Source of the DNA: Acholoe squamosa
Taxonomy: Eukaryota; Annelida; Polychaeta; Phyllodocida; Polynoidae
Length of the DNA stretch: 64,000 nucleotides
Direction: 5' to 3'
NCBI GenBank assembly: GCA_949317995.1
Contig: OX439036.1
Coordinates: 88,759,920 to 88,823,919 of the forward strand
Notes under the pieces: model-generated
Database searches by the model: none
Told to the model about the DNA's origin: nothing
Seen by the model: only the letters and a program-made list of their open reading frames with translations
Program-made: the position numbers and the translations under genes
In this document: positions 1 to 64,000 of the stretch, in pieces
How the letters are laid out: every line of letters begins with the position of its first letter
Position numbering within the stretch: the stretch's first letter is position 1

Positions 1-694
1 CATTCCGACTTGGAGACTGGTATACCGGTAGCCTTCTCAAGAATGAAAACTGGACTGTATGGACGCAGATAGGTTAGATTACCGTCACTGAGTCAGTCAC
101 AGTTCAGCTGTCATTTATTACCTTTGGGTCTAAAGTTGCACACGGACCATGGACTGGTGTACACGTACATCCTACTAAGGGAAGATGCAAATCCAGTGTC
201 CCAAAGCCTTTGCCAAAGGGGGTGGGGTGCTAGGAATACGAGGTGCCTAAAGAACTGCCATAAGAATGATAAATAGGCTACCGGTACCGGGTAGGCCTAC
301 TTGCGCATCTACTATCTTGTACAGTACCGGTACTGTACCGTACTTTTATGCCTTCAATTTGGATCTCTTGTTATTGCTACAAATAACCATATCCAAGCAA
401 TACTCACACATGCATTGTATACGACTCATTAGAGTCATTAATCCAACAACATAATAAATATACAAAGAGAAGAACCCGTGAGAGTCACTTCAGTCACTGA
501 CATTTGGGGAATCTGGTCAATTTTTGGAGCGGGAAACTTTTTGGGGCTAGTATTCGACTAGTGCAGCCTGTGACGTCACTGCATATAGCTACTCTCCAAG
601 GTCATCCGCCATCTTCCTAAGCTTCGTATGTACAGCGGCCGCATATCCCTACTTCTCCTCATACTCAAATATTATCTACACTACAGACACAAGC
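1..694. other. 5' flank of gene A, non-coding
   Basis: No supported gene is seen. The stretch contains a perfect 20-nt palindrome at 319-338 (GTACAGTACCGGTACTGTAC) and a TGACGTCA box at 571-578. It leads into the first coding exon of gene A at 695. No TATA box is evident at a convincing distance. Confidence 0.5.
571..578. promoter_or_regulatory. CRE-like TGACGTCA box upstream of gene A
   Basis: A perfect cAMP-response-element core, TGACGTCA, lies about 117 bp upstream of the gene A start codon. This site is the usual target of CREB/ATF bZIP factors. The paralogous gene B has a related TGACGTGA about 70 bp upstream of its ATG, so the two genes may share a regulatory input. The sequence is certain; the function is inferred from position. 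Confidence 0.4.
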
Positions 695-3600
695 ATGGCT
701 GGCCATCTAGATTATTTTTATACCCTGGTGATCCTTGCTTTGTCCTTCGTTACAGTGATGGGACAAGAAAGTAAGTACAAATTCTCATTTCATTTAGATT
801 TTAGTGCTTTGATGTTTGCAGTAGATCTCCTGTGTCCGTCCCCCTGTCACTGCATTCGTCGCATCAGTGGCACGGCATGCCATGAGCATAATGCGGTGGA
901 CTATTGATTATTTTCAGCACCCACAGGCGAACTTCATGGGCCTGAAACGATGCATTTTGTAGAGCAAATACTCGGTTTTATCGTGCATGTTATCTTCTAG
1001 TTGTAATTACAACTATGTCGATGTATGTCTATTGAATTTGAGCATGAACTTGTACAAATGTCAGTCCGGCTGCAAAAATATTGATCTCGCCCGGCAGGGC
1101 CGCTCCCACTTTTCTGACAGTCACAGTGACAGTCTAAATACATAAGCAAATGTCCACGACCATGGGATATTTTTACATCGTATTCCCCGAGGTGGGACTG
1201 GCGTATCCCACGAAGCCATTATATGGCTGAGTGGGATGCGACCAGTCCCACAGAGGGGAATACGATGTAAAAAATCCCATGGAAGTGGACATTTGCATTT
1301 ATGTCATGGCCTAGGGGGTTATTTTGCTTTTAAATAAAGAAAAACAGCTCAGATCTGTTCAAAATCCAAGATGGCGGACACCCATTGAATACGGACACAT
1401 TGTATTCAATGCCCCCCATTGAATACAGCGATTCTAGTACTAATCTATAGTGACGTTCGTATCAGCCATGACATAAAGCGTGAATCACTGTCAAAATATG
1501 GCCGCAAGAAACAGGATATTTCTCTTCAGAGTAAAGGGTAACATTTTTGGTGCACTGGCCAAATTATCCACATTTTCCAGGTTGAATCTTAGAATGATCA
1601 AATAAAATCCCGGGATTCGAATCTGTGGACCTAGGCTAGGCTAGTCCGTTCCTCTATATTGGGGACTGGTGCATTTGCAGCATGAGGGCCTTATTTTTTT
1701 CTAATTAATGATAAAATATCCTAGTTTTTTTCACAACCCTAGTCTTGTATAGGGTGTTTTGAATATCTATACTGAAAATTATTGGAAATTGGAAGATATT
1801 TGATAATTTTTTCAGCTGCCATATTATTACAACAGGGCAAATACTGCCCAATTGCTGCCCATTTGGGGCAAAATAGCTGCATTAATAGCAGGTGGTTGGG
1901 TGCAATTATGGATTTCTCTCTTAATAAAACAACAAAATCTTGATTTAATGGACCAGGGACATCAAATCCAAGTCAGAGATATCATTGACACTTTTCAGAA
2001 GTATATAAATCATATTAGTTACCATATATCTTACATTTGTATAAGTAGGTCACTGTCTGACCTTGAATCACAGTTATTGGGGTCAAGGTTGAATTAGGTC
2101 ACCATGAAGTTCCTCTATATTGGGGACTGGTGCATTTGCAGCATGAGGGCCTTATTTTTTTCTAATTAATGATAAAATATCCTAGTTTTTTTCACAACCC
2201 TAGTCTTGTATAGGGTGTTTTGAATATCTATACTGAAAATTATTGGAAATTGGAAGATATTTGATAATTTTTTCAGCTGCCATATTATTACAACAGGGCA
2301 AATACTGCCCAATTGCTGCCCATTTGGGGCAAAATAGCTGCATTAATAGCAGGTGGTTGGGTGCAATCACAGTTATTGGGGTCAAGGTTGAATTAGGTCA
2401 CCATGAAGTACCGCAATGGATAATCCCAACAAATGCATGAATATCTAAGCTATCCAGTATATTGAAAGAACTCATAAATGTGATACAAAATCCATGTTTT
2501 TTCTTTTTCTTGCTCCATTTTTTCTCATATATAGGGATCATGTTAAATGCTATAGGGAAAAATTGTATCAAAGGACGGGTCAAAATGGCGATTTTAGTTA
2601 GTTTTCAAAAAAATACATATCTTTTGGTAGAATTTGAACTATTAGAGGCATATAAAATGTAAAAACATATTTAAAAAGCTTGTTTCTCACTCTAGAAGAT
2701 GAATTAATGAAAATAGGGGGTCATCACTCACTTTTTCATAGTAATTTTAGCCTAAAGATGGAGAAGTAGGTGTTTTTTCATGGTTTTCGCTTCTGAAACT
2801 CACACTTTGATACAAGATAAAATATTTTTAATTTTCACCAAAAACTTAATGAGGTATCTAGAAATAATGCCCTAATTGTGTACTTTTACATGGTGAAAGA
2901 ATTGTGTAGAACGGCCAACTATGAGAGACACAGCACCATTTTGAAGGTGCAAAAATAGGAAAAACTAAGTTTTTGGTCCCCAATATACGGCAATGAGCTT
3001 TAGTGGCTAGTCATAGATTCCCAGACCCAGGCCTTAAGTATAAGTAGGTCACTGTCTGACCTTGAATCACAGTTATTGGGGTCAAGGTTGAATTAGGTCA
3101 CCATGAAGTTCCTCTATATTGGGGACTGGTGCATTTGCAGCATGAGGGCCTTATTTTTTTCTAATTAATGATAAAATATCCTAGTTTTTTTCACAACCCT
3201 AGTCTTGTATAGGGTGTTTTGAATATCTATACTGAAAATTATTGGAAATTGGAAGATATTTGATAATTTTTTCAGCTGCCATATTATTACAACAGGGCAA
3301 ATACTGCCCAATTGCTGCCCATTTGGGGCAAAATAGCTGCATTAATAGCAGGTGGTTGGGTGCAATCACAGTTATTGGGGTCAAGGTTGAATTAGGTCAC
3401 CATGAAGTACCGCAATGGATAATCCCAACAAATGCATGAATATCTAAGCTATCCAGTATATTGAAAGAACTCATAAATGTGATACAAAATCCATGTTTTT
3501 TCTTTTTCTTGCTCCATTTTTTCTCATATATAGGGATCATGTTAAATGCTATAGGGAAAAATTGTATCAAAGGACGGGTCAAAATGGCGATTTTAGTTAG

Positions 3601-6173
3601 TTTTCAAAAAAATACATATCTTTTGGTAGAATTTGAACTATTAGAGGCATATAAAATGTAAAAACATATTTAAAAAGCTTGTTTCTCACTCTAGAAGATG
3701 AATTAATGAAAATAGGGGGTCATCACTCACTTTTTCATAGTAATTTTAGCCTAAAGATGGAGAAGTAGGTGTTTTTTCATGGTTTTCGCTTCTGAAACTC
3801 ACACTTTGATACAAGATAAAATATTTTTAATTTTCACCAAAAACTTAATGAGGTATCTAGAAATAATGCCCTAATTGTGTACTTTTACATGGTGAAAGAA
3901 TTGTGTAGAACGGCCAACTATGAGAGACACAGCACCATTTTGAAGGTGCAAAAATAGGAAAAACTAAGTTTTTGGTCCCCAATATACGGCAATGAGCTTT
4001 AGTGGCTAGTCATAGATTCCCAGACCCAGGCCCAGGGCCAGATTTGGTGGTGGCTTGTAGAGTGTAGATTGGGATTTGCTAAAAATAGCCCCTTTGTAGG
4101 CTTTGACATTGGCCAGTGAGATGACAGTCAGTTAGTGTAACACAATGTGCTCTTGCTCTGCCCTCTGGTTAGATATAAAGCCTAAAGGAACTTCTTCCTC
4201 TAGAGATGCTTAATGCTATTGCAGGCTACAGTACACCACATCCACAGGTCTAGATCTATCACTATCTAGATCTACACTACAATTTATATACCTAGAGGAT
4301 CTATAGGCTTTGGATGAAATACTGTTTGGTAGATAGCCGTCTCACATGTGACAACACTGACTGTACTGGACTGTTTATTGAGGCCAATTAGCTTATTAGG
4401 GTGAGGGGGAGGTGCCATTGTATATTTAGATGCCTTATACTCCTTCCCTATGACAAGTCATAGTGTGGAGTGTCAGAAATCACCACCCCGCCCCATTCTC
4501 ACTGAGAAAATATCTAGATGTTAAAACTGCCCATCTAGATGTTAAAACTGCCCATTTCTAATAGATAATATATCTAACGACAGGGAGTCAACAGTCAAAT
4601 TGAAGTAGAACACACTATGTCGACATTTGAAGTAGAACACACTATGTCAACATTTAGTATCATGGTGTAACCTATGTAGCTGTAGGTCAACGTGATAAGT
4701 ACCGGGTACATGGATGAGGAGCATGGAATAGGTGGAAGGTTAAAAAGGGGAGTGGTTATGATTTACGTCCATAGATCTATATAGTTTAATATGATAAGAC
4801 ATACCGGTAGCTGATTATACACAAACTAGGTTTTCATTGTGGGCTCTAGTCCAGTATAATGTATTTGGTAATCAGATTTCTTTGCGGGGGGGGGGGGGGG
4901 TACATGTATTGGTCAATATCTCATCAATACAGACTATTACAGTGCAAGTCACTGCCACAGGTCGCGAGTCATTGTGGTGTTAAAAAAAAAAGATATTGTA
5001 AAAAAATTAAAATAAATTGGACCTAGCCTACCAAATTACTCCACTTATAATGTGCACCCTGACTTTTTATAAGCCACTATAATACATATCCAGCTCATAG
5101 GCACACCCTGGCTTGTGCCATAAAGGATTCTCAAAAAAAGTCATCCGAATATGGCTTAAAGTATAGGTAGTGTTTACAGTAGATTTTCATTCCTTCATGC
5201 TCTCAATTTGAGGAAAATAGTTATGAGGCGAGAATCACTATTTTAATCACAGTAGATGCATTATAAACACTTCCCTGATTTCAAATAGATATGTATGTAA
5301 AATCATGTCCATTATTCCCAGATTCCAAGCACAGCCCGATGAACGGGTGTTCTCTTAACCCTTGACCTACACGACATTTACTCCACATTGTAATGTCATT
5401 CTATGACATTCACCCCTTCACCCCAGACCTGACACCTACCAATCTATTTAGGTCTTAATCCTCAAGTTAAGCCTTTTGGGGAACTGATCACCTGTAGTTT
5501 TTAAAACTTGAGGTAGCACACTTACAGTATGCCCGGGCAGTGGTCACCTCTAAGAACTGAACTGGTTGGGAGGGCGGGGGGGGGGGGGGGTCACTCATGA
5601 CTTTTAGGACCAGTAAGTGAAAAATATAATAGGTAGCGATAGAATAAAAGGTGTATGATTATGTGAATTATTGACTACTTTACAAATCGTTCTAGTATTT
5701 GAACAATCAGTTAGTTGTTATGTGGGCGCTACTAAACCCTCTATTCATGCTACTAAACCCTCTATTCATTAACTGAGGACTTATCTCCCAGACATACACA
5801 CCTCTGCCTAGCTGTTACATTGTACAATGCATCTACTACCTACTATGGGACATAAAATTTCTCAAAAGCCGACCTTTGAGGGGATGAGGGGAAGGTCGCT
5901 TTTATTCTAAATTCGGATTCGGCTTATGAGAGGACCTTTTAGAGTGAAGGTTCATTTAATATTAATCGGGGTTTCATAATCGAGTATCATCTGGATAAAT
6001 GTGCTTAAATTAATACCTCGCTCCCACTACTTTCAGGCATTAATGCTGCTAAAGGGATCAACGTGGGAATGCATGCAGGCATCGCTATCGTGATGACGTT
6101 TGGCATTCTTGGAACCTGCGCGATTAGTGTCAACGTCCTGACTCGTTACTGTTCCAAGAGGCTGTCTCGTTAA
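695..6173 (+). CDS. Gene A: small signal-peptide/single-TM protein, 2 exons, 70 aa
   Basis: Coding exon 1 is 695-770 and exon 2 is 6037-6173 (stop TAA 6171-6173). The donor is AAA|GTAAGT at 771 and the acceptor TTTCAG ends at 6036. The split codon (phase 1) reads Ser across the junction. The ATG at 695 sits in a good context (AAGCATGG) and starts a typical signal peptide (about residues 1-23, ending VTVMGQES). The mature part of about 45 residues holds one membrane segment (GIAIVMTFGILGTCAISV) and ends in a basic tail with KRLSR. It is paralogous to gene B (21 identities in the first 33 residues of exon 2, same exon length and phase). I do not recognise the family and assign no function. A type I membrane micropeptide or small secreted peptide are the obvious readings. 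The intron is 5266 bp. Further alternative exons cannot be excluded. Confidence 0.78.
1140..1304. repeat. Near-perfect foldback element (about 165 bp)
   Basis: The left arm (CAAATGTCCACGACCATGGG, then ACATCGTATTCCCC and GTGGGACTGG) returns as its reverse complement at 1236-1300. The fold closes on AGCCATTATATGGCT near 1223. Almost the whole segment is one imperfect palindrome, the form of a MITE or foldback element, in the intron of gene A. Confidence 0.75.
1649..1906. repeat. Third, partial copy of the 258-bp repeat segment
   Basis: The segment from TTCCTCTATATTGGGGACTG to GGTTGGGTGCAAT is essentially the same as 2110-2367 and 3109-3366. It lacks the rest of the 995-bp unit; after it the sequence continues into unrelated DNA (TATGGATTTCTCTC). 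It therefore marks an independent insertion or an older truncated copy. Confidence 0.85.
2039..3033. repeat. Tandem duplication, copy 1 (995 bp, period 999)
   Basis: The unit runs from GTATAAGTAGGTCACTGTCT to CCCAGACCCAGGCC and is repeated at 3038-4032 with no difference noticed on reading. Inside it, the 40-bp sequence TCACAGTTATTGGGGTCAAG... occurs on both sides of the 258-bp segment (2068-2109 and 2367-2408). The segment therefore looks inserted with a long flanking duplication. TATATTGGGGA near 2117 and TCCCCAATATA near 2977 form weak terminal inverted repeats, so the core may be a DNA transposon derivative. Open frames inside are short and repeat identically in both copies; I do not call them genes. 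Confidence 0.9.
3038..4032. repeat. Tandem duplication, copy 2 (995 bp)
   Basis: This is the second unit, offset exactly 999 bp from the first and followed by a different sequence (CAGGGCCAGATTTGG). Near-identity implies a recent duplication, or a haplotype or assembly duplication. Four bases (TTAA, 3034-3037) separate the two units. Confidence 0.9.
4033..6036. other. Rest of gene A intron, short tandem duplications and poly(G) runs
   Basis: No coding signal is seen. Three independent two-copy tandem duplications occur: period 21 at 4512-4553 (ATCTAGATGTTAAAACTGCCC), period 27 at 4600-4653 (TTGAAGTAGAACACACTATG), and period 21 at 5728-5769 (GCTACTAAACCCTCTATTCA). Long G runs lie near 4886-4900 and 5575-5591. 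The intron ends in a pyrimidine tract and TTTCAG at 6036. Confidence 0.7.
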
Positions 6174-7387
6174 ACAATGCGCTGTAGTAGTACCTCCGCC
6201 TACCACTGGGCTCCATCATACACCTCCAGCAACATGCCTAGTGCCAGCTACACCAACGATGGAGCCCCTCGAGAGCAGCATCTATGCTATGAAACACCAA
6301 CGACTGACAGGCTGACTGACCGATCATCACCGGGCGGCAGCAGGGAAGTCATGACATGTTCAGACACCTGACATTATTATTACAATAATAATCTCATCGG
6401 CCAAAAAGTTTTATTCCATACTTATTGGCATTTCTACTTTCATTGATTGCATGCATGCTTTTAGTGATGGGGAGGGCACGACAGCCGACACTTGTTGGAA
6501 ATTGCAGAGTAAAAAGTACAGTGCCCCAGGCAGTGATCGGGAGAGAAGACGACTGTACCACTTTTGCCTTGTCCTCCACTCAAATAGAAGAACAGGACAT
6601 TTACAAGAACTTTATGCAAAATACATTTAGTATTCTACATCACTTGTTAGCACAGAGACCCATGTGAACGTATGTATGTATATACAGGACGAACTGAATG
6701 TACATATTTGTTATTACCATAATTATTATTAGCCACTGTCATGTTTTCCAACTGTTGATTGAAAGGCTTAGTTTTTTACCCTTCATCCAGTAGTGCTTTT
6801 TAGCTATCATCATCTGCTACCTGTTGCCACCACTTAATCACCCCTTTTGATATTACAAAAACCAACTGTCCATTTTTGGGGTTTTATACCTAGGGAAAAA
6901 GAGGGGGAGCATATGAAACTAGGTAGATAAAAGTCAACAAACCGATCATGAACGTAATGTAACTCACACCATAGGCATCAATCTGCGGGAGCTCTTGTTA
7001 AGATAAGATGCATTCACTTACATTTGACTCATAATCTAATTTGTTGCATTTAGCATAGTCCCATGTTAACACTGTAGTGCTTACTTCACTCATACTAACA
7101 AATAAATATACGACAATTCCATCTAAAATATCATAATCTATTCCCATTTTACTTGACGTGGTTATCTTAAATGATCAAATTTTTCTAAGGTTTCTAAAAG
7201 TTAGCATGCGTTTCGTGTTCAAAGTTCTTGCTTATTTCACATACTCTTTTAGTTTTAATCATCTATTATTTTCTTCATTATTGAATTCACTGTCTAATTT
7301 ACATTAATACTTGTCTTAAGTCCATTTCGAATGTCATTTAGAGAAATCAATCTACTGGATCTTCATTCAATATATGTATATGGAAAC

Positions 7388-7393
7388 AATAAA
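7388..7393 (+). terminator. Probable poly(A) signal of gene A
   Basis: AATAAA lies about 1.2 kb after the stop codon. An earlier AAATAAATA near 7101 is an alternative. The sequence is certain, its use is not. Confidence 0.35.
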
Positions 7394-7855
7394 CCTTTTT
7401 CTGACATTACTTAGCTATTTATATCATTTTTTTTTTCCAATTTACAATCTCTCGAACCACAAATGTAGCTTTGTCTTTTACCCTAAAAGTTTTGAATTCT
7501 GGCAAACATGATATGGGAGGGGGTTGGCCCTCTTTGCAAGTTTAGTGGAGGATCAAGATTCTGTAGCTTTCTACTCTATGGAACCACATTCCTGTTTATT
7601 TCTTCATTATGATAAATTTATCTATCGCTATCTTAAAAAAAGTCAGGAAAGGCTCATTTTTGAGCAATTCTAAAATTCCAAGGGTAAAATTACAAATCAT
7701 ATGGTAATGACACTCGTGAGGTCGCCCTTTATGATAGGGTGGGTATTTAGCACGAGGCTGCTATGGGATTTAAATAGTTTGACCATGCTGTGCCTTATCT
7801 ACCTCACTAGACATTTTGATGCAGTTTACTTCTAAAGCTATTTATCAATTATGTA

Positions 7856-7861
7856 TTTATT
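7856..7861 (-). terminator. Probable poly(A) signal of gene B
   Basis: TTTATT on + reads AATAAA on -, about 190 bp downstream of the gene B stop codon. It is the nearest canonical signal I see. Confidence 0.35.
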
Positions 7862-8053
7862 TAGGCATTAGGTATGCAGTAACGGAAGAGTGTTTAAGAT
7901 TTAGATTTATCTAGGTTCAGATTTAGAAGGACGATATATGTACCGGTAGTTGTAAAGCTAACAATGACTTATTAAAGCACCACTCAGTGCTTCCACCTCT
8001 CGTGTAACTTCTGAACTATACTTTTACCTACCATATGATGATGGCGGCGCCCT

Positions 8054-11000
8054 CTAGTTGATCCTAGCACAGGCCATGTTCTTGTGGATGAGGTTTACTC
8101 CAATAGCGCATGTGGCCAAGATACCAAAGCTCAGGGCCAGGGCTACACCCACGTGCATGCCAATGTTGATACCGGCATGGGGGTTTATGCCTGGAAAAAA
8201 AAGAGAATGAATGTCAGTTAAAAGATAAATAGCAATTACATGGTTTTAGGGGAGAGGTACTGCTATCACAGACCAAAATACTCACCAAGCGCACTGTTAG
8301 GCATTACCATACCACCTAGATGTAAAATTTTTGTGGGAAGGTTTGAGAGTTTTGCCTAAATTGTATCATTCATTTCACTATGTATTTTCATTGTATGAAA
8401 TTGGGAGGATGTTGGCCTGGAATTTTCTGGACACCAATCAAAAAGAGACTTCAGACTAAGGCCTAATTAGAAGGGAACCTGAATAGGCTTATAAATGAAG
8501 TACTGTAAATTAATGCTATTACTTTAGTAATGTATTTACGATGCCTTCTTAGAACATAAGTATGCCAGCTTATGACAAGGTTCAAGCAAGTATTCAGAGG
8601 TATAAGTGGACCCTGTGTTTGGCAATCATCCAGGGCTACAACACACATTTAGAGGTATCAATAATATTGACCGTGGTGTCTGTTGTGTAGTACAATACAT
8701 TTCAGTTCATTGTCGATATGCTAACAACAAAACATATCTACGGTATACATACTGTAGGTTAACTAGGAATTGCTAGTAACAGTATTTTATTATGACTGGG
8801 CGGAGTGCAGGGTTAGGTAAAAGATATTGCCAGGGTAATTCAAAGAGCTGACGATTTATATTAGCCTTGATAAAGCAATGCTATTTATGACAAGTAATTC
8901 ACTTTTATGAAAATACTGGTTGTATCTGCAGGCCCTAGAGCTAGGTTTCATCAAACCCTCTTTCAGGGACGACCGGTGAAATACTAATCCCTCTGCTAAT
9001 AGTAATACATTTATATAACTCTCCCATAATGGAGGTAAAGCGAATACCCTTACATAATAACCTTTAGACCGGCCATGTTTAAACATCAGGTCTAACAGAC
9101 TACAGGTAGACGGTGGTAGTGGGGAGTTGTGACCGATATATCCAACTCTCTGACCTTCAGCTTCAATGCCACACTATGTATAGTTGTAGGCCTTGTGTTG
9201 AGTGAGACTTAGCACAGCTACAATGCCTTAGCACTCCCATTGTATAAATGTATATTGGAGGGACAGCCAGGAAGATCACTCTGAGTCTTGATTGATAAGT
9301 TGTGTGCTTAATCACTGATTTCTCTCATTTATTCCAGACTTTTGTTCCTTATCCGTTCCTTGTTTCCTCATGGATGCAGATTTAACGTACAGCATGTAGC
9401 CGGTAGTTCTACCATAACTGGAATTGATTTTCAACGGTACAGTAATTTTGTAGTCCTGGACCACTGCCTGGTAATTTCTAAAGGTTAGGAGTCTCATGTG
9501 CCTAGAAGGCCGTGATAGTGATTGTGTGCTCACAGGTAGATTCTGGCCAAAGGCCAAGACCATGTATTTGCAAGACTAATACTGAATCTTGGGGGCAAGT
9601 GGAGACATGAAAGTCCATGTAGTCTAGATCCAAATGTGCAAAAGATGCTTAGTAAAGAGGTGCTAGGCATTTTTGGGTAGAAATGTTTTCAGAGTTGAAT
9701 TAGGGTAATTTGAGCGTGCCGAATTCAAATCTGTCGTATGCCCACACCTAATCCTTTGGCATATGCCCCAAATCCAAGATGGCCGCCACAGAGGCATATT
9801 TTCCCTTCAGATTCTAGGATTCTGGCTGGGAAATATGCCTTGGTGGCAGCCATCTTGGATTTGGGGCATATGCCAAAGGAATAGGTGTGGGCATACGACA
9901 GATTTGAATTCGGCACGCTCAAATTACCCTAATTCAACTCTGAAAACATTTCTACCCAAAAATGCTTCAACCTTTCACATATTCTGAATACGGGCCCTGA
10001 CTAATGCTTAAAACACAAATCTAGGTCTTGCCACAAGCCTTTCTACATCTACTGCCTTATGGGTTTATACAGGAGCCGAGTAGGCTAATTCTACAGCTGA
10101 AGGAGTGGCCTGGTACAGTATTTTGATGTTACAGCCACTTCTATCCTGGCCGCCATATGACTGAAGGAGGCCTAGGTTGACTCAGACCTTAGGCTCTAGG
10201 CCTATTAGTAATATAGGTTTTATTGAAGGCATGAGAGTAATGACCAATGGTTGGAAAATTTGGGAAGGGAGGGGGGTACCTCTTAAAGATCTAGGAGCTA
10301 GGGGGTGCTTTGAGAGACAGCCAATGGCCGAGGCCAAATTGGCCACTAGACTATGTTGTTACCAGTCCTTCAGTTTTCAGTCTTTCTATGGTGATCATAT
10401 CTGCCATAATGGTAATTTAAATCAATCAGGGGCGTTGAGGCGATTAGCTACTGGTCTGATATCCCGTGACCTGCCTTCAGGAACAGCTGGGGGTCTGGAG
10501 GCTGATCAGCTGTTGGTCTGCATTCAGCAACAATACACAGCTGGTCTGGTCAGCGGCTCATCTGCTAACCTTTTTATTTACATATATTTCTGTCCAGATT
10601 TATCTACTGATCTATGTGCAATATCCTGAAGCCCCAGAAATGAAGTACAGATGAATCACTTGCTGTCTTGTGGTTGCATAATGATGAGAAAAGAATAGGA
10701 AGCCTGAGGTGTCATGGGGTTATTAATTCTGAGCAGTTTGCTACATGAAGGTAGTGTTGGTGTTCAAGGGAATAAGGCTACGCCTGCTGTTACTCAACAG
10801 CCCAACCCTGCCCAGCGTGTAGCCCAGTCAGCCAGGCACTGATCGATCACTGCACCTATAGTATAGGCCACTGCAATACTTTAATCGGCCACCCACCACA
10901 GGCAGCCATCTTGTCCCCTGATATTTCATGCAGAGCAGATTAGATTATAATACAGAGACCACAGTATTCACTTATTGTTGCAATCTCTCTAGGAACATGC

Positions 11001-14000
11001 AACGAATTTAAGATAAAGGCTATATCTATGGTATTTTTGCCTGTCTCTTACTCCTGTCACTATAGCACTTCTGGCAGTCTGCAGTTGATCCACTCTTTCT
11101 CTATACAGCCATCCCACTCTCACTCACAGACCAGTGCACGCCCAGTGGGGATTGATTTAGACTAGCCCAAGCCCCCTTCCTTTTGAAGGTCACCTACACA
11201 AATAAGCCTTGGTTTTCAACCAGTCAGGTAGATTGGCTGCGATCCCAAAGAGCTTTACATTTATAATTATCACCTCACTAATACATATTACTTATCATGG
11301 TTATATCACAATAATGTAAGATTACTGCTTGGACTTTGATATGCATATGGACCTGTAACCCGCTTAGGCTAAGGCTTAGGGTATGAGTTTACATAAACCA
11401 GTAACATTGCACATCGATCAATACCCCCCCACCCATAGGACCTGGACATGTCTAGCAATTACCTGCACCACTACACACATGGAGGATATAGACAAAGGTT
11501 CACGAGTAGTGGGTCTGACTGAGACCCACTACGAGTGAACCTTTGTATTTATTTCATGTAATTTGAGTCAGAAACGGTCAAAAGAAAAATTGAAATTACA
11601 TAAAAAGATAAATATGTTTTATGGTCATTTTAGTGGCCGTGAGATACGGGGGTGGGTTATCGCACGAGGTGTGTGCGATACAGAGCTGCATTGTTAAGCC
11701 TATGGGCTGTCAGTATCATGGGCATATCAACATGAAATAAACTTTTTTTGCTTTTATACTGGCTCTATTCTAATACTATTGAGTTGTTATGTGAAAACGC
11801 GAAAAGTGTTCAATAGGCTAACATAGAATTGTAAATGGGGAATAATTAGTGCAAAGGGTGTCCCATAAGTAAGAGATCCTGAATTAAGAGATTGACTGGA
11901 AACAATATTTACCAATACTCTCGACACTTTAACTCTCCCTGCCTGCTGCTGCCAGGCTACTACCATATTCCTGAGAGGATTAGTCATCGGTGTTGGGGGC
12001 TGGATGTATCTAGGCTATGCTGCCATCGTATTATTGATCAGCCAATCAACCTTCATCCCCTTCATCCATCCCCCATCCAAACCAACACAGTCATTATTCT
12101 GCCCAGCCTCTTACAAGCATTGACTACTTGAATACTTGGGGTACGTAGTTCCTTGGGCCGGCAAAGTAGCCGAATGACAAATATTCAAGTCTACAATACT
12201 GCTGAAATAGATGCACTTCCAGTTCTATATATATATATTTATCTTCCTGGAAGCATGCTCACCTCACATACACATGAGTTTCAAGAAGATTTGATTTCAA
12301 GTGAAAGTGCTTGAGGCTTGAGTCCGGAACCGGGTCCGGAAGTTATTATCAGATGAATGACTTCCACAGAACTAATTCTGTGAGTGCCTTCACGGTCTTT
12401 TACAGTACAATCCCCCATGCCAACTACCCCTAAAAGGCTAAAGGAGGTACACTGGTTGCACCAGATGAACACCAAAAGGGACCTGGCCCTGCCCAGTGAT
12501 GAGTCAAGCTAAGCAGAATTGAGTCACTCAAGGAGACTACACTTCCCAGCAGTTTCTGCTTACAGGCAGCAACAGCAATGCTTGCCCCACCCGGCTGGTG
12601 CCTGACAATGTCTAATTAGTAGAAAAGAGGAGCGCAGCACAAAAATAAAACCAAAAACATGCCAGTCGTGGCAGCCATTGCTTCACCATCTTTTATTAGC
12701 TTAGTTTCTTTTGACTAAGCCCAACCTAGCAGGAGTAGAATAAAGTTTGTCATGCTCCTCCTGCTGATCAAGATCCCTTAACCCTTTGAGGACGACATGA
12801 TACTACAAGGCCACAAGTTCAATGACTCCTCACTGATTATCACGATACTCAAAAACAACTTCCATGCAGATGCTCAATTGGTGCATTGTCTTATAGAATT
12901 GCGAAAATAACCCTGGCTAGATAGCCTTGAGACACCCCCGGGCTTGACACTTATGGAAGTGGCGGGAGTCGTCTTCATCATGCTGTCACAAGTGAACTAT
13001 ATACTTGGGTATAAGGAGAAGGCGTTGTGAATCAACCTTCACGGTCAGATGCAGATATTTCAGTTCTTTGGTGCGTCCCAAGAAGTTCACAGTAGCTCTA
13101 CATTTTAGTTAGCAGGAGACCGTGGACAGAGTCTAACTCTGTTTTGAAGGTCCAGCGGCGCACCAAGCAGCCAGCAGAGTAGCTTTTGAGTTAGCTTAGT
13201 TCACAGACGTATAAAGCGCAGAGTTCAAAGCAGCACTCCTCCCACCCACATTAGACATAACTACCAGATAGGAATAGCAGTTCACAGAGCAGCACAGCGA
13301 GCAACTCACTGAGCAGCTCACAGCTGGCCTCCAGTTTAGATTAGCATTAGAGCTAGCTTATTCACAGACATAGCCACTGGCTTCCTAACAGTTAACCTCC
13401 CACCCACCTTAGACATTACTGACATGATTTATTTAGCAGGCACTACTGCATGCACCAGGCCCATACTGGGTGCCTAAATATTACAGTGAGATCTAATGTA
13501 GCAGTCACAGGCAATGCACACAGCCAAGTCGTCCTTAACATCACTTCTTTTTTTTTTTTTTTACATTGATATATCTAAAAAAAAAAAAAAAAAACTAAAA
13601 AAAAAAACGACGCCATTTTCCCCCTATGCCATATTATGTCCGTGTTTAGCGTATTTAGACACAGGTACATATCACACCAGGCGGACCATGGCATATCAGT
13701 TAGCCCATTACATTACAATAGCGTCATTTCCAAGAATTCGGATGGACTGCACACGTTGACTCTACAGGTAGTGCTTTATTACCAGTCTCCTGAGACTCCT
13801 CTCTGATAAGCTATATATCCTGTGTGAACCACTGCAGATGATTGCATCCCGGTTCGGCAGAAACTTATGCCGCCAATACTCTTCACTCTGCCGTTTATAT
13901 TGAAGGTCTATCTATATTTCCCCATTGGTCGGTCCCATCGTCTTCAATGTGAGATGTTTTCTACGGGGCTATCGTTCAAATATCTAATGTTTACTTTCTA

Positions 14001-17000
14001 TTGGGTCCTTTCATTTCTTTATATGCAGAGGAGTCAGCCAATGAAAAAAAAATTCTCCTGCCTGAGGCGTTGCCAGAATGGCACTGCAATTTATTTGTTG
14101 CAATACACACGGCAGGCTCTAGACAGTTCAGTTCTTTCCTTTACACTTAACACCCCAGTAGGTGTAACCAGATACATTATACATGATGTATATCAACCTA
14201 TCGGAAATCAATCTTACAAAGGACACTCTTATTGCATCAGCTATGTCTCTGTGAGGTGCATTGGTAGCAGAAGCATCTAAGATGTCGGTAGATCTATACT
14301 TTTTAGTGCACTGCCATAGCTCTACCTCTCTCGAACACACAGGGGAGTCTCTATACAGTGTATATCTCCACCCAGCGATCGATGCATAACTGACAAGTGT
14401 GTGGATGGTTTACTGGGTTCAGCAATGCGATTTGTTGTAGCCACTATTCCAGCAGGAGATCTCTTTGGTTCCTTGCCCAGCACCTGATAGTGGTAATGTG
14501 TGAAGGCTTTAGGTTCAGCCTTGGAAGACAACATGATGCCTCAAAACTTCATGTTTATTTGACGCCATGATGCACTTTCTTTAAAATATAATTTTAAATG
14601 TGCGTATATATGTAGCATATTCGATGTTGCATTAGGTTGTGCACCTTGAGGCTTACTTTTAGGGGGCTCAGCTTGAGTAACTTCATTCAAGTATTGATAC
14701 ATTATAACATGTGGGATTGATACACTGCCCCTGATGCACCAATGACGTACATGTTTGGTAAATCACACCGACAAATCACTAACTAATGTGGCATCATACA
14801 AAAATGTAGACTTTCCTTTCATGGGATCTATGTTACATATCCAGGGATGAAAGTCTTCAGGGAATTCCCTGATTTCAGGGATTTTAAGGTTCCAGGGCCC
14901 TATACATTCATATAGAAACCCAGGTTTTTAGGGGCGAATATTGGACCATTTCAGGGATTTTCATGCTCTATGAATTTCATCCCTGCATATCTAACCGAGA
15001 TGTACAAAGTCTGAGTTACGAGTTGTGTCACTGACATTTCCAGCATGAGCTCACAGCGCCCCAGACAGCACCAGTTTGACCTCTAACACATTAAGGCCCA
15101 CCTAGAATAATTCAATATACTTCCTTTCTCCCACCCCTCCAACTATACCCTCACTGGTAATCTCTAGCTTGGCCATTCATCATCCAGGCTTTCTTGGTTA
15201 TGCTTTGAAGTTAGTGGATTTTTTTTTTATTGGAAAGGTGAGAAGTAATATTATTTTGTTGTTACTCTATCAGGAAGGGTGTGATTGATTACTGTTCCCG
15301 AAACTTTAGACACCAGAATGAATGATACATAAAAACTTTCATAAGCCCAGGTAATCATATTGCATAAAGCGCCCATCTATCGCAGGACTAGTTTTAGAAG
15401 GGGTCTGTCTGACAAGAATCCCCTATTTCCCAGTTCCCATACACTGGCATGTCTGCTTCACATGACCACAGGGGTTGAGGTGGAAATGGCAAAAACCGCC
15501 AGGGTTAATGCGGTGGCCGATGGGTAGGTCCCCGCAGTTTCTTCCCTGCATGCATGACCGTTAACTATGATCTGGCGGTCTGAACGAGTTAGGTATTCAC
15601 CATGCACTGTAATCGGGGATTGCCAGATAAAGCCACAATACATGTACAGGTAGGCCTATACCTCGATGCAGAAACCATTGACAAGAAATTTTTACCGATA
15701 TTAGTGGTCATATCGGTTAAAAAAAAAACAACAACGAGGAAAAGCCATGTCAGTATATGATGTTTCTCTTCTTCAAAATCAAGAGCTAGCCAGGGCCACT
15801 CTTTGGCACCCTGTCACTCTCTTCACATAGAATCAATCTGTTTCGCACAGTACTGTCTGAATCCCTAGAGAGATGGAAATAGGGCCACCCCCTCCCGCTT
15901 CAATGGTTAATCAGTTTCAAAGCTGCTAGACTCCCTAGAGATGGGAGAATATACCGTGTGTGCATGATACGAACTGTGTGAGGGTGGAGGAGTGGACGGT
16001 GAGATAATTTCATTTCACGCCTGATGGGTTAGGTAATTGGCAAAGAACTGAAATATAATTTAGATTGAAAACAGGTGCATGCTGCCCAGGGTGGGCAGAT
16101 GGCTATAGAGTAGGAGCTAATAATATACATGAAAGGGCAAATAGGCCTCTGGACATGTGGGTGGGCATAAAATATTTACAACTTGTGTATGGGCTAATGG
16201 AACTAATGCATTCTATGTGGGGGTAATTCTATTTTTTGGTACAAGATTCATAGATCTGACAGCAAAACCGTGTCGGCCTTTTTACCGCTGATTAGGTAGA
16301 ACACACAGAGACTTTCATCTCAAGGAAATAGAACATATTAAAATATGAAAATTCTTTTCAAAATCCTTTTCAAACATTTGAAATCATATGTTCTCTGATT
16401 GCATTGAAAGGTTGTATTACATGGGGTGGTTCACTAGATTTCACCCTGCTATCCTCTAACCTTTGTCTCTCCCCTAGTGCCTCCTCTCATCCACACTCCT
16501 ACATCCACGCCCAGCCCCTCGTGCCTCCTCTACACGTTATCGTGGCAATGCAGGCCAAGGACACTCAATGTCAGAAGGAGCACCCCCCCCCCCCCAATCC
16601 AGCCCACCCACATCTGGATCCCACAGCCCCCAACAGTAGCACTAGGAACATGGTTCTATTCTGGCTCTTATGGTTACCGGTTCTTATCTGTGTATCAGAA
16701 GCAAGATATCCCTGTACTAGCGGAAGATGGACCTAGATAGCCTGTGGCCATGTAGATATAAACGCAAACCATACTGGGCAATGTACATTCTTAGCACCAT
16801 CTATTGCTATGTTACTATCCCTATTGACTATTCCGACTATCCCTCTGCAGGTAGTGAAGACTAAGAAATTTTCCAGTGAGGACTATTTTCTGTTTAATAG
16901 TCCCTGAGGGATGGTTGGGGGAGGAGATTACTGGTCCAAGGATAATTCTTTGTTTTTATACTCAGAATCAAATTCCAATTAGCTGATATTGAGATAGACA

Positions 17001-20000
17001 GCTATCAATAGTCATTTCGCATGTTATTCATAGTTCATGAATAAAAGCTTAAATCTTTCTTTTTTTTTCTACGTGACAATTATCTTTTGCCCTTTAAGGG
17101 CGATATGTTGTTTATTTGCCAAATTAAACGCAGTGGCCAGATTTTTTAGTGCTGTTTTGGTGTGTCATGACTATACCTTTAACCTAGAGGAGTGCTTCAT
17201 TCTCAGCATGATGGCTGAGTGCAGTCTGGTCCCGTTATCTTAATGGTGGTGGAGAATCAATAGGAACCTGATATTACCGATTGATTGATTGAAAGTCATT
17301 TTGATTGAATCACATCTAGTGATGTATGCAACGTCACATCTCAATACATTTATGGCCCATGGCTGACTCACACAGTCGGAGCATGGTCAGGGATTTGCCA
17401 ATATGTGTCTATGGGATGTTAAGATACATTATATATGGGGGCGGGCGCTAAACTGTTTGCAATTGCACTGACCCTGAGCTACCCCACTACACATAATGAC
17501 ATTAGGGAGGGTGCCTTTACACACCATCCCACAATAGGATCATATTTAGCTGACGCCACATGATTACAATATGGAAACAGTTTATATTAACCCTTTATGG
17601 ACCAGATACTGCGTTAATGTCCTTTGGTAATCATGTATGAAAACAGCCCTGCAGAGTGGACACCTTCCTCCTGTTAAAAAAAATAAAAATGGCCAAGGGG
17701 TCGGCGTATAAAGGGACCAACACATTAGAAGCAGTTTCTCTCTCGAGTCATCATTACATGACGACGTATGAATATGAAGCCTAGATGCATCATGTCATCC
17801 TTAAAAAGTTTCTCTGCCGGCTTCAGTTTCTGTGCAGGTATATTTCAACATACATGTAATATATTAATGACCAGTGTGGACGATAGGTTTTTAGACCAAT
17901 TTATTCCGTATTATCCCTTTGAAAACATTACAGCATGTCTTCCTAACGGACGGTCCCTTACTGTTACAGTTAGATATGGACTTTGTCCTGGGACATTGTC
18001 ACCGTGGATCTACCTGTAAACTACCCAGTTTATCTAACATTTAACCATCACGGTGTTTGGTATAGCTATGATGATACTTCATCTACAGTTTTGAGATCAA
18101 CATGATGCCCCAATGATACAATATTTAGGTGCTTTAATGCAGCAATACAATGTCAACAAATCACTTAATATCGGCACTGCATCGTGGCATAATGCCGACC
18201 CTTCAGGACTGTATGACTCCCGTATAGGGTCGGTAAAGGTGCGCTAGGGGCATAAATTGCACTTTGATGTTCATAAAGGGTTAAGGATGAGGTTATCTGC
18301 CAGTAGGTGCTGATAGTGGCTCTGAATCATATCAGCATCCAACCAGCTCTTTGGTAGATATTTTGGGTACATGCGATAAGATAGCCGCCTATGTTCGACA
18401 TCCTAGAGTGGAGGTGCGTAAGCTGTTAGATTCTCACAATTATATAGTGCTTAAATGGAAATCATTGTGTGCGGCCATTTTTTGTCCATGGCCGCCAGCT
18501 TGTCCCCTAAAAACTTCGCCGATCCATGGAACAGCACTCTCCACTCTATGGCACATCGATACAGCCCAATCAATAACTCTTATTAGTAATAGCTCTCTAG
18601 TAACCAACTAGGGTAATGGCTGCGCCCATGGGATATCCCACATCTCTATATACCGAGGTTCATGATTCCTTAGTAGGGGACACCATTGCTTGAGATAAGC
18701 ACTGATAACAGTCAGTATGATGGTACCAGTTCTAATGTAATGCACCCTAAAAAGCCTGCACTGAATGAAGGGAATTATCTCATTGGTCAATTATGTATCT
18801 CGCCAGGTCGGTATATTAAATAAGCTCACCCTCCCTATGGTAGTGGGATTGGGATGTTGGGGATCCACCGTAAAATATATAGGGATGTTGGCACACTTCA
18901 AAGTGCACAAACTCTCCTCTAGTCCTGCCGTTCAAATATACCATAAAAGTTAGAGAATATATGTGGATCAACATGGTAAAAGGTATGCCTGTGTGCCCCC
19001 TAACGGGCATACCTTTTACCGTGTTGATCCACATATGACATGTGCAAGACCTGAATGACAAGTGCGCTGGTGACTAATTTCTCACATCAGGACACACAAA
19101 TAATGCCTTCATTTTCTATTCTTTTTTTTTTTTTGCCTCATTTGTCCTTTTATGTTCATCACCCTGACAGCGCTTTATAGCTTGATACTTTTTTCATGTC
19201 TGCGCTACAATGTTGGACATCACTTGTCACAGTGGTCACGTAAATTGGGCATTTTTATGTCATACACGCCGATCTCGCATGGGACGCCCTCCCCCTCCTC
19301 AGCCCCATACCCATGCCCATGCCCATACACACATTTCCCATCTCCTCCCTTCAAGGTGTCTACACTGCACACACAATTTCTTAGATGACTTTGGTGGAAC
19401 AAACTGGTGTCAAGAATAGATTCCCATTCATAAGTCAGCGATGACCCAATGACCCCATGCAGCCCCAACAGTCTGACTAAAAAGGACCAGGGCCGGTACA
19501 CTTGTATGTATTTTCAACCTGTACTGAATGGTACCCAGGTTGAATTGAATGAGAATTCGACTGTACTCAAGAGAACTTCACTAAGGGAATACGTCTAGCA
19601 GAGATGGTGCTACATGTCTATGTCATTATTTACATGACAACATATTCATGCCATGGCGTCCCTTGCCACAGGACAGGATGGACTAGTAGGGGATTTATAG
19701 CCCAAACGACCTCTGCTTCAGTTTTCAAGGTTGTGCATTTACATGGATCCACATAAATCGGTCCAAGTGATTAATACAAAGGGCTGATTCATAAATTAAA
19801 GTCACGCTTTTTAGGCCTTTTTTGAACACCCCCACCCCTTTGTCACACCTTTACAATAGAAATGTATAGGAGCCACGGACCCCACCCCCTCCGGTGTGAC
19901 ACAATTTATGAATCGGCTCAAAGGCAAAGCAGATTCATTTCATAGTACTATTAATGAACGTATATGTACTAAGGGGATTTGCGCTAACAGTATCTGCCTA

Positions 20001-23000
20001 GACAGGTTCTTGTAGCCCTGTAGACCTAAGTCCATCGAGGAAACAACAGCACAGTTCCTTCAGGCTCGCCAAAGCCGAACCACCTTGGTATTGATGATAC
20101 CTAACCATGACTACCAGATGCTGATCCAGATCCCCACCAGATGTAGGATACATGTACTAGCACGGGGACCACTTGAAAATGTTTAGTTCCTGGCTCTTCT
20201 GACAGTACTAACAAGATAGCGCACAAGCCATAGACAACCGTTAATATGAACGAAATATAAAGTTGTTTCTAGAGAGCGCTGGATGTACCTGGATCTGTGA
20301 CTACAAAAAGCCCCTCCCCTCTCACTCACCCCTCATCCAGGGGTCAGAGAGAAGAAACACTAGAGTACTCTCAGTCTCTGATTATGTAATTTTGTATTCT
20401 GACACGTTGGTGTACATGTACTCTAACAGAGGAAACACTTGTCACCGCTGTCGCTGGGTGCCCAACTAAGGAAACACAGGTTATGTGATGAGGAAAGAAT
20501 GGCGTTGGTCTGAAGCCAGTCTAAAGGGCTGCGTCCACTGCGGCGGGTGGACCATCCGTCTCCCTTCATCCGTGTTTTGCTCCATAGAAAACAATGATAA
20601 ACTCGAGGGATGAAACCGACGGATGGTCCATCCGTCGGCAGCCCCTTAGACAAACAACAGACTGTCAGTAGGATGTGTGATCGGGGTGTTTCAATGGGCG
20701 GTCTGTGACCTACATACAAAATACTGTAGGAGTCACTGGGTTATAGGATTATGGTGAGGCCAGGTTTGAACTTGAAGGTCATACGGTTTGTCCTTTTCTA
20801 TTTTTAACTTCTGTGACACCCTGGGGCTGCGACCCATTGTGGGTCAGAATAAGCAAACTAAAGCTTGGTGCTACAGTCTGTATTCTGTGTACATGTATAG
20901 TTTAATACATATGTCCGGACAACTTTACTTGTGTAAGTTGTGACCTTCTACAGTATGTCATAGACTACGACTCACACCTGGTATGGACGGCCCCAATGAC
21001 TCATGGTACAAGAAGTGTATTCAGATGTTTTTGGCACAACTCCTGTCGGGAGTTGGTTATCTACTGTGTGTACATAGAGAACTGGACTTTATGTGTATTG
21101 CAACCCTTTATTGGTGTGACCATAGAAATGTTGAGAAATACGTGTAATATATTGGAAGAAATCTGCTATCAAGTTTCAGTTGAGCTTATATGCCTTATAT
21201 TTATAAGCTATAGGGATGGTATGTTTGTAATTCACCGGTGGTCACCAAGTTAACTTCCTACCTACACCAAAATACATATAATAAATCGGTACCAGTGTTA
21301 AAGACGGTTGTTTAGCAGCTGTGGGAGAGTCTGGAGTAATGTGGACGCACTTTGAGAAAGATTACGTAATTTGTAAAGCAGGTTTGTATGGGGTACTAAA
21401 TATAGACGGGGCCACTAATAATTAGTGGTCTGTCCACTTCGACCTTGGGAAGCTAGCCTTGTGTGGTAGAGTGGAGTATAGCCGGGGAGTATACTCTCCA
21501 TATTTATATACAAAGTTTCCGTTAGTGTGACTTTTGGGCAAAGTGCTGCCAGGGAGTACTAGTAGTATGATTATACTTAGATCACAGATGTCACTTCAAC
21601 CATCTAATATAATATTAATCGTATAGCCTGATGAAATGCACCCTTAAGGATTAGGGCAACATTAGCAAAGGTAAAATGTACATTGTAGACAGTGTCAGTG
21701 TAGTAGATGCCCAATTCAAAATCAGCTCTGTTGAAAAGTCCTTGGTGTATTTTTTTCCCGTGCAGCTGCTACCAATCAATACACAGACATTTACCTTTGT
21801 TTATGGAAGCTATCATCAGAATACCCCGTTTCAGATTTTCATCCTTGCAGTCTATTTTTCTAGCTCTCTATTTGCTAATATCAGTCGGGCTCTAGCTTAA
21901 ATTTTCGCTGTAGGGGTGTTTCTTTTAAATCCAGATCAACATGATATGAATTGATGTTGTGCCTTTAAGGACACATGGCTCAGGGTCTGTTATCTGCACA
22001 ACACAAGTAGGCCTACCTATCCATGTCCGTACATGTACCAGACCTCTAACACTCTAACACTATATTACAATGGCTTGTACTCCTATTTTTAACAGAGATA
22101 GCAATTGTCAAGTTAAACATGCCGGTAATGGCAGTACCAGGACTAAACATGCACATCTGCACTCCCTTTAAAACTTGTGATGTTTATGCTAACAGTTGGT
22201 GGACACAGTCGACTATTCAACTACTAAACATACACTGCTTCCAGTAAAAAATAGATTGAAACAGCTGGAGCCAGTGGGTGGACAGTCAACGTGTGGTGCA
22301 GATCCATACCCCACAAGGCACGGTAACTAAAAAAAAAGATGGGGGATCGCTGTATTTATAGTAGAGTTCTCGCACATGTGCAGAATTGAAGAGAGCAATA
22401 ATTGTCACACCAATTTCAAAATTTCTATCGCGGAGTAGAAATTGTCATCTCACAGAGGGCAAAGCGTCTTAATTTCAGATGCTTTGCATTCATCCTGGAA
22501 CCTTTACTATTGGACTCTATGAGGAATTGACTTGAGAAGAAATTGGCGTTTATATAGGTTTCAATGGAAAATGAAAAAGTTTGCTTTTCAGCTATTTTCC
22601 ACAGTGACATTTTGAATTTCATTTTTATGAATAAATAGAAATCTGTTTTCTTTGAACTACAGTCATAGTAACAATATGATCCTTTTCTACTTATATTTGA
22701 TACTTGTGTTGTACAACAGACTCATTTTTTATTGAAAATATGCAAACTAAAAGTTGATACCATTTGATTTGAAATGGACCCTGCCTACCAGGCAGCCTTA
22801 ACTCAGGGAGACCCTGAGCCAAAAACTATGATAGGCTACTATAAACTGTGCTATCTAGAACATGAAGATGAACACGGATTAAGGGATCATTTGGAGGATT
22901 GATAAAGTAGAGAGAGGATAAAAAGTCCATAAACTGAAATTTAACCAAAAGTGTAGCTTGAGGGGATTCTTTATTTTCAATTTTGGTATCTAGTCTCGGT

Positions 23001-23636
23001 TCTAAACTTGAGTGAGATGGAAACTCACAATCAAAGAACTACCAAATCACCCATCAGAACTCAAGTACCAACTGGCAAAGTTGGTATATGAAAGAGGATA
23101 ATCCGACATTTCCATTAGATTCATGTAGAGTGGCAATTTCTATAGATATTAGGGGTTGCAACATTTCCCTGTTTGTCCTTGAGCCTAAGGAACGCGGGGA
23201 GGTACGGGGCGGACAGGTAGAAGGCCGCACTCCATATTCCTCGCTATGCCTCATCCTTAACTTTGCTGTCGTTTCTGTCTTTCCCTGCAAGCGTTTTTTG
23301 TGAGGGCTACTAGCTATAGGGGTGTGGTAGTGGCGTGTAGGTGTGACAGAAGGGCTACAGCATGGGTGACCTTCCGCTCATATTGAAGGGCATGTGGTGA
23401 GTGCTGAAACAGGCGACGACGGTAACCACTCCACTACTACTACTCGGACTAGCAGGAGGCCACATCTTACACCACTATAACTCATCTCAAACCGACAGAA
23501 TATTCAACTAAAACACGGCATCAGCAGCGCAAAATTGATGTCTAACAGAATAGAAATAAATGAATTCCTTACTCTCCTGTGCTGCGGCCATGAGGAAGGC
23601 CTGAAGAAGGAAGAGGAGAGCCAGGGCAGCCTTCAT
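8054..23636 (-). CDS. Gene B: small signal-peptide/single-TM protein, paralogue of gene A, 66 aa
   Basis: Coding exon 1 is 23636-23573 and exon 2 is 8190-8054 (stop TAG at 8056-8054). The donor reads GGAGA|GTAAGG and the acceptor TTTTTTCCAG precedes 8190. The phase-1 junction gives Ser, as in gene A. Exon 1 encodes a strong signal peptide (MKAALALLFLLQAFLMAAAQ). Exon 2 encodes INPHAGINIGMHVGVALALS, continues through a membrane segment (FGILATCAIGVNLI) and ends in a short tail with HKNMACARIN. Shared with gene A are SIN...GIN.GMH.G.A....FGIL.TCAI.VN and an identical 137-nt exon length. The mature protein is about 46 residues. The intron of about 15.4 kb is unusually long for such a small product; extra internal exons are possible but not needed to keep the frame. 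Family and function are not recognised. Confidence 0.78.
8191..9666. other. Gene B intron, 3' part
   Basis: No coding or repeat signal is recognised beyond the acceptor of gene B exon 2 at 8191-8200. The short open frames here (61-83 codons) have no motif or splice support. Confidence 0.4.
9667..9965. repeat. 299-bp near-perfect palindrome (foldback element)
   Basis: The arms at about 9667-9808 and 9826-9965 are reverse complements almost throughout (left arm begins GCATTTTTGGGTAGAAATG; right arm ends CATTTCTACCCAAAAATGC). They meet near the loop TTCAGATTCTAGGATTCTGG. Two open frames across it (9725-9922 on - and 9763-9987 on +) are consequences of the symmetry and not genes. This is typical of a foldback MITE; such long arms would also form a long hairpin RNA if transcribed. 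Confidence 0.9.
11493..11545. repeat. Short inverted repeat (hairpin)
   Basis: The arms CAAAGGTTCACGAGTAGTGG and CCACTACGAGTGAACCTTTG meet around GTCTGACTGAGAC. The stem is about 23 bp with one imperfect position. Confidence 0.7.
13547..13607. repeat. Poly(T)/poly(A) foldback
   Basis: A run of about 16 T (13547-13562) is followed after 14 bases by A runs of about 18 and 11 (to 13607). The tracts could pair into a hairpin. Two retroelement tails inserted head to head, or simple slippage, would both give this. Confidence 0.7.
14837..14990. repeat. MITE-like inverted repeat (AGGGATGAAA ends)
   Basis: ATATCCAGGGATGAAAGTC at the left and TGAATTTCATCCCTGCATAT at the right are reverse complements with few mismatches. 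CAGGGATTTT and its complement recur inside. It is a non-coding foldback of about 154 bp. Confidence 0.6.
14991..17586. other. Gene B intron region
   Basis: Apart from the candidate exon at 16478-16740, nothing is recognised. A C run lies at about 16584-16597. Confidence 0.4.
16478..16740 (+). CDS. Possible terminal exon with a Pro-rich then Gly/Tyr-rich frame (weak)
   Basis: A pyrimidine tract and CCCCTAG (ending 16477) precede an open frame that runs to TAG at 16738-16740. It reads PPLIHTPTSTPSPS, a Pro-rich middle, then TWFYSGSYGYRFLSVYQKQD and ends LAEDGPR. The last 35 residues look more protein-like than the random frames nearby. The C run at 16584-16597 may have shifted the frame, and a competing frame covers the same DNA. 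No upstream exon was found and no family is recognised. It would lie inside the gene B intron on the opposite strand. Confidence 0.2.
17587..18284. mobile_element. piggyBac-type non-autonomous element with TTAA target duplication
   Basis: TTAA (17587-17590) is followed by CCCTTTATGGAC, and the right end reads GTTCATAAAGGG followed by TTAA (18281-18284). TTAA duplications with C/G-run terminal inverted repeats are the hallmark of piggyBac elements. The inside (690 bp) carries no transposase, so this is a MITE-like derivative. The inverted repeat is short (about 12 bp with one or two mismatches). Confidence 0.65.
18959..19036. repeat. 78-bp inverted repeat
   Basis: The left arm ATATGTGGATCAACATGGTA continues as AAAGGTATGCC. 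The right arm GGCATACCTTTTACC continues as GTGTTGATCCACATAT. The stem is about 31 bp with one mismatch and a loop near TGTGTGCCCCCTAAC. Confidence 0.85.
19777..19923. repeat. MITE-like inverted repeat (GATTCATAAATT ends)
   Basis: CAAAGGGCTGATTCATAAATT at the left matches the complement of AATTTATGAATCGGCTCAAAG at the right, and AAAGTCAC pairs weakly with GTGTGAC. The inside is rich in CCCCACCCC. It is a non-coding element of about 147 bp. Confidence 0.65.
20534..20630. repeat. Inverted repeat around GGACCATCCGTC
   Basis: GGTGGACCATCCGTCTCCC and CTTCATCC at the left pair with GGATGAA and CGACGGATGGTCCATCC at the right. The spacer includes TTTTGCTCCATAGAAAACA. It resembles short foldback elements. 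Confidence 0.55.
23573..23636 (-). other. Gene B exon 1 (signal peptide)
   Basis: Listed separately because it is 15 kb from exon 2. It holds 21 codons plus one base, starting at the ATG at 23636-23634. The hydrophobic core ALALLFLLQAFLM is followed by an AAA|Q-type signal cleavage site. An upstream in-frame ATG exists (frame opening at 23870), but its product lacks signal-peptide character; the internal ATG makes the better protein. Confidence 0.75.
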
Positions 23637-24174
23637 TTTGTTGTGTGGTATACGGGTATCCGCGTTATAAGGTGATATTACTCTGACGGTGCCTGCGCGT
23701 CGACTGGTGACGTGAACGCTGGACGGACGCCGGAGGAGGGAGGTGGACGCAGCACTCCAATCCAAAATGGCGCGTTTGCTGATTGAACTATGGACTCTGC
23801 CGCCGAAGGGGAGGGTGGGCGTTGGTTTAACAAGGGGAGGGGGTGTAGTCCAACCACCTGGGTGGTACACACTGGGCCGTGATAGGCTGTTACTTGCGGT
23901 ATTGTTTGTGTGTTACGTATTCTGTTATAAAGGTGTGAGGGGTGCCGATAATGTACAGTAGGACGGTGGTAGCGACATGCTGCGTTTAAATTCCCACCCC
24001 TCATGGAGCAGGAGTGGACCCGGCCGTTTCCATGCCTCCCAGGCAGCACGCTGGGTGCCTCCCTAGGCGAGCAGCTGTGAGCAGTTGGATCAGGGGCTCT
24101 GGGAGATCATGCTAGCGCCAAAACTGCCCACAACTAGTGACTTAAAGATGGGCTTTAGGTTGTCTCCCATCTAA
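23637..24174. promoter_or_regulatory. Gene B upstream region
   Basis: On -, a CACGTCA (TGACGTGA on + at 23708-23715) lies about 70 bp upstream of the ATG, and a TTATAA lies about 33 bp upstream of it. The TATA-like box would leave almost no 5' UTR, so it may not be used. The local GC content is higher than in the flanks. Confidence 0.35.
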
Positions 24175-24425
24175 GGTAGTGATTATTTTTTAACAACAGG
24201 GGGGGGGGCTGATGGGTTTGAGGGGGGGGTCAGCATTTTTTCAACACCTTGACTAGGGGTCAGAATTTTTTCAATCCCTCAGATGGTGGGGGGGGGTCAC
24301 CTGTTTTCAGTGGAAAACCCCGCGCGTTACTATAAGTTAAAAGGGCATGTTCGCGCATGATTTTCGCCCCTTATGGGGGGGGTCAAAAAAGTTTTCTTCC
24401 CTTGAGAGGGGGTGAATTAATTTCC
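24175..24425. mobile_element. MITE, GGGAGTGATCA family, copy 1
   Basis: The left end GGTAGTGATTATTTTTTAAC is followed by AACAGGGGGGGG and alternating G-rich blocks around TTTTTTCAA and GGTCACCTGTTTTCAG. The same internal blocks recur at 28965 and 38723. The right terminus is decayed. Confidence 0.6.
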
Positions 24426-26043
24426 GGGGAGACGAAAGTACGATTGATATAAAAGAGTGACGGTTGGCAAGTCTAAATCCCTACTCTGATCATGATAACT
24501 GATCAGAGTAGGGATACACTCTTATAGGGCGAGTAAGTGGCTGTGGAAGCCAGGCTCAGATGGTAGATGTTACACCTCTGTAGAATACAATAACTGGTCA
24601 TGGTATGAGTATAATTTTTTGAAGGCTTGGGGAGTGTAATCCTAGATACGAGTGTTTATTGGATTCCAGGCTGGATGTGGTCTGATATGTCCCTATAGAG
24701 TATTAAGTGTCCTTGAAACGTGCTGGCTTGCAAGTGTCCCTGGTAGGCTTTGTCCACGCCAGTCTGGGGGTCACGGTGATAGAGGCCGTGGTAGTGGGGA
24801 TTAGACCCCTATAGGATAGTGGTTGTGTGTCTCTCAAACAGATCCTTTAGAATCATGCCAGGGTGAAAGTCTGAATGGTGTCTGGTGATGAAAAGTCAAA
24901 ACCACCGGTAGCTAGAATGTATATAAACGCTGTGTTGGAGGAAGAGAGCGCGAATTGTGCTTGAATCTTCAGGGATCCACAGTTCAACCTGGAATCAGAG
25001 GGGAAGATATTTGTATTCGGCAGCTTACGAGTAGGAATGGATTGAAATTTTGAAAAGTACCTATTTTGGGTGGATGGTCCCTTACTGGGTGATTTTCTGG
25101 CATTCCAACTTAAACTATTGAGGCCTTAGGACTTTATCAAGGATCCGATCATGTGTGTAGAGGCAAGGAGAAAGGGTGCTCTGTGCTAAAAGTCAACTTT
25201 AAAATTCAGATCACTAGCTTTTCAGTGATATATTGCATGAGATGATACTTCTTTTAGTTTTGGAGGAATTGCTTGCTAAAGATGTGTAGGTATGACCATT
25301 TCCTAAATGCCAATAAGCTCTATGTCTAAATGCTCATGAGATACATCGGTAATTAGCATAATTTATGCTAATTAGCTAAATTAGCACAATTTTTCATTCT
25401 TTTGCCCATAACTTTTGATCTAGAAATGATATTTTCATTCTGTTTTCACCTTGTGGGAACCTTGTGGGAAGTTCCTTCAAATGGGATCATCAATTTTTAT
25501 ATTTAGAATGAAATCATGTTTCCATGGCAACAGAAATCAACAAAAATGCCTATTTAGGCCCAAAAAACATTCTTTTTACATGTCTGATTTGGAACCTTTA
25601 GGCCCAAAATAGAAAGTTTCATCAATAATCATTGAGTTATCCATAAAAAAGTACCCTATAGCAAATTTAGGCATATTTTTCTTATTCTAGCCCATAGTGG
25701 TGCACCCTGGTGGCTAAATCAGGTACTAAATCCCGCAGGAACCCCCATTTCTGCTTGCTGGCTCACAATTATTATAGAGGAAGCCACTTCTTGGAGGATA
25801 TCGATAGTTCTCTCTCTACTTGGTCCTTGCTACCTAACTCATGTGGAGTGTTATCATATACTGCATTTAAAGGAGTTGTTCATTTACTGGAGTTGGAAAT
25901 ATTTGTTAAAATCGGTTACATTTGTTATTCACGAATTTGGCCGTATTCTCTGTTAATGAAGGAGTTTACATGCTCAGTTAATCAGAGTCATTGTATTAAT
26001 TATGAAAGATATCTGGTGGAGTGGTGGATAGAGACATTTTATA
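24426..26043. other. Intergenic DNA with an interspersed-repeat look
   Basis: A perfect 16-bp hairpin stem sits at 24477-24515. The part from about 25250 to 25690 has the style of a dispersed repeat (TTAGCATAATTTATGCTAAT; CATAACTTTTGATCTAGAAA). The 122-codon frame at 25710-26078 has no motif and runs into the element at 26044. Confidence 0.4.
24477..24515. repeat. Perfect hairpin, 16-bp stem
   Basis: ATCCCTACTCTGATCA, loop TGATAAC, TGATCAGAGTAGGGAT. The stem is perfect. No transcript is known, so any terminator or structural role is open. Confidence 0.85.
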
Positions 26044-26935
26044 TAGGGGAAGGTTGCCTAATTTGGACCGGCTCCTAATTTGGACCACCCTTGTTTCCCC
26101 TAGTGGCAGTAATAGGAACTAGGTTCCAATGCTGCCTTTTTTTAGTCAAGATCACTAAAGTTCCTAATAACTTCCAAAAATGTAATTTTTCTGTAATTTT
26201 ATACACATTTTTCATGGAAAATGGTTTTTGGGCTTCTTGATCTTATTTGCGTCACCACATACTTAAGCCCTCCTGGTTGCTAGGCAACATCTTTTTGTTC
26301 AAAATCCTTTAAAATTTTTAGATGTCATATTATACTTTTAGACTAAAATGAAATTTGATAAATACCATTGTCAAGTTTTAGAAAACAAATTATCAATGAG
26401 AAAGATGAAAAGTTGCCTAAATTGGACCAGCTTGAGTTGCCTAAATTGGACCATAGTTGTAATATTGGATCCAATTTAGTTGCCTAAATTGGACCACCCA
26501 ATGGGGCCTATGCCTAGTTTTCTAAGTTGGATCAACGTGTAACCTTTTTCTTACTCCAATACAGAGCAAATTCACAGGATATTGATATAAACACTAAGAG
26601 GACATCTGATATCATATATCAAAAGTTCCTTAGTTTTATATAATTTTCAATATAATGAAAGTATAAGGAAATACAGAACAATAGTGCATATTGGTCCAAA
26701 CTAGGATACCAGCTGGTCCAATTTAGGCAACCAGGTGCCTAAATTGGACCATTAGGCTTTCATTTTTAATTGCACACCCTGACTAGAGAAATTCAAATTC
26801 CTAGATTTCTATGCTATGACCATAAAGCCATAAGGTACCATCACAAAATGTATACATTTTACATTCAAATTCATAGAAATAATCACTGGACAGGAAAAAG
26901 TTCTTAGGGGGTCCAAATTAGGCAACTTTCCCCTA
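26044..26935. mobile_element. 892-bp TIR element with iterated GCCTAAATTGGACCA motifs
   Basis: The ends TAGGGGAAGGTTGCCTAATT(TGGACC) and (GGTCC)AAATTAGGCAACTTTCCCCTA form a terminal inverted repeat of about 26 bp with one mismatch. Inside, GTTGCCTAAATTGGACCA or its complement is repeated at about 26411, 26434, 26480, 26712 and 26735, so the end sequence is iterated subterminally. No transposase frame is present. It is a non-autonomous DNA transposon; the superfamily is not resolved. Confidence 0.75.
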
Positions 26936-28093
26936 CTCAGAGATGGAGGCATGTATCTGAAACTGTTTTGTGGAAACATTATTATTGTTGTTGGACTTGA
27001 CTAAATCACGATTATATATATATTTCATATTTCGAAATCTGGAGATTGTCATGCGGGATTGTATGGCCTAGGTATTATTATTAAATTTGGTGGAGTTGTG
27101 ATTAAACAGTAGTTATGTGCAGGAGACTGACATGTATGACGAAGGTTACACATTGTCAGAATTATTATTGAAAATCATTAACGAATATGGACAATTTAAA
27201 TAAAAACCCTTGGAGATGAATTACCCATTCGTGTCTTCTTTCCCAAATGGACAGTGGGACTTAGACATGGCTCTACCTCTTGACGCTAGCCCATAGATTC
27301 CCCAATATAACTGATTCGAACGCGAGTGGAGATTGAAGGAGGATAATAACGTAATTGGTGGAAAACTCGAGTATTAACTATATTTTATCTTGAGAAAAGA
27401 TCCAACTTCAGCACATAAAACCCCTCTTTTCCCCTCCGCCTGTAATAGCCCAGGGGGTTGAAATTTTTTTCGCGTGTCCGTGCGCAAACCCACCAGCCCC
27501 CCCCCCTGATGTTAAAAAATGATCGCTTTCTAAAGGCGGGGGCAGACAAAGGCAGCCTGGGCATACAAACCCACCAGGAGACTTGCCATAAACTGCATCT
27601 GGGGGTATGTTTGGGATTTCGACCTGGCCGAAAGTCGCATGACGTCACACTGGAGACAAAAGTTTAAGTCACCGCAGTTCCTCAGGGTAGTGTCGGGACG
27701 TGGTTTCAGATGAGATCTCATCTGAATCTAATGCAGTCGGGTGCCAATTGGCAATGATAGTGGAATTAAAAAGATTTGGGATTAATAGTGAACCAAATAA
27801 TCATACTCCAAGCTCTTATAGAACTAGAAACAATTAAAGGGCTAAGGATAGTGTCCCTTTGCCGTCAGTCAAACCCCGGGAACCGCGACGGCGTCAACAT
27901 TCATCTCCGCGGAGGGCCAGGTCGATTCTCCAAGCATGCACCCTTTTGCCCATAAACTCCAGGGTGGTACCACTGCAGCCTCATATATATGGTTACTTTA
28001 ATGACCAGTGGTTACAGTAGGGTCAGTTTAGCCACCACAAATGAGTGGAAGTGTCTTGTACCACTAAGGGAATGTGTTTCTTTAAAAGTAATA
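26936..28093. other. Intergenic DNA
   Basis: No gene is recognised. It contains the half MITE at 27430-27533. Confidence 0.4.
27430..27533. mobile_element. MITE, GGGAGTGATCA family, right-end fragment
   Basis: GTGCGCAAACCCACCAGCCC, a C run, then TGATGTTAAAAAATGATCGC. This is the complement of the family's usual left end. The outer bases have drifted (TTTCT instead of ACTCCC). Confidence 0.5.
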
Positions 28094-28320
28094 TACTGTA
28101 AATCCTCGCGTATAAGACGCAGCTTTTACACTGAAATTACACCCCTTGAGTCCTATAGGATCTAGCTTAACTCAGGGTGCGTCCTATAGGCAAGGTTTTT
28201 ACACTAAAGAACAGCAGTAAAATGACCAAAATTTGACTCCAGATACATCCTATCTGATTGAGCCTAACTCAGGGTGCGTCCTATACGCGAGGTGTGTCCT
28301 ATATGCAAGGATTTACGGTA
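28094..28320. mobile_element. MITE with TACYGTAAATCCT ends
   Basis: TACTGTAAATCCTCGCGTAT at the left is matched by the complement of ATATGCAAGGATTTACGGTA at the right. Further blocks GGGTGCGTCCTATA and CGCGAGG recur internally in both directions. A smaller relative with GTATATAAGCCAC is at 51147-51226. Confidence 0.65.
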
Positions 28321-28447
28321 CTTGTTCATTAACAAGGTGCTAACTATTATTCAGCAGATATGGCCATCAGTAACTGTAAGGACCCCCACAGTATGGGGAC
28401 TCGCCTTCAGATGGGAGACAACCTTTAGAAGCTGACTGTTGATGCCA

Positions 28448-28451
<4 letters not shown>

Positions 28452-28487
<36 letters not shown>
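28452..28487. repeat. (AT)n microsatellite
   Basis: An uninterrupted TA dinucleotide run of about 35 bases lies between AATTA and CATGTTAC. Confidence 0.9.
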
Positions 28488-28490
<3 letters not shown>

Positions 28491-28555
28491 GTTACACAAT
28501 ACACAATGCCCCAGGTACAAATACTTAACATTAAATGCAATGGTTGAACCTTAGG

Positions 28556-28739
28556 TTGAACCATTTTTTAAAAAGAGGGGGGGGGGCTGGTGGGTGTCAG
28601 AATTTATTCTTGCGTTACTGTAGGTTAAAAGGACGCACTCACATGCGATTTTCTGCCCTGGGGGGGGGCAAAACAATTTTGCGTCCGTGCAGAAACCCAC
28701 CACCCCCTCCCCCCTTGTAGTTAAAAAATGATCACTCCC
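28556..28739. mobile_element. MITE, GGGAGTGATCA family
   Basis: Left CATTTTTTAAAAAGAGGGG; right CCCCTTGTAGTTAAAAAATG then ATCACTCCC, followed by TTA. The internal blocks GGTTAAAAGGACGCAC and CCGTGCAGAAACCCACCA match other copies. Confidence 0.6.
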
Positions 28740-28964
28740 TTATGCCCGGGCTTCTGCCATGCCAGGCTGCCATGTACTAAAATAAAAAACGCTGAAGTTC
28801 AGGACCTCCCCCCAACCGGTAAAAGAGCCTAAGCCCCCAGGTGTGCGTCTGAGGAATCCTATTTTTTGTTAAAGGAAACGACAACTATATTTTCATGATG
28901 ACTTATTTTGGTAGTATTTTCATTGGATAAAAAGATTTATACATTTTGACATCTGCTGTTGTAA

Positions 28965-29190
28965 GGGAGTGATCATTTTTTAACAACGTGGGGGGGGGGC
29001 TGGAGGGTTTGATATTTTTTTCAAATCCTCTGAGGGGGGGTGTGTTAAAATAATTTCACCTGTTTTCAGTGAAAAAGCCTGTGCATTACTATTATATTAT
29101 ATGTTAAAGGGCGGGTTGGTGCACGATTTTCGTTTCCTACAAGGGGGAATAAAAAAGATTTTACCCTCGAAAGGGGGGCCGGGGGGCCAT
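28965..29190. mobile_element. MITE, GGGAGTGATCA family
   Basis: The intact left end GGGAGTGATCATTTTTTAAC is followed by AACGTGGGGGG, then TTTTCAGTG and TGTTAAAGGGCGGGTTGG blocks. The right end is eroded and abuts the LTR that starts at 29203. Confidence 0.6.
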
Positions 29191-29202
29191 TCCCCATACT
29201 AT

Positions 29203-29567
29203 TGTAATGGTTTTGATTTTACCAGTTAAGTGGTTCGAGTCTTGCTATTCAAAAGAAACACGGAGACAGTAATCCCAGTGTATGCAAACGGTTTATTAGG
29301 GTCTTACACTTTTGCAGCTACCCGATAGTAGGGAACATTTAGGGAAGCATATTCATAACATGTACTCTGTACAGAGGCCTACATGGCCTCTGACGTAGCG
29401 GCTGAGCTTGGGGCTTTATATAGGTGCCCCTTGGTTTGTCGCTAGATGTCCCATAGATCCGGATCGGTGCTGCCACCTACCCGGAACCCTAGGAAGATCC
29501 AGCAACAGGACTCACCCGCCAAGCCAGACGACACCAGTTGGTAATAAGGTAACTATATGCCTCTACA
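29203..29567 (-). mobile_element. Long terminal repeat (365 bp) of an unidentified LTR retrotransposon, 3' LTR or solo
   Basis: On + it runs TGTAATGG ... CCTCTACA; on - it therefore starts TGTAGAGG and ends CCATTACA, the TG..CA rule. On - a TATATAAAGC box (29423-29414) and an AATAAA (29297-29292) lie about 120 bp apart, as expected for an LTR promoter and poly(A) signal. Directly upstream on - is a purine tract (ATGGGGAGTAG, 29578-29568) that fits a polypurine tract, which makes this a 3' LTR. No second LTR and no pol were found for it, so the rest may have been lost. Confidence 0.65.
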
Positions 29568-29574
29568 CTACTCC

Positions 29575-29714
29575 CCATATTCAGTCCTGAAAAGGACTGA
29601 ATATGGTAAGTAACTTACAAATAATATCACATGACCCATTAAGTCTTGATAAAGACTCTAAACATAGCACTACTATTCATTGATACTTATTAACCCTTAG
29701 TTCTTATAAGAACT
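29575..29714. repeat. Three serial hairpins next to the LTR
   Basis: CCATATTCAGTCCT-GAAA-AGGACTGAATATGG (29575-29606), AGTCTT-GATA-AAGACT (29642-29657) and AGTTCTTATAAGAACT (29699-29714). The three share the pattern R-G-T-Y-C-T-T/complement and lie at spacings of about 55-65 bp in the presumed 3' UTR of the LTR element. Confidence 0.75.
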
Positions 29715-30791
29715 GTTACATATCATATTAATGTTACAATACACTCGGAAAAAAATTGAATTTTCTATACATCAGTATGGCCAAAGCAAGTTTTTTTGTT
29801 GTTTTTTTTAGAAAATATGCTAGTCTGTATCACCGTATTTACAAATCAACTATCTATGTAGTCAGGAAATATAATATTATAGAAACACAACCTTTCTGAC
29901 TCTATGAATTATATAATAAGCATAGGGTTCTATAACTTTCTCAGTTGAACACATGCAGTGTATATAGTAATATATATATATGATAATCACAGACTTGGAA
30001 CCCGTGAGGTATTACAACTTGAAGTACAATACTCAAAGTAGTTTTAGGATATAATAAACCCTTTTACAAATACAACATGGTTATTTATGCTAAACAAGAA
30101 TAGTTCACAGTGATATGACTAAGTTATTAACATAAACATATGAGCACATTTAATATGAATAAATGACAACGTCTGCATGTTTCGTTAATGCTGTCCTGAT
30201 GTGGATCCAGATGATGTGTAGTATGATCCCACAGGATGGTAGTGCTAGTCTCTTGAAAAAAGGAGTAACACGGAAGTTCATAGGGCAGCTACCCTAATCC
30301 TCTACGATGTGCTAAAAGTTCCTTTGGTTACAGTAGTAGTAATAATCCGGATAGTGCAGTAGTATAACATCAGATGGGCCAGCTAGCCCTGGTGTAGTAA
30401 AAAAATAGTAGAACTGTCCAAAACGTATGTCCGAGATCATCATAAATAGTTCAGTAAGGTAAACTGAATGGAGTACTTGGTATAGCACTTCAGTGGATTT
30501 CACTTGTGATATCGATGAGATGTGGATGGGAAATATGGCTAACACCTATCCTTCATTTCAAGAGGGTACTTGCTCCAAAGTTGTACACCAAGATTACACC
30601 ATATACAGTCTGAATTATGACAAAGAAAAGTTGAATGTGTACATCTTAATGTGTGGGTTCTGTCATGTTCCTCTCCGACATTTGGCTATATTATGTAGAG
30701 AGTGTGAATTTGTATTTAGCAACTTGTAAATGATAAAGTGTAAATATTATTTATCAAAATAAAAAAAAATAAAATAAATTTGTTTGTTAAG
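29715..30791. other. AT-rich DNA, presumed remnant of the LTR element's 3' UTR
   Basis: No coding frame with family motifs. An A-rich tract (30755-30790) directly precedes the LINE tail. Confidence 0.35.
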
Positions 30792-30806
30792 TTTTTTTTT
30801 TTTTTT
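30792..30806 (-). other. LINE poly(A) tail
   Basis: A T15 run on + lies about 485 bp beyond the ORF2 stop, the expected position and polarity for a 3' tail. Confidence 0.6.
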
Positions 30807-31290
30807 CTTGGCCAGCTTTCAGCTTGCCTTTTTTTATTTATATAAAAAAGATCACACTATAGTCACACCCTCATCTACATAATAAACTACACCTCTTTAT
30901 GCTAATAAGGTCACATAACTACTTGCTTGCTGCATACAGCTGACTGACGGTATGACATGTGGACAGCCAACCAATCAGAGGTCTCCATTTATGTTTTTTT
31001 TTATATAGAGCAGCGCTCATTTTTTATTTGAAAAAGAAAAAATGTCTATAGCTATACAGGTCTTCGCTACATTTTTGATATTTTGTTATATAAACACCAC
31101 AGGACACCACAGGACAATACATAGCGCATTATTATAGTGAGTATGACAATAGATGTGTTCTATATGACTAGTGATAGAGACTAGATACTGATATACCTCT
31201 ACATCGATACAGTTTTCGCAGCTCCGTTCCCCTATCTAGGAAGTATGCTATGAGTGAGATACTAGGGTTCTTTCAGTGTATGCAGAGCAG

Positions 31291-34200
31291 TTACATTGAG
31301 TCCAAAATAGCCTCCCATTTCCTAAACTTCTTTTGCTTGTTCTCCAGACTGCATATAAATTGTTCTGAGAGAAGAGAGTGTTTAAACTCTCCTATCCATT
31401 GCAACAGATCAAGATGGCACTTGTGATACAAACGCTGCCTATAAATGTAAAACCTGGTTCTAAGCATTACATTGTTGATGATATCATCATTTGGAATTTT
31501 TCTACATAATCCAAGTATCAATTCATGCTCATCTAAATTCCCTGTATCAATCTTAGCAACAGTGTTTATCCATCGTATGACTGACTTCCAGAAGTAGGCT
31601 ACTGGGGGGCATTTCACAAGGAAGTGATCAAGAGTGTCAGTCTTACCATCACAATATACACATTCTGGGCTTTCCTTTGCACGTATATCAAACAAGTATT
31701 TGTTACAAGCTAGTATTTTATGGAGTACCTTATATTGAAATGATTGTAACTTTGTTTCCCTACTCACTTGGTATGGACACATATATATGTCATACCATGG
31801 AACCTTTGTAAATTGGACCTTAGGAAAGACTTTTGCCCATTTCATTTCATTCCTTGGCATTTGTTGTGAGTGACGGTATAGAACTATCCAATACAATTCC
31901 TTGCTTGATGTTGAAAAGAGATTAACTACATCTGGGGTATTATCAATGACCCAAATACAGTCATTTGGCCTTTGAATTTCGTCACTGGATATGCTAGCTC
32001 TCCAGCTACCTGGTATACTTTGTCGGATTTGTAGAGCCTGAAGAAAGTTACACTGAACACCATACCTTTGAGAAATTTGAGTGTCTGACATAAAACTTCC
32101 ATTATCCAGTAAATCTTCAACCCTGACAATACCAGCCTCCCTCCACGATTTCCAAACTATTGGTGTATTATTGATAGTAATAAACTTATTTTTCCACAAT
32201 ACTTCATTACGGACCTCCGTTTCTCTTACTAGTGAGACATTTTGGAATTCATGCCAGTCCTTGAGAACCTGATAATAGAATGGGCTTGCTTCTCGTGGTA
32301 TGTTAATATCTGATTTTGTATGAATGAACAGTTTCAAGTCAGACACTTCATGGAGAAATAACTTAATAAAATCACATGGAACCATGGCGGTATCCCAATA
32401 GAACCTTTTGATCCAGTTTATGTTAGATACAATGATTTTCGTTTTAAAATTGCCTACTGCAAGTCCACCATGCTTAGTCTGTGCCTGAACACGTGCCCTG
32501 GCTACCTTGTTCCTGTTGGAGCCCCATAGGAATTTGTCAACAATTCTATTGACTTCATCTATTGCTCTAGATGGTGTAGTGGTGACTGAGGCCGGGAACA
32601 TCACACAAGGTAGCATTAGGCTGTTTATGATGATAGTTTTACCTTTGAGTGAGATGTTGCGGTGCCTCCAATCATCACTTATGTTGGTGATTTTCTGTAT
32701 CTGGGGTTCAAAGTTCCACGAGTAATTTTGGGCTTCTGTCCTATTCGATGCTACAGAGATGCCCAGGACAATCAATCTTTCACTCCATGCAAGACCCTCC
32801 AATCCAGTCTGACTAGTGTCAATACCACCAAGTGCAAGATATTGTGTCTTATATCTATTCACCTTCAGACCAGAGTACCTCCTAAACCTTCTCAAACAGT
32901 CCAGCAGGTGATGTAGAGCTGCTGCTGATTCGATAAAACAAGTGGTATCATCAGCATATTGACATATCTTTACTTCTCTAGTACCAAGTCTTATACCTTT
33001 AATATCTACATTCATGCGTACATTATGAGCTAACAGTTCTACGGCAATAACAAACAAAAAAGGCGATAGACAGCATCTCTGTCTGGTTCCGCATGCAAGT
33101 TCAAACCAGTCACTTGTGTACCCATTATTTATGACACAGGCAACAATGTCTTTATATAATATCCTGACCCATGAGATGTATTTTTCCCCAAATCCAAACC
33201 TTTCAAGTGCCTTAAAGATAAACTCCCACCTTATCTTATCAAATGCTTTTTCAAAATCAACCGCCATCAGAATACCAGGCCGACTGAACTTTGTGGTGTA
33301 TGCTAATATATCTTCAACTGTGCGAATACTTGTTCCTATATACCTTGACCTAACAAATTCAGATTGATCTGAGCTTATAATACTAGGGAGGTGGGGTTTT
33401 ATCCTTTCTGCCAGGGCCTTGGTGTAGATCTTATAGTCTGTATTCAGCAGGCTGATCGGCCTCCAGTTTCCTAGCTGGAGTCTATCTTTTTCCTTTTTAG
33501 GGATAAGGGTTATAATGCCACGTTTCTGTTCTTGGCTCAAGCTGCCCGTTTCCGTGGCATAGAGTAGACTTTGACTAACATCATCCCCAATATCATTCCA
33601 GAAGAACTTATAAAACTCTGCACTTAGCCCATCAGTGCCTGGGCACTTCCCATTCTTTAAGGATTTAAGACTGTTGAGAAAAGCTGACTTTGATAAAGGT
33701 CTCTCTATCATCTCTCTCTGGTTGTCAGACAAGACAGCTAAGTTGTTTGTATCTATGAAGGGACAACGGTCATCAATATCATCTAACTCTCTATAGCTAT
33801 CTGAGTATAGATTTCTGTAGAATTGCTTCTGTACGCTAAGGATATCTTTGCATTCAGTGACTATATGCCCATTTTGATTTTTCAGTTGAGTAATAAGTTT
33901 GTCCATAAAATTCTTTTTTTCTAAATTCAAAAAGTATTTGGTTGGTCGTTCACCTACCTGGGACCAATTCGCTTTTGACCTAAACATGATGGCTCTAGCT
34001 GTCTTTAATTCAATATCTTTTAGGTCTCTCTTAACACTTTCCATTTCATCAATTACATCATGGCCCTCATCAAAGGCTGCAGTCAATTTGCCCAGACTGT
34101 TTGTTAACTCCCTCTCTACCTTTTTAGACTCTGCCTTCTTCTTTTTGCTGTAATTAATTGAAAATTTCCTTATCTCATACTTCAGAATCTCCCACTTCGC

Positions 34201-35067
34201 ATTGGGTGCCAGATCCTGGTATTCTATCTTACATTTTCCAAGCATAGTCTTAAGTTGATTCACATAGTCTTTATCTGAGAGAAGGGTATTATTAAACTTC
34301 CACACATTTGGGCCTCTGTCCTGGTCAGCACTGGAGATTCCCAGTGTTACCTTACTGTGGTCAGATAGCGTTCCAGGACGGATATCTGTTTTATGAACAA
34401 AGCCTGTCAAATGCTCAGACACTAGCCAGAAATCTATCCTGGATGCTTGCTCTTGCCTATGAAAAGAATATCTACGTAAATTAGGATGTCTAACTCTCCA
34501 TATATCCACTAAGCTGAGAGTATCTTGTAGACTGTATATTTGCTTCCTATACTGCCTATTAGCCACCCTTATACTATTAGTTGCCCTTCTGTCTATATAT
34601 GGGTCCGGGGTTTCATTAAAGTCACCTCCAAGGAGAAGGTTTTCGACTTCATAGCCTTTTAATCTATCTGTTATTTTATCTAATACAGCCATCTGGTCTG
34701 CTTCATAGTTTTGTGTTGGAGCATAAATATTGCATAAGACATAATCCACTCCCTGAACCTCGATGTGTAATATAATATACCTCCCATTAGCATCCAGTGT
34801 CTTTTCTAGGCACTTGTAAGGGTAATTTCTATTGAAGAGTATGGCTACACCTTTAGATGATGAGCTGCCATTTGCACATATCATATCACCACCCCACTCA
34901 GCCCTCCAAATCTTTTCTACTTCTGCTGTGCAGTGGGTTTCCTGAAGGAAGACAATATTATAACTTTCATCCTTTAGCTTCTTGAAAATAGCTCTTCGCT
35001 TATCTCTCACCCTTATGCCATTAACATTAAAAGAGCATAGGTTAATCACTCTTGTGTTATTGGTCAT
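31291..35067 (-). CDS. LINE ORF2: AP endonuclease / reverse transcriptase, 1258 aa
   Basis: Residues 1-245 form the endonuclease/exonuclease/phosphatase fold, with SFNVNGIR (12-19), QETH (42-45), NIYAPTQN (113-120), GGDFNETP (147-154), RIDFWLVS (210-217) and SDHSKVTL (235-242). Reverse transcriptase spans about 460-790, with GKCPGTDGLSAEFYKFFW (473-490), LIPKKEKD, NWRPISLLN, AVDFEKAFD (602-610) and the catalytic YADD (704-707). Near the C-terminus is a CX2CX8HX4C knuckle (CVYCDGKTDTLDHFLVKC). The protein nicks target DNA and copies its own RNA at the nick. Two conserved RT blocks look altered: GTRQRCCLSP where the family has GxRQGCPLSP, and DQSEFVRSRYIG where a Gly usually precedes FV. Activity may therefore be reduced even though the frame is open. 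Length is usual for L1-type ORF2. Confidence 0.95.
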   Translation of the reverse strand: MTNNTRVINLCSFNVNGIRVRDKRRAIFKKLKDESYNIVFLQETHCTAEVEKIWRAEWGGDMICANGSSSSKGVAILFNRNYPYKCLEKTLDANGRYIILHIEVQGVDYVLCNIYAPTQNYEADQMAVLDKITDRLKGYEVENLLLGGDFNETPDPYIDRRATNSIRVANRQYRKQIYSLQDTLSLVDIWRVRHPNLRRYSFHRQEQASRIDFWLVSEHLTGFVHKTDIRPGTLSDHSKVTLGISSADQDRGPNVWKFNNTLLSDKDYVNQLKTMLGKCKIEYQDLAPNAKWEILKYEIRKFSINYSKKKKAESKKVERELTNSLGKLTAAFDEGHDVIDEMESVKRDLKDIELKTARAIMFRSKANWSQVGERPTKYFLNLEKKNFMDKLITQLKNQNGHIVTECKDILSVQKQFYRNLYSDSYRELDDIDDRCPFIDTNNLAVLSDNQREMIERPLSKSAFLNSLKSLKNGKCPGTDGLSAEFYKFFWNDIGDDVSQSLLYATETGSLSQEQKRGIITLIPKKEKDRLQLGNWRPISLLNTDYKIYTKALAERIKPHLPSIISSDQSEFVRSRYIGTSIRTVEDILAYTTKFSRPGILMAVDFEKAFDKIRWEFIFKALERFGFGEKYISWVRILYKDIVACVINNGYTSDWFELACGTRQRCCLSPFLFVIAVELLAHNVRMNVDIKGIRLGTREVKICQYADDTTCFIESAAALHHLLDCLRRFRRYSGLKVNRYKTQYLALGGIDTSQTGLEGLAWSERLIVLGISVASNRTEAQNYSWNFEPQIQKITNISDDWRHRNISLKGKTIIINSLMLPCVMFPASVTTTPSRAIDEVNRIVDKFLWGSNRNKVARARVQAQTKHGGLAVGNFKTKIIVSNINWIKRFYWDTAMVPCDFIKLFLHEVSDLKLFIHTKSDINIPREASPFYYQVLKDWHEFQNVSLVRETEVRNEVLWKNKFITINNTPIVWKSWREAGIVRVEDLLDNGSFMSDTQISQRYGVQCNFLQALQIRQSIPGSWRASISSDEIQRPNDCIWVIDNTPDVVNLFSTSSKELYWIVLYRHSQQMPRNEMKWAKVFPKVQFTKVPWYDIYMCPYQVSRETKLQSFQYKVLHKILACNKYLFDIRAKESPECVYCDGKTDTLDHFLVKCPPVAYFWKSVIRWINTVAKIDTGNLDEHELILGLCRKIPNDDIINNVMLRTRFYIYRQRLYHKCHLDLLQWIGEFKHSLLSEQFICSLENKQKKFRKWEAILDSM

Positions 35068-35555
35068 AGCCTTTTGGATATAGAATAGGGGTCATATTAT
35101 GTTTGGTTTTACACAGAATTTGTGGGGTATCAATAACTCTACTTCTTAGGTTCAGTTGTCTTACAATCATCCACAGCCACGCTGTGAGGGTACAATACTC
35201 ATATATCATCATATACGCCTTGCTAACATTCTGTTGGCACCTCATAGAAACAAAATACAATAACACAACTACCAAAATGATGTACATAATCTTGCGCATA
35301 CAAATAACAGATAAACATAAACACACAAGAAAAGAAAAGTAAAGCAACCACATTTAGTTGCTCCATAGACCATGCGTCTCATGCAACTGAGAGAGCTGTT
35401 TGATAATATGTTCATTTTTGTTGGGTATTTTATTTAAGACTATCGCGATCCATCCCTAAGTTGAATGAATCTTGAGCACCACATGGTTACACCCAGCTGT
35501 TGCAGTCATTACCATCAATACACACATACATGTACCCATTTTGGGACCAAGTAAG
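35068..35555 (-). other. LINE inter-ORF spacer
   Basis: The 488 bp between ORF1 stop and ORF2 start is AT-rich. A frame of 98 codons overlaps the ORF2 start (35353-35057 on -) but has only a hydrophobic, low-complexity product. Confidence 0.5.
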
Positions 35556-37112
35556 TTAGGCAGTATCCTCAAATTCCTGGCGCACCTCTTGGAGAATTTT
35601 ACCAAGCAGGTTTTTTCCAGACCATAGCTCTTGGTTTAAGGCGTTCTTATCAGTCAGTCTCATCCCTATGCCCCATACAGCATCTTTTGAGGCTTCACCA
35701 ATAACCTTATTTCCTGTGCTAAGGAGACGCTGGCGAATGAGTGGATTTTGTTGGACCTTAGCCCTAATCCCTTCCATTGCAATGGACTTGGATTTAGCGA
35801 TCCATTCGTCCTTGTGCTCTTCCCTGCACTTGTGTAGTATGCCCTTTAGCTTGGCAGGCACATCCAGCCGCCATGCCCGTCTCTCTAAGTCTTCACGCCT
35901 TGCGATAATGCACCTTTGTATGGCGAGGTATTTCTCCATCGATGTGTAGGTCTTGTCTCCGATCTTAAATGTAGCAGGGTAGTGGTTGCTAAAAGGGGAG
36001 GCCTTGGTGAAGAAAACTACAGTGTTCTCATTCTCTAGTGTAGCCAGAGCCTCTGGTCCCAAATATTCAGGAAGAGTGTCCCAGTTTTCTTTGTTGTAGA
36101 GCTTGCCATCAAGGTACAGGGATGTGCCCGACATTCTCACCTCTCTGTAAGTACCATGGTTCTTGGCCACCCAATATGTCTTTTTAACTTTAGCTAGTTC
36201 CCCTTTCAGTTTGGTGGGGATATCCTCACTGAGCCAGAGTTGGGCACCGTTTACTTTGTAGTCCCTAAACTGTGCTCTTCGCCCCCACAATTTATTTCTT
36301 GCATCCAGGAATTTCAGCCTTATTAGTACAGGCCTTGTAGCTTGTCCGGGGTTCCTCGTAATGCGATGAGCCACGTCAATGCAGCTATTCTCCATTTTTG
36401 CATGGCGCCAAAAGATTCTTCCCAACTCTGCCCTCAAACTTTCAGATGTTTCGTTTTCACCCTCTGGGAGGCCATCCAGCAGTAAGTTCAATTTTCTTGA
36501 GTACGCTTCCTGTTTGATGGTGTTGTCCTCATTTCTCTCGAGGTGAGCCTTATTTCCTTTAACCTGTATCTCAGTTTCCTCCAGCCTGGTTTTCGTCTCT
36601 GATAGTTCGTTCTTTGTTTCCGTTAGATCCTTCTGGAGCTTAGCGACGTGCTCCTTCAGGACCTGGATGTCGCCTTTGTTGATTTCTACATCCTCTGCCA
36701 CACTTGAAAGGTTATCGTTGAATTCCTTGATGTCGTTTGCAGTAGTTAGACCAGTATTGTCGACTCTGATAAGCCGTTCTTCGATCCTGGCTAAAGTTCT
36801 AGCTAGCGTGAGTAAACTCAGCTCCTCAAGGTTGATGTTCTGGGTTAGTGTAGGTTTGCTAGCAGTACCAGCTACCCCGCTGTTAGACTGGTGTTGGTGG
36901 GCTTCTTTGGTGACCCTCAGTTTTCTATCAGTATCGTCATCAGACAATCCTGCTTCGTCAGGCATTTTTTTTTTCGCTGCTTTGTCAGTGTTTTTACAGT
37001 CCATGGGGGCCTCCCCTTCCCCAGACGAGTTGCTCTCCATTGTGACCAGTGGTGCACCGGTTGGAATAGATACAGCACCCCCACATTGATCACTGACATT
37101 TGATGTTGACAT
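35556..37112 (-). CDS. LINE ORF1 protein with C-terminal NADAR domain, 518 aa
   Basis: An acidic, Ser-rich N-terminus (1-90) is followed by a helical, heptad-rich coiled coil (about 95-200) that should trimerise, and then an RRM-like and C-terminal RNA-binding unit of L1 ORF1p type (about 201-345; NLLLDGLPEGENE, DVAHRITRN, RPVLIRLKF). The extra part, about 362-514 (36029-35571), matches the NADAR/YbiA fold: VVFFTKASPFSNHYPATFKI, TSMEKYLA with E393 at the place of the family's catalytic Glu, LLSTGNKVIGEAS (463-475), WGIGM (480-484) and LWSGKNLLGKILQEVR (496-511). NADAR enzymes cleave N-glycosidic bonds; some members remove ADP-ribose from guanine in nucleic acid and E. coli YbiA acts on riboflavin intermediates. 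In the element it should act within the RNA-protein particle. The domain match is clear by motif; enzyme activity is inferred. The same frame encodes all parts without a break. Confidence 0.92.
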   Translation of the reverse strand: MSTSNVSDQCGGAVSIPTGAPLVTMESNSSGEGEAPMDCKNTDKAAKKKMPDEAGLSDDDTDRKLRVTKEAHQHQSNSGVAGTASKPTLTQNINLEELSLLTLARTLARIEERLIRVDNTGLTTANDIKEFNDNLSSVAEDVEINKGDIQVLKEHVAKLQKDLTETKNELSETKTRLEETEIQVKGNKAHLERNEDNTIKQEAYSRKLNLLLDGLPEGENETSESLRAELGRIFWRHAKMENSCIDVAHRITRNPGQATRPVLIRLKFLDARNKLWGRRAQFRDYKVNGAQLWLSEDIPTKLKGELAKVKKTYWVAKNHGTYREVRMSGTSLYLDGKLYNKENWDTLPEYLGPEALATLENENTVVFFTKASPFSNHYPATFKIGDKTYTSMEKYLAIQRCIIARREDLERRAWRLDVPAKLKGILHKCREEHKDEWIAKSKSIAMEGIRAKVQQNPLIRQRLLSTGNKVIGEASKDAVWGIGMRLTDKNALNQELWSGKNLLGKILQEVRQEFEDTA

Positions 37113-37878
37113 ATTAAACCTGGGCGAAGTCTAAAGATGCACAAGGTCTAACCCCTACCAACTGACTAAACCTTGACCAGTGTTGGGTATTTAGTCACAA
37201 TAGGGCTGGGGAGGGACAGCTAATAGGAGATCGACCTGTGCAGTAGTTCACTGGGTTATATACTCATATTTCATATGTGGTTAAGTTGATACAGCACCGA
37301 CAATTGAGAACACATGGACATGGAGCCATGTATGGCCACTACATGTTACATAGAGCCTGCCTCCATACCTTTGGGTGCATTCTAACAATATATAGTTTAT
37401 GGGGGTTTCCTACAGTGTAGTTGCTTAAAGAATAGTTGTATACTTTAAAGTTGTAGAGTTACTGTTACTAACTGTAGTAGTAGTGTCTCGAACACACCCA
37501 GCACACTCAAGTCAGATACCACATCAAGGCTCTATGATATCTTGACTACCAACTGCCTGTTTAGCAGCATTTATATCTGCCCAGGCATGTAACTCCTTAA
37601 ATATAATGTACAGCTCAAAATTGTCATAGAGAGGCCCAACAAACGCCAAAATGATCGTGAAAGTCTACCGAGTAAGGCTACGCTTATGCCGTGTTGTTAT
37701 TGTTTATATGGGCCGAGCGGGAAGACGGTTTTTGTCATGTACTTCCTGTTGCTACTTGCTTCAATTATCACTCAGTTCTGTCCATGTGCGACCTAAATGT
37801 GGTTTGTTTCTGTGTAATTTACTGAAGAATTTGAGAGGGACTTCACATATACAGGTTCCTTGGTACTTGTCCGTTTGT
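37113..37878. other. LINE 5' UTR and flank
   Basis: Upstream of ORF1 on -. The LINE 5' end is not sharply visible. No repeated terminal sequence matching the 3' flank was found. Open frames are short. Confidence 0.35.
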
Positions 37879-38262
37879 TCAGCGAAGCTTGTGCTCCCTA
37901 ATAGGGCTATAGAATGCCAAAAAAACAGTTGTCTGCTGGGAGTGATATTGCTGGGCACTTCTCTGGCTGGGTGCGTTCGACTCTCCTCGTCTCCATTTAT
38001 TTTGGCAAAAAGTTTTTAGAAAAAGAGTCACATCACCAAATCTTTCAAATTTCCCACCAAAATGACGACCTCTGATTGGTCCATTCAAATTAGGGCTAGT
38101 CTCTTCCAATGGTTTTATCTCAGCTTTGTACCCTGTATTTTTCTGTGTTGTATCTAATTGGTGTAATTGGGGAAGCTGATTTGACCTAAGTCTTTTAGGT
38201 AAAAACTCATCTGGTATTTCTTCTAACTTGTCCATACTGTATATGGTACCATTGACCTTCAA
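37879..38262 (-). pseudogene. Possible fragment of another LINE ORF1 C-terminal region (weak)
   Basis: The frame starts MKVNGTIYSMDKLEEIPDEF, which resembles the LINE ORF1 segment LYLDGKLYNKENWDTLPEYL (332-351) in the order Gly, Tyr, Leu and Pro. This is where the RNA-binding unit ends. The following residues (FGGKFERFGDV) match neither NADAR nor anything else I know. It could be a decayed relative of the neighbouring LINE or a chance frame. Confidence 0.25.
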
Positions 38263-40080
38263 GGCCTATTCTGAAATGGAAACTGGTTCATTGTTTTCTT
38301 GATTGAATTTTGCAATGGGAGCATGTCTTTTCGGATTTATGGGGGTGGAAGGGTGTCTCAACCTTATAACTTTGTCTCTCCTCTATGATACCTACACTGA
38401 GTGGAGCAGGTGAATAGCCTAGACTCTATGGAGGGACTGTGTGACACCCCTAATTCGGAGGGCTTTCACAATTTTGCCATCCATTGGAATGCTTAACTGT
38501 TTTGAAATATCTTTTGTAGACCTTTACAAGTTCATTGTAAAGAGGTGATTCCATGTCAGGCAAAGTTTCTGTCAGGCAAGCCCATCAGGCACCTAGCTTT
38601 TGCCTGATAAAGTCAAACCTGATTCCACTAGGGGAAGTTGACTTTTTCAGTCAAAAGTTAACTTTTTCAGTCAAATATCCCCATGACAGAGGTTATATCA
38701 CCCTCCATTCATCCTTACTTAAGGGAGTGATCATTTTTTAATAACAGGGGGGTTGGTGGGTTTGCGCATGGACACAAGAAAAAGATTTTGACCTTCCCCC
38801 TCTCGAGGGACAACTCTTTTTACCCCTCATAGGGGACAAATATTGCTTGCAAACGTGCCCTATTCACCTATAGTTCACCAGCCTCTTCACTGAAAACAGG
38901 TGAAATTATTTTGACCCCCTCAGAGGGCTTGATGAAATTCTGACCCCTAAACTCTCCCCCCCCCCTGTTTTTGATAAATGATCATCTGACACCCCCACAG
39001 TTACAGAGATATGATATTCTGAAGTTTTAAAAAGGACTATCCAACTACATGCACACTAAGATGGCAGGTAGCAACTAGATGCACCATACAAAGTAGGCTT
39101 AGTAATAAAACTACCTTGCTGGTAGGTCTCAAGGAGAGTACAGATCATGTCAAGAATGATGGCCATAGCTTTGATGATTTCTGAGATGCAGCATTTTGAA
39201 GTTTTGATATGGGATTGTCCAACTATGTGCAAAGTTTGAATGTTTGACATCAGTCCCAAATTTGGTGTGCGGACACCTATCATGGCAAATAGAGTGCATG
39301 CAAAATCTTTACATGTTAGCTGCAGCGGTTTCTGAGAGACATTGCTTTCAAGTTTTGAAGTGCAGAAATTCTCTAAGTCCTAAAGGTATTCTCCCATATA
39401 TCTTGACTGAAAAAGTTGACTTTTCAAAATATCAAAAAAATTCGATATTTCCTGTCAGGCAGACATTAAGTAGAAAAGTGAGAAAGTTGCCTGAAAAAGT
39501 TAGGAAAACCTGATTCCACTATCAGTCAGGCACCCAAAAGTCAACCTTTTCAGTTAGATTTTGCTGACTTGCCTGTAGTGGAATTAGGGTTTCTGATTCA
39601 GTCAAAGGTTAGCTGATGAGGTTGACAGAAAAAGTCAACTTTTGGCTGAAAAAGTTGACTTTTAACAAAGTAACTGTGACATTCATTCCATCCAAGGGGC
39701 AGTCTGCCGGGATTTTAATTCAGACCGAGGTTGTAGATTCTCTCAAACTCACTCTCACAATGGCAACAACTTCATCCATGTATGCAGCTACTGCTGGCGG
39801 GCGATAAGCACCGCCCACACACCCAAAGTAACTGTGACTTCAAGACAAAGGACAGTTGGTACACCCCCCGCACACAACAACAACAACAGCAGCCGGGCCA
39901 TAGCGGCCGGCACAACTCTGGCCCCCAATCACACCAGCAGCACACAAAAAACGGCCAGAAGGCGGCCCCGGCCCATCCTATATTCTCGGGACGCCACCAA
40001 TATCCCGGATAGTAAAATCGAACAAGTACTTCGTAAGGTTAGTAACACTATAACACGCAAATCCATCCACAAAAGGTCTC
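38263..40080. other. Repeat-rich DNA left of the gypsy element
   Basis: Segments 38640-38690 and 39400-39660 contain many copies of AAGTTGACTTTTTCAG or its complement, and TGATTCCACTA occurs in both. They look like the two sides of one inverted element, split by the MITE at 38723. TTTTGAAGTTTT.(A/T)..GGGATTGTCCAACTA-type sequence occurs twice (about 39020 and 39200). At 39760-40080 a Gln/Asn/His-rich frame (ACAACAACAACAACAG) ends at the gypsy LTR. Confidence 0.4.
38723..38990. mobile_element. MITE, GGGAGTGATCA family
   Basis: The left end GGGAGTGATCATTTTTTAAT leads into AACAGGGGGGTTGGTGGG. The right end CCCCCTGTTTTTGATAAATG then ATCATCTGAC is a diverged complement. GAAAACAGGTGAAATTATTT inside matches the complement of 29045-29075. 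Confidence 0.65.
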
Positions 40081-40216
40081 TGTAATTTGTTGAAGGAAGA
40101 ACCAAGACCTTACAATTTGGTGCCTCGTGCTAGACTAACGTTTATTCCTCTATTGTCACTCAACTTCCGGTCCCTAACATTCTACACACAAGATGGCGCC
40201 AAGCGCATACGTTACA
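40081..40216 (-). repeat. Gypsy 3' LTR (136 bp)
   Basis: On + it runs TGTAATTTGTTGAAGG ... GCATACGTTACA, with TGTAA/TTACA terminal inverted repeats. Bases 40088-40165 match 44917-44994 with one difference noticed. It is short for an LTR but bounded exactly by the polypurine tract on one side. Confidence 0.85.
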
Positions 40217-40248
40217 TCTCCCTTTTTCTCTTTATTTTCTTTTTTTTT
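40217..40248 (-). other. Gypsy polypurine tract
   Basis: A pure pyrimidine/T-rich run on + (TCTCCCTTTTTCTCTTT...), purine-rich on -, abuts the 3' LTR and would prime plus-strand DNA synthesis. Confidence 0.75.
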
Positions 40249-40488
40249 AAAAAAGAGAAGTTACTATATAGCACAACCTGCACTAATGAACATGACTCAA
40301 CCAGTCTTCAATATAGCAAAGGCTACTTTGATGTGAAGAAAAAAAAAATCAAGTGTCTGTCTTCTTTTCTTGAACAGTCTCATGATAAAACGATGCAAAA
40401 TACCATAATTTCAAATCCCTTTGGATCACTTATAGTTAATGTCACAATGACTAACTGAACAGTCCTTTGAAGATAACATATAAAAGTT

Positions 40489-43400
40489 TCAAAGATCGAG
40501 CTTTTTGGGTGGTTTGCTCAACCTGCCACTACTGGTGCGATATGGAGCACCATTACCTTGAGCAGAGTCGTTTCTGCAAGTAGGAGTTGGAGGCACTTCT
40601 CTTGGGCAACTAACAGTAACAGTTGGGTGAGGTGATTTCTGTGGCGAGAGTGGCTTAGGTGGAGATGGTAAGTCAGCAGGTGTTTGCGGTATGATATCGA
40701 TAGGTGGTATGTTCACAGTTGTTCTCTGGGCCACAGTAGCCCTAGTTATTTCAGCAGTACAGTTATTGTTAGCATTCTTGTTGGCCTCATGTGTTGCCAA
40801 TCGTATATGCTGACGGTTTCTCCGATACTTTCGCCCTTCACGCTCCACCACATAGGACCTTGGCTCCTCATGATGTCTCACAACAGTCCCTGGCACCCAT
40901 TTCCTAGATCCTGGGAATGGTGACATTCTTACTGGATCACCTACCTTAAGTGGTGGTAGGTCACTTAGGTGCTTGGCATCATGATAATGTTTCTGTGACC
41001 TTTTAGATTGGTCCAAGGCTTTTCTCACATCCTTAATGTCTATTTGTTTTGGGTTTAGTAACTCTGTAGATATTGGAATTGTGTTATATGGCCTTCTGCC
41101 CATACTCAGCTGTGCTGGTGACAGGCCACAAGTCTCCATCGGTGTTGTTCTATGATCTAGCAGTGCCATATATTTCTCACTGGCTTTGGCCCAAAGTCTT
41201 TTCACTATTTGCACTGCTCTTTCGGCCTCCCCATTAGACTGAGGGTAGTTTGGAGATGATGTGACATGTGTAATGTGTCTTATAACACAAAATCGTTTAA
41301 AATCCTGACTGGAGAACTGAGGTCCATTATCTGTCCTAAGAGTCTCTGGTAGGCCATGAACTGCTAGTTGGCGCATCAGAGTCTCTTGTGTAGTTGCCGA
41401 TGACATGTCATGCAGTTTGTCTACTTCAATAAATTTAGTCATATAGTCTACAGTCAGCAAATAGTTTTGTCCTTTCCACTCAAATATATCACTAGCCACC
41501 TCCTGCCAGGGGCGTTGGGGTGTTGGGGTTGGACGTAGGGTCTCTGATGGCTGCTTATTCTGATAAGTATTACAGGTTGCACAATCACTGACCAGTTCGT
41601 CGATTCTTTGGCTCATCCCTGGCCAGTACAGTGCTTCCCTCGCTCTCTGTTTACACTTTGTGATGCCAAGGTGGGATCCATGAACCTGGGTGAGCATCTC
41701 TGCTCGAAGACTAGGTGGCACCACAATCCTCATCCCTTTATACACAATGCCATCTGAAACTGCAAGCTCATCTCTAATGGACCAGTACTCCCTTATGCTG
41801 TGTGGCACTTGTTCTTTTGTATCTGGCCAACCTTTGAGTATGATGCTGTACAGCTCGTTCATCTCATCAGCTGTTGTTTCTTGGAAACTGCGATACCGGG
41901 TTGGAGTAACAGCGATAAAGTTAACCATATTAACTGTAATATGTTCTATGTCTTCTTCTGCTTCTGGCAGGTTTGCCCGGCTCAGTGCATCTCCCATAGG
42001 AATATCCTTTCCTGGAACATAGCAGACATTTAGGTCATAGGGCTGAAGGCGTAGCATCATCGTCTGGAGTCTCATTGGCGCTGCTAAGATAGGTTTCGTG
42101 AAGATTGATTGAAGTGGTTTATGGTCTGACTGCACAACCACTTCTTTGCCAAAGACATAGTGATGAAATTTCTTGCAACAGTGGACAATAGCTAGCGTCT
42201 CTTTCTCTATCTGAGCATATCCTCGTTCTGTGCTTGTCAGGGCCCTTGAGGTATATGCCACTAGTTTGTCATTTTGGAGCAACACACCTCCTAGTGCATA
42301 GCTGGATGCATCACACTGAATCTTGACTGGTTTCCGCACATCATAGTATGCCAGTACTGGGGCATTGCAACACAGGTCTTTCAGCTTCTCGAAGCTGCAC
42401 TGCTCAGGCTCTTCCCACACAAACTCTGAGTCTTTCTTTGCGAGTGCACATAGAAGTGCTGCAATCTCACTGAGGTTAGGGATGAACTTTGAGATATACT
42501 GATCAAACCCCAGAAATCGACGTACACAATCCTTTGTCTGAGGTGTCGGCATCTCTCTCACAGAATTGACTTTGTCTGGGTCAACCTTTAGACCTTCTGA
42601 CGAGACAATATAACCAACATACTTGATGCTAGATTTCCTGACCTGACACTTTCCGAAGTTCAACTTCAAGTTCCACTCTGTAGCTCGTTCAACTACTCTT
42701 TTCATAATAGCATCATGGTGGGTTGTGTCTCTCCCTGCTATCAGAATGTCATCCATCACTGCATATGCACCCGAGATATCCTGATGCATGTAATCCATTA
42801 TCCTCTGGTAGATTTTAGGTGCGGATTTCACCCCAAAGGGTAGACTCAGCCACCGATACCTTCCAACCGGTGTGTTGAATGTTGTCAATAGACTTGACTC
42901 ATAATCCATCTTAATTTGCAAGAAACCGGATTTTGCATCAATAACAGTGAATACTTTGGCATCTCCCATGGATACAACAATGTCCTCAATGGTCGGGGTT
43001 GGGTAATGTTCCCGTCTAATCGCTGTATTTAGATCTCGTGGATCAAGGCAAATTCTTATTTTATCATTCTTCTGGACCACCACCATGGAACTTACCCAGT
43101 CTGTGGGTTCTGTGACTTTGGTGATGTGACCATCCTCCTCCATTTCTTTCAGGTTTACCACAATCTTCTCACGCAGAGCATGGGGTTGACGTCGGGCTCC
43201 ATGCACAACTGGCTTTACGGTTGGATCTACCTTGAGAGAGTAGATCCCTGGAAGAGTTCCTGTCAATTTCTTCAGCTCTGGGTATTGATCTATGCCTTGA
43301 TCGACTGTGTGGATACGCTTCAGGAGACCCAATTGTGTGTATGCTGACCCTGATAGGAGTGGAGTTTGGTCCTGCTCTGTGATGTAAAACTTAACTTTTA

Positions 43401-43596
43401 TTTCATGAGACTTCCATATGACTGGGAATACTGCAGTGCCAAGTAGTGGGATTGGGTGCTGGGTATAGGATTGATAAACACGCTTGGTTGGATGAATCAG
43501 AGGTTTATCCACCATCCGATTAAAGGTCTTCACTGACATGAAAGACTTGTCTGCACCAGTGTTGAGCTGAATCCAAACCTTGACACCACCAATCAT
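40489..43596 (-). CDS. pol: Gypsy pol: protease, reverse transcriptase, RNase H, integrase, 1035 aa
   Basis: Protease lies at the N-terminus, where the active-site block reads LNTGA (11-15): Asn stands where aspartic proteases have the catalytic Asp. RT is about 140-335 (RICLDPRDLN, FTVIDAKSGF with D220, LPFGVKSAP, VMDD 280-283). RNase H is about 425-545 (IQCDASSYALGGV, EKETLAIV, QSDHKPL, GDALSR). Integrase has an HHCC finger (H639, H642, C672, C675) and a D703, D756, x35, E792 triad. A GPY/F-like module follows (KVGDPVRMSPFPGSRKWVPG). The C-terminal 100 residues are Pro-rich and not conserved. The frame is the same as gag and is separated from it only by a stop codon and three codons. The Asn suggests decay of the copy. 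Confidence 0.95.
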   Translation of the reverse strand: MIGGVKVWIQLNTGADKSFMSVKTFNRMVDKPLIHPTKRVYQSYTQHPIPLLGTAVFPVIWKSHEIKVKFYITEQDQTPLLSGSAYTQLGLLKRIHTVDQGIDQYPELKKLTGTLPGIYSLKVDPTVKPVVHGARRQPHALREKIVVNLKEMEEDGHITKVTEPTDWVSSMVVVQKNDKIRICLDPRDLNTAIRREHYPTPTIEDIVVSMGDAKVFTVIDAKSGFLQIKMDYESSLLTTFNTPVGRYRWLSLPFGVKSAPKIYQRIMDYMHQDISGAYAVMDDILIAGRDTTHHDAIMKRVVERATEWNLKLNFGKCQVRKSSIKYVGYIVSSEGLKVDPDKVNSVREMPTPQTKDCVRRFLGFDQYISKFIPNLSEIAALLCALAKKDSEFVWEEPEQCSFEKLKDLCCNAPVLAYYDVRKPVKIQCDASSYALGGVLLQNDKLVAYTSRALTSTERGYAQIEKETLAIVHCCKKFHHYVFGKEVVVQSDHKPLQSIFTKPILAAPMRLQTMMLRLQPYDLNVCYVPGKDIPMGDALSRANLPEAEEDIEHITVNMVNFIAVTPTRYRSFQETTADEMNELYSIILKGWPDTKEQVPHSIREYWSIRDELAVSDGIVYKGMRIVVPPSLRAEMLTQVHGSHLGITKCKQRAREALYWPGMSQRIDELVSDCATCNTYQNKQPSETLRPTPTPQRPWQEVASDIFEWKGQNYLLTVDYMTKFIEVDKLHDMSSATTQETLMRQLAVHGLPETLRTDNGPQFSSQDFKRFCVIRHITHVTSSPNYPQSNGEAERAVQIVKRLWAKASEKYMALLDHRTTPMETCGLSPAQLSMGRRPYNTIPISTELLNPKQIDIKDVRKALDQSKRSQKHYHDAKHLSDLPPLKVGDPVRMSPFPGSRKWVPGTVVRHHEEPRSYVVEREGRKYRRNRQHIRLATHEANKNANNNCTAEITRATVAQRTTVNIPPIDIIPQTPADLPSPPKPLSPQKSPHPTVTVSCPREVPPTPTCRNDSAQGNGAPYRTSSGRLSKPPKKLDL

Positions 43597-43605
43597 CAGT
43601 TTTTC

Positions 43606-44556
43606 CTACCACTCACTCTGAGGATCCTTTGGCTGTTGCACAGTATTGACCAGGTGAGCAAGCCCATCATCACTACCTAACTCGTCACCACTGTCCTCGG
43701 ATTGCTCGTCGACCGCATGTGCACCTTTCTGAGACCTACTTTTGACTTTTCTCTTTGCTTTATAACAGACTGCTGCGAAATGGCCTTTACTTTTACAGTA
43801 GTTACAGGTCGCACCACGGGCAGGGCAATATTCATGTGTGGCATCGTAGCCACACTTGTCACATAGCTCTAACTTAGGTGGTTTCTCTTTAGATGTCGAG
43901 GGCTTTTTTCTCATTTTGGGTGGCTCCTGTTTCTTAACTACCTTAACAGTGTCATCTTCCCAATTCACCTCCTGTAATGTCTCTTTGGAGGATTCATAGC
44001 TTCGACCAAATGTGATGGCCTCTTTGAGGGTGAGTTCCTCCCCTTTGTCAAAGCACTTCTCCTTGACCTTTGCATGGCAGGACCCAATAACTATCATGTC
44101 TCTGAGCATGCGGTCCTCATGTGTACCATATCCACAGTCCTTTACCAGTACACGCAGAGAAGTCACAAAGTCATCAAATTTCTCATCAGGCTTCTGCCTA
44201 TGACGCAAAAACCTAGCTGTAGCCCTGATTTCATCTCTAAAGGGTTTGACATGGTCCTCATACTTTTTGAATACTGACTCAAGAACTTCATTTTCTGCTG
44301 CCGCATCATCCCCATCTGCAGGCTCCCAAGGGAAGGTGTCATACAATTCCTGACCTTTGTTACCAATAAATGTCATCAAATAATTCACTTTTTCTACTTC
44401 GCTTTTGCCAGCCAATGGACCACCAAAATGGAAAACACAGTGTTGTTTAAACGGTTTCCATTCTCTAACCAGGTCTGAGGCATCCGAATCCATGGATGGA
44501 ATATTTTTCTCAGCCATTTTACTATTTTGAGCCTTTAAATCACTGTAGATGTTCAC
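43606..44556 (-). CDS. gag: Gypsy gag with two zinc knuckles, 316 aa
   Basis: The N-terminal part is capsid-like (FKQHCVFHFGG, VNYLMTFIGNKG, FRHRQ-type helix RFLRHRQKPDE). It is followed by a basic linker and two knuckles: CDKCGYDATHEYC (232-244, CX2CX5HX2C) and CNYCKSKGHFAAVC (251-264, CX2CX4HX4C). The protein forms the particle shell and binds the element RNA. The first ATG (44556) gives 13 extra residues before MAEKNIPSMDSD, which may be the true start. The frame ends in TAG, in phase with pol. Confidence 0.93.
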   Translation of the reverse strand: MNIYSDLKAQNSKMAEKNIPSMDSDASDLVREWKPFKQHCVFHFGGPLAGKSEVEKVNYLMTFIGNKGQELYDTFPWEPADGDDAAAENEVLESVFKKYEDHVKPFRDEIRATARFLRHRQKPDEKFDDFVTSLRVLVKDCGYGTHEDRMLRDMIVIGSCHAKVKEKCFDKGEELTLKEAITFGRSYESSKETLQEVNWEDDTVKVVKKQEPPKMRKKPSTSKEKPPKLELCDKCGYDATHEYCPARGATCNYCKSKGHFAAVCYKAKRKVKSRSQKGAHAVDEQSEDSGDELGSDDGLAHLVNTVQQPKDPQSEW

Positions 44557-44893
44557 AACTAGCTTCCAGCACCACTAAATCAATGGTAGAAACTAACACA
44601 CTTGACCAGCTAGAATAGCCCTCAACAAGCAAATGGCACAAAGTCAGTTCAATATGGGATTGGCTGGACCAAATTATTAAAATGCCCATGTAGCACACAA
44701 ATTCACAGTTCAACCAAGCACCAACATGTGGCTTCACTTTCAGGGTTCTTGAGATCCAGGCTGGACACTTTGGTCTACTCACAATTTCCTGGATTCAATT
44801 CCTTTACAAAATGACATCTCCTGGTAAGCTTATACATCAATTCATCAATTGGCATTACCAGGTGGGTTTGCTTTCTCTTCTAGAGCTGTAGAA

Positions 44894-44909
44894 CCACTTC
44901 TGACAACCA
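44894..44909 (-). other. Gypsy primer-binding site, tRNA-Leu-like
   Basis: On - TGGTTGTCAGAAGTGG starts directly after the LTR end (CATTACA). It resembles the TGGTGTCAGAAGTGG site of elements primed by tRNA-Leu, with one extra T. Confidence 0.65.
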
Positions 44910-44994
44910 TGTAATGTGTTGAAGGAAGAACCAAGACCTTACAATTCGGTGCCTCGTGCTAGACTAACGTTTATTCCTCTATTGTCACTCAACT
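44910..44994 (-). repeat. Gypsy 5' LTR, truncated to 85 bp
   Basis: TGTAATGTGTTGAAGG ... TTGTCACTCAACT corresponds to 40081-40165 of the 3' LTR with two differences noticed. The remaining 51 bp are replaced by ATTCAGGCTATTCGTGGG, which belongs to the neighbouring Ngaro/DIRS-type element. Confidence 0.85.
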
Positions 44995-45001
44995 ATTCAG
45001 G

Positions 45002-45520
45002 CTATTCGTGGGTAGAATTCTGGAGACATTAAGGGCCATGAAGGGGATCCACACAAATGTGACAAGTGACATGAAAAAGGACCTAAAGTGGTTTCTGGAA
45101 TTCTGTAGAGAATGGAATGGTGTGGCGCTTATCCCCACGGCCACCCATGACATGGAGATATTTGTCAACGCCTCACAATCCGGTATAGGGGCATATAACG
45201 GCCACTCCGGCTATGCCCTTCAGGTAGCAGCCAAGACTGACCCGGTAGATAACATAGCACACCTGGAGGCCGCCAATATAGTGGTGGCCATCCACACCTT
45301 CCTCACATCTGACCACAGTGGCATGAATGTCAGGATCTACTGTGACAACAAGGCGGCCGTCTCGGTTCTGACAGAGGGGAAGGGAAGGACAAGGTTTTTT
45401 TAGATGTAGCAAGAGCCGCATGGGCAGTAGAAGCATCTCTGTCAGTCAGACTCACATATGTCCATGTCCCGGGAAAAAAACAATATTATTGCTGACGCCT
45501 TAAGCAGAGCCCATATCAGT
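45002..45520 (+). pseudogene. RNase H domain of Ngaro/DIRS-type pol, frameshifted
   Basis: The block VGRILETLRAMKGIH leads into DLKWFLEFCREWNG, MEIFVNASQSGIGAYNG, AHLEAANIVVAIHTF and IYCDNKAAVSVLTEGKG, the usual RNase H strand-helix order. The frame is lost near 45385 (the 45008-45403 frame ends RFF), continues in another frame as VFLDVARAAWAVEASLSVRL, and returns in the A run near 45472-45481 before NNIIADALSRAH. Two compensating indels at homopolymers are the simplest reading. Confidence 0.75.
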
Positions 45521-45590
45521 GATAGGGATCATAGAGATGCCCAGTACTATGTAAACAGTAAAGCCATTCAACTCATACATCCATGTCTAC

Positions 45591-46575
45591 ATGTGTTTGA
45601 CAATATCTCTCCATGTCTTACCTCTAGAGCCGGTTTACAACTACCTACAGAGGAGAGCAGCTCGCCGCCAATTCAAAGCACGGGCCGAGGGTGCAGAGAG
45701 GGGCAGGAAGTCCACGGTCCTCCAGTTCCTCCGCGTCACATATCAAATGGGCATTGACCCCCTGGAGCCGACTTACCAAGATCTGTGCACATGGATAGAG
45801 CACCTCGTCGATCAGGGGCTCACTCCACTGACTATCAAAAACAAAATCAGCCATTTGAGAGTGTATGCCACCTTAGTCCAGGCCTCAACTGCCCCATACA
45901 ATCACCCAAGGGTGCTTCGGGCTTTGGACGCCCTCATGAAGGACAAAAACTTTGTGCATCTCAAGACGACAGCCATCACCATCCCACACCTAAAACTTTT
46001 AATTTTGTCTCTCCCACCCACACTGGAAGGACGGGCAGTCAATGCAGCAATCCTCCTAATGTACCATGCTGCCCTGAGACAATCCGAGGTGCTGCCACCA
46101 AGTCTGGTTCGGTGGTCAAATACAAGGCACTCCACGCAAGAGGACCTAGTCATAAGCCATTCAGGTCTTACGCTCAATATAAAATGGGCCAAGAATCTTC
46201 AAAGTTACACACAAAGCAAGAATGTGACACTGGCACCCATGGAGGACAAGAGGTTCTGTGTCGTCCACGCCATGATCAGCCCACAAACACACCAAATCAA
46301 CCACTGATAGCCTTCCCGGGCAAGCCCAACAGACCCATACCAGTGTCATATGCAAGGAGGGTATGGATCCAGTAAAATCATCGGGCATATACCAGAAGGG
46401 CTATACCTTGCACTTCCTCAGGAGAGCCGCAGCTACACAGGCTCATGAGGCAGGCTGTACAGAACTGGACATTCAGGTCTACGGCGGATGGGCCTCCAAT
46501 GCACATTGCGCATATATTCGCTCACATAGAACCCAACAGGTCAACAAAGCCATCCGCCAGGCCTTCATTTCATAG
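45591..46575 (+). pseudogene. Tyrosine recombinase of Ngaro/DIRS-type element, frameshifted
   Basis: The N-terminal core-binding part (STVLQFLRVTYQMGIDPLEP; LVDQGLTPLTIKNKISHLRV) and the first catalytic Arg (ALRQSEVL, Arg codon near 46077) are in the frame 45591-46307. The HxxR block (YTLHFLRRAAATQAHEAG, His codon near 46411), GGW and the nucleophilic Tyr (CAYIR, codon near 46513) lie in another frame, 46363-46575. Between them a third frame holds PLIAFPGKPNRPIPVSYA. All catalytic signatures are recognisable, but at least one and probably two indels break the protein. Such recombinases integrate a circular DNA copy without a DDE integrase. Confidence 0.8.
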
Positions 46576-46695
46576 ACTGTGCCCACAGACTCTTATCATT
46601 TTATATTTTCTTTTATTTACTTTCTCCCTTCCTTTTTCCCACCATCTTCACCTTCACCCTTTCATATAACTCTTCACTTGGCAGGTTTGGCCCGA

Positions 46696-46843
46696 AATTT
46701 AATATTATTTCATAATATGTCAATCTCGTATTTTATGTTAAATGTAAATAATTTACATCTTATAAAATCATCTATACTAAATAAAAAATTTTATTCACCC
46801 CACTCCTGCCTCTTCACTGTCTCCGGGGGGTTACTCCATAATG
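46696..46843 (+). repeat. Ngaro-type direct repeat B1
   Basis: AATTTAATATTATTTCATAA ... GTCTCCGGGGGGTTACTCCATAATG, nearly identical to 47124-47279. The left part is AT-rich with TAAATGTAAATAATTTACAT, a local inverted repeat. Confidence 0.85.
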
Positions 46844-47123
46844 GTGTGGCCGGGCCATGTCAATGGCCCCGGCCAGTCATTGTGGCTCCCCCTGGAGTCA
46901 CATACCAACACCTAAACCTCATAACAATCAACACCCCCACCTATACTATAACATAACCACCAATCCCCGACCTTCACCTTCACACACACACATCCACCTC
47001 TTCTCATTCTCCTTCTCCTACACGTCCATACACCACCTATCACCATTTTCCCACCCACCCACACCTTTATCCATTCATTTAATCATTATCAATTCATTTT
47101 TATACCACTCTCTTGTTCATCTG

Positions 47124-47279
47124 TAATTTAATATTATTTCATAATATGTCAATCTCGTATTTTATGTTAAATGTAAATAATTTACATCTTATAAAATCAT
47201 CTATACTAAATAAAAAAATTATTCACCCCACTCCTGCCTCTTAACTGTCTCCGGGGGGGGGGGGGGTTACCCCATAATG
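47124..47279 (+). repeat. Ngaro-type direct repeat B2
   Basis: Second copy; it differs mainly by a longer G run (14 instead of 6) and a few substitutions. It closes the element; a MITE begins two bases later. Confidence 0.85.
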
Positions 47280-47280
47280 A

Positions 47281-47630
47281 GGGACGAATCATTTATTGCT
47301 AGGCGGGGGAACTAGATGAATTTTGGCGGACTGGCAGATTTTTTTGTTTTTAAATCCCCCCATCACTGTCAAAAACGAGTGCGACCCCCCCCCACTGAGA
47401 GCTGATTTTGCAACCCCCCCCAAAAAAAAAAAATAAAAAATCGGATATGCACATGGAATGATGCGTCGCGATGGGTATTTGAATTGCCCATGTTAAGTTT
47501 TGACCCCCCCTAGTGTAAAGGTTTATTGGGTTTTGCCCCCCCCCCCCACCAAGGGGCTCTTTTTTCAAAATGCCCCCCCGCCTATATCTAACAAGCCCCC
47601 CCCCCCACCTAGCAATAAATGACTCGTCCC
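47281..47630. mobile_element. MITE with GGGACGAATCATTTATTGCT ends
   Basis: The left end GGGACGAATCATTTATTGCT + AGGCGGGG is matched by the complement of CCCCACCTAGCAATAAATGACTCGTCCC at the right, about 28 bp with two mismatches. Inside are C runs and ATTTTTT tracts as in the GGGAGTGATCA family, of which it may be a distant relative. Confidence 0.75.
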
Positions 47631-48144
47631 TTATGACAATGTATTTTTGCTACCTGGGTGGTTTTGCTAAAGTTATGAACGTTTTTCGTTCTATAATCGT
47701 TTTTGTTTGTAGTAGGCAAATAACGTGATTTTGCCGTTTTAAAGCGTAACTAAAACGTTTTTGAACGCTTCATTTTCGACTATTTTAACGCAACAGAACA
47801 CATGATTTGTAACATATTTAGATAGCTTTATCTGATGTGAAATATCATATTAACATAATGATGGAACTTATCAGTAATGTCGGTATACTACCGTGACAGA
47901 TCAGCTCTACTGTCCTGACATCTGTTGTTTTATTGAGGTATCACTGGCAAGAAATCTTTTCTCAACATCTAGATTTTCACCACCTTTCGATTGTCTCAGA
48001 CTTGGCAAAAATACACTTTTTAACGTAAAAAGAGTTGTAATTAGTTCCTAAATTTGCCAAACGTTTTTAAACGCAGAAACTTTTTAATGTAAAGCCAACT
48101 AAGTACTCGAGTCGATTCCCATGTTGTCAAGACAATGCTGCAGG
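47631..48144. other. Intergenic DNA
   Basis: AT-rich with several ACGTTTTT words. No gene is recognised. Confidence 0.4.
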
Positions 48145-48932
48145 TGGGTAAAAATCTGAGATCTGCACCAATTGGATAGAAATGGTGTTCGAAAATAAAA
48201 GTTGAAAATGTATAATTTTTACTCTAAAACTTTTTTGTATATGTGGTAAACTATACTTTTCCAATAGGGGACAATACTAAAATTGCTACTTGAGAAATGG
48301 CATAAGGAAAAAAATGATCCCCATGGTAGGAGATAGGAGGGCAATATGTCCGTTACCATGATTTTGGACATCTCAATATGCCTTTTGATAGGTGGGTCTT
48401 GTATAAAACCTGTTAGAGTTGGAGATGTGATATTAACAGGTCAAAAGAAGCAATGGTATATCTTCATTCTGGAATGGATAACTAGTTATTCAGATAATAT
48501 TATATTGTTGATCCAAAGCCCTAAACTCATGGTAACGGACGTATCTTAAAAAAATTATTTCCCAAATCTATTTCTATCAGTTAGTCTACACTAAACAGTT
48601 CATAGTGTACCGTAATAAGACACAATAACCGTATCTTCCAAGGAAAACTGATAGCACAGGGACCCAATGTACCTTCTATTTTTTCTTGATATTTGCTTTT
48701 GAATTCTAGAAAAAGAAAGGGTAATTTGCCTACTTTTTAAATTCAATTAGCCATCAATAATCCTTTCATGTCAATGAATTTGACAAAATGCATATCCAAG
48801 TGTAGGTAACGATGTCTAGAACAAATTATATGAGGTCTCTTTATATTTGCTTTTTCTCACTTTATGTGGTTATCAATGTATGGCATTAAATTGGGTATTT
48901 TCCAATTGGTGCAGATCTCAGATTTTCACCCA
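48145..48932. mobile_element. 788-bp TIR element
   Basis: The 32-bp ends TGGGTAAAAATCTGAGATCT(GCACCAATTGGA) and its complement at 48901-48932 differ at one base. A second inverted pair (ATATGTCCGTTACCATG / CATGGTAACGGACGTAT at about 48345 and 48529) lies inside. The element has no transposase and is a non-autonomous DNA transposon. Confidence 0.8.
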
Positions 48933-49414
48933 GATGTGGGTTGACACCATGATTCAACAGTCCATTGTACACTTCTGGTAAACTATCTTTGTCAGAAGTT
49001 AGTCGTACAGGCTAACTTGTGCAGCCAAGCTCGGATTTTACAAGTGCCCAAATGTACAAAACTTGCTTAGGATTTTACAAATACATAACTATTAGGACAA
49101 TGTCCCAACTTGCCTAATTTTAAGTAAGTTTCTTATGACATTTCGGAGGCCTTCTGACTGCCATTCATTAATGTGTTCTGAATTCTGGTTCAACCTAAAG
49201 ATTGGGTTTAAGCACAAAATACTACTGAATCAGCCATTTTTAAGCCAAGGATGTGTAGACCTTCTAGCTCAGGGTGTGGCTTATGAGTAAGGTTTCATGG
49301 TAATTCCTTTGAACTGATTTAAGAATTTAAATGGTTAATTAAACCTAAACACCCGACTAAACAGTGGCTTCAAAGGCCACAACAAAGCCCTTCCATTTAA
49401 GAAGCAAGTTCAAT
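48933..49414. other. Intergenic DNA
   Basis: No gene or repeat is recognised. Confidence 0.35.
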
Positions 49415-49990
49415 AGTGGAGGCTCCACTTCGCGATTTTTTGGTACATTCTCACTAACTGCTATCCCTATATTGTCTAAGGTATAGGGTGTTGACTTTCC
49501 TATATTGTAAACATGAGATTCAAAATTGTAAACATGAGATTTCAGGTGTCATTTCATGGGTGATATCTCTCCTTGTGTGCATATTAACAAACTACCCTGC
49601 ACCTGCATAGACTCTGTGATTGGGTGGGAGTTCAATATATAAACATCAACACAGCAAAATATAAATAACAACACAGCAGTCACACAGATTGCAGGGTCTT
49701 GTACTGTAAAAATCAAACCTGTCTGATATTGAGTTGCAGGGACTGGCCAATGTGAAAGTCTGCAATGTTTACATAACATCAGCTTGATTTAGTAAACAAA
49801 ACATCTTTTTGAAAACACAAGCATGCTTGATATTGCACACAATCACATCCCCAGATAAACAAATAGGTCCCTCAACATACACGTTCTACCTTGTCATGGT
49901 AACAAATATTACTCTTTAATCCATGTTTGTCTCCAATTTCTGAGAATTGCTGCGATTCCCTGCAAAAATCGCGTAGTGGAGCCTCACCTA
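49415..49990. mobile_element. TIR element with GGAGGCTCCACT ends
   Basis: Left AGTGGAGGCTCCACTTCGCG + ATTTTTTG; right GCAAAAATCGCGTAGTGGAGCCTCACCT is its complement with three mismatches. The inside (about 520 bp) has TTGTAAACATGAGATT repeated twice and no transposase. Confidence 0.65.
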
Positions 49991-52127
49991 ATGCCTCCAA
50001 TTGAAATTATTTAAAACCCATGCATGAGCTAGATTGCTCTGGGTTTATTACAACAGATCACAGATCCTGCAAATTGGATATATTAGTCTATATGAAAACT
50101 CGTCAGAGATCGGCTTTTACCGACAAAGTCGCTGCTGGGCCAGTAGGAATTGTCAGACTGCCAGACCAAATGATTTTTGGACCTTGGGCTACATTTTGGT
50201 TTCTACGGCTTTAAAATCAGACCGTTATTACGGTTTTTACAGCCCAAAGGAAAAAGTGTTATTTTTGATTAAATCTTAAAGATTCAAATGATCAAAATAG
50301 TGGGTTAGTTCTTGTTTTCCATTATTTCCTTACAGACAATAATAATCTTGAGGTATTTGGTCCTGCCAAAACCAGTCTGGGCCTGCAGCCTGATAAAATC
50401 TGCAGGACTGAGGGAAAAACTTTTCGAATAGACTCGATATATGAGTATATTAAAAAACCATGAAGAAGGTGTCTGCGTGTTTCTTGTTTATTCCTTCAAT
50501 ACCTTATCAATCTATTAGGTGTATTTTGTTAAATGTTATGTTATTAATGGAGACTGTAAACGTCGTATTATGCCAATAGCCATTAGAATCTACCATTGCT
50601 TTGACATTTTATAGACCTTCCCTTGGTTCCCTCTAACAGAAAAGTCCTCATATATACTTTTCATCATAAAGGGGTGATATATTTGGGCCCCCGATCTTTT
50701 GTCGTAGTTTTGGTCCTTAAGATCCACCAGCTGCCCCCCCCCTCCCCATTTTTTTTTCAAAGATACGAGCAATCCCCTTATTGGTAGGCATAGTTCACCA
50801 CTTGGTTGGGGGAAAAATGGTTTTTTTTTTATTACGTCGAATACCGTTACTTTGTGTTTATTCGTACTACTAGCGCTTGATTTTAACATATGAGGTCGAT
50901 TGTGCACTCAAGAAAGGTTTTTCTTTCTAGGCTCCATATATGGGTCTCATTTCCTCACTCCATATATTTAATAAGCCACATATGGTCACATATAAACACA
51001 TCAAAACTACCACTACTACGTGTATGGGGCTTCTACAATCACACTTGCAGTAAATCCCCACATAGAACCCTCAAACTGAGATTGGGGGAAAGTCGCACCT
51101 GGGGCTTGAAAATACTGATTTCAGTACTGTTCTATATATGATAAGAAAACTCCCCCTTTATATAATAAGCCACCCCCTGAGTTTGGAACATCCTATAAGC
51201 TGTGGCTTATATACGCGGGAGTTTATGGAAGTAAAATCGTGTACATGTATATACATTTTACATGCCTTATGTCCCGGCATATAGTTGTCACGATCTGTGT
51301 GGGCATTCTCGGATATTATATTCTCTATTTCTGACGTCAAGAACCAGGATGTTAGCTAGAGTAGGTCGGTTGCTAGGATACTGTGGGATGTGGGTCTATA
51401 TAAACTCTTTTCCGGTTGATATATTCCAATGTAAACTTCACATAGCATTATCCATGTTCCTATATAGATACAGATGGTGGAATAAGCAGGGACCAACCAC
51501 TTCGCACCTTATAGGAGCAAGTAACACTTTCTTGTTCTTGACATCATCAATCCTCCTGCAGCATCTATGACAAATTACAGATCAAGAGCATCAATTATAA
51601 ACAGTTCTATATGCATTAATCCTGGAGGAATTCCAACCCTTGCAAGCTGAAGGAGCCTGAGAACTAGCGTAAGCTCGTGATTGCATGTGAATCTACAGGG
51701 ACAGACATGGCTACTACGAGGTGTAAGAAGAATTTATCTTTTTATCACTATAATATATTTACCTTTGTATCACTATATCGGTAAATAGCTACTGAGTTAA
51801 TGCTGGGATAACGGTTGGTATTCACACCGTCATATCACATTCATGTAGCCACCGCTGTATATCGGACAAAGGAAGGGAATATTTAGATACGTATATTCAT
51901 GAAATTCTATTTCTACAATGTAAGACAAAAGTGTGTCTTGTAACCTAGATCCAGGCCTATACCTCCCCGAATCTGTACCCCAATGTGTTCCGCCTCTCCA
52001 TTGAATTGATTTAAATGGTTACTATATTGGGGGCTGCCCAATTAGGCATTTGGCAAAGTGTAAATCAAATTACACTTTGCTTAATCTGGTTTCTTTTCTG
52101 TGTAATGTTAATCCTATATCATTTCAG
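49991..52127. other. Upstream region of gene C exons
   Basis: Earlier gene C exons were not identified. A 22-nt candidate microexon at 51698-51719 (CTACAG|GGACAGACATGG...CTACGAG|GTGTAAG) would join in phase to the exon at 52128, but its upstream phase cannot be tested. The rest shows no coding signal. A small TIR element lies at 51147-51226. Confidence 0.35.
51147..51226. repeat. Small MITE (AAACTCCC ... GGGAGTTT)
   Basis: AAACTCCCCCTTTATATAAT then AAGCCAC is matched by the complement of GTGGCTTATATACGCGGGAG then TTT. It is about 80 bp long and related in style to 28094-28320. Confidence 0.55.
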
Positions 52128-55100
52128 TCCCCTTTGGTCGTGCTACTATCCCGTTTGAACCTCCTCCAGATGGTGAGTACAGTGTTTCAATAGTCAGATT
52201 TAGGAAAATGCTGAAGTATCTTAAATTGGCCTTTCCATTTGTATCTGCGGTTATCCTTCCGACGGGCACAAAATGAATTGTGTAGGCATATTTCTTAAAA
52301 TCTTTAACCGAACTGATAATAAATCAGTTGTTGCATGCTATTAGGCAATATATTTTCAAAGATAGGCCTACCAATACCAATGGACCTATTCTTGTTGCTT
52401 GTAATTAGCCAAAACTATAAAAAATATATAAAATTGTTTTATGTGTAACAATTCTAGATACAATCGTCTTGTTGGTCCTAAAGTTGAAAACCTTTAGTTT
52501 ATCTATATAATTATCTACAGTCCAAACAAAGAGAAATATGTTATAGAATTAAGCATTCTGATAACTGTCAAAGTACTTCTGATCCGATAGGCGTTGCACC
52601 TCCATTACATATTTTCGGAAGACTTAAGAAAGCGATCATTTTTAACAAGATGATGTGGGGGATTTGAGGGGGCTGGGGCATCATTTGATCCCTCTGAAGG
52701 GTGGCACAAAGACCTCTTACCTGTTTGCCTGAAAACCCTTCCGTCACTGGAGGTATTCCTCAATAATCATTGGATCCTTCAACAACTGAGGCCATGAAAG
52801 GTTTAAAAGAGGACAGAAGGTGTTTTTTTTTCATCCATCTTTGCGAGGACCCACAAGCTCCTGTTGTTGAAAACTGATTATTGTCTTAACATTTCCTTCC
52901 GTCTTTCTATTTCTAAACTACTAGACTACGAAAAATGGAAAATCCCTGTGGCAGTGGCAGTTCCTGTTGCTGCTTTTGTGATTCTGATGGGCATCATCTC
53001 TGTCATAATATGGTAAGACACTAAGATTGTATTATGAGGTGGCCCACATAATTATCTAATTCATTGCCACCATTTATCAGTATACAGAATTAACCTAATA
53101 ATCTTGGATGTAATTTATAAGGTATCACTTCTCTAAAGAGAAAGTGACTTACTATGCAGTATAGTGTCCAAAACATTTCTTGTACTTTGATTATTTTTGA
53201 ATACAAGAAATGTATTTAACACTAGTGCAGAGTCAATACACACGACCCCAGCTTTCTATCCTTTATTGGTATTTCACTCTCCAATATAAATCCAGAATAA
53301 AATTGAAATCTATTACATAGTCTCCTCCATTACTTGCAGCATGAGAAGAAGGAGACAAGCAAAAAAGTCGAAAATCAGCAACACGGAGCTGCATCGCTTA
53401 TCGCGGATTGATAGGAACCGAAATGCTACAAGTCTCCAGTACTCAGACTCTTTGAGAATACAACCACTGAGAGTCAACCTACCTCCTCCTCACTGTGCAG
53501 AAGGGCCAGACAGCCGTGCCACATACTGCCTAGCTAATGAAATTGATGAGGATGTCTCTGGTGGCTACAGCCCTCTCTGTGAATATGACTCTTCTGGTAT
53601 TCCAGCTCCTACAAAAGGTGCTGTTGTTAATGGAAATAACCAGTCTGACTATGACTTCATCCCTTCTGATGCTGCTACCGCCATGGCAGGGGACGATGCA
53701 TATGGCCATATCCCACCACCAAATACTGGAGCAGCAAATCCAACCAAGAAACAGCAGAAGGCTCACAAGGACGCCGAGCTCACAGCAAGTGGTGATGAAT
53801 ATGATTACATACCACCTCCAAATGTTGGTACTGCAAAGGAGAAAGAGCCAAGGGAACCACAAAAAGAGAATGAACTATTGGCCAGTGGTGGCGAATATGA
53901 TCATATACCACCCCCAAATGTTGTAACAGTAAAAGGGCCGATGAAATCACCGAGGGATAATGAAATAATGGCAAGTGGTGATGAATATGACCATATACCA
54001 GATGCCAAAAATGCAGCTGTTAACAAACATCTGAATGGGTCCAATGCAGGAATAACAATGAACAGTGATGAGTATGATCATATACCTAAAGCAGGATCAT
54101 TTGACAGCAGGGCAAAGAATTCACAGAAAGCAGTAGACGATGAGTATGATCACATACCAACTCTTGCAAATACTAATATCAATGTCATCAACATGTTGGA
54201 CGATAAGGCTGAAACATCCGGATTGACACCAGGGGATTATGATGATGATGCGTATAACCATATTCCGAGACAAGGTCAGACTGTAGCAGCCATGACAAAT
54301 AGTGATGAATATGACCATATGCCAACTGCAAAAACTGCTTGTGTCACCATCATGAAAAAGCCAGATAGTGATTCCAACATGTCAAATTTGATGCAATCTA
54401 GTGATGAGTATGACCACATCCCCAACAAAACTCCTGCAAACATCACGGTCATGTCAGAATCACCAGATAGATCAATGGAAACTGATTCTGAATACGATCA
54501 CATCCCATCTGCAGCTTTAACTAATGTTATAGTCATCAAGAAACCTCATATTGATGATGAGGAGAAGGACGTGGATGATGAGACCCTTGGGCTGATGACA
54601 AGTGATGATGAATATGATCACATTCCAGGCAGCATCCCTGCTGAGGTCACAGTGGTCAATAAACCTGCTGATAAAGATCCGTTTCTAGGTAAGCCTCGCT
54701 TCCTTGTGAATGATGAAGGTGGTGCCAATGATGAAGCCAATACTGAAGAATCAGATAATGGTGACGGCGATCATGATAATGATGGGGATGCAGTAGGGGT
54801 GGAAACGGAGGGTTATGCAGATGCGGGAGACGGTATAGGTGAGAACCAAGATGCAGGAGAAGATGAGGAAGAATCTGATCATCAAAAGGTCCCAAAGGGT
54901 AGGAGTTCTACTAAATCAACAAAATCAGCTAAGGTTCTTGTTGCTGACAACACACTTTATGAGAAGACTTGTATTGATGTTTCCTGTGGTTCCCCAACTG
55001 TGGTACTCAACAATAATGGAAAGAAATGGGATGGGAAGGAGGAAGAACATTTTGAGCCAAAGGATAGGGCCCAGGAAGAAAGTGATGAAAATGAGGACAG

Positions 55101-55614
55101 CTTTATAAAAGGTATCCAGCAGGATAAAGTTGTTACTCCAAAGGTGCTGGTGAATGTCAATAACCTATATGAAGGCCTCCCTGAACCCTCCACTCCAGTT
55201 TTAGATCCAAATAACCCTGCTTATGACCCAGCAAATCGATCTGCTCGCAAGTATAGCAGTACATATGAGAACGTTTCTGTAGGTATCAGACGAACATCAT
55301 CTCAGGAAGTGAACCCTGATTTGGCCGCAAGTTGGCAATCTCATGAGACGAATGAAACTCGATCAGAAAATAGAGATGGTTCATTTGGGTACATAACTGA
55401 TGATGATAGTGTCTTCTACCGCTCACATGAATACTTAAATGATCATGATGATGATCCTTTTGCTCAGCTGGAGGAGGAAGGTCACCAGTTGGTTCAGAAG
55501 GACAATGACCTGTTCCAGGAGACAGGTGAAGTGCCCAGGACTGCTAAGGTTCTGGTGGCTGACAATGAAATGTACAGTTCATCTGATTCTGATGTGGAGG
55601 AGTCAAGGTTGTGA
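52128..55614 (+). CDS. Gene C (3' exons): single-pass membrane protein with 12 EYDHIP-type tyrosine motifs in the tail
   Basis: Three exons join in frame: 52128-52172 (VPFGRATIPFEPPPD), 52925-53012 (DYEKWKIPVAVAVPVAAFVI... membrane segment ending SVII) and 53340-55614 (stop TGA at 55612-55614). Donors are GTGAGT and GTAAGA; acceptors are TTTCAG, CTACTAG and TTGCAG. Junction phases 1 and 2 keep the frame. After the membrane comes RRRR, a stop-transfer signal. The tail (757 residues from the Met at 53341) has Tyr motifs at residues 104, 121, 154, 186, 216, 245, 269, 305, 324, 358, 385 and 425, mostly DEYDHIP, then an acidic stretch (450-515) and three KVLV..N..Y motifs (531, 601, 736). Such motifs fit SH2-domain docking after phosphorylation; this is inferred. 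The extracellular part lies in exons not identified upstream. I know no family with this tail. Confidence 0.85.
52625..52755. mobile_element. MITE, GGGAGTGATCA family, left-end fragment
   Basis: GAAAGCGATCATTTTTAACA then AGATGATGTGGGGG and ATTTGATCCCTCTGA. It lies in an intron of gene C. The right end is not found. Confidence 0.4.
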
Positions 55615-58600
55615 GCAGCCATTTTGATATTCTTATACATTATATTGATAAGTCTTGAGGGGGAATGTTGACATGGTTACGAATGTCGGACCAGTTAATC
55701 CCTAGTATTCGGGCCGCCTTGTGGCTATCGTAAAATGTGCCAACTAACCCATCTTTTGGACACTGTTGTCATACAACTAGTGCATACACCTAGAATTTAC
55801 TTAAAAGAAGACGCTGCTTTTTCTATGACAATGTTGTTGCTTCTAAGGAGTATAATTTGTTTATGGTGCTACGTATTTGAAAGGTATCACTTCCAGACGA
55901 TTTACTTTAATATGTTTGATACGTGATCGAATGATACATGTATATCATATATAGTAAAATGTTTCCCCACTGAAATGCCTCTGGTTACAAGTTGCAGATA
56001 CCGAGTTTGAGTATGTTCCTATTTGTTGTATAACATTACTTCATCATAATGCATCTGATTTTCATAGTAAGTTGAAAGAACCGCTGCAATTACAACCATT
56101 TAACCTCTTTTTCCTTTATGACAAACTTAAGCGTATACATCCTTCCTCACAAGATGTTGTCGTTATATTTCGTGCTATGGGAGGGCCCTGACCACAGCAT
56201 CAGTCTAGGTCATGTCATCATATCCCACAACCTGACACACATCCTGTTCTATATCTGTATTACCGGTAGCCCTCATATTTCAACACTTTATGCTAGACGG
56301 TTGTGTAGTCCTACTAACATGTTGTATACTAAATGCACGTCGTGACCATATTGCCTGGGAGTCTACTCCTGGGGTGTGTTTCTTCTGGGGTCCTAATGGG
56401 TATCCATGAAAGAGTTCCAGAAACGAAACTATTTCCCACTGCCTATTGTTTTCCATACCACATTTCCTCATGGTCTAAGAAAGACAGAACACGGAGTTAA
56501 CAAATGAACGTATAAAACTTATTCGGACTAATGTTGTCCAAAATGGTCTAGTGTACAGCATAACAACCAACTGTTTTGAATTTCAGGGGAAGAAACATGA
56601 GAAGGATGACCATCATTTCTTTCAAATGTACTATTGAAATCTTTTACTGCTTAAATTGTTCAATTTTCTTCAATAAACCAGAATACATTACACACTTTGC
56701 TTTACAGTCTGGCATTACAGTTTGGCCAAAAGGTGGTGGAAAACAGACATATCTCTTGGACATTGCATCTCCCACATGGTGTCGTATGTGCCCGGTGTAA
56801 TTTTTAATCTACCATTAACTGAGATAAAGGATAAAACCAAGCAATGTATTTTTTTATTCTGAATCTTAAATTACATGTATTATACACCAAAGGTCGAGTG
56901 TCAAATTGTATACAAATCGAAATAACCTCCTTAACACTAACCTTACAATAATCAAATATTTAAGCCAAAAATAACTACTTATGTGTCCCAAATGTGATAT
57001 TATTATGTATGTGATATTTACTTCCTCTCCAAGGTATTGACTGTATAAGTTACATGGTTTTCAATAAATAATCAACCACATTAACCTACTGCTTTTAGTA
57101 AAAGTAAGAGTCTCACTACGTGCTCTAGATTGAAATAATTCGTAAGCAATGGGAGTATGCTAAGAATACACACAACTTGCAGTCATTGACCTTTGGGACA
57201 TAATAAGAGAAGGATGTGCAAGACTTAAGTTATGGACCACAAATGATCTAGATGGCCACACGCTATGGACTATTTAACTAGAAACCAGAGGGGAAATAAC
57301 GCAACTTGGTCGTACCCTCTAAAGACAGCAAGCTGCCTAAAGCTTCAATTTCATCTCTTATCAGTACCCACTTGGCAAGAAATGTTTTTGCAATGTTTCG
57401 CAACGAGTGAATAGCGTTTGGATAAAAGAAAAATGTTGCTAAAGATGTTTTATTTTTCATCCAAAAAGACGCTCACAACGATAGGAAAGAAATGGTTTCA
57501 GAAATATCGATTGTTATCATGCCAAAAGCCCTTTTTTTTGTGCAAACTATTATCTCCTTGGTCAATAATGCATCCCACAACGTGCCTATAGGGATCAGTA
57601 TTCTACCATCTGATAAGTGTTGTTAGTCCATATGAGAGCAGTGTAGATACCGAGTGGTTTATCCCCTGAAAATAAAAGTAAAAAGTTCTTACATATTTCG
57701 ATAATCCCACGAAGTCAACGAGAGTTCTTGCTGATAAAGTTCTAACTGACATTTAGCAACCAACGTTAGACTTTTCATAACCAATGACATAGAGAAAGTA
57801 TGCTCTGCCTCAGATACTTCGATATGATACTTTAAAGTCTCTAGAAAAAATGAGAAAGGAAATTCTAACGCCTCATTAACCCGTTTCATTAATAAGCCCT
57901 CCTGTTTATCATTATACTTAAATCAGTCTGTCCTCTATAGCGATGGTCTTGAGGAATATTCAGTCTCTCCACCTATTGATATTCCTTAATGACATTAAAC
58001 CTACGTCACAGGCAACTTTGGTATATAGAATTGAAAACGTCAATACAGTCTATTGGTGTAGGGGTTGACTAGTCCTCCACTGCCTGGTCTAGGTGATGTT
58101 TTTAGTTCCATTTGCTGGTGATGTATAAGCAGATGAGGTCATCTTGGGCTATTACAGGTGGAGGGGAAAGAGGGTTTTATATGCTAATGTCGAGTCCTGA
58201 GGAATCGTTAAATAGTGACCAGTCTGGATTTTCCCACAGCCCATTTGGGAAAGAAGACGCAAATTGGGTAATTCATCTCCAAGGGTTTTAGTGACTCCAA
58301 TTTCTACATAAGGTCCTCTATGCCTACATATACACCGTTTCAAATTTTGTGGGGATCGGATGTTAATGTCCAGTGATATTTGGTTTTCAATACTGACCTA
58401 TACATGTAGGTCGTTAGGAGAATCCACTGTGTGGAACTGCATAGGCCATAGGTATCACCTTATAGTGAACTGCGCATATTCAAGGTCAAGCCTTATGACC
58501 TTAACCTTGAGCAAGGTCACCTATATTGCTTTTAATTATGAGGATCCTATAGCATTACCAAATATCAAAATTTGATAAACCTAGGCTAAGCCATAATGGA

Positions 58601-59233
58601 AATATGAAGTGATAACATTCTAATTCATATCTATACAAAATACATACCTATGCATAGGAAACCAGACCCCCTATCTTCCTAACGACCTACATGTAGGTCA
58701 CTTTTGCCATATCTTTTGAATAGCAAAAATTGGTTGGCCACTTGATTTTTGAGTTATATGGAATCTTTAAGGGAGGAACATTAAAATATGATTGAAATAT
58801 ATGGTGCATCTTATTTCCCAAGAGGAGTGGTATGTCTCCTTTATGGTACTGTGAGTGACCTACATGTAGGTCATTAGTATAATCTGGGTTAATCAATAGA
58901 AAAAGACGATGCAAGTATTATAAGTACTTAGACATCTAGGTATGTACACTAAGCGAAATTTAGCCTTAAACCATTAACAGACATTATATCATAAGATATT
59001 TTGAAAACATTTTCCATGTGCCAAGGGTGTATGATTGGCACCTCTACATAAAAAAAGCGAGAGGTAGCACCTCTACACAACGATTAAACATTATCACTGC
59101 TACATGTATTGTTAACTGCCAAGGTTATTGTTATGTGAAGGAAGAAGTATCATACTTTTATGCAAATGTTATAGTGATGCATCTTCAGAGATAAGTTTTT
59201 GCGTGTGCATGATGTATTCATAGACCTACTTAC
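55615..59233. other. 3' UTR of gene C and intergenic DNA
   Basis: AATAAA signals near 56674 and 57064 could end the gene C transcript. Three TACATGTAGGTC sites are listed separately. A weak candidate exon on - starts after CTTTTATTTTCAG at about 57667 and reads GDKPLGIYTALIWTNNTYQM before a stop. It could be a terminal exon of gene D, but support is thin. Confidence 0.4.
58397..58873. repeat. Three GACCTACATGTAGGTC palindromic sites
   Basis: TACATGTAGGTCGTTAGGAG near 58401, CTAACGACCTACATGTAGGTC at 58679-58699, and the 18-bp perfect palindrome TGACCTACATGTAGGTCA at 58856-58873. The first and second are also inverted copies of each other over TGTAGGTCGTTAG, about 280 bp apart. Confidence 0.7.
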
Positions 59234-59290
59234 CTGGAGGAGGTGTGGGTATTGGTGATACTGTTGTTTTGGAGGGAGGAGTGTCACCAC
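59234..59290 (-). CDS. Gene D: Thr/Pro-rich stalk microexon (57 nt)
   Basis: On - the acceptor TTGTTGATAG precedes GTGGTGACACTCC, and the donor CTCCAG|GTAAGT follows. In phase 1-1 it reads GDTPPSKTTVSPIPTPPP. This is a symmetric exon of the kind that builds O-glycosylated stalks of membrane or secreted proteins. It is of the same type as the exon at 60489-60527. Other exons of the gene must lie further 5' (beyond 64000 or between the two) and 3'. The protein family is not known. Confidence 0.5.
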
Positions 59291-60488
59291 CTATCAACAA
59301 ATTAACATGTAGGCCTAAGGATCTACGCTCGCAATATCAGAAATTGAAGTGTTCATAATTGTGGTATTGGGGAGATGGTCGAGAACCCATCCAGTAATGC
59401 TGAGACAATTGCATAATATACAATAATACCATCACTAAAATTTTAAATTATCCAATATCTAGCATATCTGATCCTGTCAGGCCAGACAGGCCTTAGGTCA
59501 TCCAAAAAGGAAATCAGCAATGTTTTTTAAAGATAGAAATAATCTAGGCCCTGGTTAAACTACATCTTTCATTATAAGCTTTGATGTTCTCAGCGGTCAC
59601 TAAGTAAATGTGAGTGAGATACAGCAGAGCTTCTGTAGTATTGCTATATTATATTGAATCGGAGCTACTGCTATTCTAAAAAAAGTTATTACAAATGATA
59701 TAGATAGATAGTGTACTTGGGTTTCAGCTTCGATGTTCTTAGTTTCAGCTCTTCTGATAATAGTGATTGGTTCAGGTGAGAATTTCTCTATTTTTGCTAA
59801 TTGCCATTATTGAGAAATACCCTCCTCATTTTATGGGGAAAATGGTCCAATGCAGCCGTGAACTGGTTTTTTTCTCTGAGCCTTTACCTGTTGAGCAGAA
59901 AAATATGATAATGACGTAGTCGAAAACTTCATACGTTCTTCTCCACAGTCAATGTGTCCCTTATTCCCTACTTGTAGTTCATCAGGGCACCATGGTCTGG
60001 CATTACAATGGATTCTGCTGTTCTTCAGATCTACCTACATCAGTGTCAGCCATTTTCGACACACACCGGCGTCTCTTGCTGACACCATAGAAACCTTTGG
60101 CAAACACTATGCAAGCAGGGCGCTTACATTCCAGACGTGGTAAATAGGCATTTTTGCCTGAGTAGAACTCTCCTTATGAATTTTGACATGCACACGCCTG
60201 ACGCAAATGAGATAATAAGGCTTAACACAAAGGATATAAACCTTTGAAATATAATTATCAGCATCAAGGCTGGTGTCTGATCGAGATATGTCTTGTGTTT
60301 TGATCCTCACGAAATGAAGGATAACAAAAGTAAGAAAATTATTGACAGATGCACATTAACAGAAAATATGATTGATATGTGACATTAACATTTCAAGACA
60401 TTTCACAATAAAATTGACACACTTTGGAGATTTCGAACTTTCGGACTTGACGACCGAGAAAAAGCAATCACACAATCGCTGGGCTTAC
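59291..60488. other. Intron of gene D
   Basis: Between the two stalk microexons. No additional exon or repeat is recognised. Confidence 0.3.
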
Positions 60489-60527
60489 CTGGAGTGGTGG
60501 TGGGGAATGTTACCGATACTTCAGCAC
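60489..60527 (-). CDS. Gene D: Thr/Pro-rich stalk microexon (39 nt)
   Basis: On - the acceptor ATTTATTGTCAG precedes GTGCTGAAGTATCG, and the donor ACTCCAG|GTAAGC follows. It reads GAEVSVTFPTTTP in phase 1-1, so it can be spliced to 59234-59290 without a frame change. The shared phase and boundary sequence (CTCCAG|GTAAG) support a real pair. On its own it is too short for a firm call. Confidence 0.45.
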
Positions 60528-60735
60528 CTGACAATAAATTAGCATGTGAAGGGTAATTCTAAGTAACTCTACCTGATGGTTGGTTTTATTTCTGTTCATC
60601 AAACTTGAGATTTACCTTCCATGAACATAATTTATTATTATCATAAAAAAAATCTACAGATGGGAGCAGTTTTATTACTGGGATTTTGAGCCAATATATC
60701 CTGGTAGTTTGTGGAAAACTCATAGTTCAAACTTA

Positions 60736-60894
60736 GGGAGTGGTCATTTTTTAACTCTGAGGGGTCTGAAATTTTTCCGCCCCCCCCTTTTATTCTATAG
60801 TCGTGCGCAGGCTTTTTCGCTCAAAAGGGGCAATATTTTTTTTGTCCCCCCGCGAACCCCCAACCCCCCCTGTTGTTAAAAAATGACCACTCCC
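60736..60894. mobile_element. MITE, GGGAGTGATCA family, both ends intact
   Basis: GGGAGTGGTCATTTTTTAAC at the left and GTTAAAAAATGACCACTCCC at the right are perfect complements. Both are flanked by TTA (60733-60735 and 60895-60897), a probable target duplication. At 159 bp it is the best preserved copy in the window. Confidence 0.85.
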
Positions 60895-62839
60895 TTAGAT
60901 GCTGTGGCCAGTACACCGCACCAGAGAATAAAGTTTTAGTTACTTATACATTAGGTTTGTGTACTTATAGCTGCATTATACATGTCAAGTAAGTTAAATG
61001 CTAAACTGCTGACAATGCATATGTATGTTGACATGTGGTTTAAAGGTCACCATGCAAGAAGAACTCAATCTCGAGATAAACCAATATTTAAATATTTTTA
61101 ACTTATTATGGATAAGTAAAGAAAAATGTTGTGAGAAATTTGTTTCTTTTCATAAATATTCCCACTTTTGTTCTATGGTCTTACAGATGTAGCTCTTGTC
61201 TTACCTCTCAGTGAGTATTTTCACTCACTCCCTCAAGGGGGCACCCCAGTCACCCTTAGTGCATGGTTGTCTTTACTGATAAGGGTACTGATGACGTCAT
61301 CAGTACCTTATCTAGGTGACATGTAGTATATTCCTTGAATGATAAGAGCAGTTGATGGATAAGAGCAGTTGGGGGATAAAAGCGGTTTGAGGGATAAGAT
61401 CCTGTGGTTGCTCTCGCACATAAACCGTACCTTCTACGTGAGGTATTGGAGTATATTTCTCAAATCCACACCCCTTAAAATGTCCACATTTCTATTAATT
61501 TACATTATATTCACTTATGACATAAGGGACATAAGGGGCATAGGGACATACAGGTGTAGGCCTACTCGAAATACAAGAAGAAATAAGCCCATTCCAGAGT
61601 AGTTTGGCTCTAGGGTAGATTAACATAAAGACGCCCACATAACTTGAGACGTCCACCCCACAAATTGTCGATAAAATGAGTTTACTCCTGAATCAACATA
61701 ACTTTCTGAATCATTGATCGGCATTAATCAACTGATTAGTAATGTTGATTCAGCAAAAAAAAAAAAACAATGTTCTGAGGCGGTCGTCTCAAGGTATGTT
61801 GACGCCTTCATGTTAACTTATACAGTGAGCATTACCGTAAGGGCACAAAGAAAATTGTCATAGAAAAAATCTGTTGAATAAGCATAAATAGGGTAAAAGG
61901 CGCAAATCCCTCATTTATCCCATGGTCTGCAATACAATAAATGCCCTTTGCTGAAGAACACGTTCAGAACTGCCTTTCACTTCTTATGTTTTATCTTAGC
62001 CAACTCATTATAATTGATGGTTCTCGTGCTATCGATTCATGATGGTAAAAGACATGGCTATAAATATGGACTAGCGTGGACACGTGGAGAGATCTGAAGG
62101 GTGTCATGACATGAACGATTATATCAATAATATCTTCACATCTGAGGGAGACCTTCTGACACATATAGGGGAGGACACAATGGGCCATTTGAAGGAACTC
62201 TATAGGAAGTGCTGTATGACATCATGAACCAGTTTAATCTGTTGATGAAGACTAGCATGGACCTGAATAATGCACTTAAATACTGTGTAAGTCTCAGTAC
62301 AAGTATCTGGTTAAACCCACTGCCTCTGTTCATCCCCGCCTCGGTTAAATTCTCATGACACAGCAATTTTGTGTTCATCAATTTTTGTTTGTTTCTATAT
62401 TATTAAAATATCATGCGACCAATTGCTGCTGCTCTGCCCCAGGCACCCACTCACCCTCAGCTGAATCCTCCAGGGTCCCAGCTCCCTGTGCCCATACCCC
62501 ATGACATCTCCAGTGGCATCTACCATGAACGCTATCATCTCCCTTCTTGACCACTACTACTGGTGCCATCTGCAGGCATTTTTAGAGTTATTGTCTCTGT
62601 TTAATTAAGGCCCTGGAGGATCTACGCCTACTTTTTCTCCATCTCATCACTGACTTTTACTATGATGTTTTCTTACTTATTGACCCACTTGAGCTGTTCA
62701 GTATTACAAATATGACAAAAACTCATATTTCAATGTATCCCACGGTCCTCAACCTCTGCCTATGTCTCTGTTGCCATCATACATAAATGATTTGACCCTG
62801 TGTAGCTGTTACCATTATCGATATAATGTTCAATGCCTA
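60895..62839. other. Intergenic or intronic DNA (gene D side)
   Basis: A 24-bp perfect palindrome is at 61284-61307. Otherwise nothing is recognised; the open frames are short. Confidence 0.35.
61284..61307. repeat. 24-bp perfect palindrome centred on TGACGTCA
   Basis: GGTACTGATGAC is followed by its exact complement GTCATCAGTACC. The outer GATAAG/CTTATC extends the symmetry with one unpaired base. The centre is a full CRE core. Confidence 0.85.
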
Positions 62840-63359
62840 CACTGTAAAAAATAGTGTTTAGATTGTAAACACTTATTTGTCCCAGTTTTTTAAACACATT
62901 GCATAAGTGTTTACATTCTAAACACATTTCACCTAAACACATCCATATGTGTTTAGATTTTAAACACACATTAACAATGTGTTTAGATTGTAAACACTTA
63001 TTTTGAAAAGTGTTTAGAATCAAAACACTTTTTGAAAAGTGTTTAGCAAAAAGTGTTTAGTCAAAAAGTGTTTACACACAAAACACTTTCCCAAAAAGTG
63101 TTTAGAAAAGTGTTTCCTTTCTAAACAAATTTCAAAAAGTGTTTAGAACATTTGAATAAGTGTTTAGATTCTAAACACTTATTTAGATAAGTGTTTAGAA
63201 ATTAAACACTTATCTAAACACTTTTTGGCTGTCTAAACACTTGTCTAAACACTTTTTGCCTAAACACTTCCCTATAAACCTATATAATAAGTGTTTAGAA
63301 AGGTGGGACAGGAAAGTGTTTAGATAAGTGTTTAATATCTAAACACCTTTTTTACAGTG
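62840..63359. mobile_element. 520-bp element made of about thirty GTGTTTAG/CTAAACAC units
   Basis: The ends CACTGTAAAAAATAGTGTTT and the complement of AAACACCTTTTTTACAGTG form terminal inverted repeats, flanked on both sides by TA (62838-62839, 63360-63361). About fifteen copies of AAGTGTTTA(G) and about fifteen of its complement fill the inside in mixed order, many as adjacent inverted pairs (GTGTTTAGATTCTAAACAC). A TA duplication fits a Tc1/mariner-like or related mobiliser. No coding frame is present. Confidence 0.75.
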
Positions 63360-63361
63360 TA

Positions 63362-64000
63362 CCTACTAGGGGTCTAGATGGGGGGTCCCCATTTACCATT
63401 GACTATTTTAAGAAAACCCCATGTGTCACATGTCGCTAAATTTCTATTTCCCCATATCATTGATACTAAGCCCCATGTCACATGTCAATTTCAAGAAATG
63501 GCCATGTCAATATGTCGAATTTAGGAGTCTAGACCCATCCTCAATTTTTTCTCAATTCTAATATTCAAACCCCCAAATGTCTTCTATCACTATCCTAATG
63601 AATGTGTTACGACTCTGACCTTCCTTTTCCACACTCTACCCTACTAAATCACTTTTTATAAGCTATACTTCCTATGATGTTTGAGCAAGAAGGTTAAGAT
63701 GCAGTGTATAAGTTAATTTTAGGCTGTGTAAAGTCTATGCTTGGTGTTATTTCTAAATAGATGCATATATACATATAGGAGAGGCAACACACGCATATTC
63801 GGATCCATGGGGTGGAGGTTCTGGGGGTCAAGACTTCCCCCAACCCTTTTGATCCACCTATGTCGGAATAGAGGTCCCTAAGGACCCCCCCCCCCCCCCC
63901 TTGCCTTTGGCCCAGCCAAGATGGCCACGTTGTATGCCCCCTTTCATGTCGCTTATCCCTCTTTGTTATAGTTTTTAGGGTGCGTAACTTGGGCAATTAA
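63362..64000. other. Terminal stretch, no gene recognised
   Basis: A C15-type run lies at about 63886-63901. The 100-codon frame on - at 63996-63694 overlaps this run and has no motif. Confidence 0.35.

Follow-up and report, generated by a model that had tools for sequence, protein, structure and literature searches.

NADAR domains have been reported in ORF1 of several Tx1 LINE families of the oyster Crassostrea gigas, with a suggested role in the processing of RNA intermediates (a passage of PMC12477816, Genome Biol 2025). This was the one paper found in the open-licence literature searched that reports NADAR in a LINE ORF1; in the same search no paper was found to describe an ORF1p-plus-NADAR domain layout, selection on NADAR, loss of the clamp or an ORF1 with both NADAR and esterase.

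Enzymes of the NADAR family remove ADP-ribose or related sugars from nucleic acids and small molecules. NADARs were the only hydrolase family among those tested to reverse guanosine ADP-ribosylation in RNA, as stated in a passage of PMC11833690, and six edible clams possess a guanine-N2 ADP-ribosylating activity on DNA (excerpt of PMC11209040), so that such a modifying activity is present in molluscs. NADARs are also encoded by invertebrate RNA viruses; one passage of PMC9503650 posits a preference of viral NADARs for soluble ADPr derivatives, and another favours macromolecular ADP-ribosylation as the chief target where eukaryotic RNA viruses are concerned. The nematode protein SNA-3 requires its NADAR domains for function, catalysis not being demonstrated in the part of PMC9303266 concerned.

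General features of the element

The window, which is the whole stretch of 64,000 nucleotides of Acholoe squamosa DNA analysed here, contains a non-LTR retrotransposon (LINE) with endonuclease and reverse transcriptase domains in ORF2, a poly(A) tail running on to position 30994, a target-site duplication and no LTR (Table 1).

Table 1. Coordinates of the LINE, its reading frames, ORF1 domains and pocket codons in the window
Feature	Position	Strand	Remarks
Full-length LINE copy, 6,986 bp	31000..37985	-	ends common to other copies; 12-bp duplication on both sides
Target-site duplication, 5' copy ATAAATGGAGAC	37989..38000	-	three extra bases GAG between duplication and element
Target-site duplication, 3' copy ATAAATGGAGAC	30981..30992	-	
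5' untranslated region of element	37113..37985	-	from mapped 5' end to ORF1 ATG
ORF1, 518 aa	35556..37112	-	single intact frame
ORF1 residues 1-94, disordered N-terminal tail	36831..37112	-	pLDDT <50 for residues 1-97
ORF1 residues 95-205, long coiled coil	36498..36830	-	modelled helix 95-205; L1 ORF1p trimer match
ORF1 residues 206-298, L1-type RRM	36219..36497	-	strand/helix order of RRM; matches 2ykq/2yko/2ykp, 2w7a
ORF1 residues 299-357, L1-type CTD	36042..36218	-	helix 300-319, strands 325-339; L1 ORF1p matches ~200 columns
ORF1 residues 358-518, NADAR/YbiA domain	35559..36041	-	Pfam, TIGR02464, structure model
Codon E393, equivalent of pocket residue E43 of P. nicotianae NADAR	35934..35936	-	alignment
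Codon R400, equivalent of K50 (Lys to Arg)	35913..35915	-	R in 41/41 copies
Codon H427, equivalent of pyrophosphate-binding R79 (lost)	35832..35834	-	alignment
Codon E473, equivalent of E125, YbiA-subfamily glutamate	35694..35696	-	alignment
ORF1-ORF2 spacer, 488 nt	35068..35555	-	stops in ORF2 frame upstream of ORF2 ATG
ORF2, 1,258 aa	31291..35067	-	APE-type endonuclease, reverse transcriptase (YADD), zf-RVT (under its cut-off)
3' untranslated region	30994..31290	-	with AATAAA and poly(A)

Both ends were mapped in 13 of the 16 copies examined (window included). A word of 8-16 bases is common to both flanks in 11 of these 13 copies, and none is shared by the flanks of the other two, L014 and L028. 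No fixed target sequence is apparent among the 16 copies, whose flanks vary. The closest full copies, L015 and L009, are 98.7% identical to the window element. Given the shared ends, poly(A) tail, flank words and these nearly identical full copies, the element is mobile and recent.

The 5' untranslated region varies in length within the family: relative to the window it is about 215 bp longer in 10 of the 15 copies L009-L023 (e.g. L012, L016 and L018) and about 154 bp longer in L021. The window element and its four nearest copies (L009, L010, L011 and L015) are without the segment of about 215 bp, which makes its absence a subfamily marker. Inverted CCAATCAGAGG-type arms (38060-38080 and 30970-30990) are present on both sides of the insertion, so the LINE may have inserted within a small palindromic repeat.

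In searches of the PDB, ORF2 matched human L1 ORF2p, its closest solved relative, far above R2. Tx1 is a LINE clade related to L1; the element is called L1-type here on the likeness of its ORF1 and ORF2.

Several other features were recognised in the window. A Gypsy-type element (40081-44994, reverse strand) has 85-bp direct repeats at both sides that are 98% identical, and LTRs longer than these repeats were not seen. Its pol frame (40489-43596) encodes reverse transcriptase, RNase H and integrase according to Pfam, and its gag-like frame (43606-44556) has no Pfam match and a CCHC-like motif recognised by eye. On the forward strand, a 238-aa frame (45591-46307) resembles the N-terminal domain of phage integrases very weakly (E 0.13), and a 757-aa frame (53341-55614), possibly a host protein, contains many YDHIP-like tyrosine motifs and has no Pfam match at E 1. 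The region 2039-4032 is a tandem pair of identical 995-bp copies, representing a recent duplication or an assembly effect, and a 259-bp piece of it occurs again at 1648-1906.

Domain organisation of ORF1

The earlier note on this DNA had placed a NADAR domain at 35571..36029, corresponding to residues 362-514 with the motifs first noticed there, and had proposed that it is fused to a LINE ORF1 protein; both parts of this proposal hold. Pfam NADAR (PF08719) matches residues 370-514 with an E-value of 1.1e-26 and 94.5 bits, against a cut-off of 35.1, and the domain also passes the NCBIfam model TIGR02464, which describes a riboflavin-intermediate N-glycosidase (100.3, cut-off 73.7). A structure model of residues 354-518, built from an alignment of 23 sequences (mean pLDDT 93.7), has the YbiA fold, and the only PDB entries that it matches strongly are the NADAR of P. 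nicotianae with ADP-ribose (8bau) and E. coli YbiA. Predicted viral proteins matching the model include phage, giant-virus and nidovirus NADARs (47 matches at E 0.001 or better). The domain is basic, with a pI of 9.5 and a charge of +7.

The model of the full ORF1 was built from an alignment of 16 sequences (mean pLDDT 78.1). In it the tail (residues 1-97) leads into a helix spanning 95-205; an RRM-like fold at 209-296 and a small CTD at 300-339 come next, and the NADAR domain occupies 358-517. Foldseek placed 8bau first, followed by human LINE-1 ORF1p trimers. On the basis of this model and these matches, the domain order is coiled coil, RRM, CTD and NADAR, the first three standing in the order of an L1-type (type II) LINE ORF1. 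The sequence-profile match to L1 ORF1p (2ykp) is weaker, with an E-value of 4.2e-4 that ranks below two kinds of coiled-coil protein, and none of the Pfam models for L1 ORF1 matched the protein with an E-value of 1 or better. By analogy with human ORF1p, the coiled coil would form a trimer and would thus bring three NADAR domains together in each ORF1p unit.

Active site and ligand pocket

The roles of pocket residues were taken from PMC11543638 and transferred by sequence alignment anchored on 8bau, not by superposed coordinates. The pocket was compared between 22 LINE NADARs and 17 non-LINE NADARs, L050 being excluded here and from one tree as a near-copy of L049. Three of the 22 (P0007, P0008 and P0038) are short proteins or fragments, judged to be LINE-derived by eye and from the tree; without them E43 and E125 are found in 19/19, R79 and Y/F84 in 0/19 and R/K93 in 3/19.

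The catalytic glutamates are invariant among the LINE NADARs. The equivalent of E43 is glutamate in 22/22 and, as E393, in 41/41 copies compared; the equivalent of E125 is likewise present in 22/22, with E473 being glutamate in 38 of the 41 copies, lysine in one and unreadable in two. The tryptophan equivalent to W89 is also found in 22/22. The position of K50 is basic in the window (R400) and is occupied by K in 17, R in three and Q in two of the 22 LINE NADARs. According to passages of PMC11543638, a K-to-R swap in the C7 NADAR of E. coli retained hydrolysis in vitro; the mutant did not rescue cells from DarT1.

The residues holding the other end of the ligand are mostly replaced. R79 is kept in 1/22 LINE NADARs versus 15/17 non-LINE NADARs (p 8e-8) and Y or F at position 84 in 1/22 versus 16/17 (p 7e-9), the kinship of the sequences making both p values overstate independence, while R or K at position 93 occurs in 3/22 versus 13/17. 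The ligand contact W133, retained in the window, is found in 14/22 versus 17/17 and is thus altered in eight LINE NADARs. In the window R79, Y84 and R93 correspond to H427, E432 and S441, so that the pyrophosphate and adenine contacts of the 8bau type are absent. As aligned, the centre holding the distal ribose is fixed in LINE NADARs and the part holding the AMP half is changed. Because the holders of pyrophosphate and adenine (R79, Y/F84, R/K93) are mostly replaced, ADP-ribose may not be the ligand of these domains. However, E. coli YbiA itself is without Y84 and K75 in the alignment but acts on guanosine-ADPr RNA all the same, though less than the C7 NADAR does (passage of PMC11833690), and loss of the clamp is therefore no proof of inactivity on ADP-ribose. 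The window and the public proteins P0001-P0005 share a basic residue at position 430, which, at a guess, might replace the function of R79.

Copies and selection

The genome searched comprises 1.48 Gb in 63 contigs. It contains at least 86 ORF1 matches among the matches listed (83 of 3,068 candidates scored), of which at least 40, including the window, span ORF1 and lie on many contigs; 27 of these spanning matches are without a stop by an eye count among the matches listed. The window and 40 further copies (L009-L048) were compared, giving 41 rows. The selection tree consisted of 37 main-family copies and three divergent outgroups (L024-L026), whose end branches were uncounted, with the truncated L027 excluded.

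Inner branches of such a tree descend from copies still able to jump. On these branches the NADAR domain accumulated 24 N and 38 S changes, a ratio of 0.21, compared with 68 and 33 changes and a ratio of 0.68 on terminal branches. When tested against neutrality, p is 1e-9 for the inner branches and 0.06 for the terminal ones, and the two differ with p 6e-4. Thus, the domain is under purifying selection in a family of many copies, the opposite of the single copy with relaxed selection that the earlier note named as the outcome that would speak against its proposal.

The inner ratios of the other parts of ORF1 are 0.25 (tail), 0.18 (coiled coil), 0.18 (RRM) and 0.10 (CTD), and that of ORF2 is 0.29. 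NADAR and the rest of ORF1 do not differ significantly on inner branches (p 0.65); since these ratios are similar, NADAR is conserved as well as the remainder of ORF1. In the main family without the outgroups the ratio for NADAR is 0.27 (p 7e-4) and that for the RRM 0.60 (p 0.36), so the power per domain is low. Across six divergent ORF1s (window and P0001-P0005), invariant columns amount to 38/161 in NADAR, 5/93 in the RRM and 4/59 in the CTD. By other measures the CTD is more constrained than NADAR: it has the lowest inner ratio, and its identity to P0001 (37/59) is slightly ahead of that of NADAR (96/161).

Other NADAR-bearing families and origin of the domain

A first protein search retrieved six proteins. 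Five of them, P0001-P0005, are public and ORF1-like and end in the same tail; the sixth is P0006. The latter combines NADAR with a macro domain (Pfam PF01661), the two being linked by a long acidic stretch.

When the NADAR profile was run against the same genome, the best 150 of 3,224 candidates were scored and every listed match lay above the cut-off; 94 of the 150 are located in frames of at least 400 aa, the window family among them. From this list 14 other long frames and two apparently standalone ones were sampled. Eleven of the 14 (L051-L061) carry an L1-type RRM/CTD directly before NADAR, as detected with an HMM of the window and P0001-P0005 sequences, which L056 matched only from the second round on; the likeness covers the RRM/CTD and NADAR segment only. 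Together with the public proteins, these frames demonstrate that the fusion recurs in other LINE families, as the earlier note had suggested looking for.

The remaining three frames (L049, L050 and L062) did not match the RRM/CTD HMM. The L049 frame (729 aa) continues by coordinates into an SGNH/esterase-like segment (L065) with a weak Pfam match (SASA, E 0.002, under the cut-off), and matches to an endonuclease (1.5e-8) and to a reverse transcriptase (6.8e-30) lie downstream of it. An endonuclease (1.5e-10) also follows L062 (L066). By their sequence features, these three frames are taken as a second LINE type with NADAR, like CR1/L2 elements with an esterase ORF1.

The two standalone frames, L063 (G000:C17:9901400-9902700) and L064 (G000:C14:681800-683000), encode short YbiA-like NADAR proteins keeping R79. 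They are probably host genes and could be donors or partners of the LINE domains.

In the first NADAR tree, for which 55 of 71 sequences were used (domain of at least 135 residues), the window NADAR groups with P0001-P0005 and P0007 (support 99/95). In a second tree P0008 stands next to this group (99/95), and a branch with support of 69/98 separates it from the majority of the genome's other LINE NADARs. One old capture and several captures are both compatible with the trees.

Proposed function

By analogy with human ORF1p, the coiled coil, RRM and CTD would coat the element's own RNA as an ORF1p-like chaperone, and the C-terminal YbiA-type NADAR would place a hydrolase on every RNA-bound subunit. 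The domain is probably an active N-glycosyl hydrolase. It quite possibly acts on nucleic acid inside the particle, where it would free bases of the element's RNA or first-strand cDNA from an N-linked ribosyl or ADP-ribosyl adduct and leave reverse transcription unblocked. The single likeliest adduct would be ADP-ribose on guanine N2, a known NADAR substrate, with the altered tail pocket allowing for a smaller or different ribosyl adduct. The element would gain escape from an ADP-ribosyltransferase of the host or of a competitor.

Removal of ADP-ribose marks as a counter-defence, suggested in the earlier note, is plausible. This reading is weakened by the replacement of most ADP-holding residues and by the match to TIGR02464, a model of riboflavin-intermediate N-glycosidases. 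Removal of an adduct is supported by the unique ability of NADARs, among tested hydrolases, to reverse guanosine ADP-ribosylation of RNA (PMC11833690, in part), by the guanine-N2 ADP-ribosylating activity of clams (PMC11209040, in part), and by the repeated recruitment of the domain in RNA viruses, a brown-algal Gypsy element, oyster Tx1 and several LINE families here.

A possible but rather doubtful alternative is that NADAR is an active, YbiA-like N-glycosidase of small soluble N-ribosides or of NAD- or riboflavin-related metabolites, which protects or feeds the particle or removes a diffusible immune signal instead of erasing marks on nucleic acid. Passing the curated TIGR02464 model argues for it, as do the kept distal-ribose glutamates with a lost ADP clamp, which fit a ligand without the AMP half, and the soluble ADPr derivatives posited as preferred by viral NADARs. 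However, in the window and 11 further sampled frames NADAR follows an L1-type RRM/CTD, a position which suggests that the domain is brought to nucleic acid, YbiA works on guanosine-ADPr RNA despite its weaker activity, and the other passage of PMC9503650 favours macromolecular targets.

It is unlikely that the domain has lost its catalytic activity, or makes no use of it, and acts instead as a module for binding or folding, e.g. as an extra RNA/DNA-binding face of ORF1p. Its basic charge, the changed clamp residues, the change at the W133 position in 8/22 and the case of SNA-3 are consistent with such a module, but the constancy of the E43, E125 and W89 equivalents in all 22 LINE NADARs and of E393 in all 41 copies exceeds the likely needs of a scaffold. 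Chance capture of a host or bacterial sequence by one copy, for which L063 and L064 could have been donors, or an assembly chimera, is effectively ruled out by the 40 spanning matches on many contigs, the 98.7%-identical full copies, the other RRM/CTD-NADAR families and the public relatives.

An extension of the adduct-removal reading is that LINE-borne NADARs form a hydrolase class of new specificity, with a fixed ribose-cutting centre and an ADP end remodelled once or more, in L1-type and esterase-type LINEs. They would erase an undescribed ribosyl mark put by invertebrate hosts on retroelement RNA or cDNA, a counter-defence akin to that of NADAR-bearing invertebrate RNA viruses; this extension is doubtful.

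If NADAR is active on nucleic acid, retrotransposons would bring their own eraser of base modifications, and host nucleic-acid ADP-ribosylation would become a testable anti-transposon defence. Even without such activity, a conserved enzyme domain follows an L1-type RRM/CTD both in the window family and in 11 other sampled frames of one genome, which shows that the role of an L1-type ORF1p can go beyond that of RNA chaperone. Precise and cheap biochemical tests are made possible by the invariant glutamates and the changed clamp.

Comparison with known systems

Human LINE-1 ORF1p (2ykq, 2yko, 2ykp, 2w7a) agrees with the window ORF1 in the order and fold of coiled coil, RRM and CTD, but the window ORF1 has 161 further residues after the CTD; human ORF1p is not known to carry a NADAR domain. 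The window NADAR shares the fold and the equivalents of E43, E125, W89, D130 and W133 with the P. nicotianae NADAR (8bau) and E. coli YbiA (2b3w). It differs from 8bau by the replacement of R79, Y84 and R93, by arginine in place of K50 and by fusion to a retrotransposon protein, while E. coli YbiA has P at position 84 and K at position 93.

DarT1-associated NADAR antitoxins (E. coli C7) share with the window the superfamily, the conserved glutamate and the basic residue seven positions further on. The window has a YbiA-type glutamate (E473), whereas the BC4488-type antitoxin subfamily has aspartate. No DarT partner was found among the six window frames of at least 200 aa, which contain transposon domains or belong to no Pfam family. 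Assignment to the DarT1-associated (BC4488-type) antitoxins was rejected on the grounds of this glutamate and of the missing DarT neighbour among the large frames.

The esterase-type (type IV) ORF1 of CR1/L2 LINEs, described in the part of PMC4120745 concerned, likewise contains an SGNH/esterase-like segment, as in the L049 frame, where, unlike in those proteins, NADAR stands before it. NADAR is not mentioned in the text of that paper. A brown-algal Gypsy element, in a passage of PMC12477816, is a retroelement with NADAR like that in the window, but it is an LTR element and its NADAR is located in Pol. The closest parallel in kind is provided by the Tx1 LINEs of C. gigas, which have a YbiA-family NADAR in ORF1 as in the window; that report is a short passage (PMC12477816), and the comparison was by description. 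The oyster genome is a different one, with about 0.6 Gb and 10 chromosomes as against 1.48 Gb here. The fusion of NADAR to a LINE ORF1 is thus already in print, and the window element is a further case of it.
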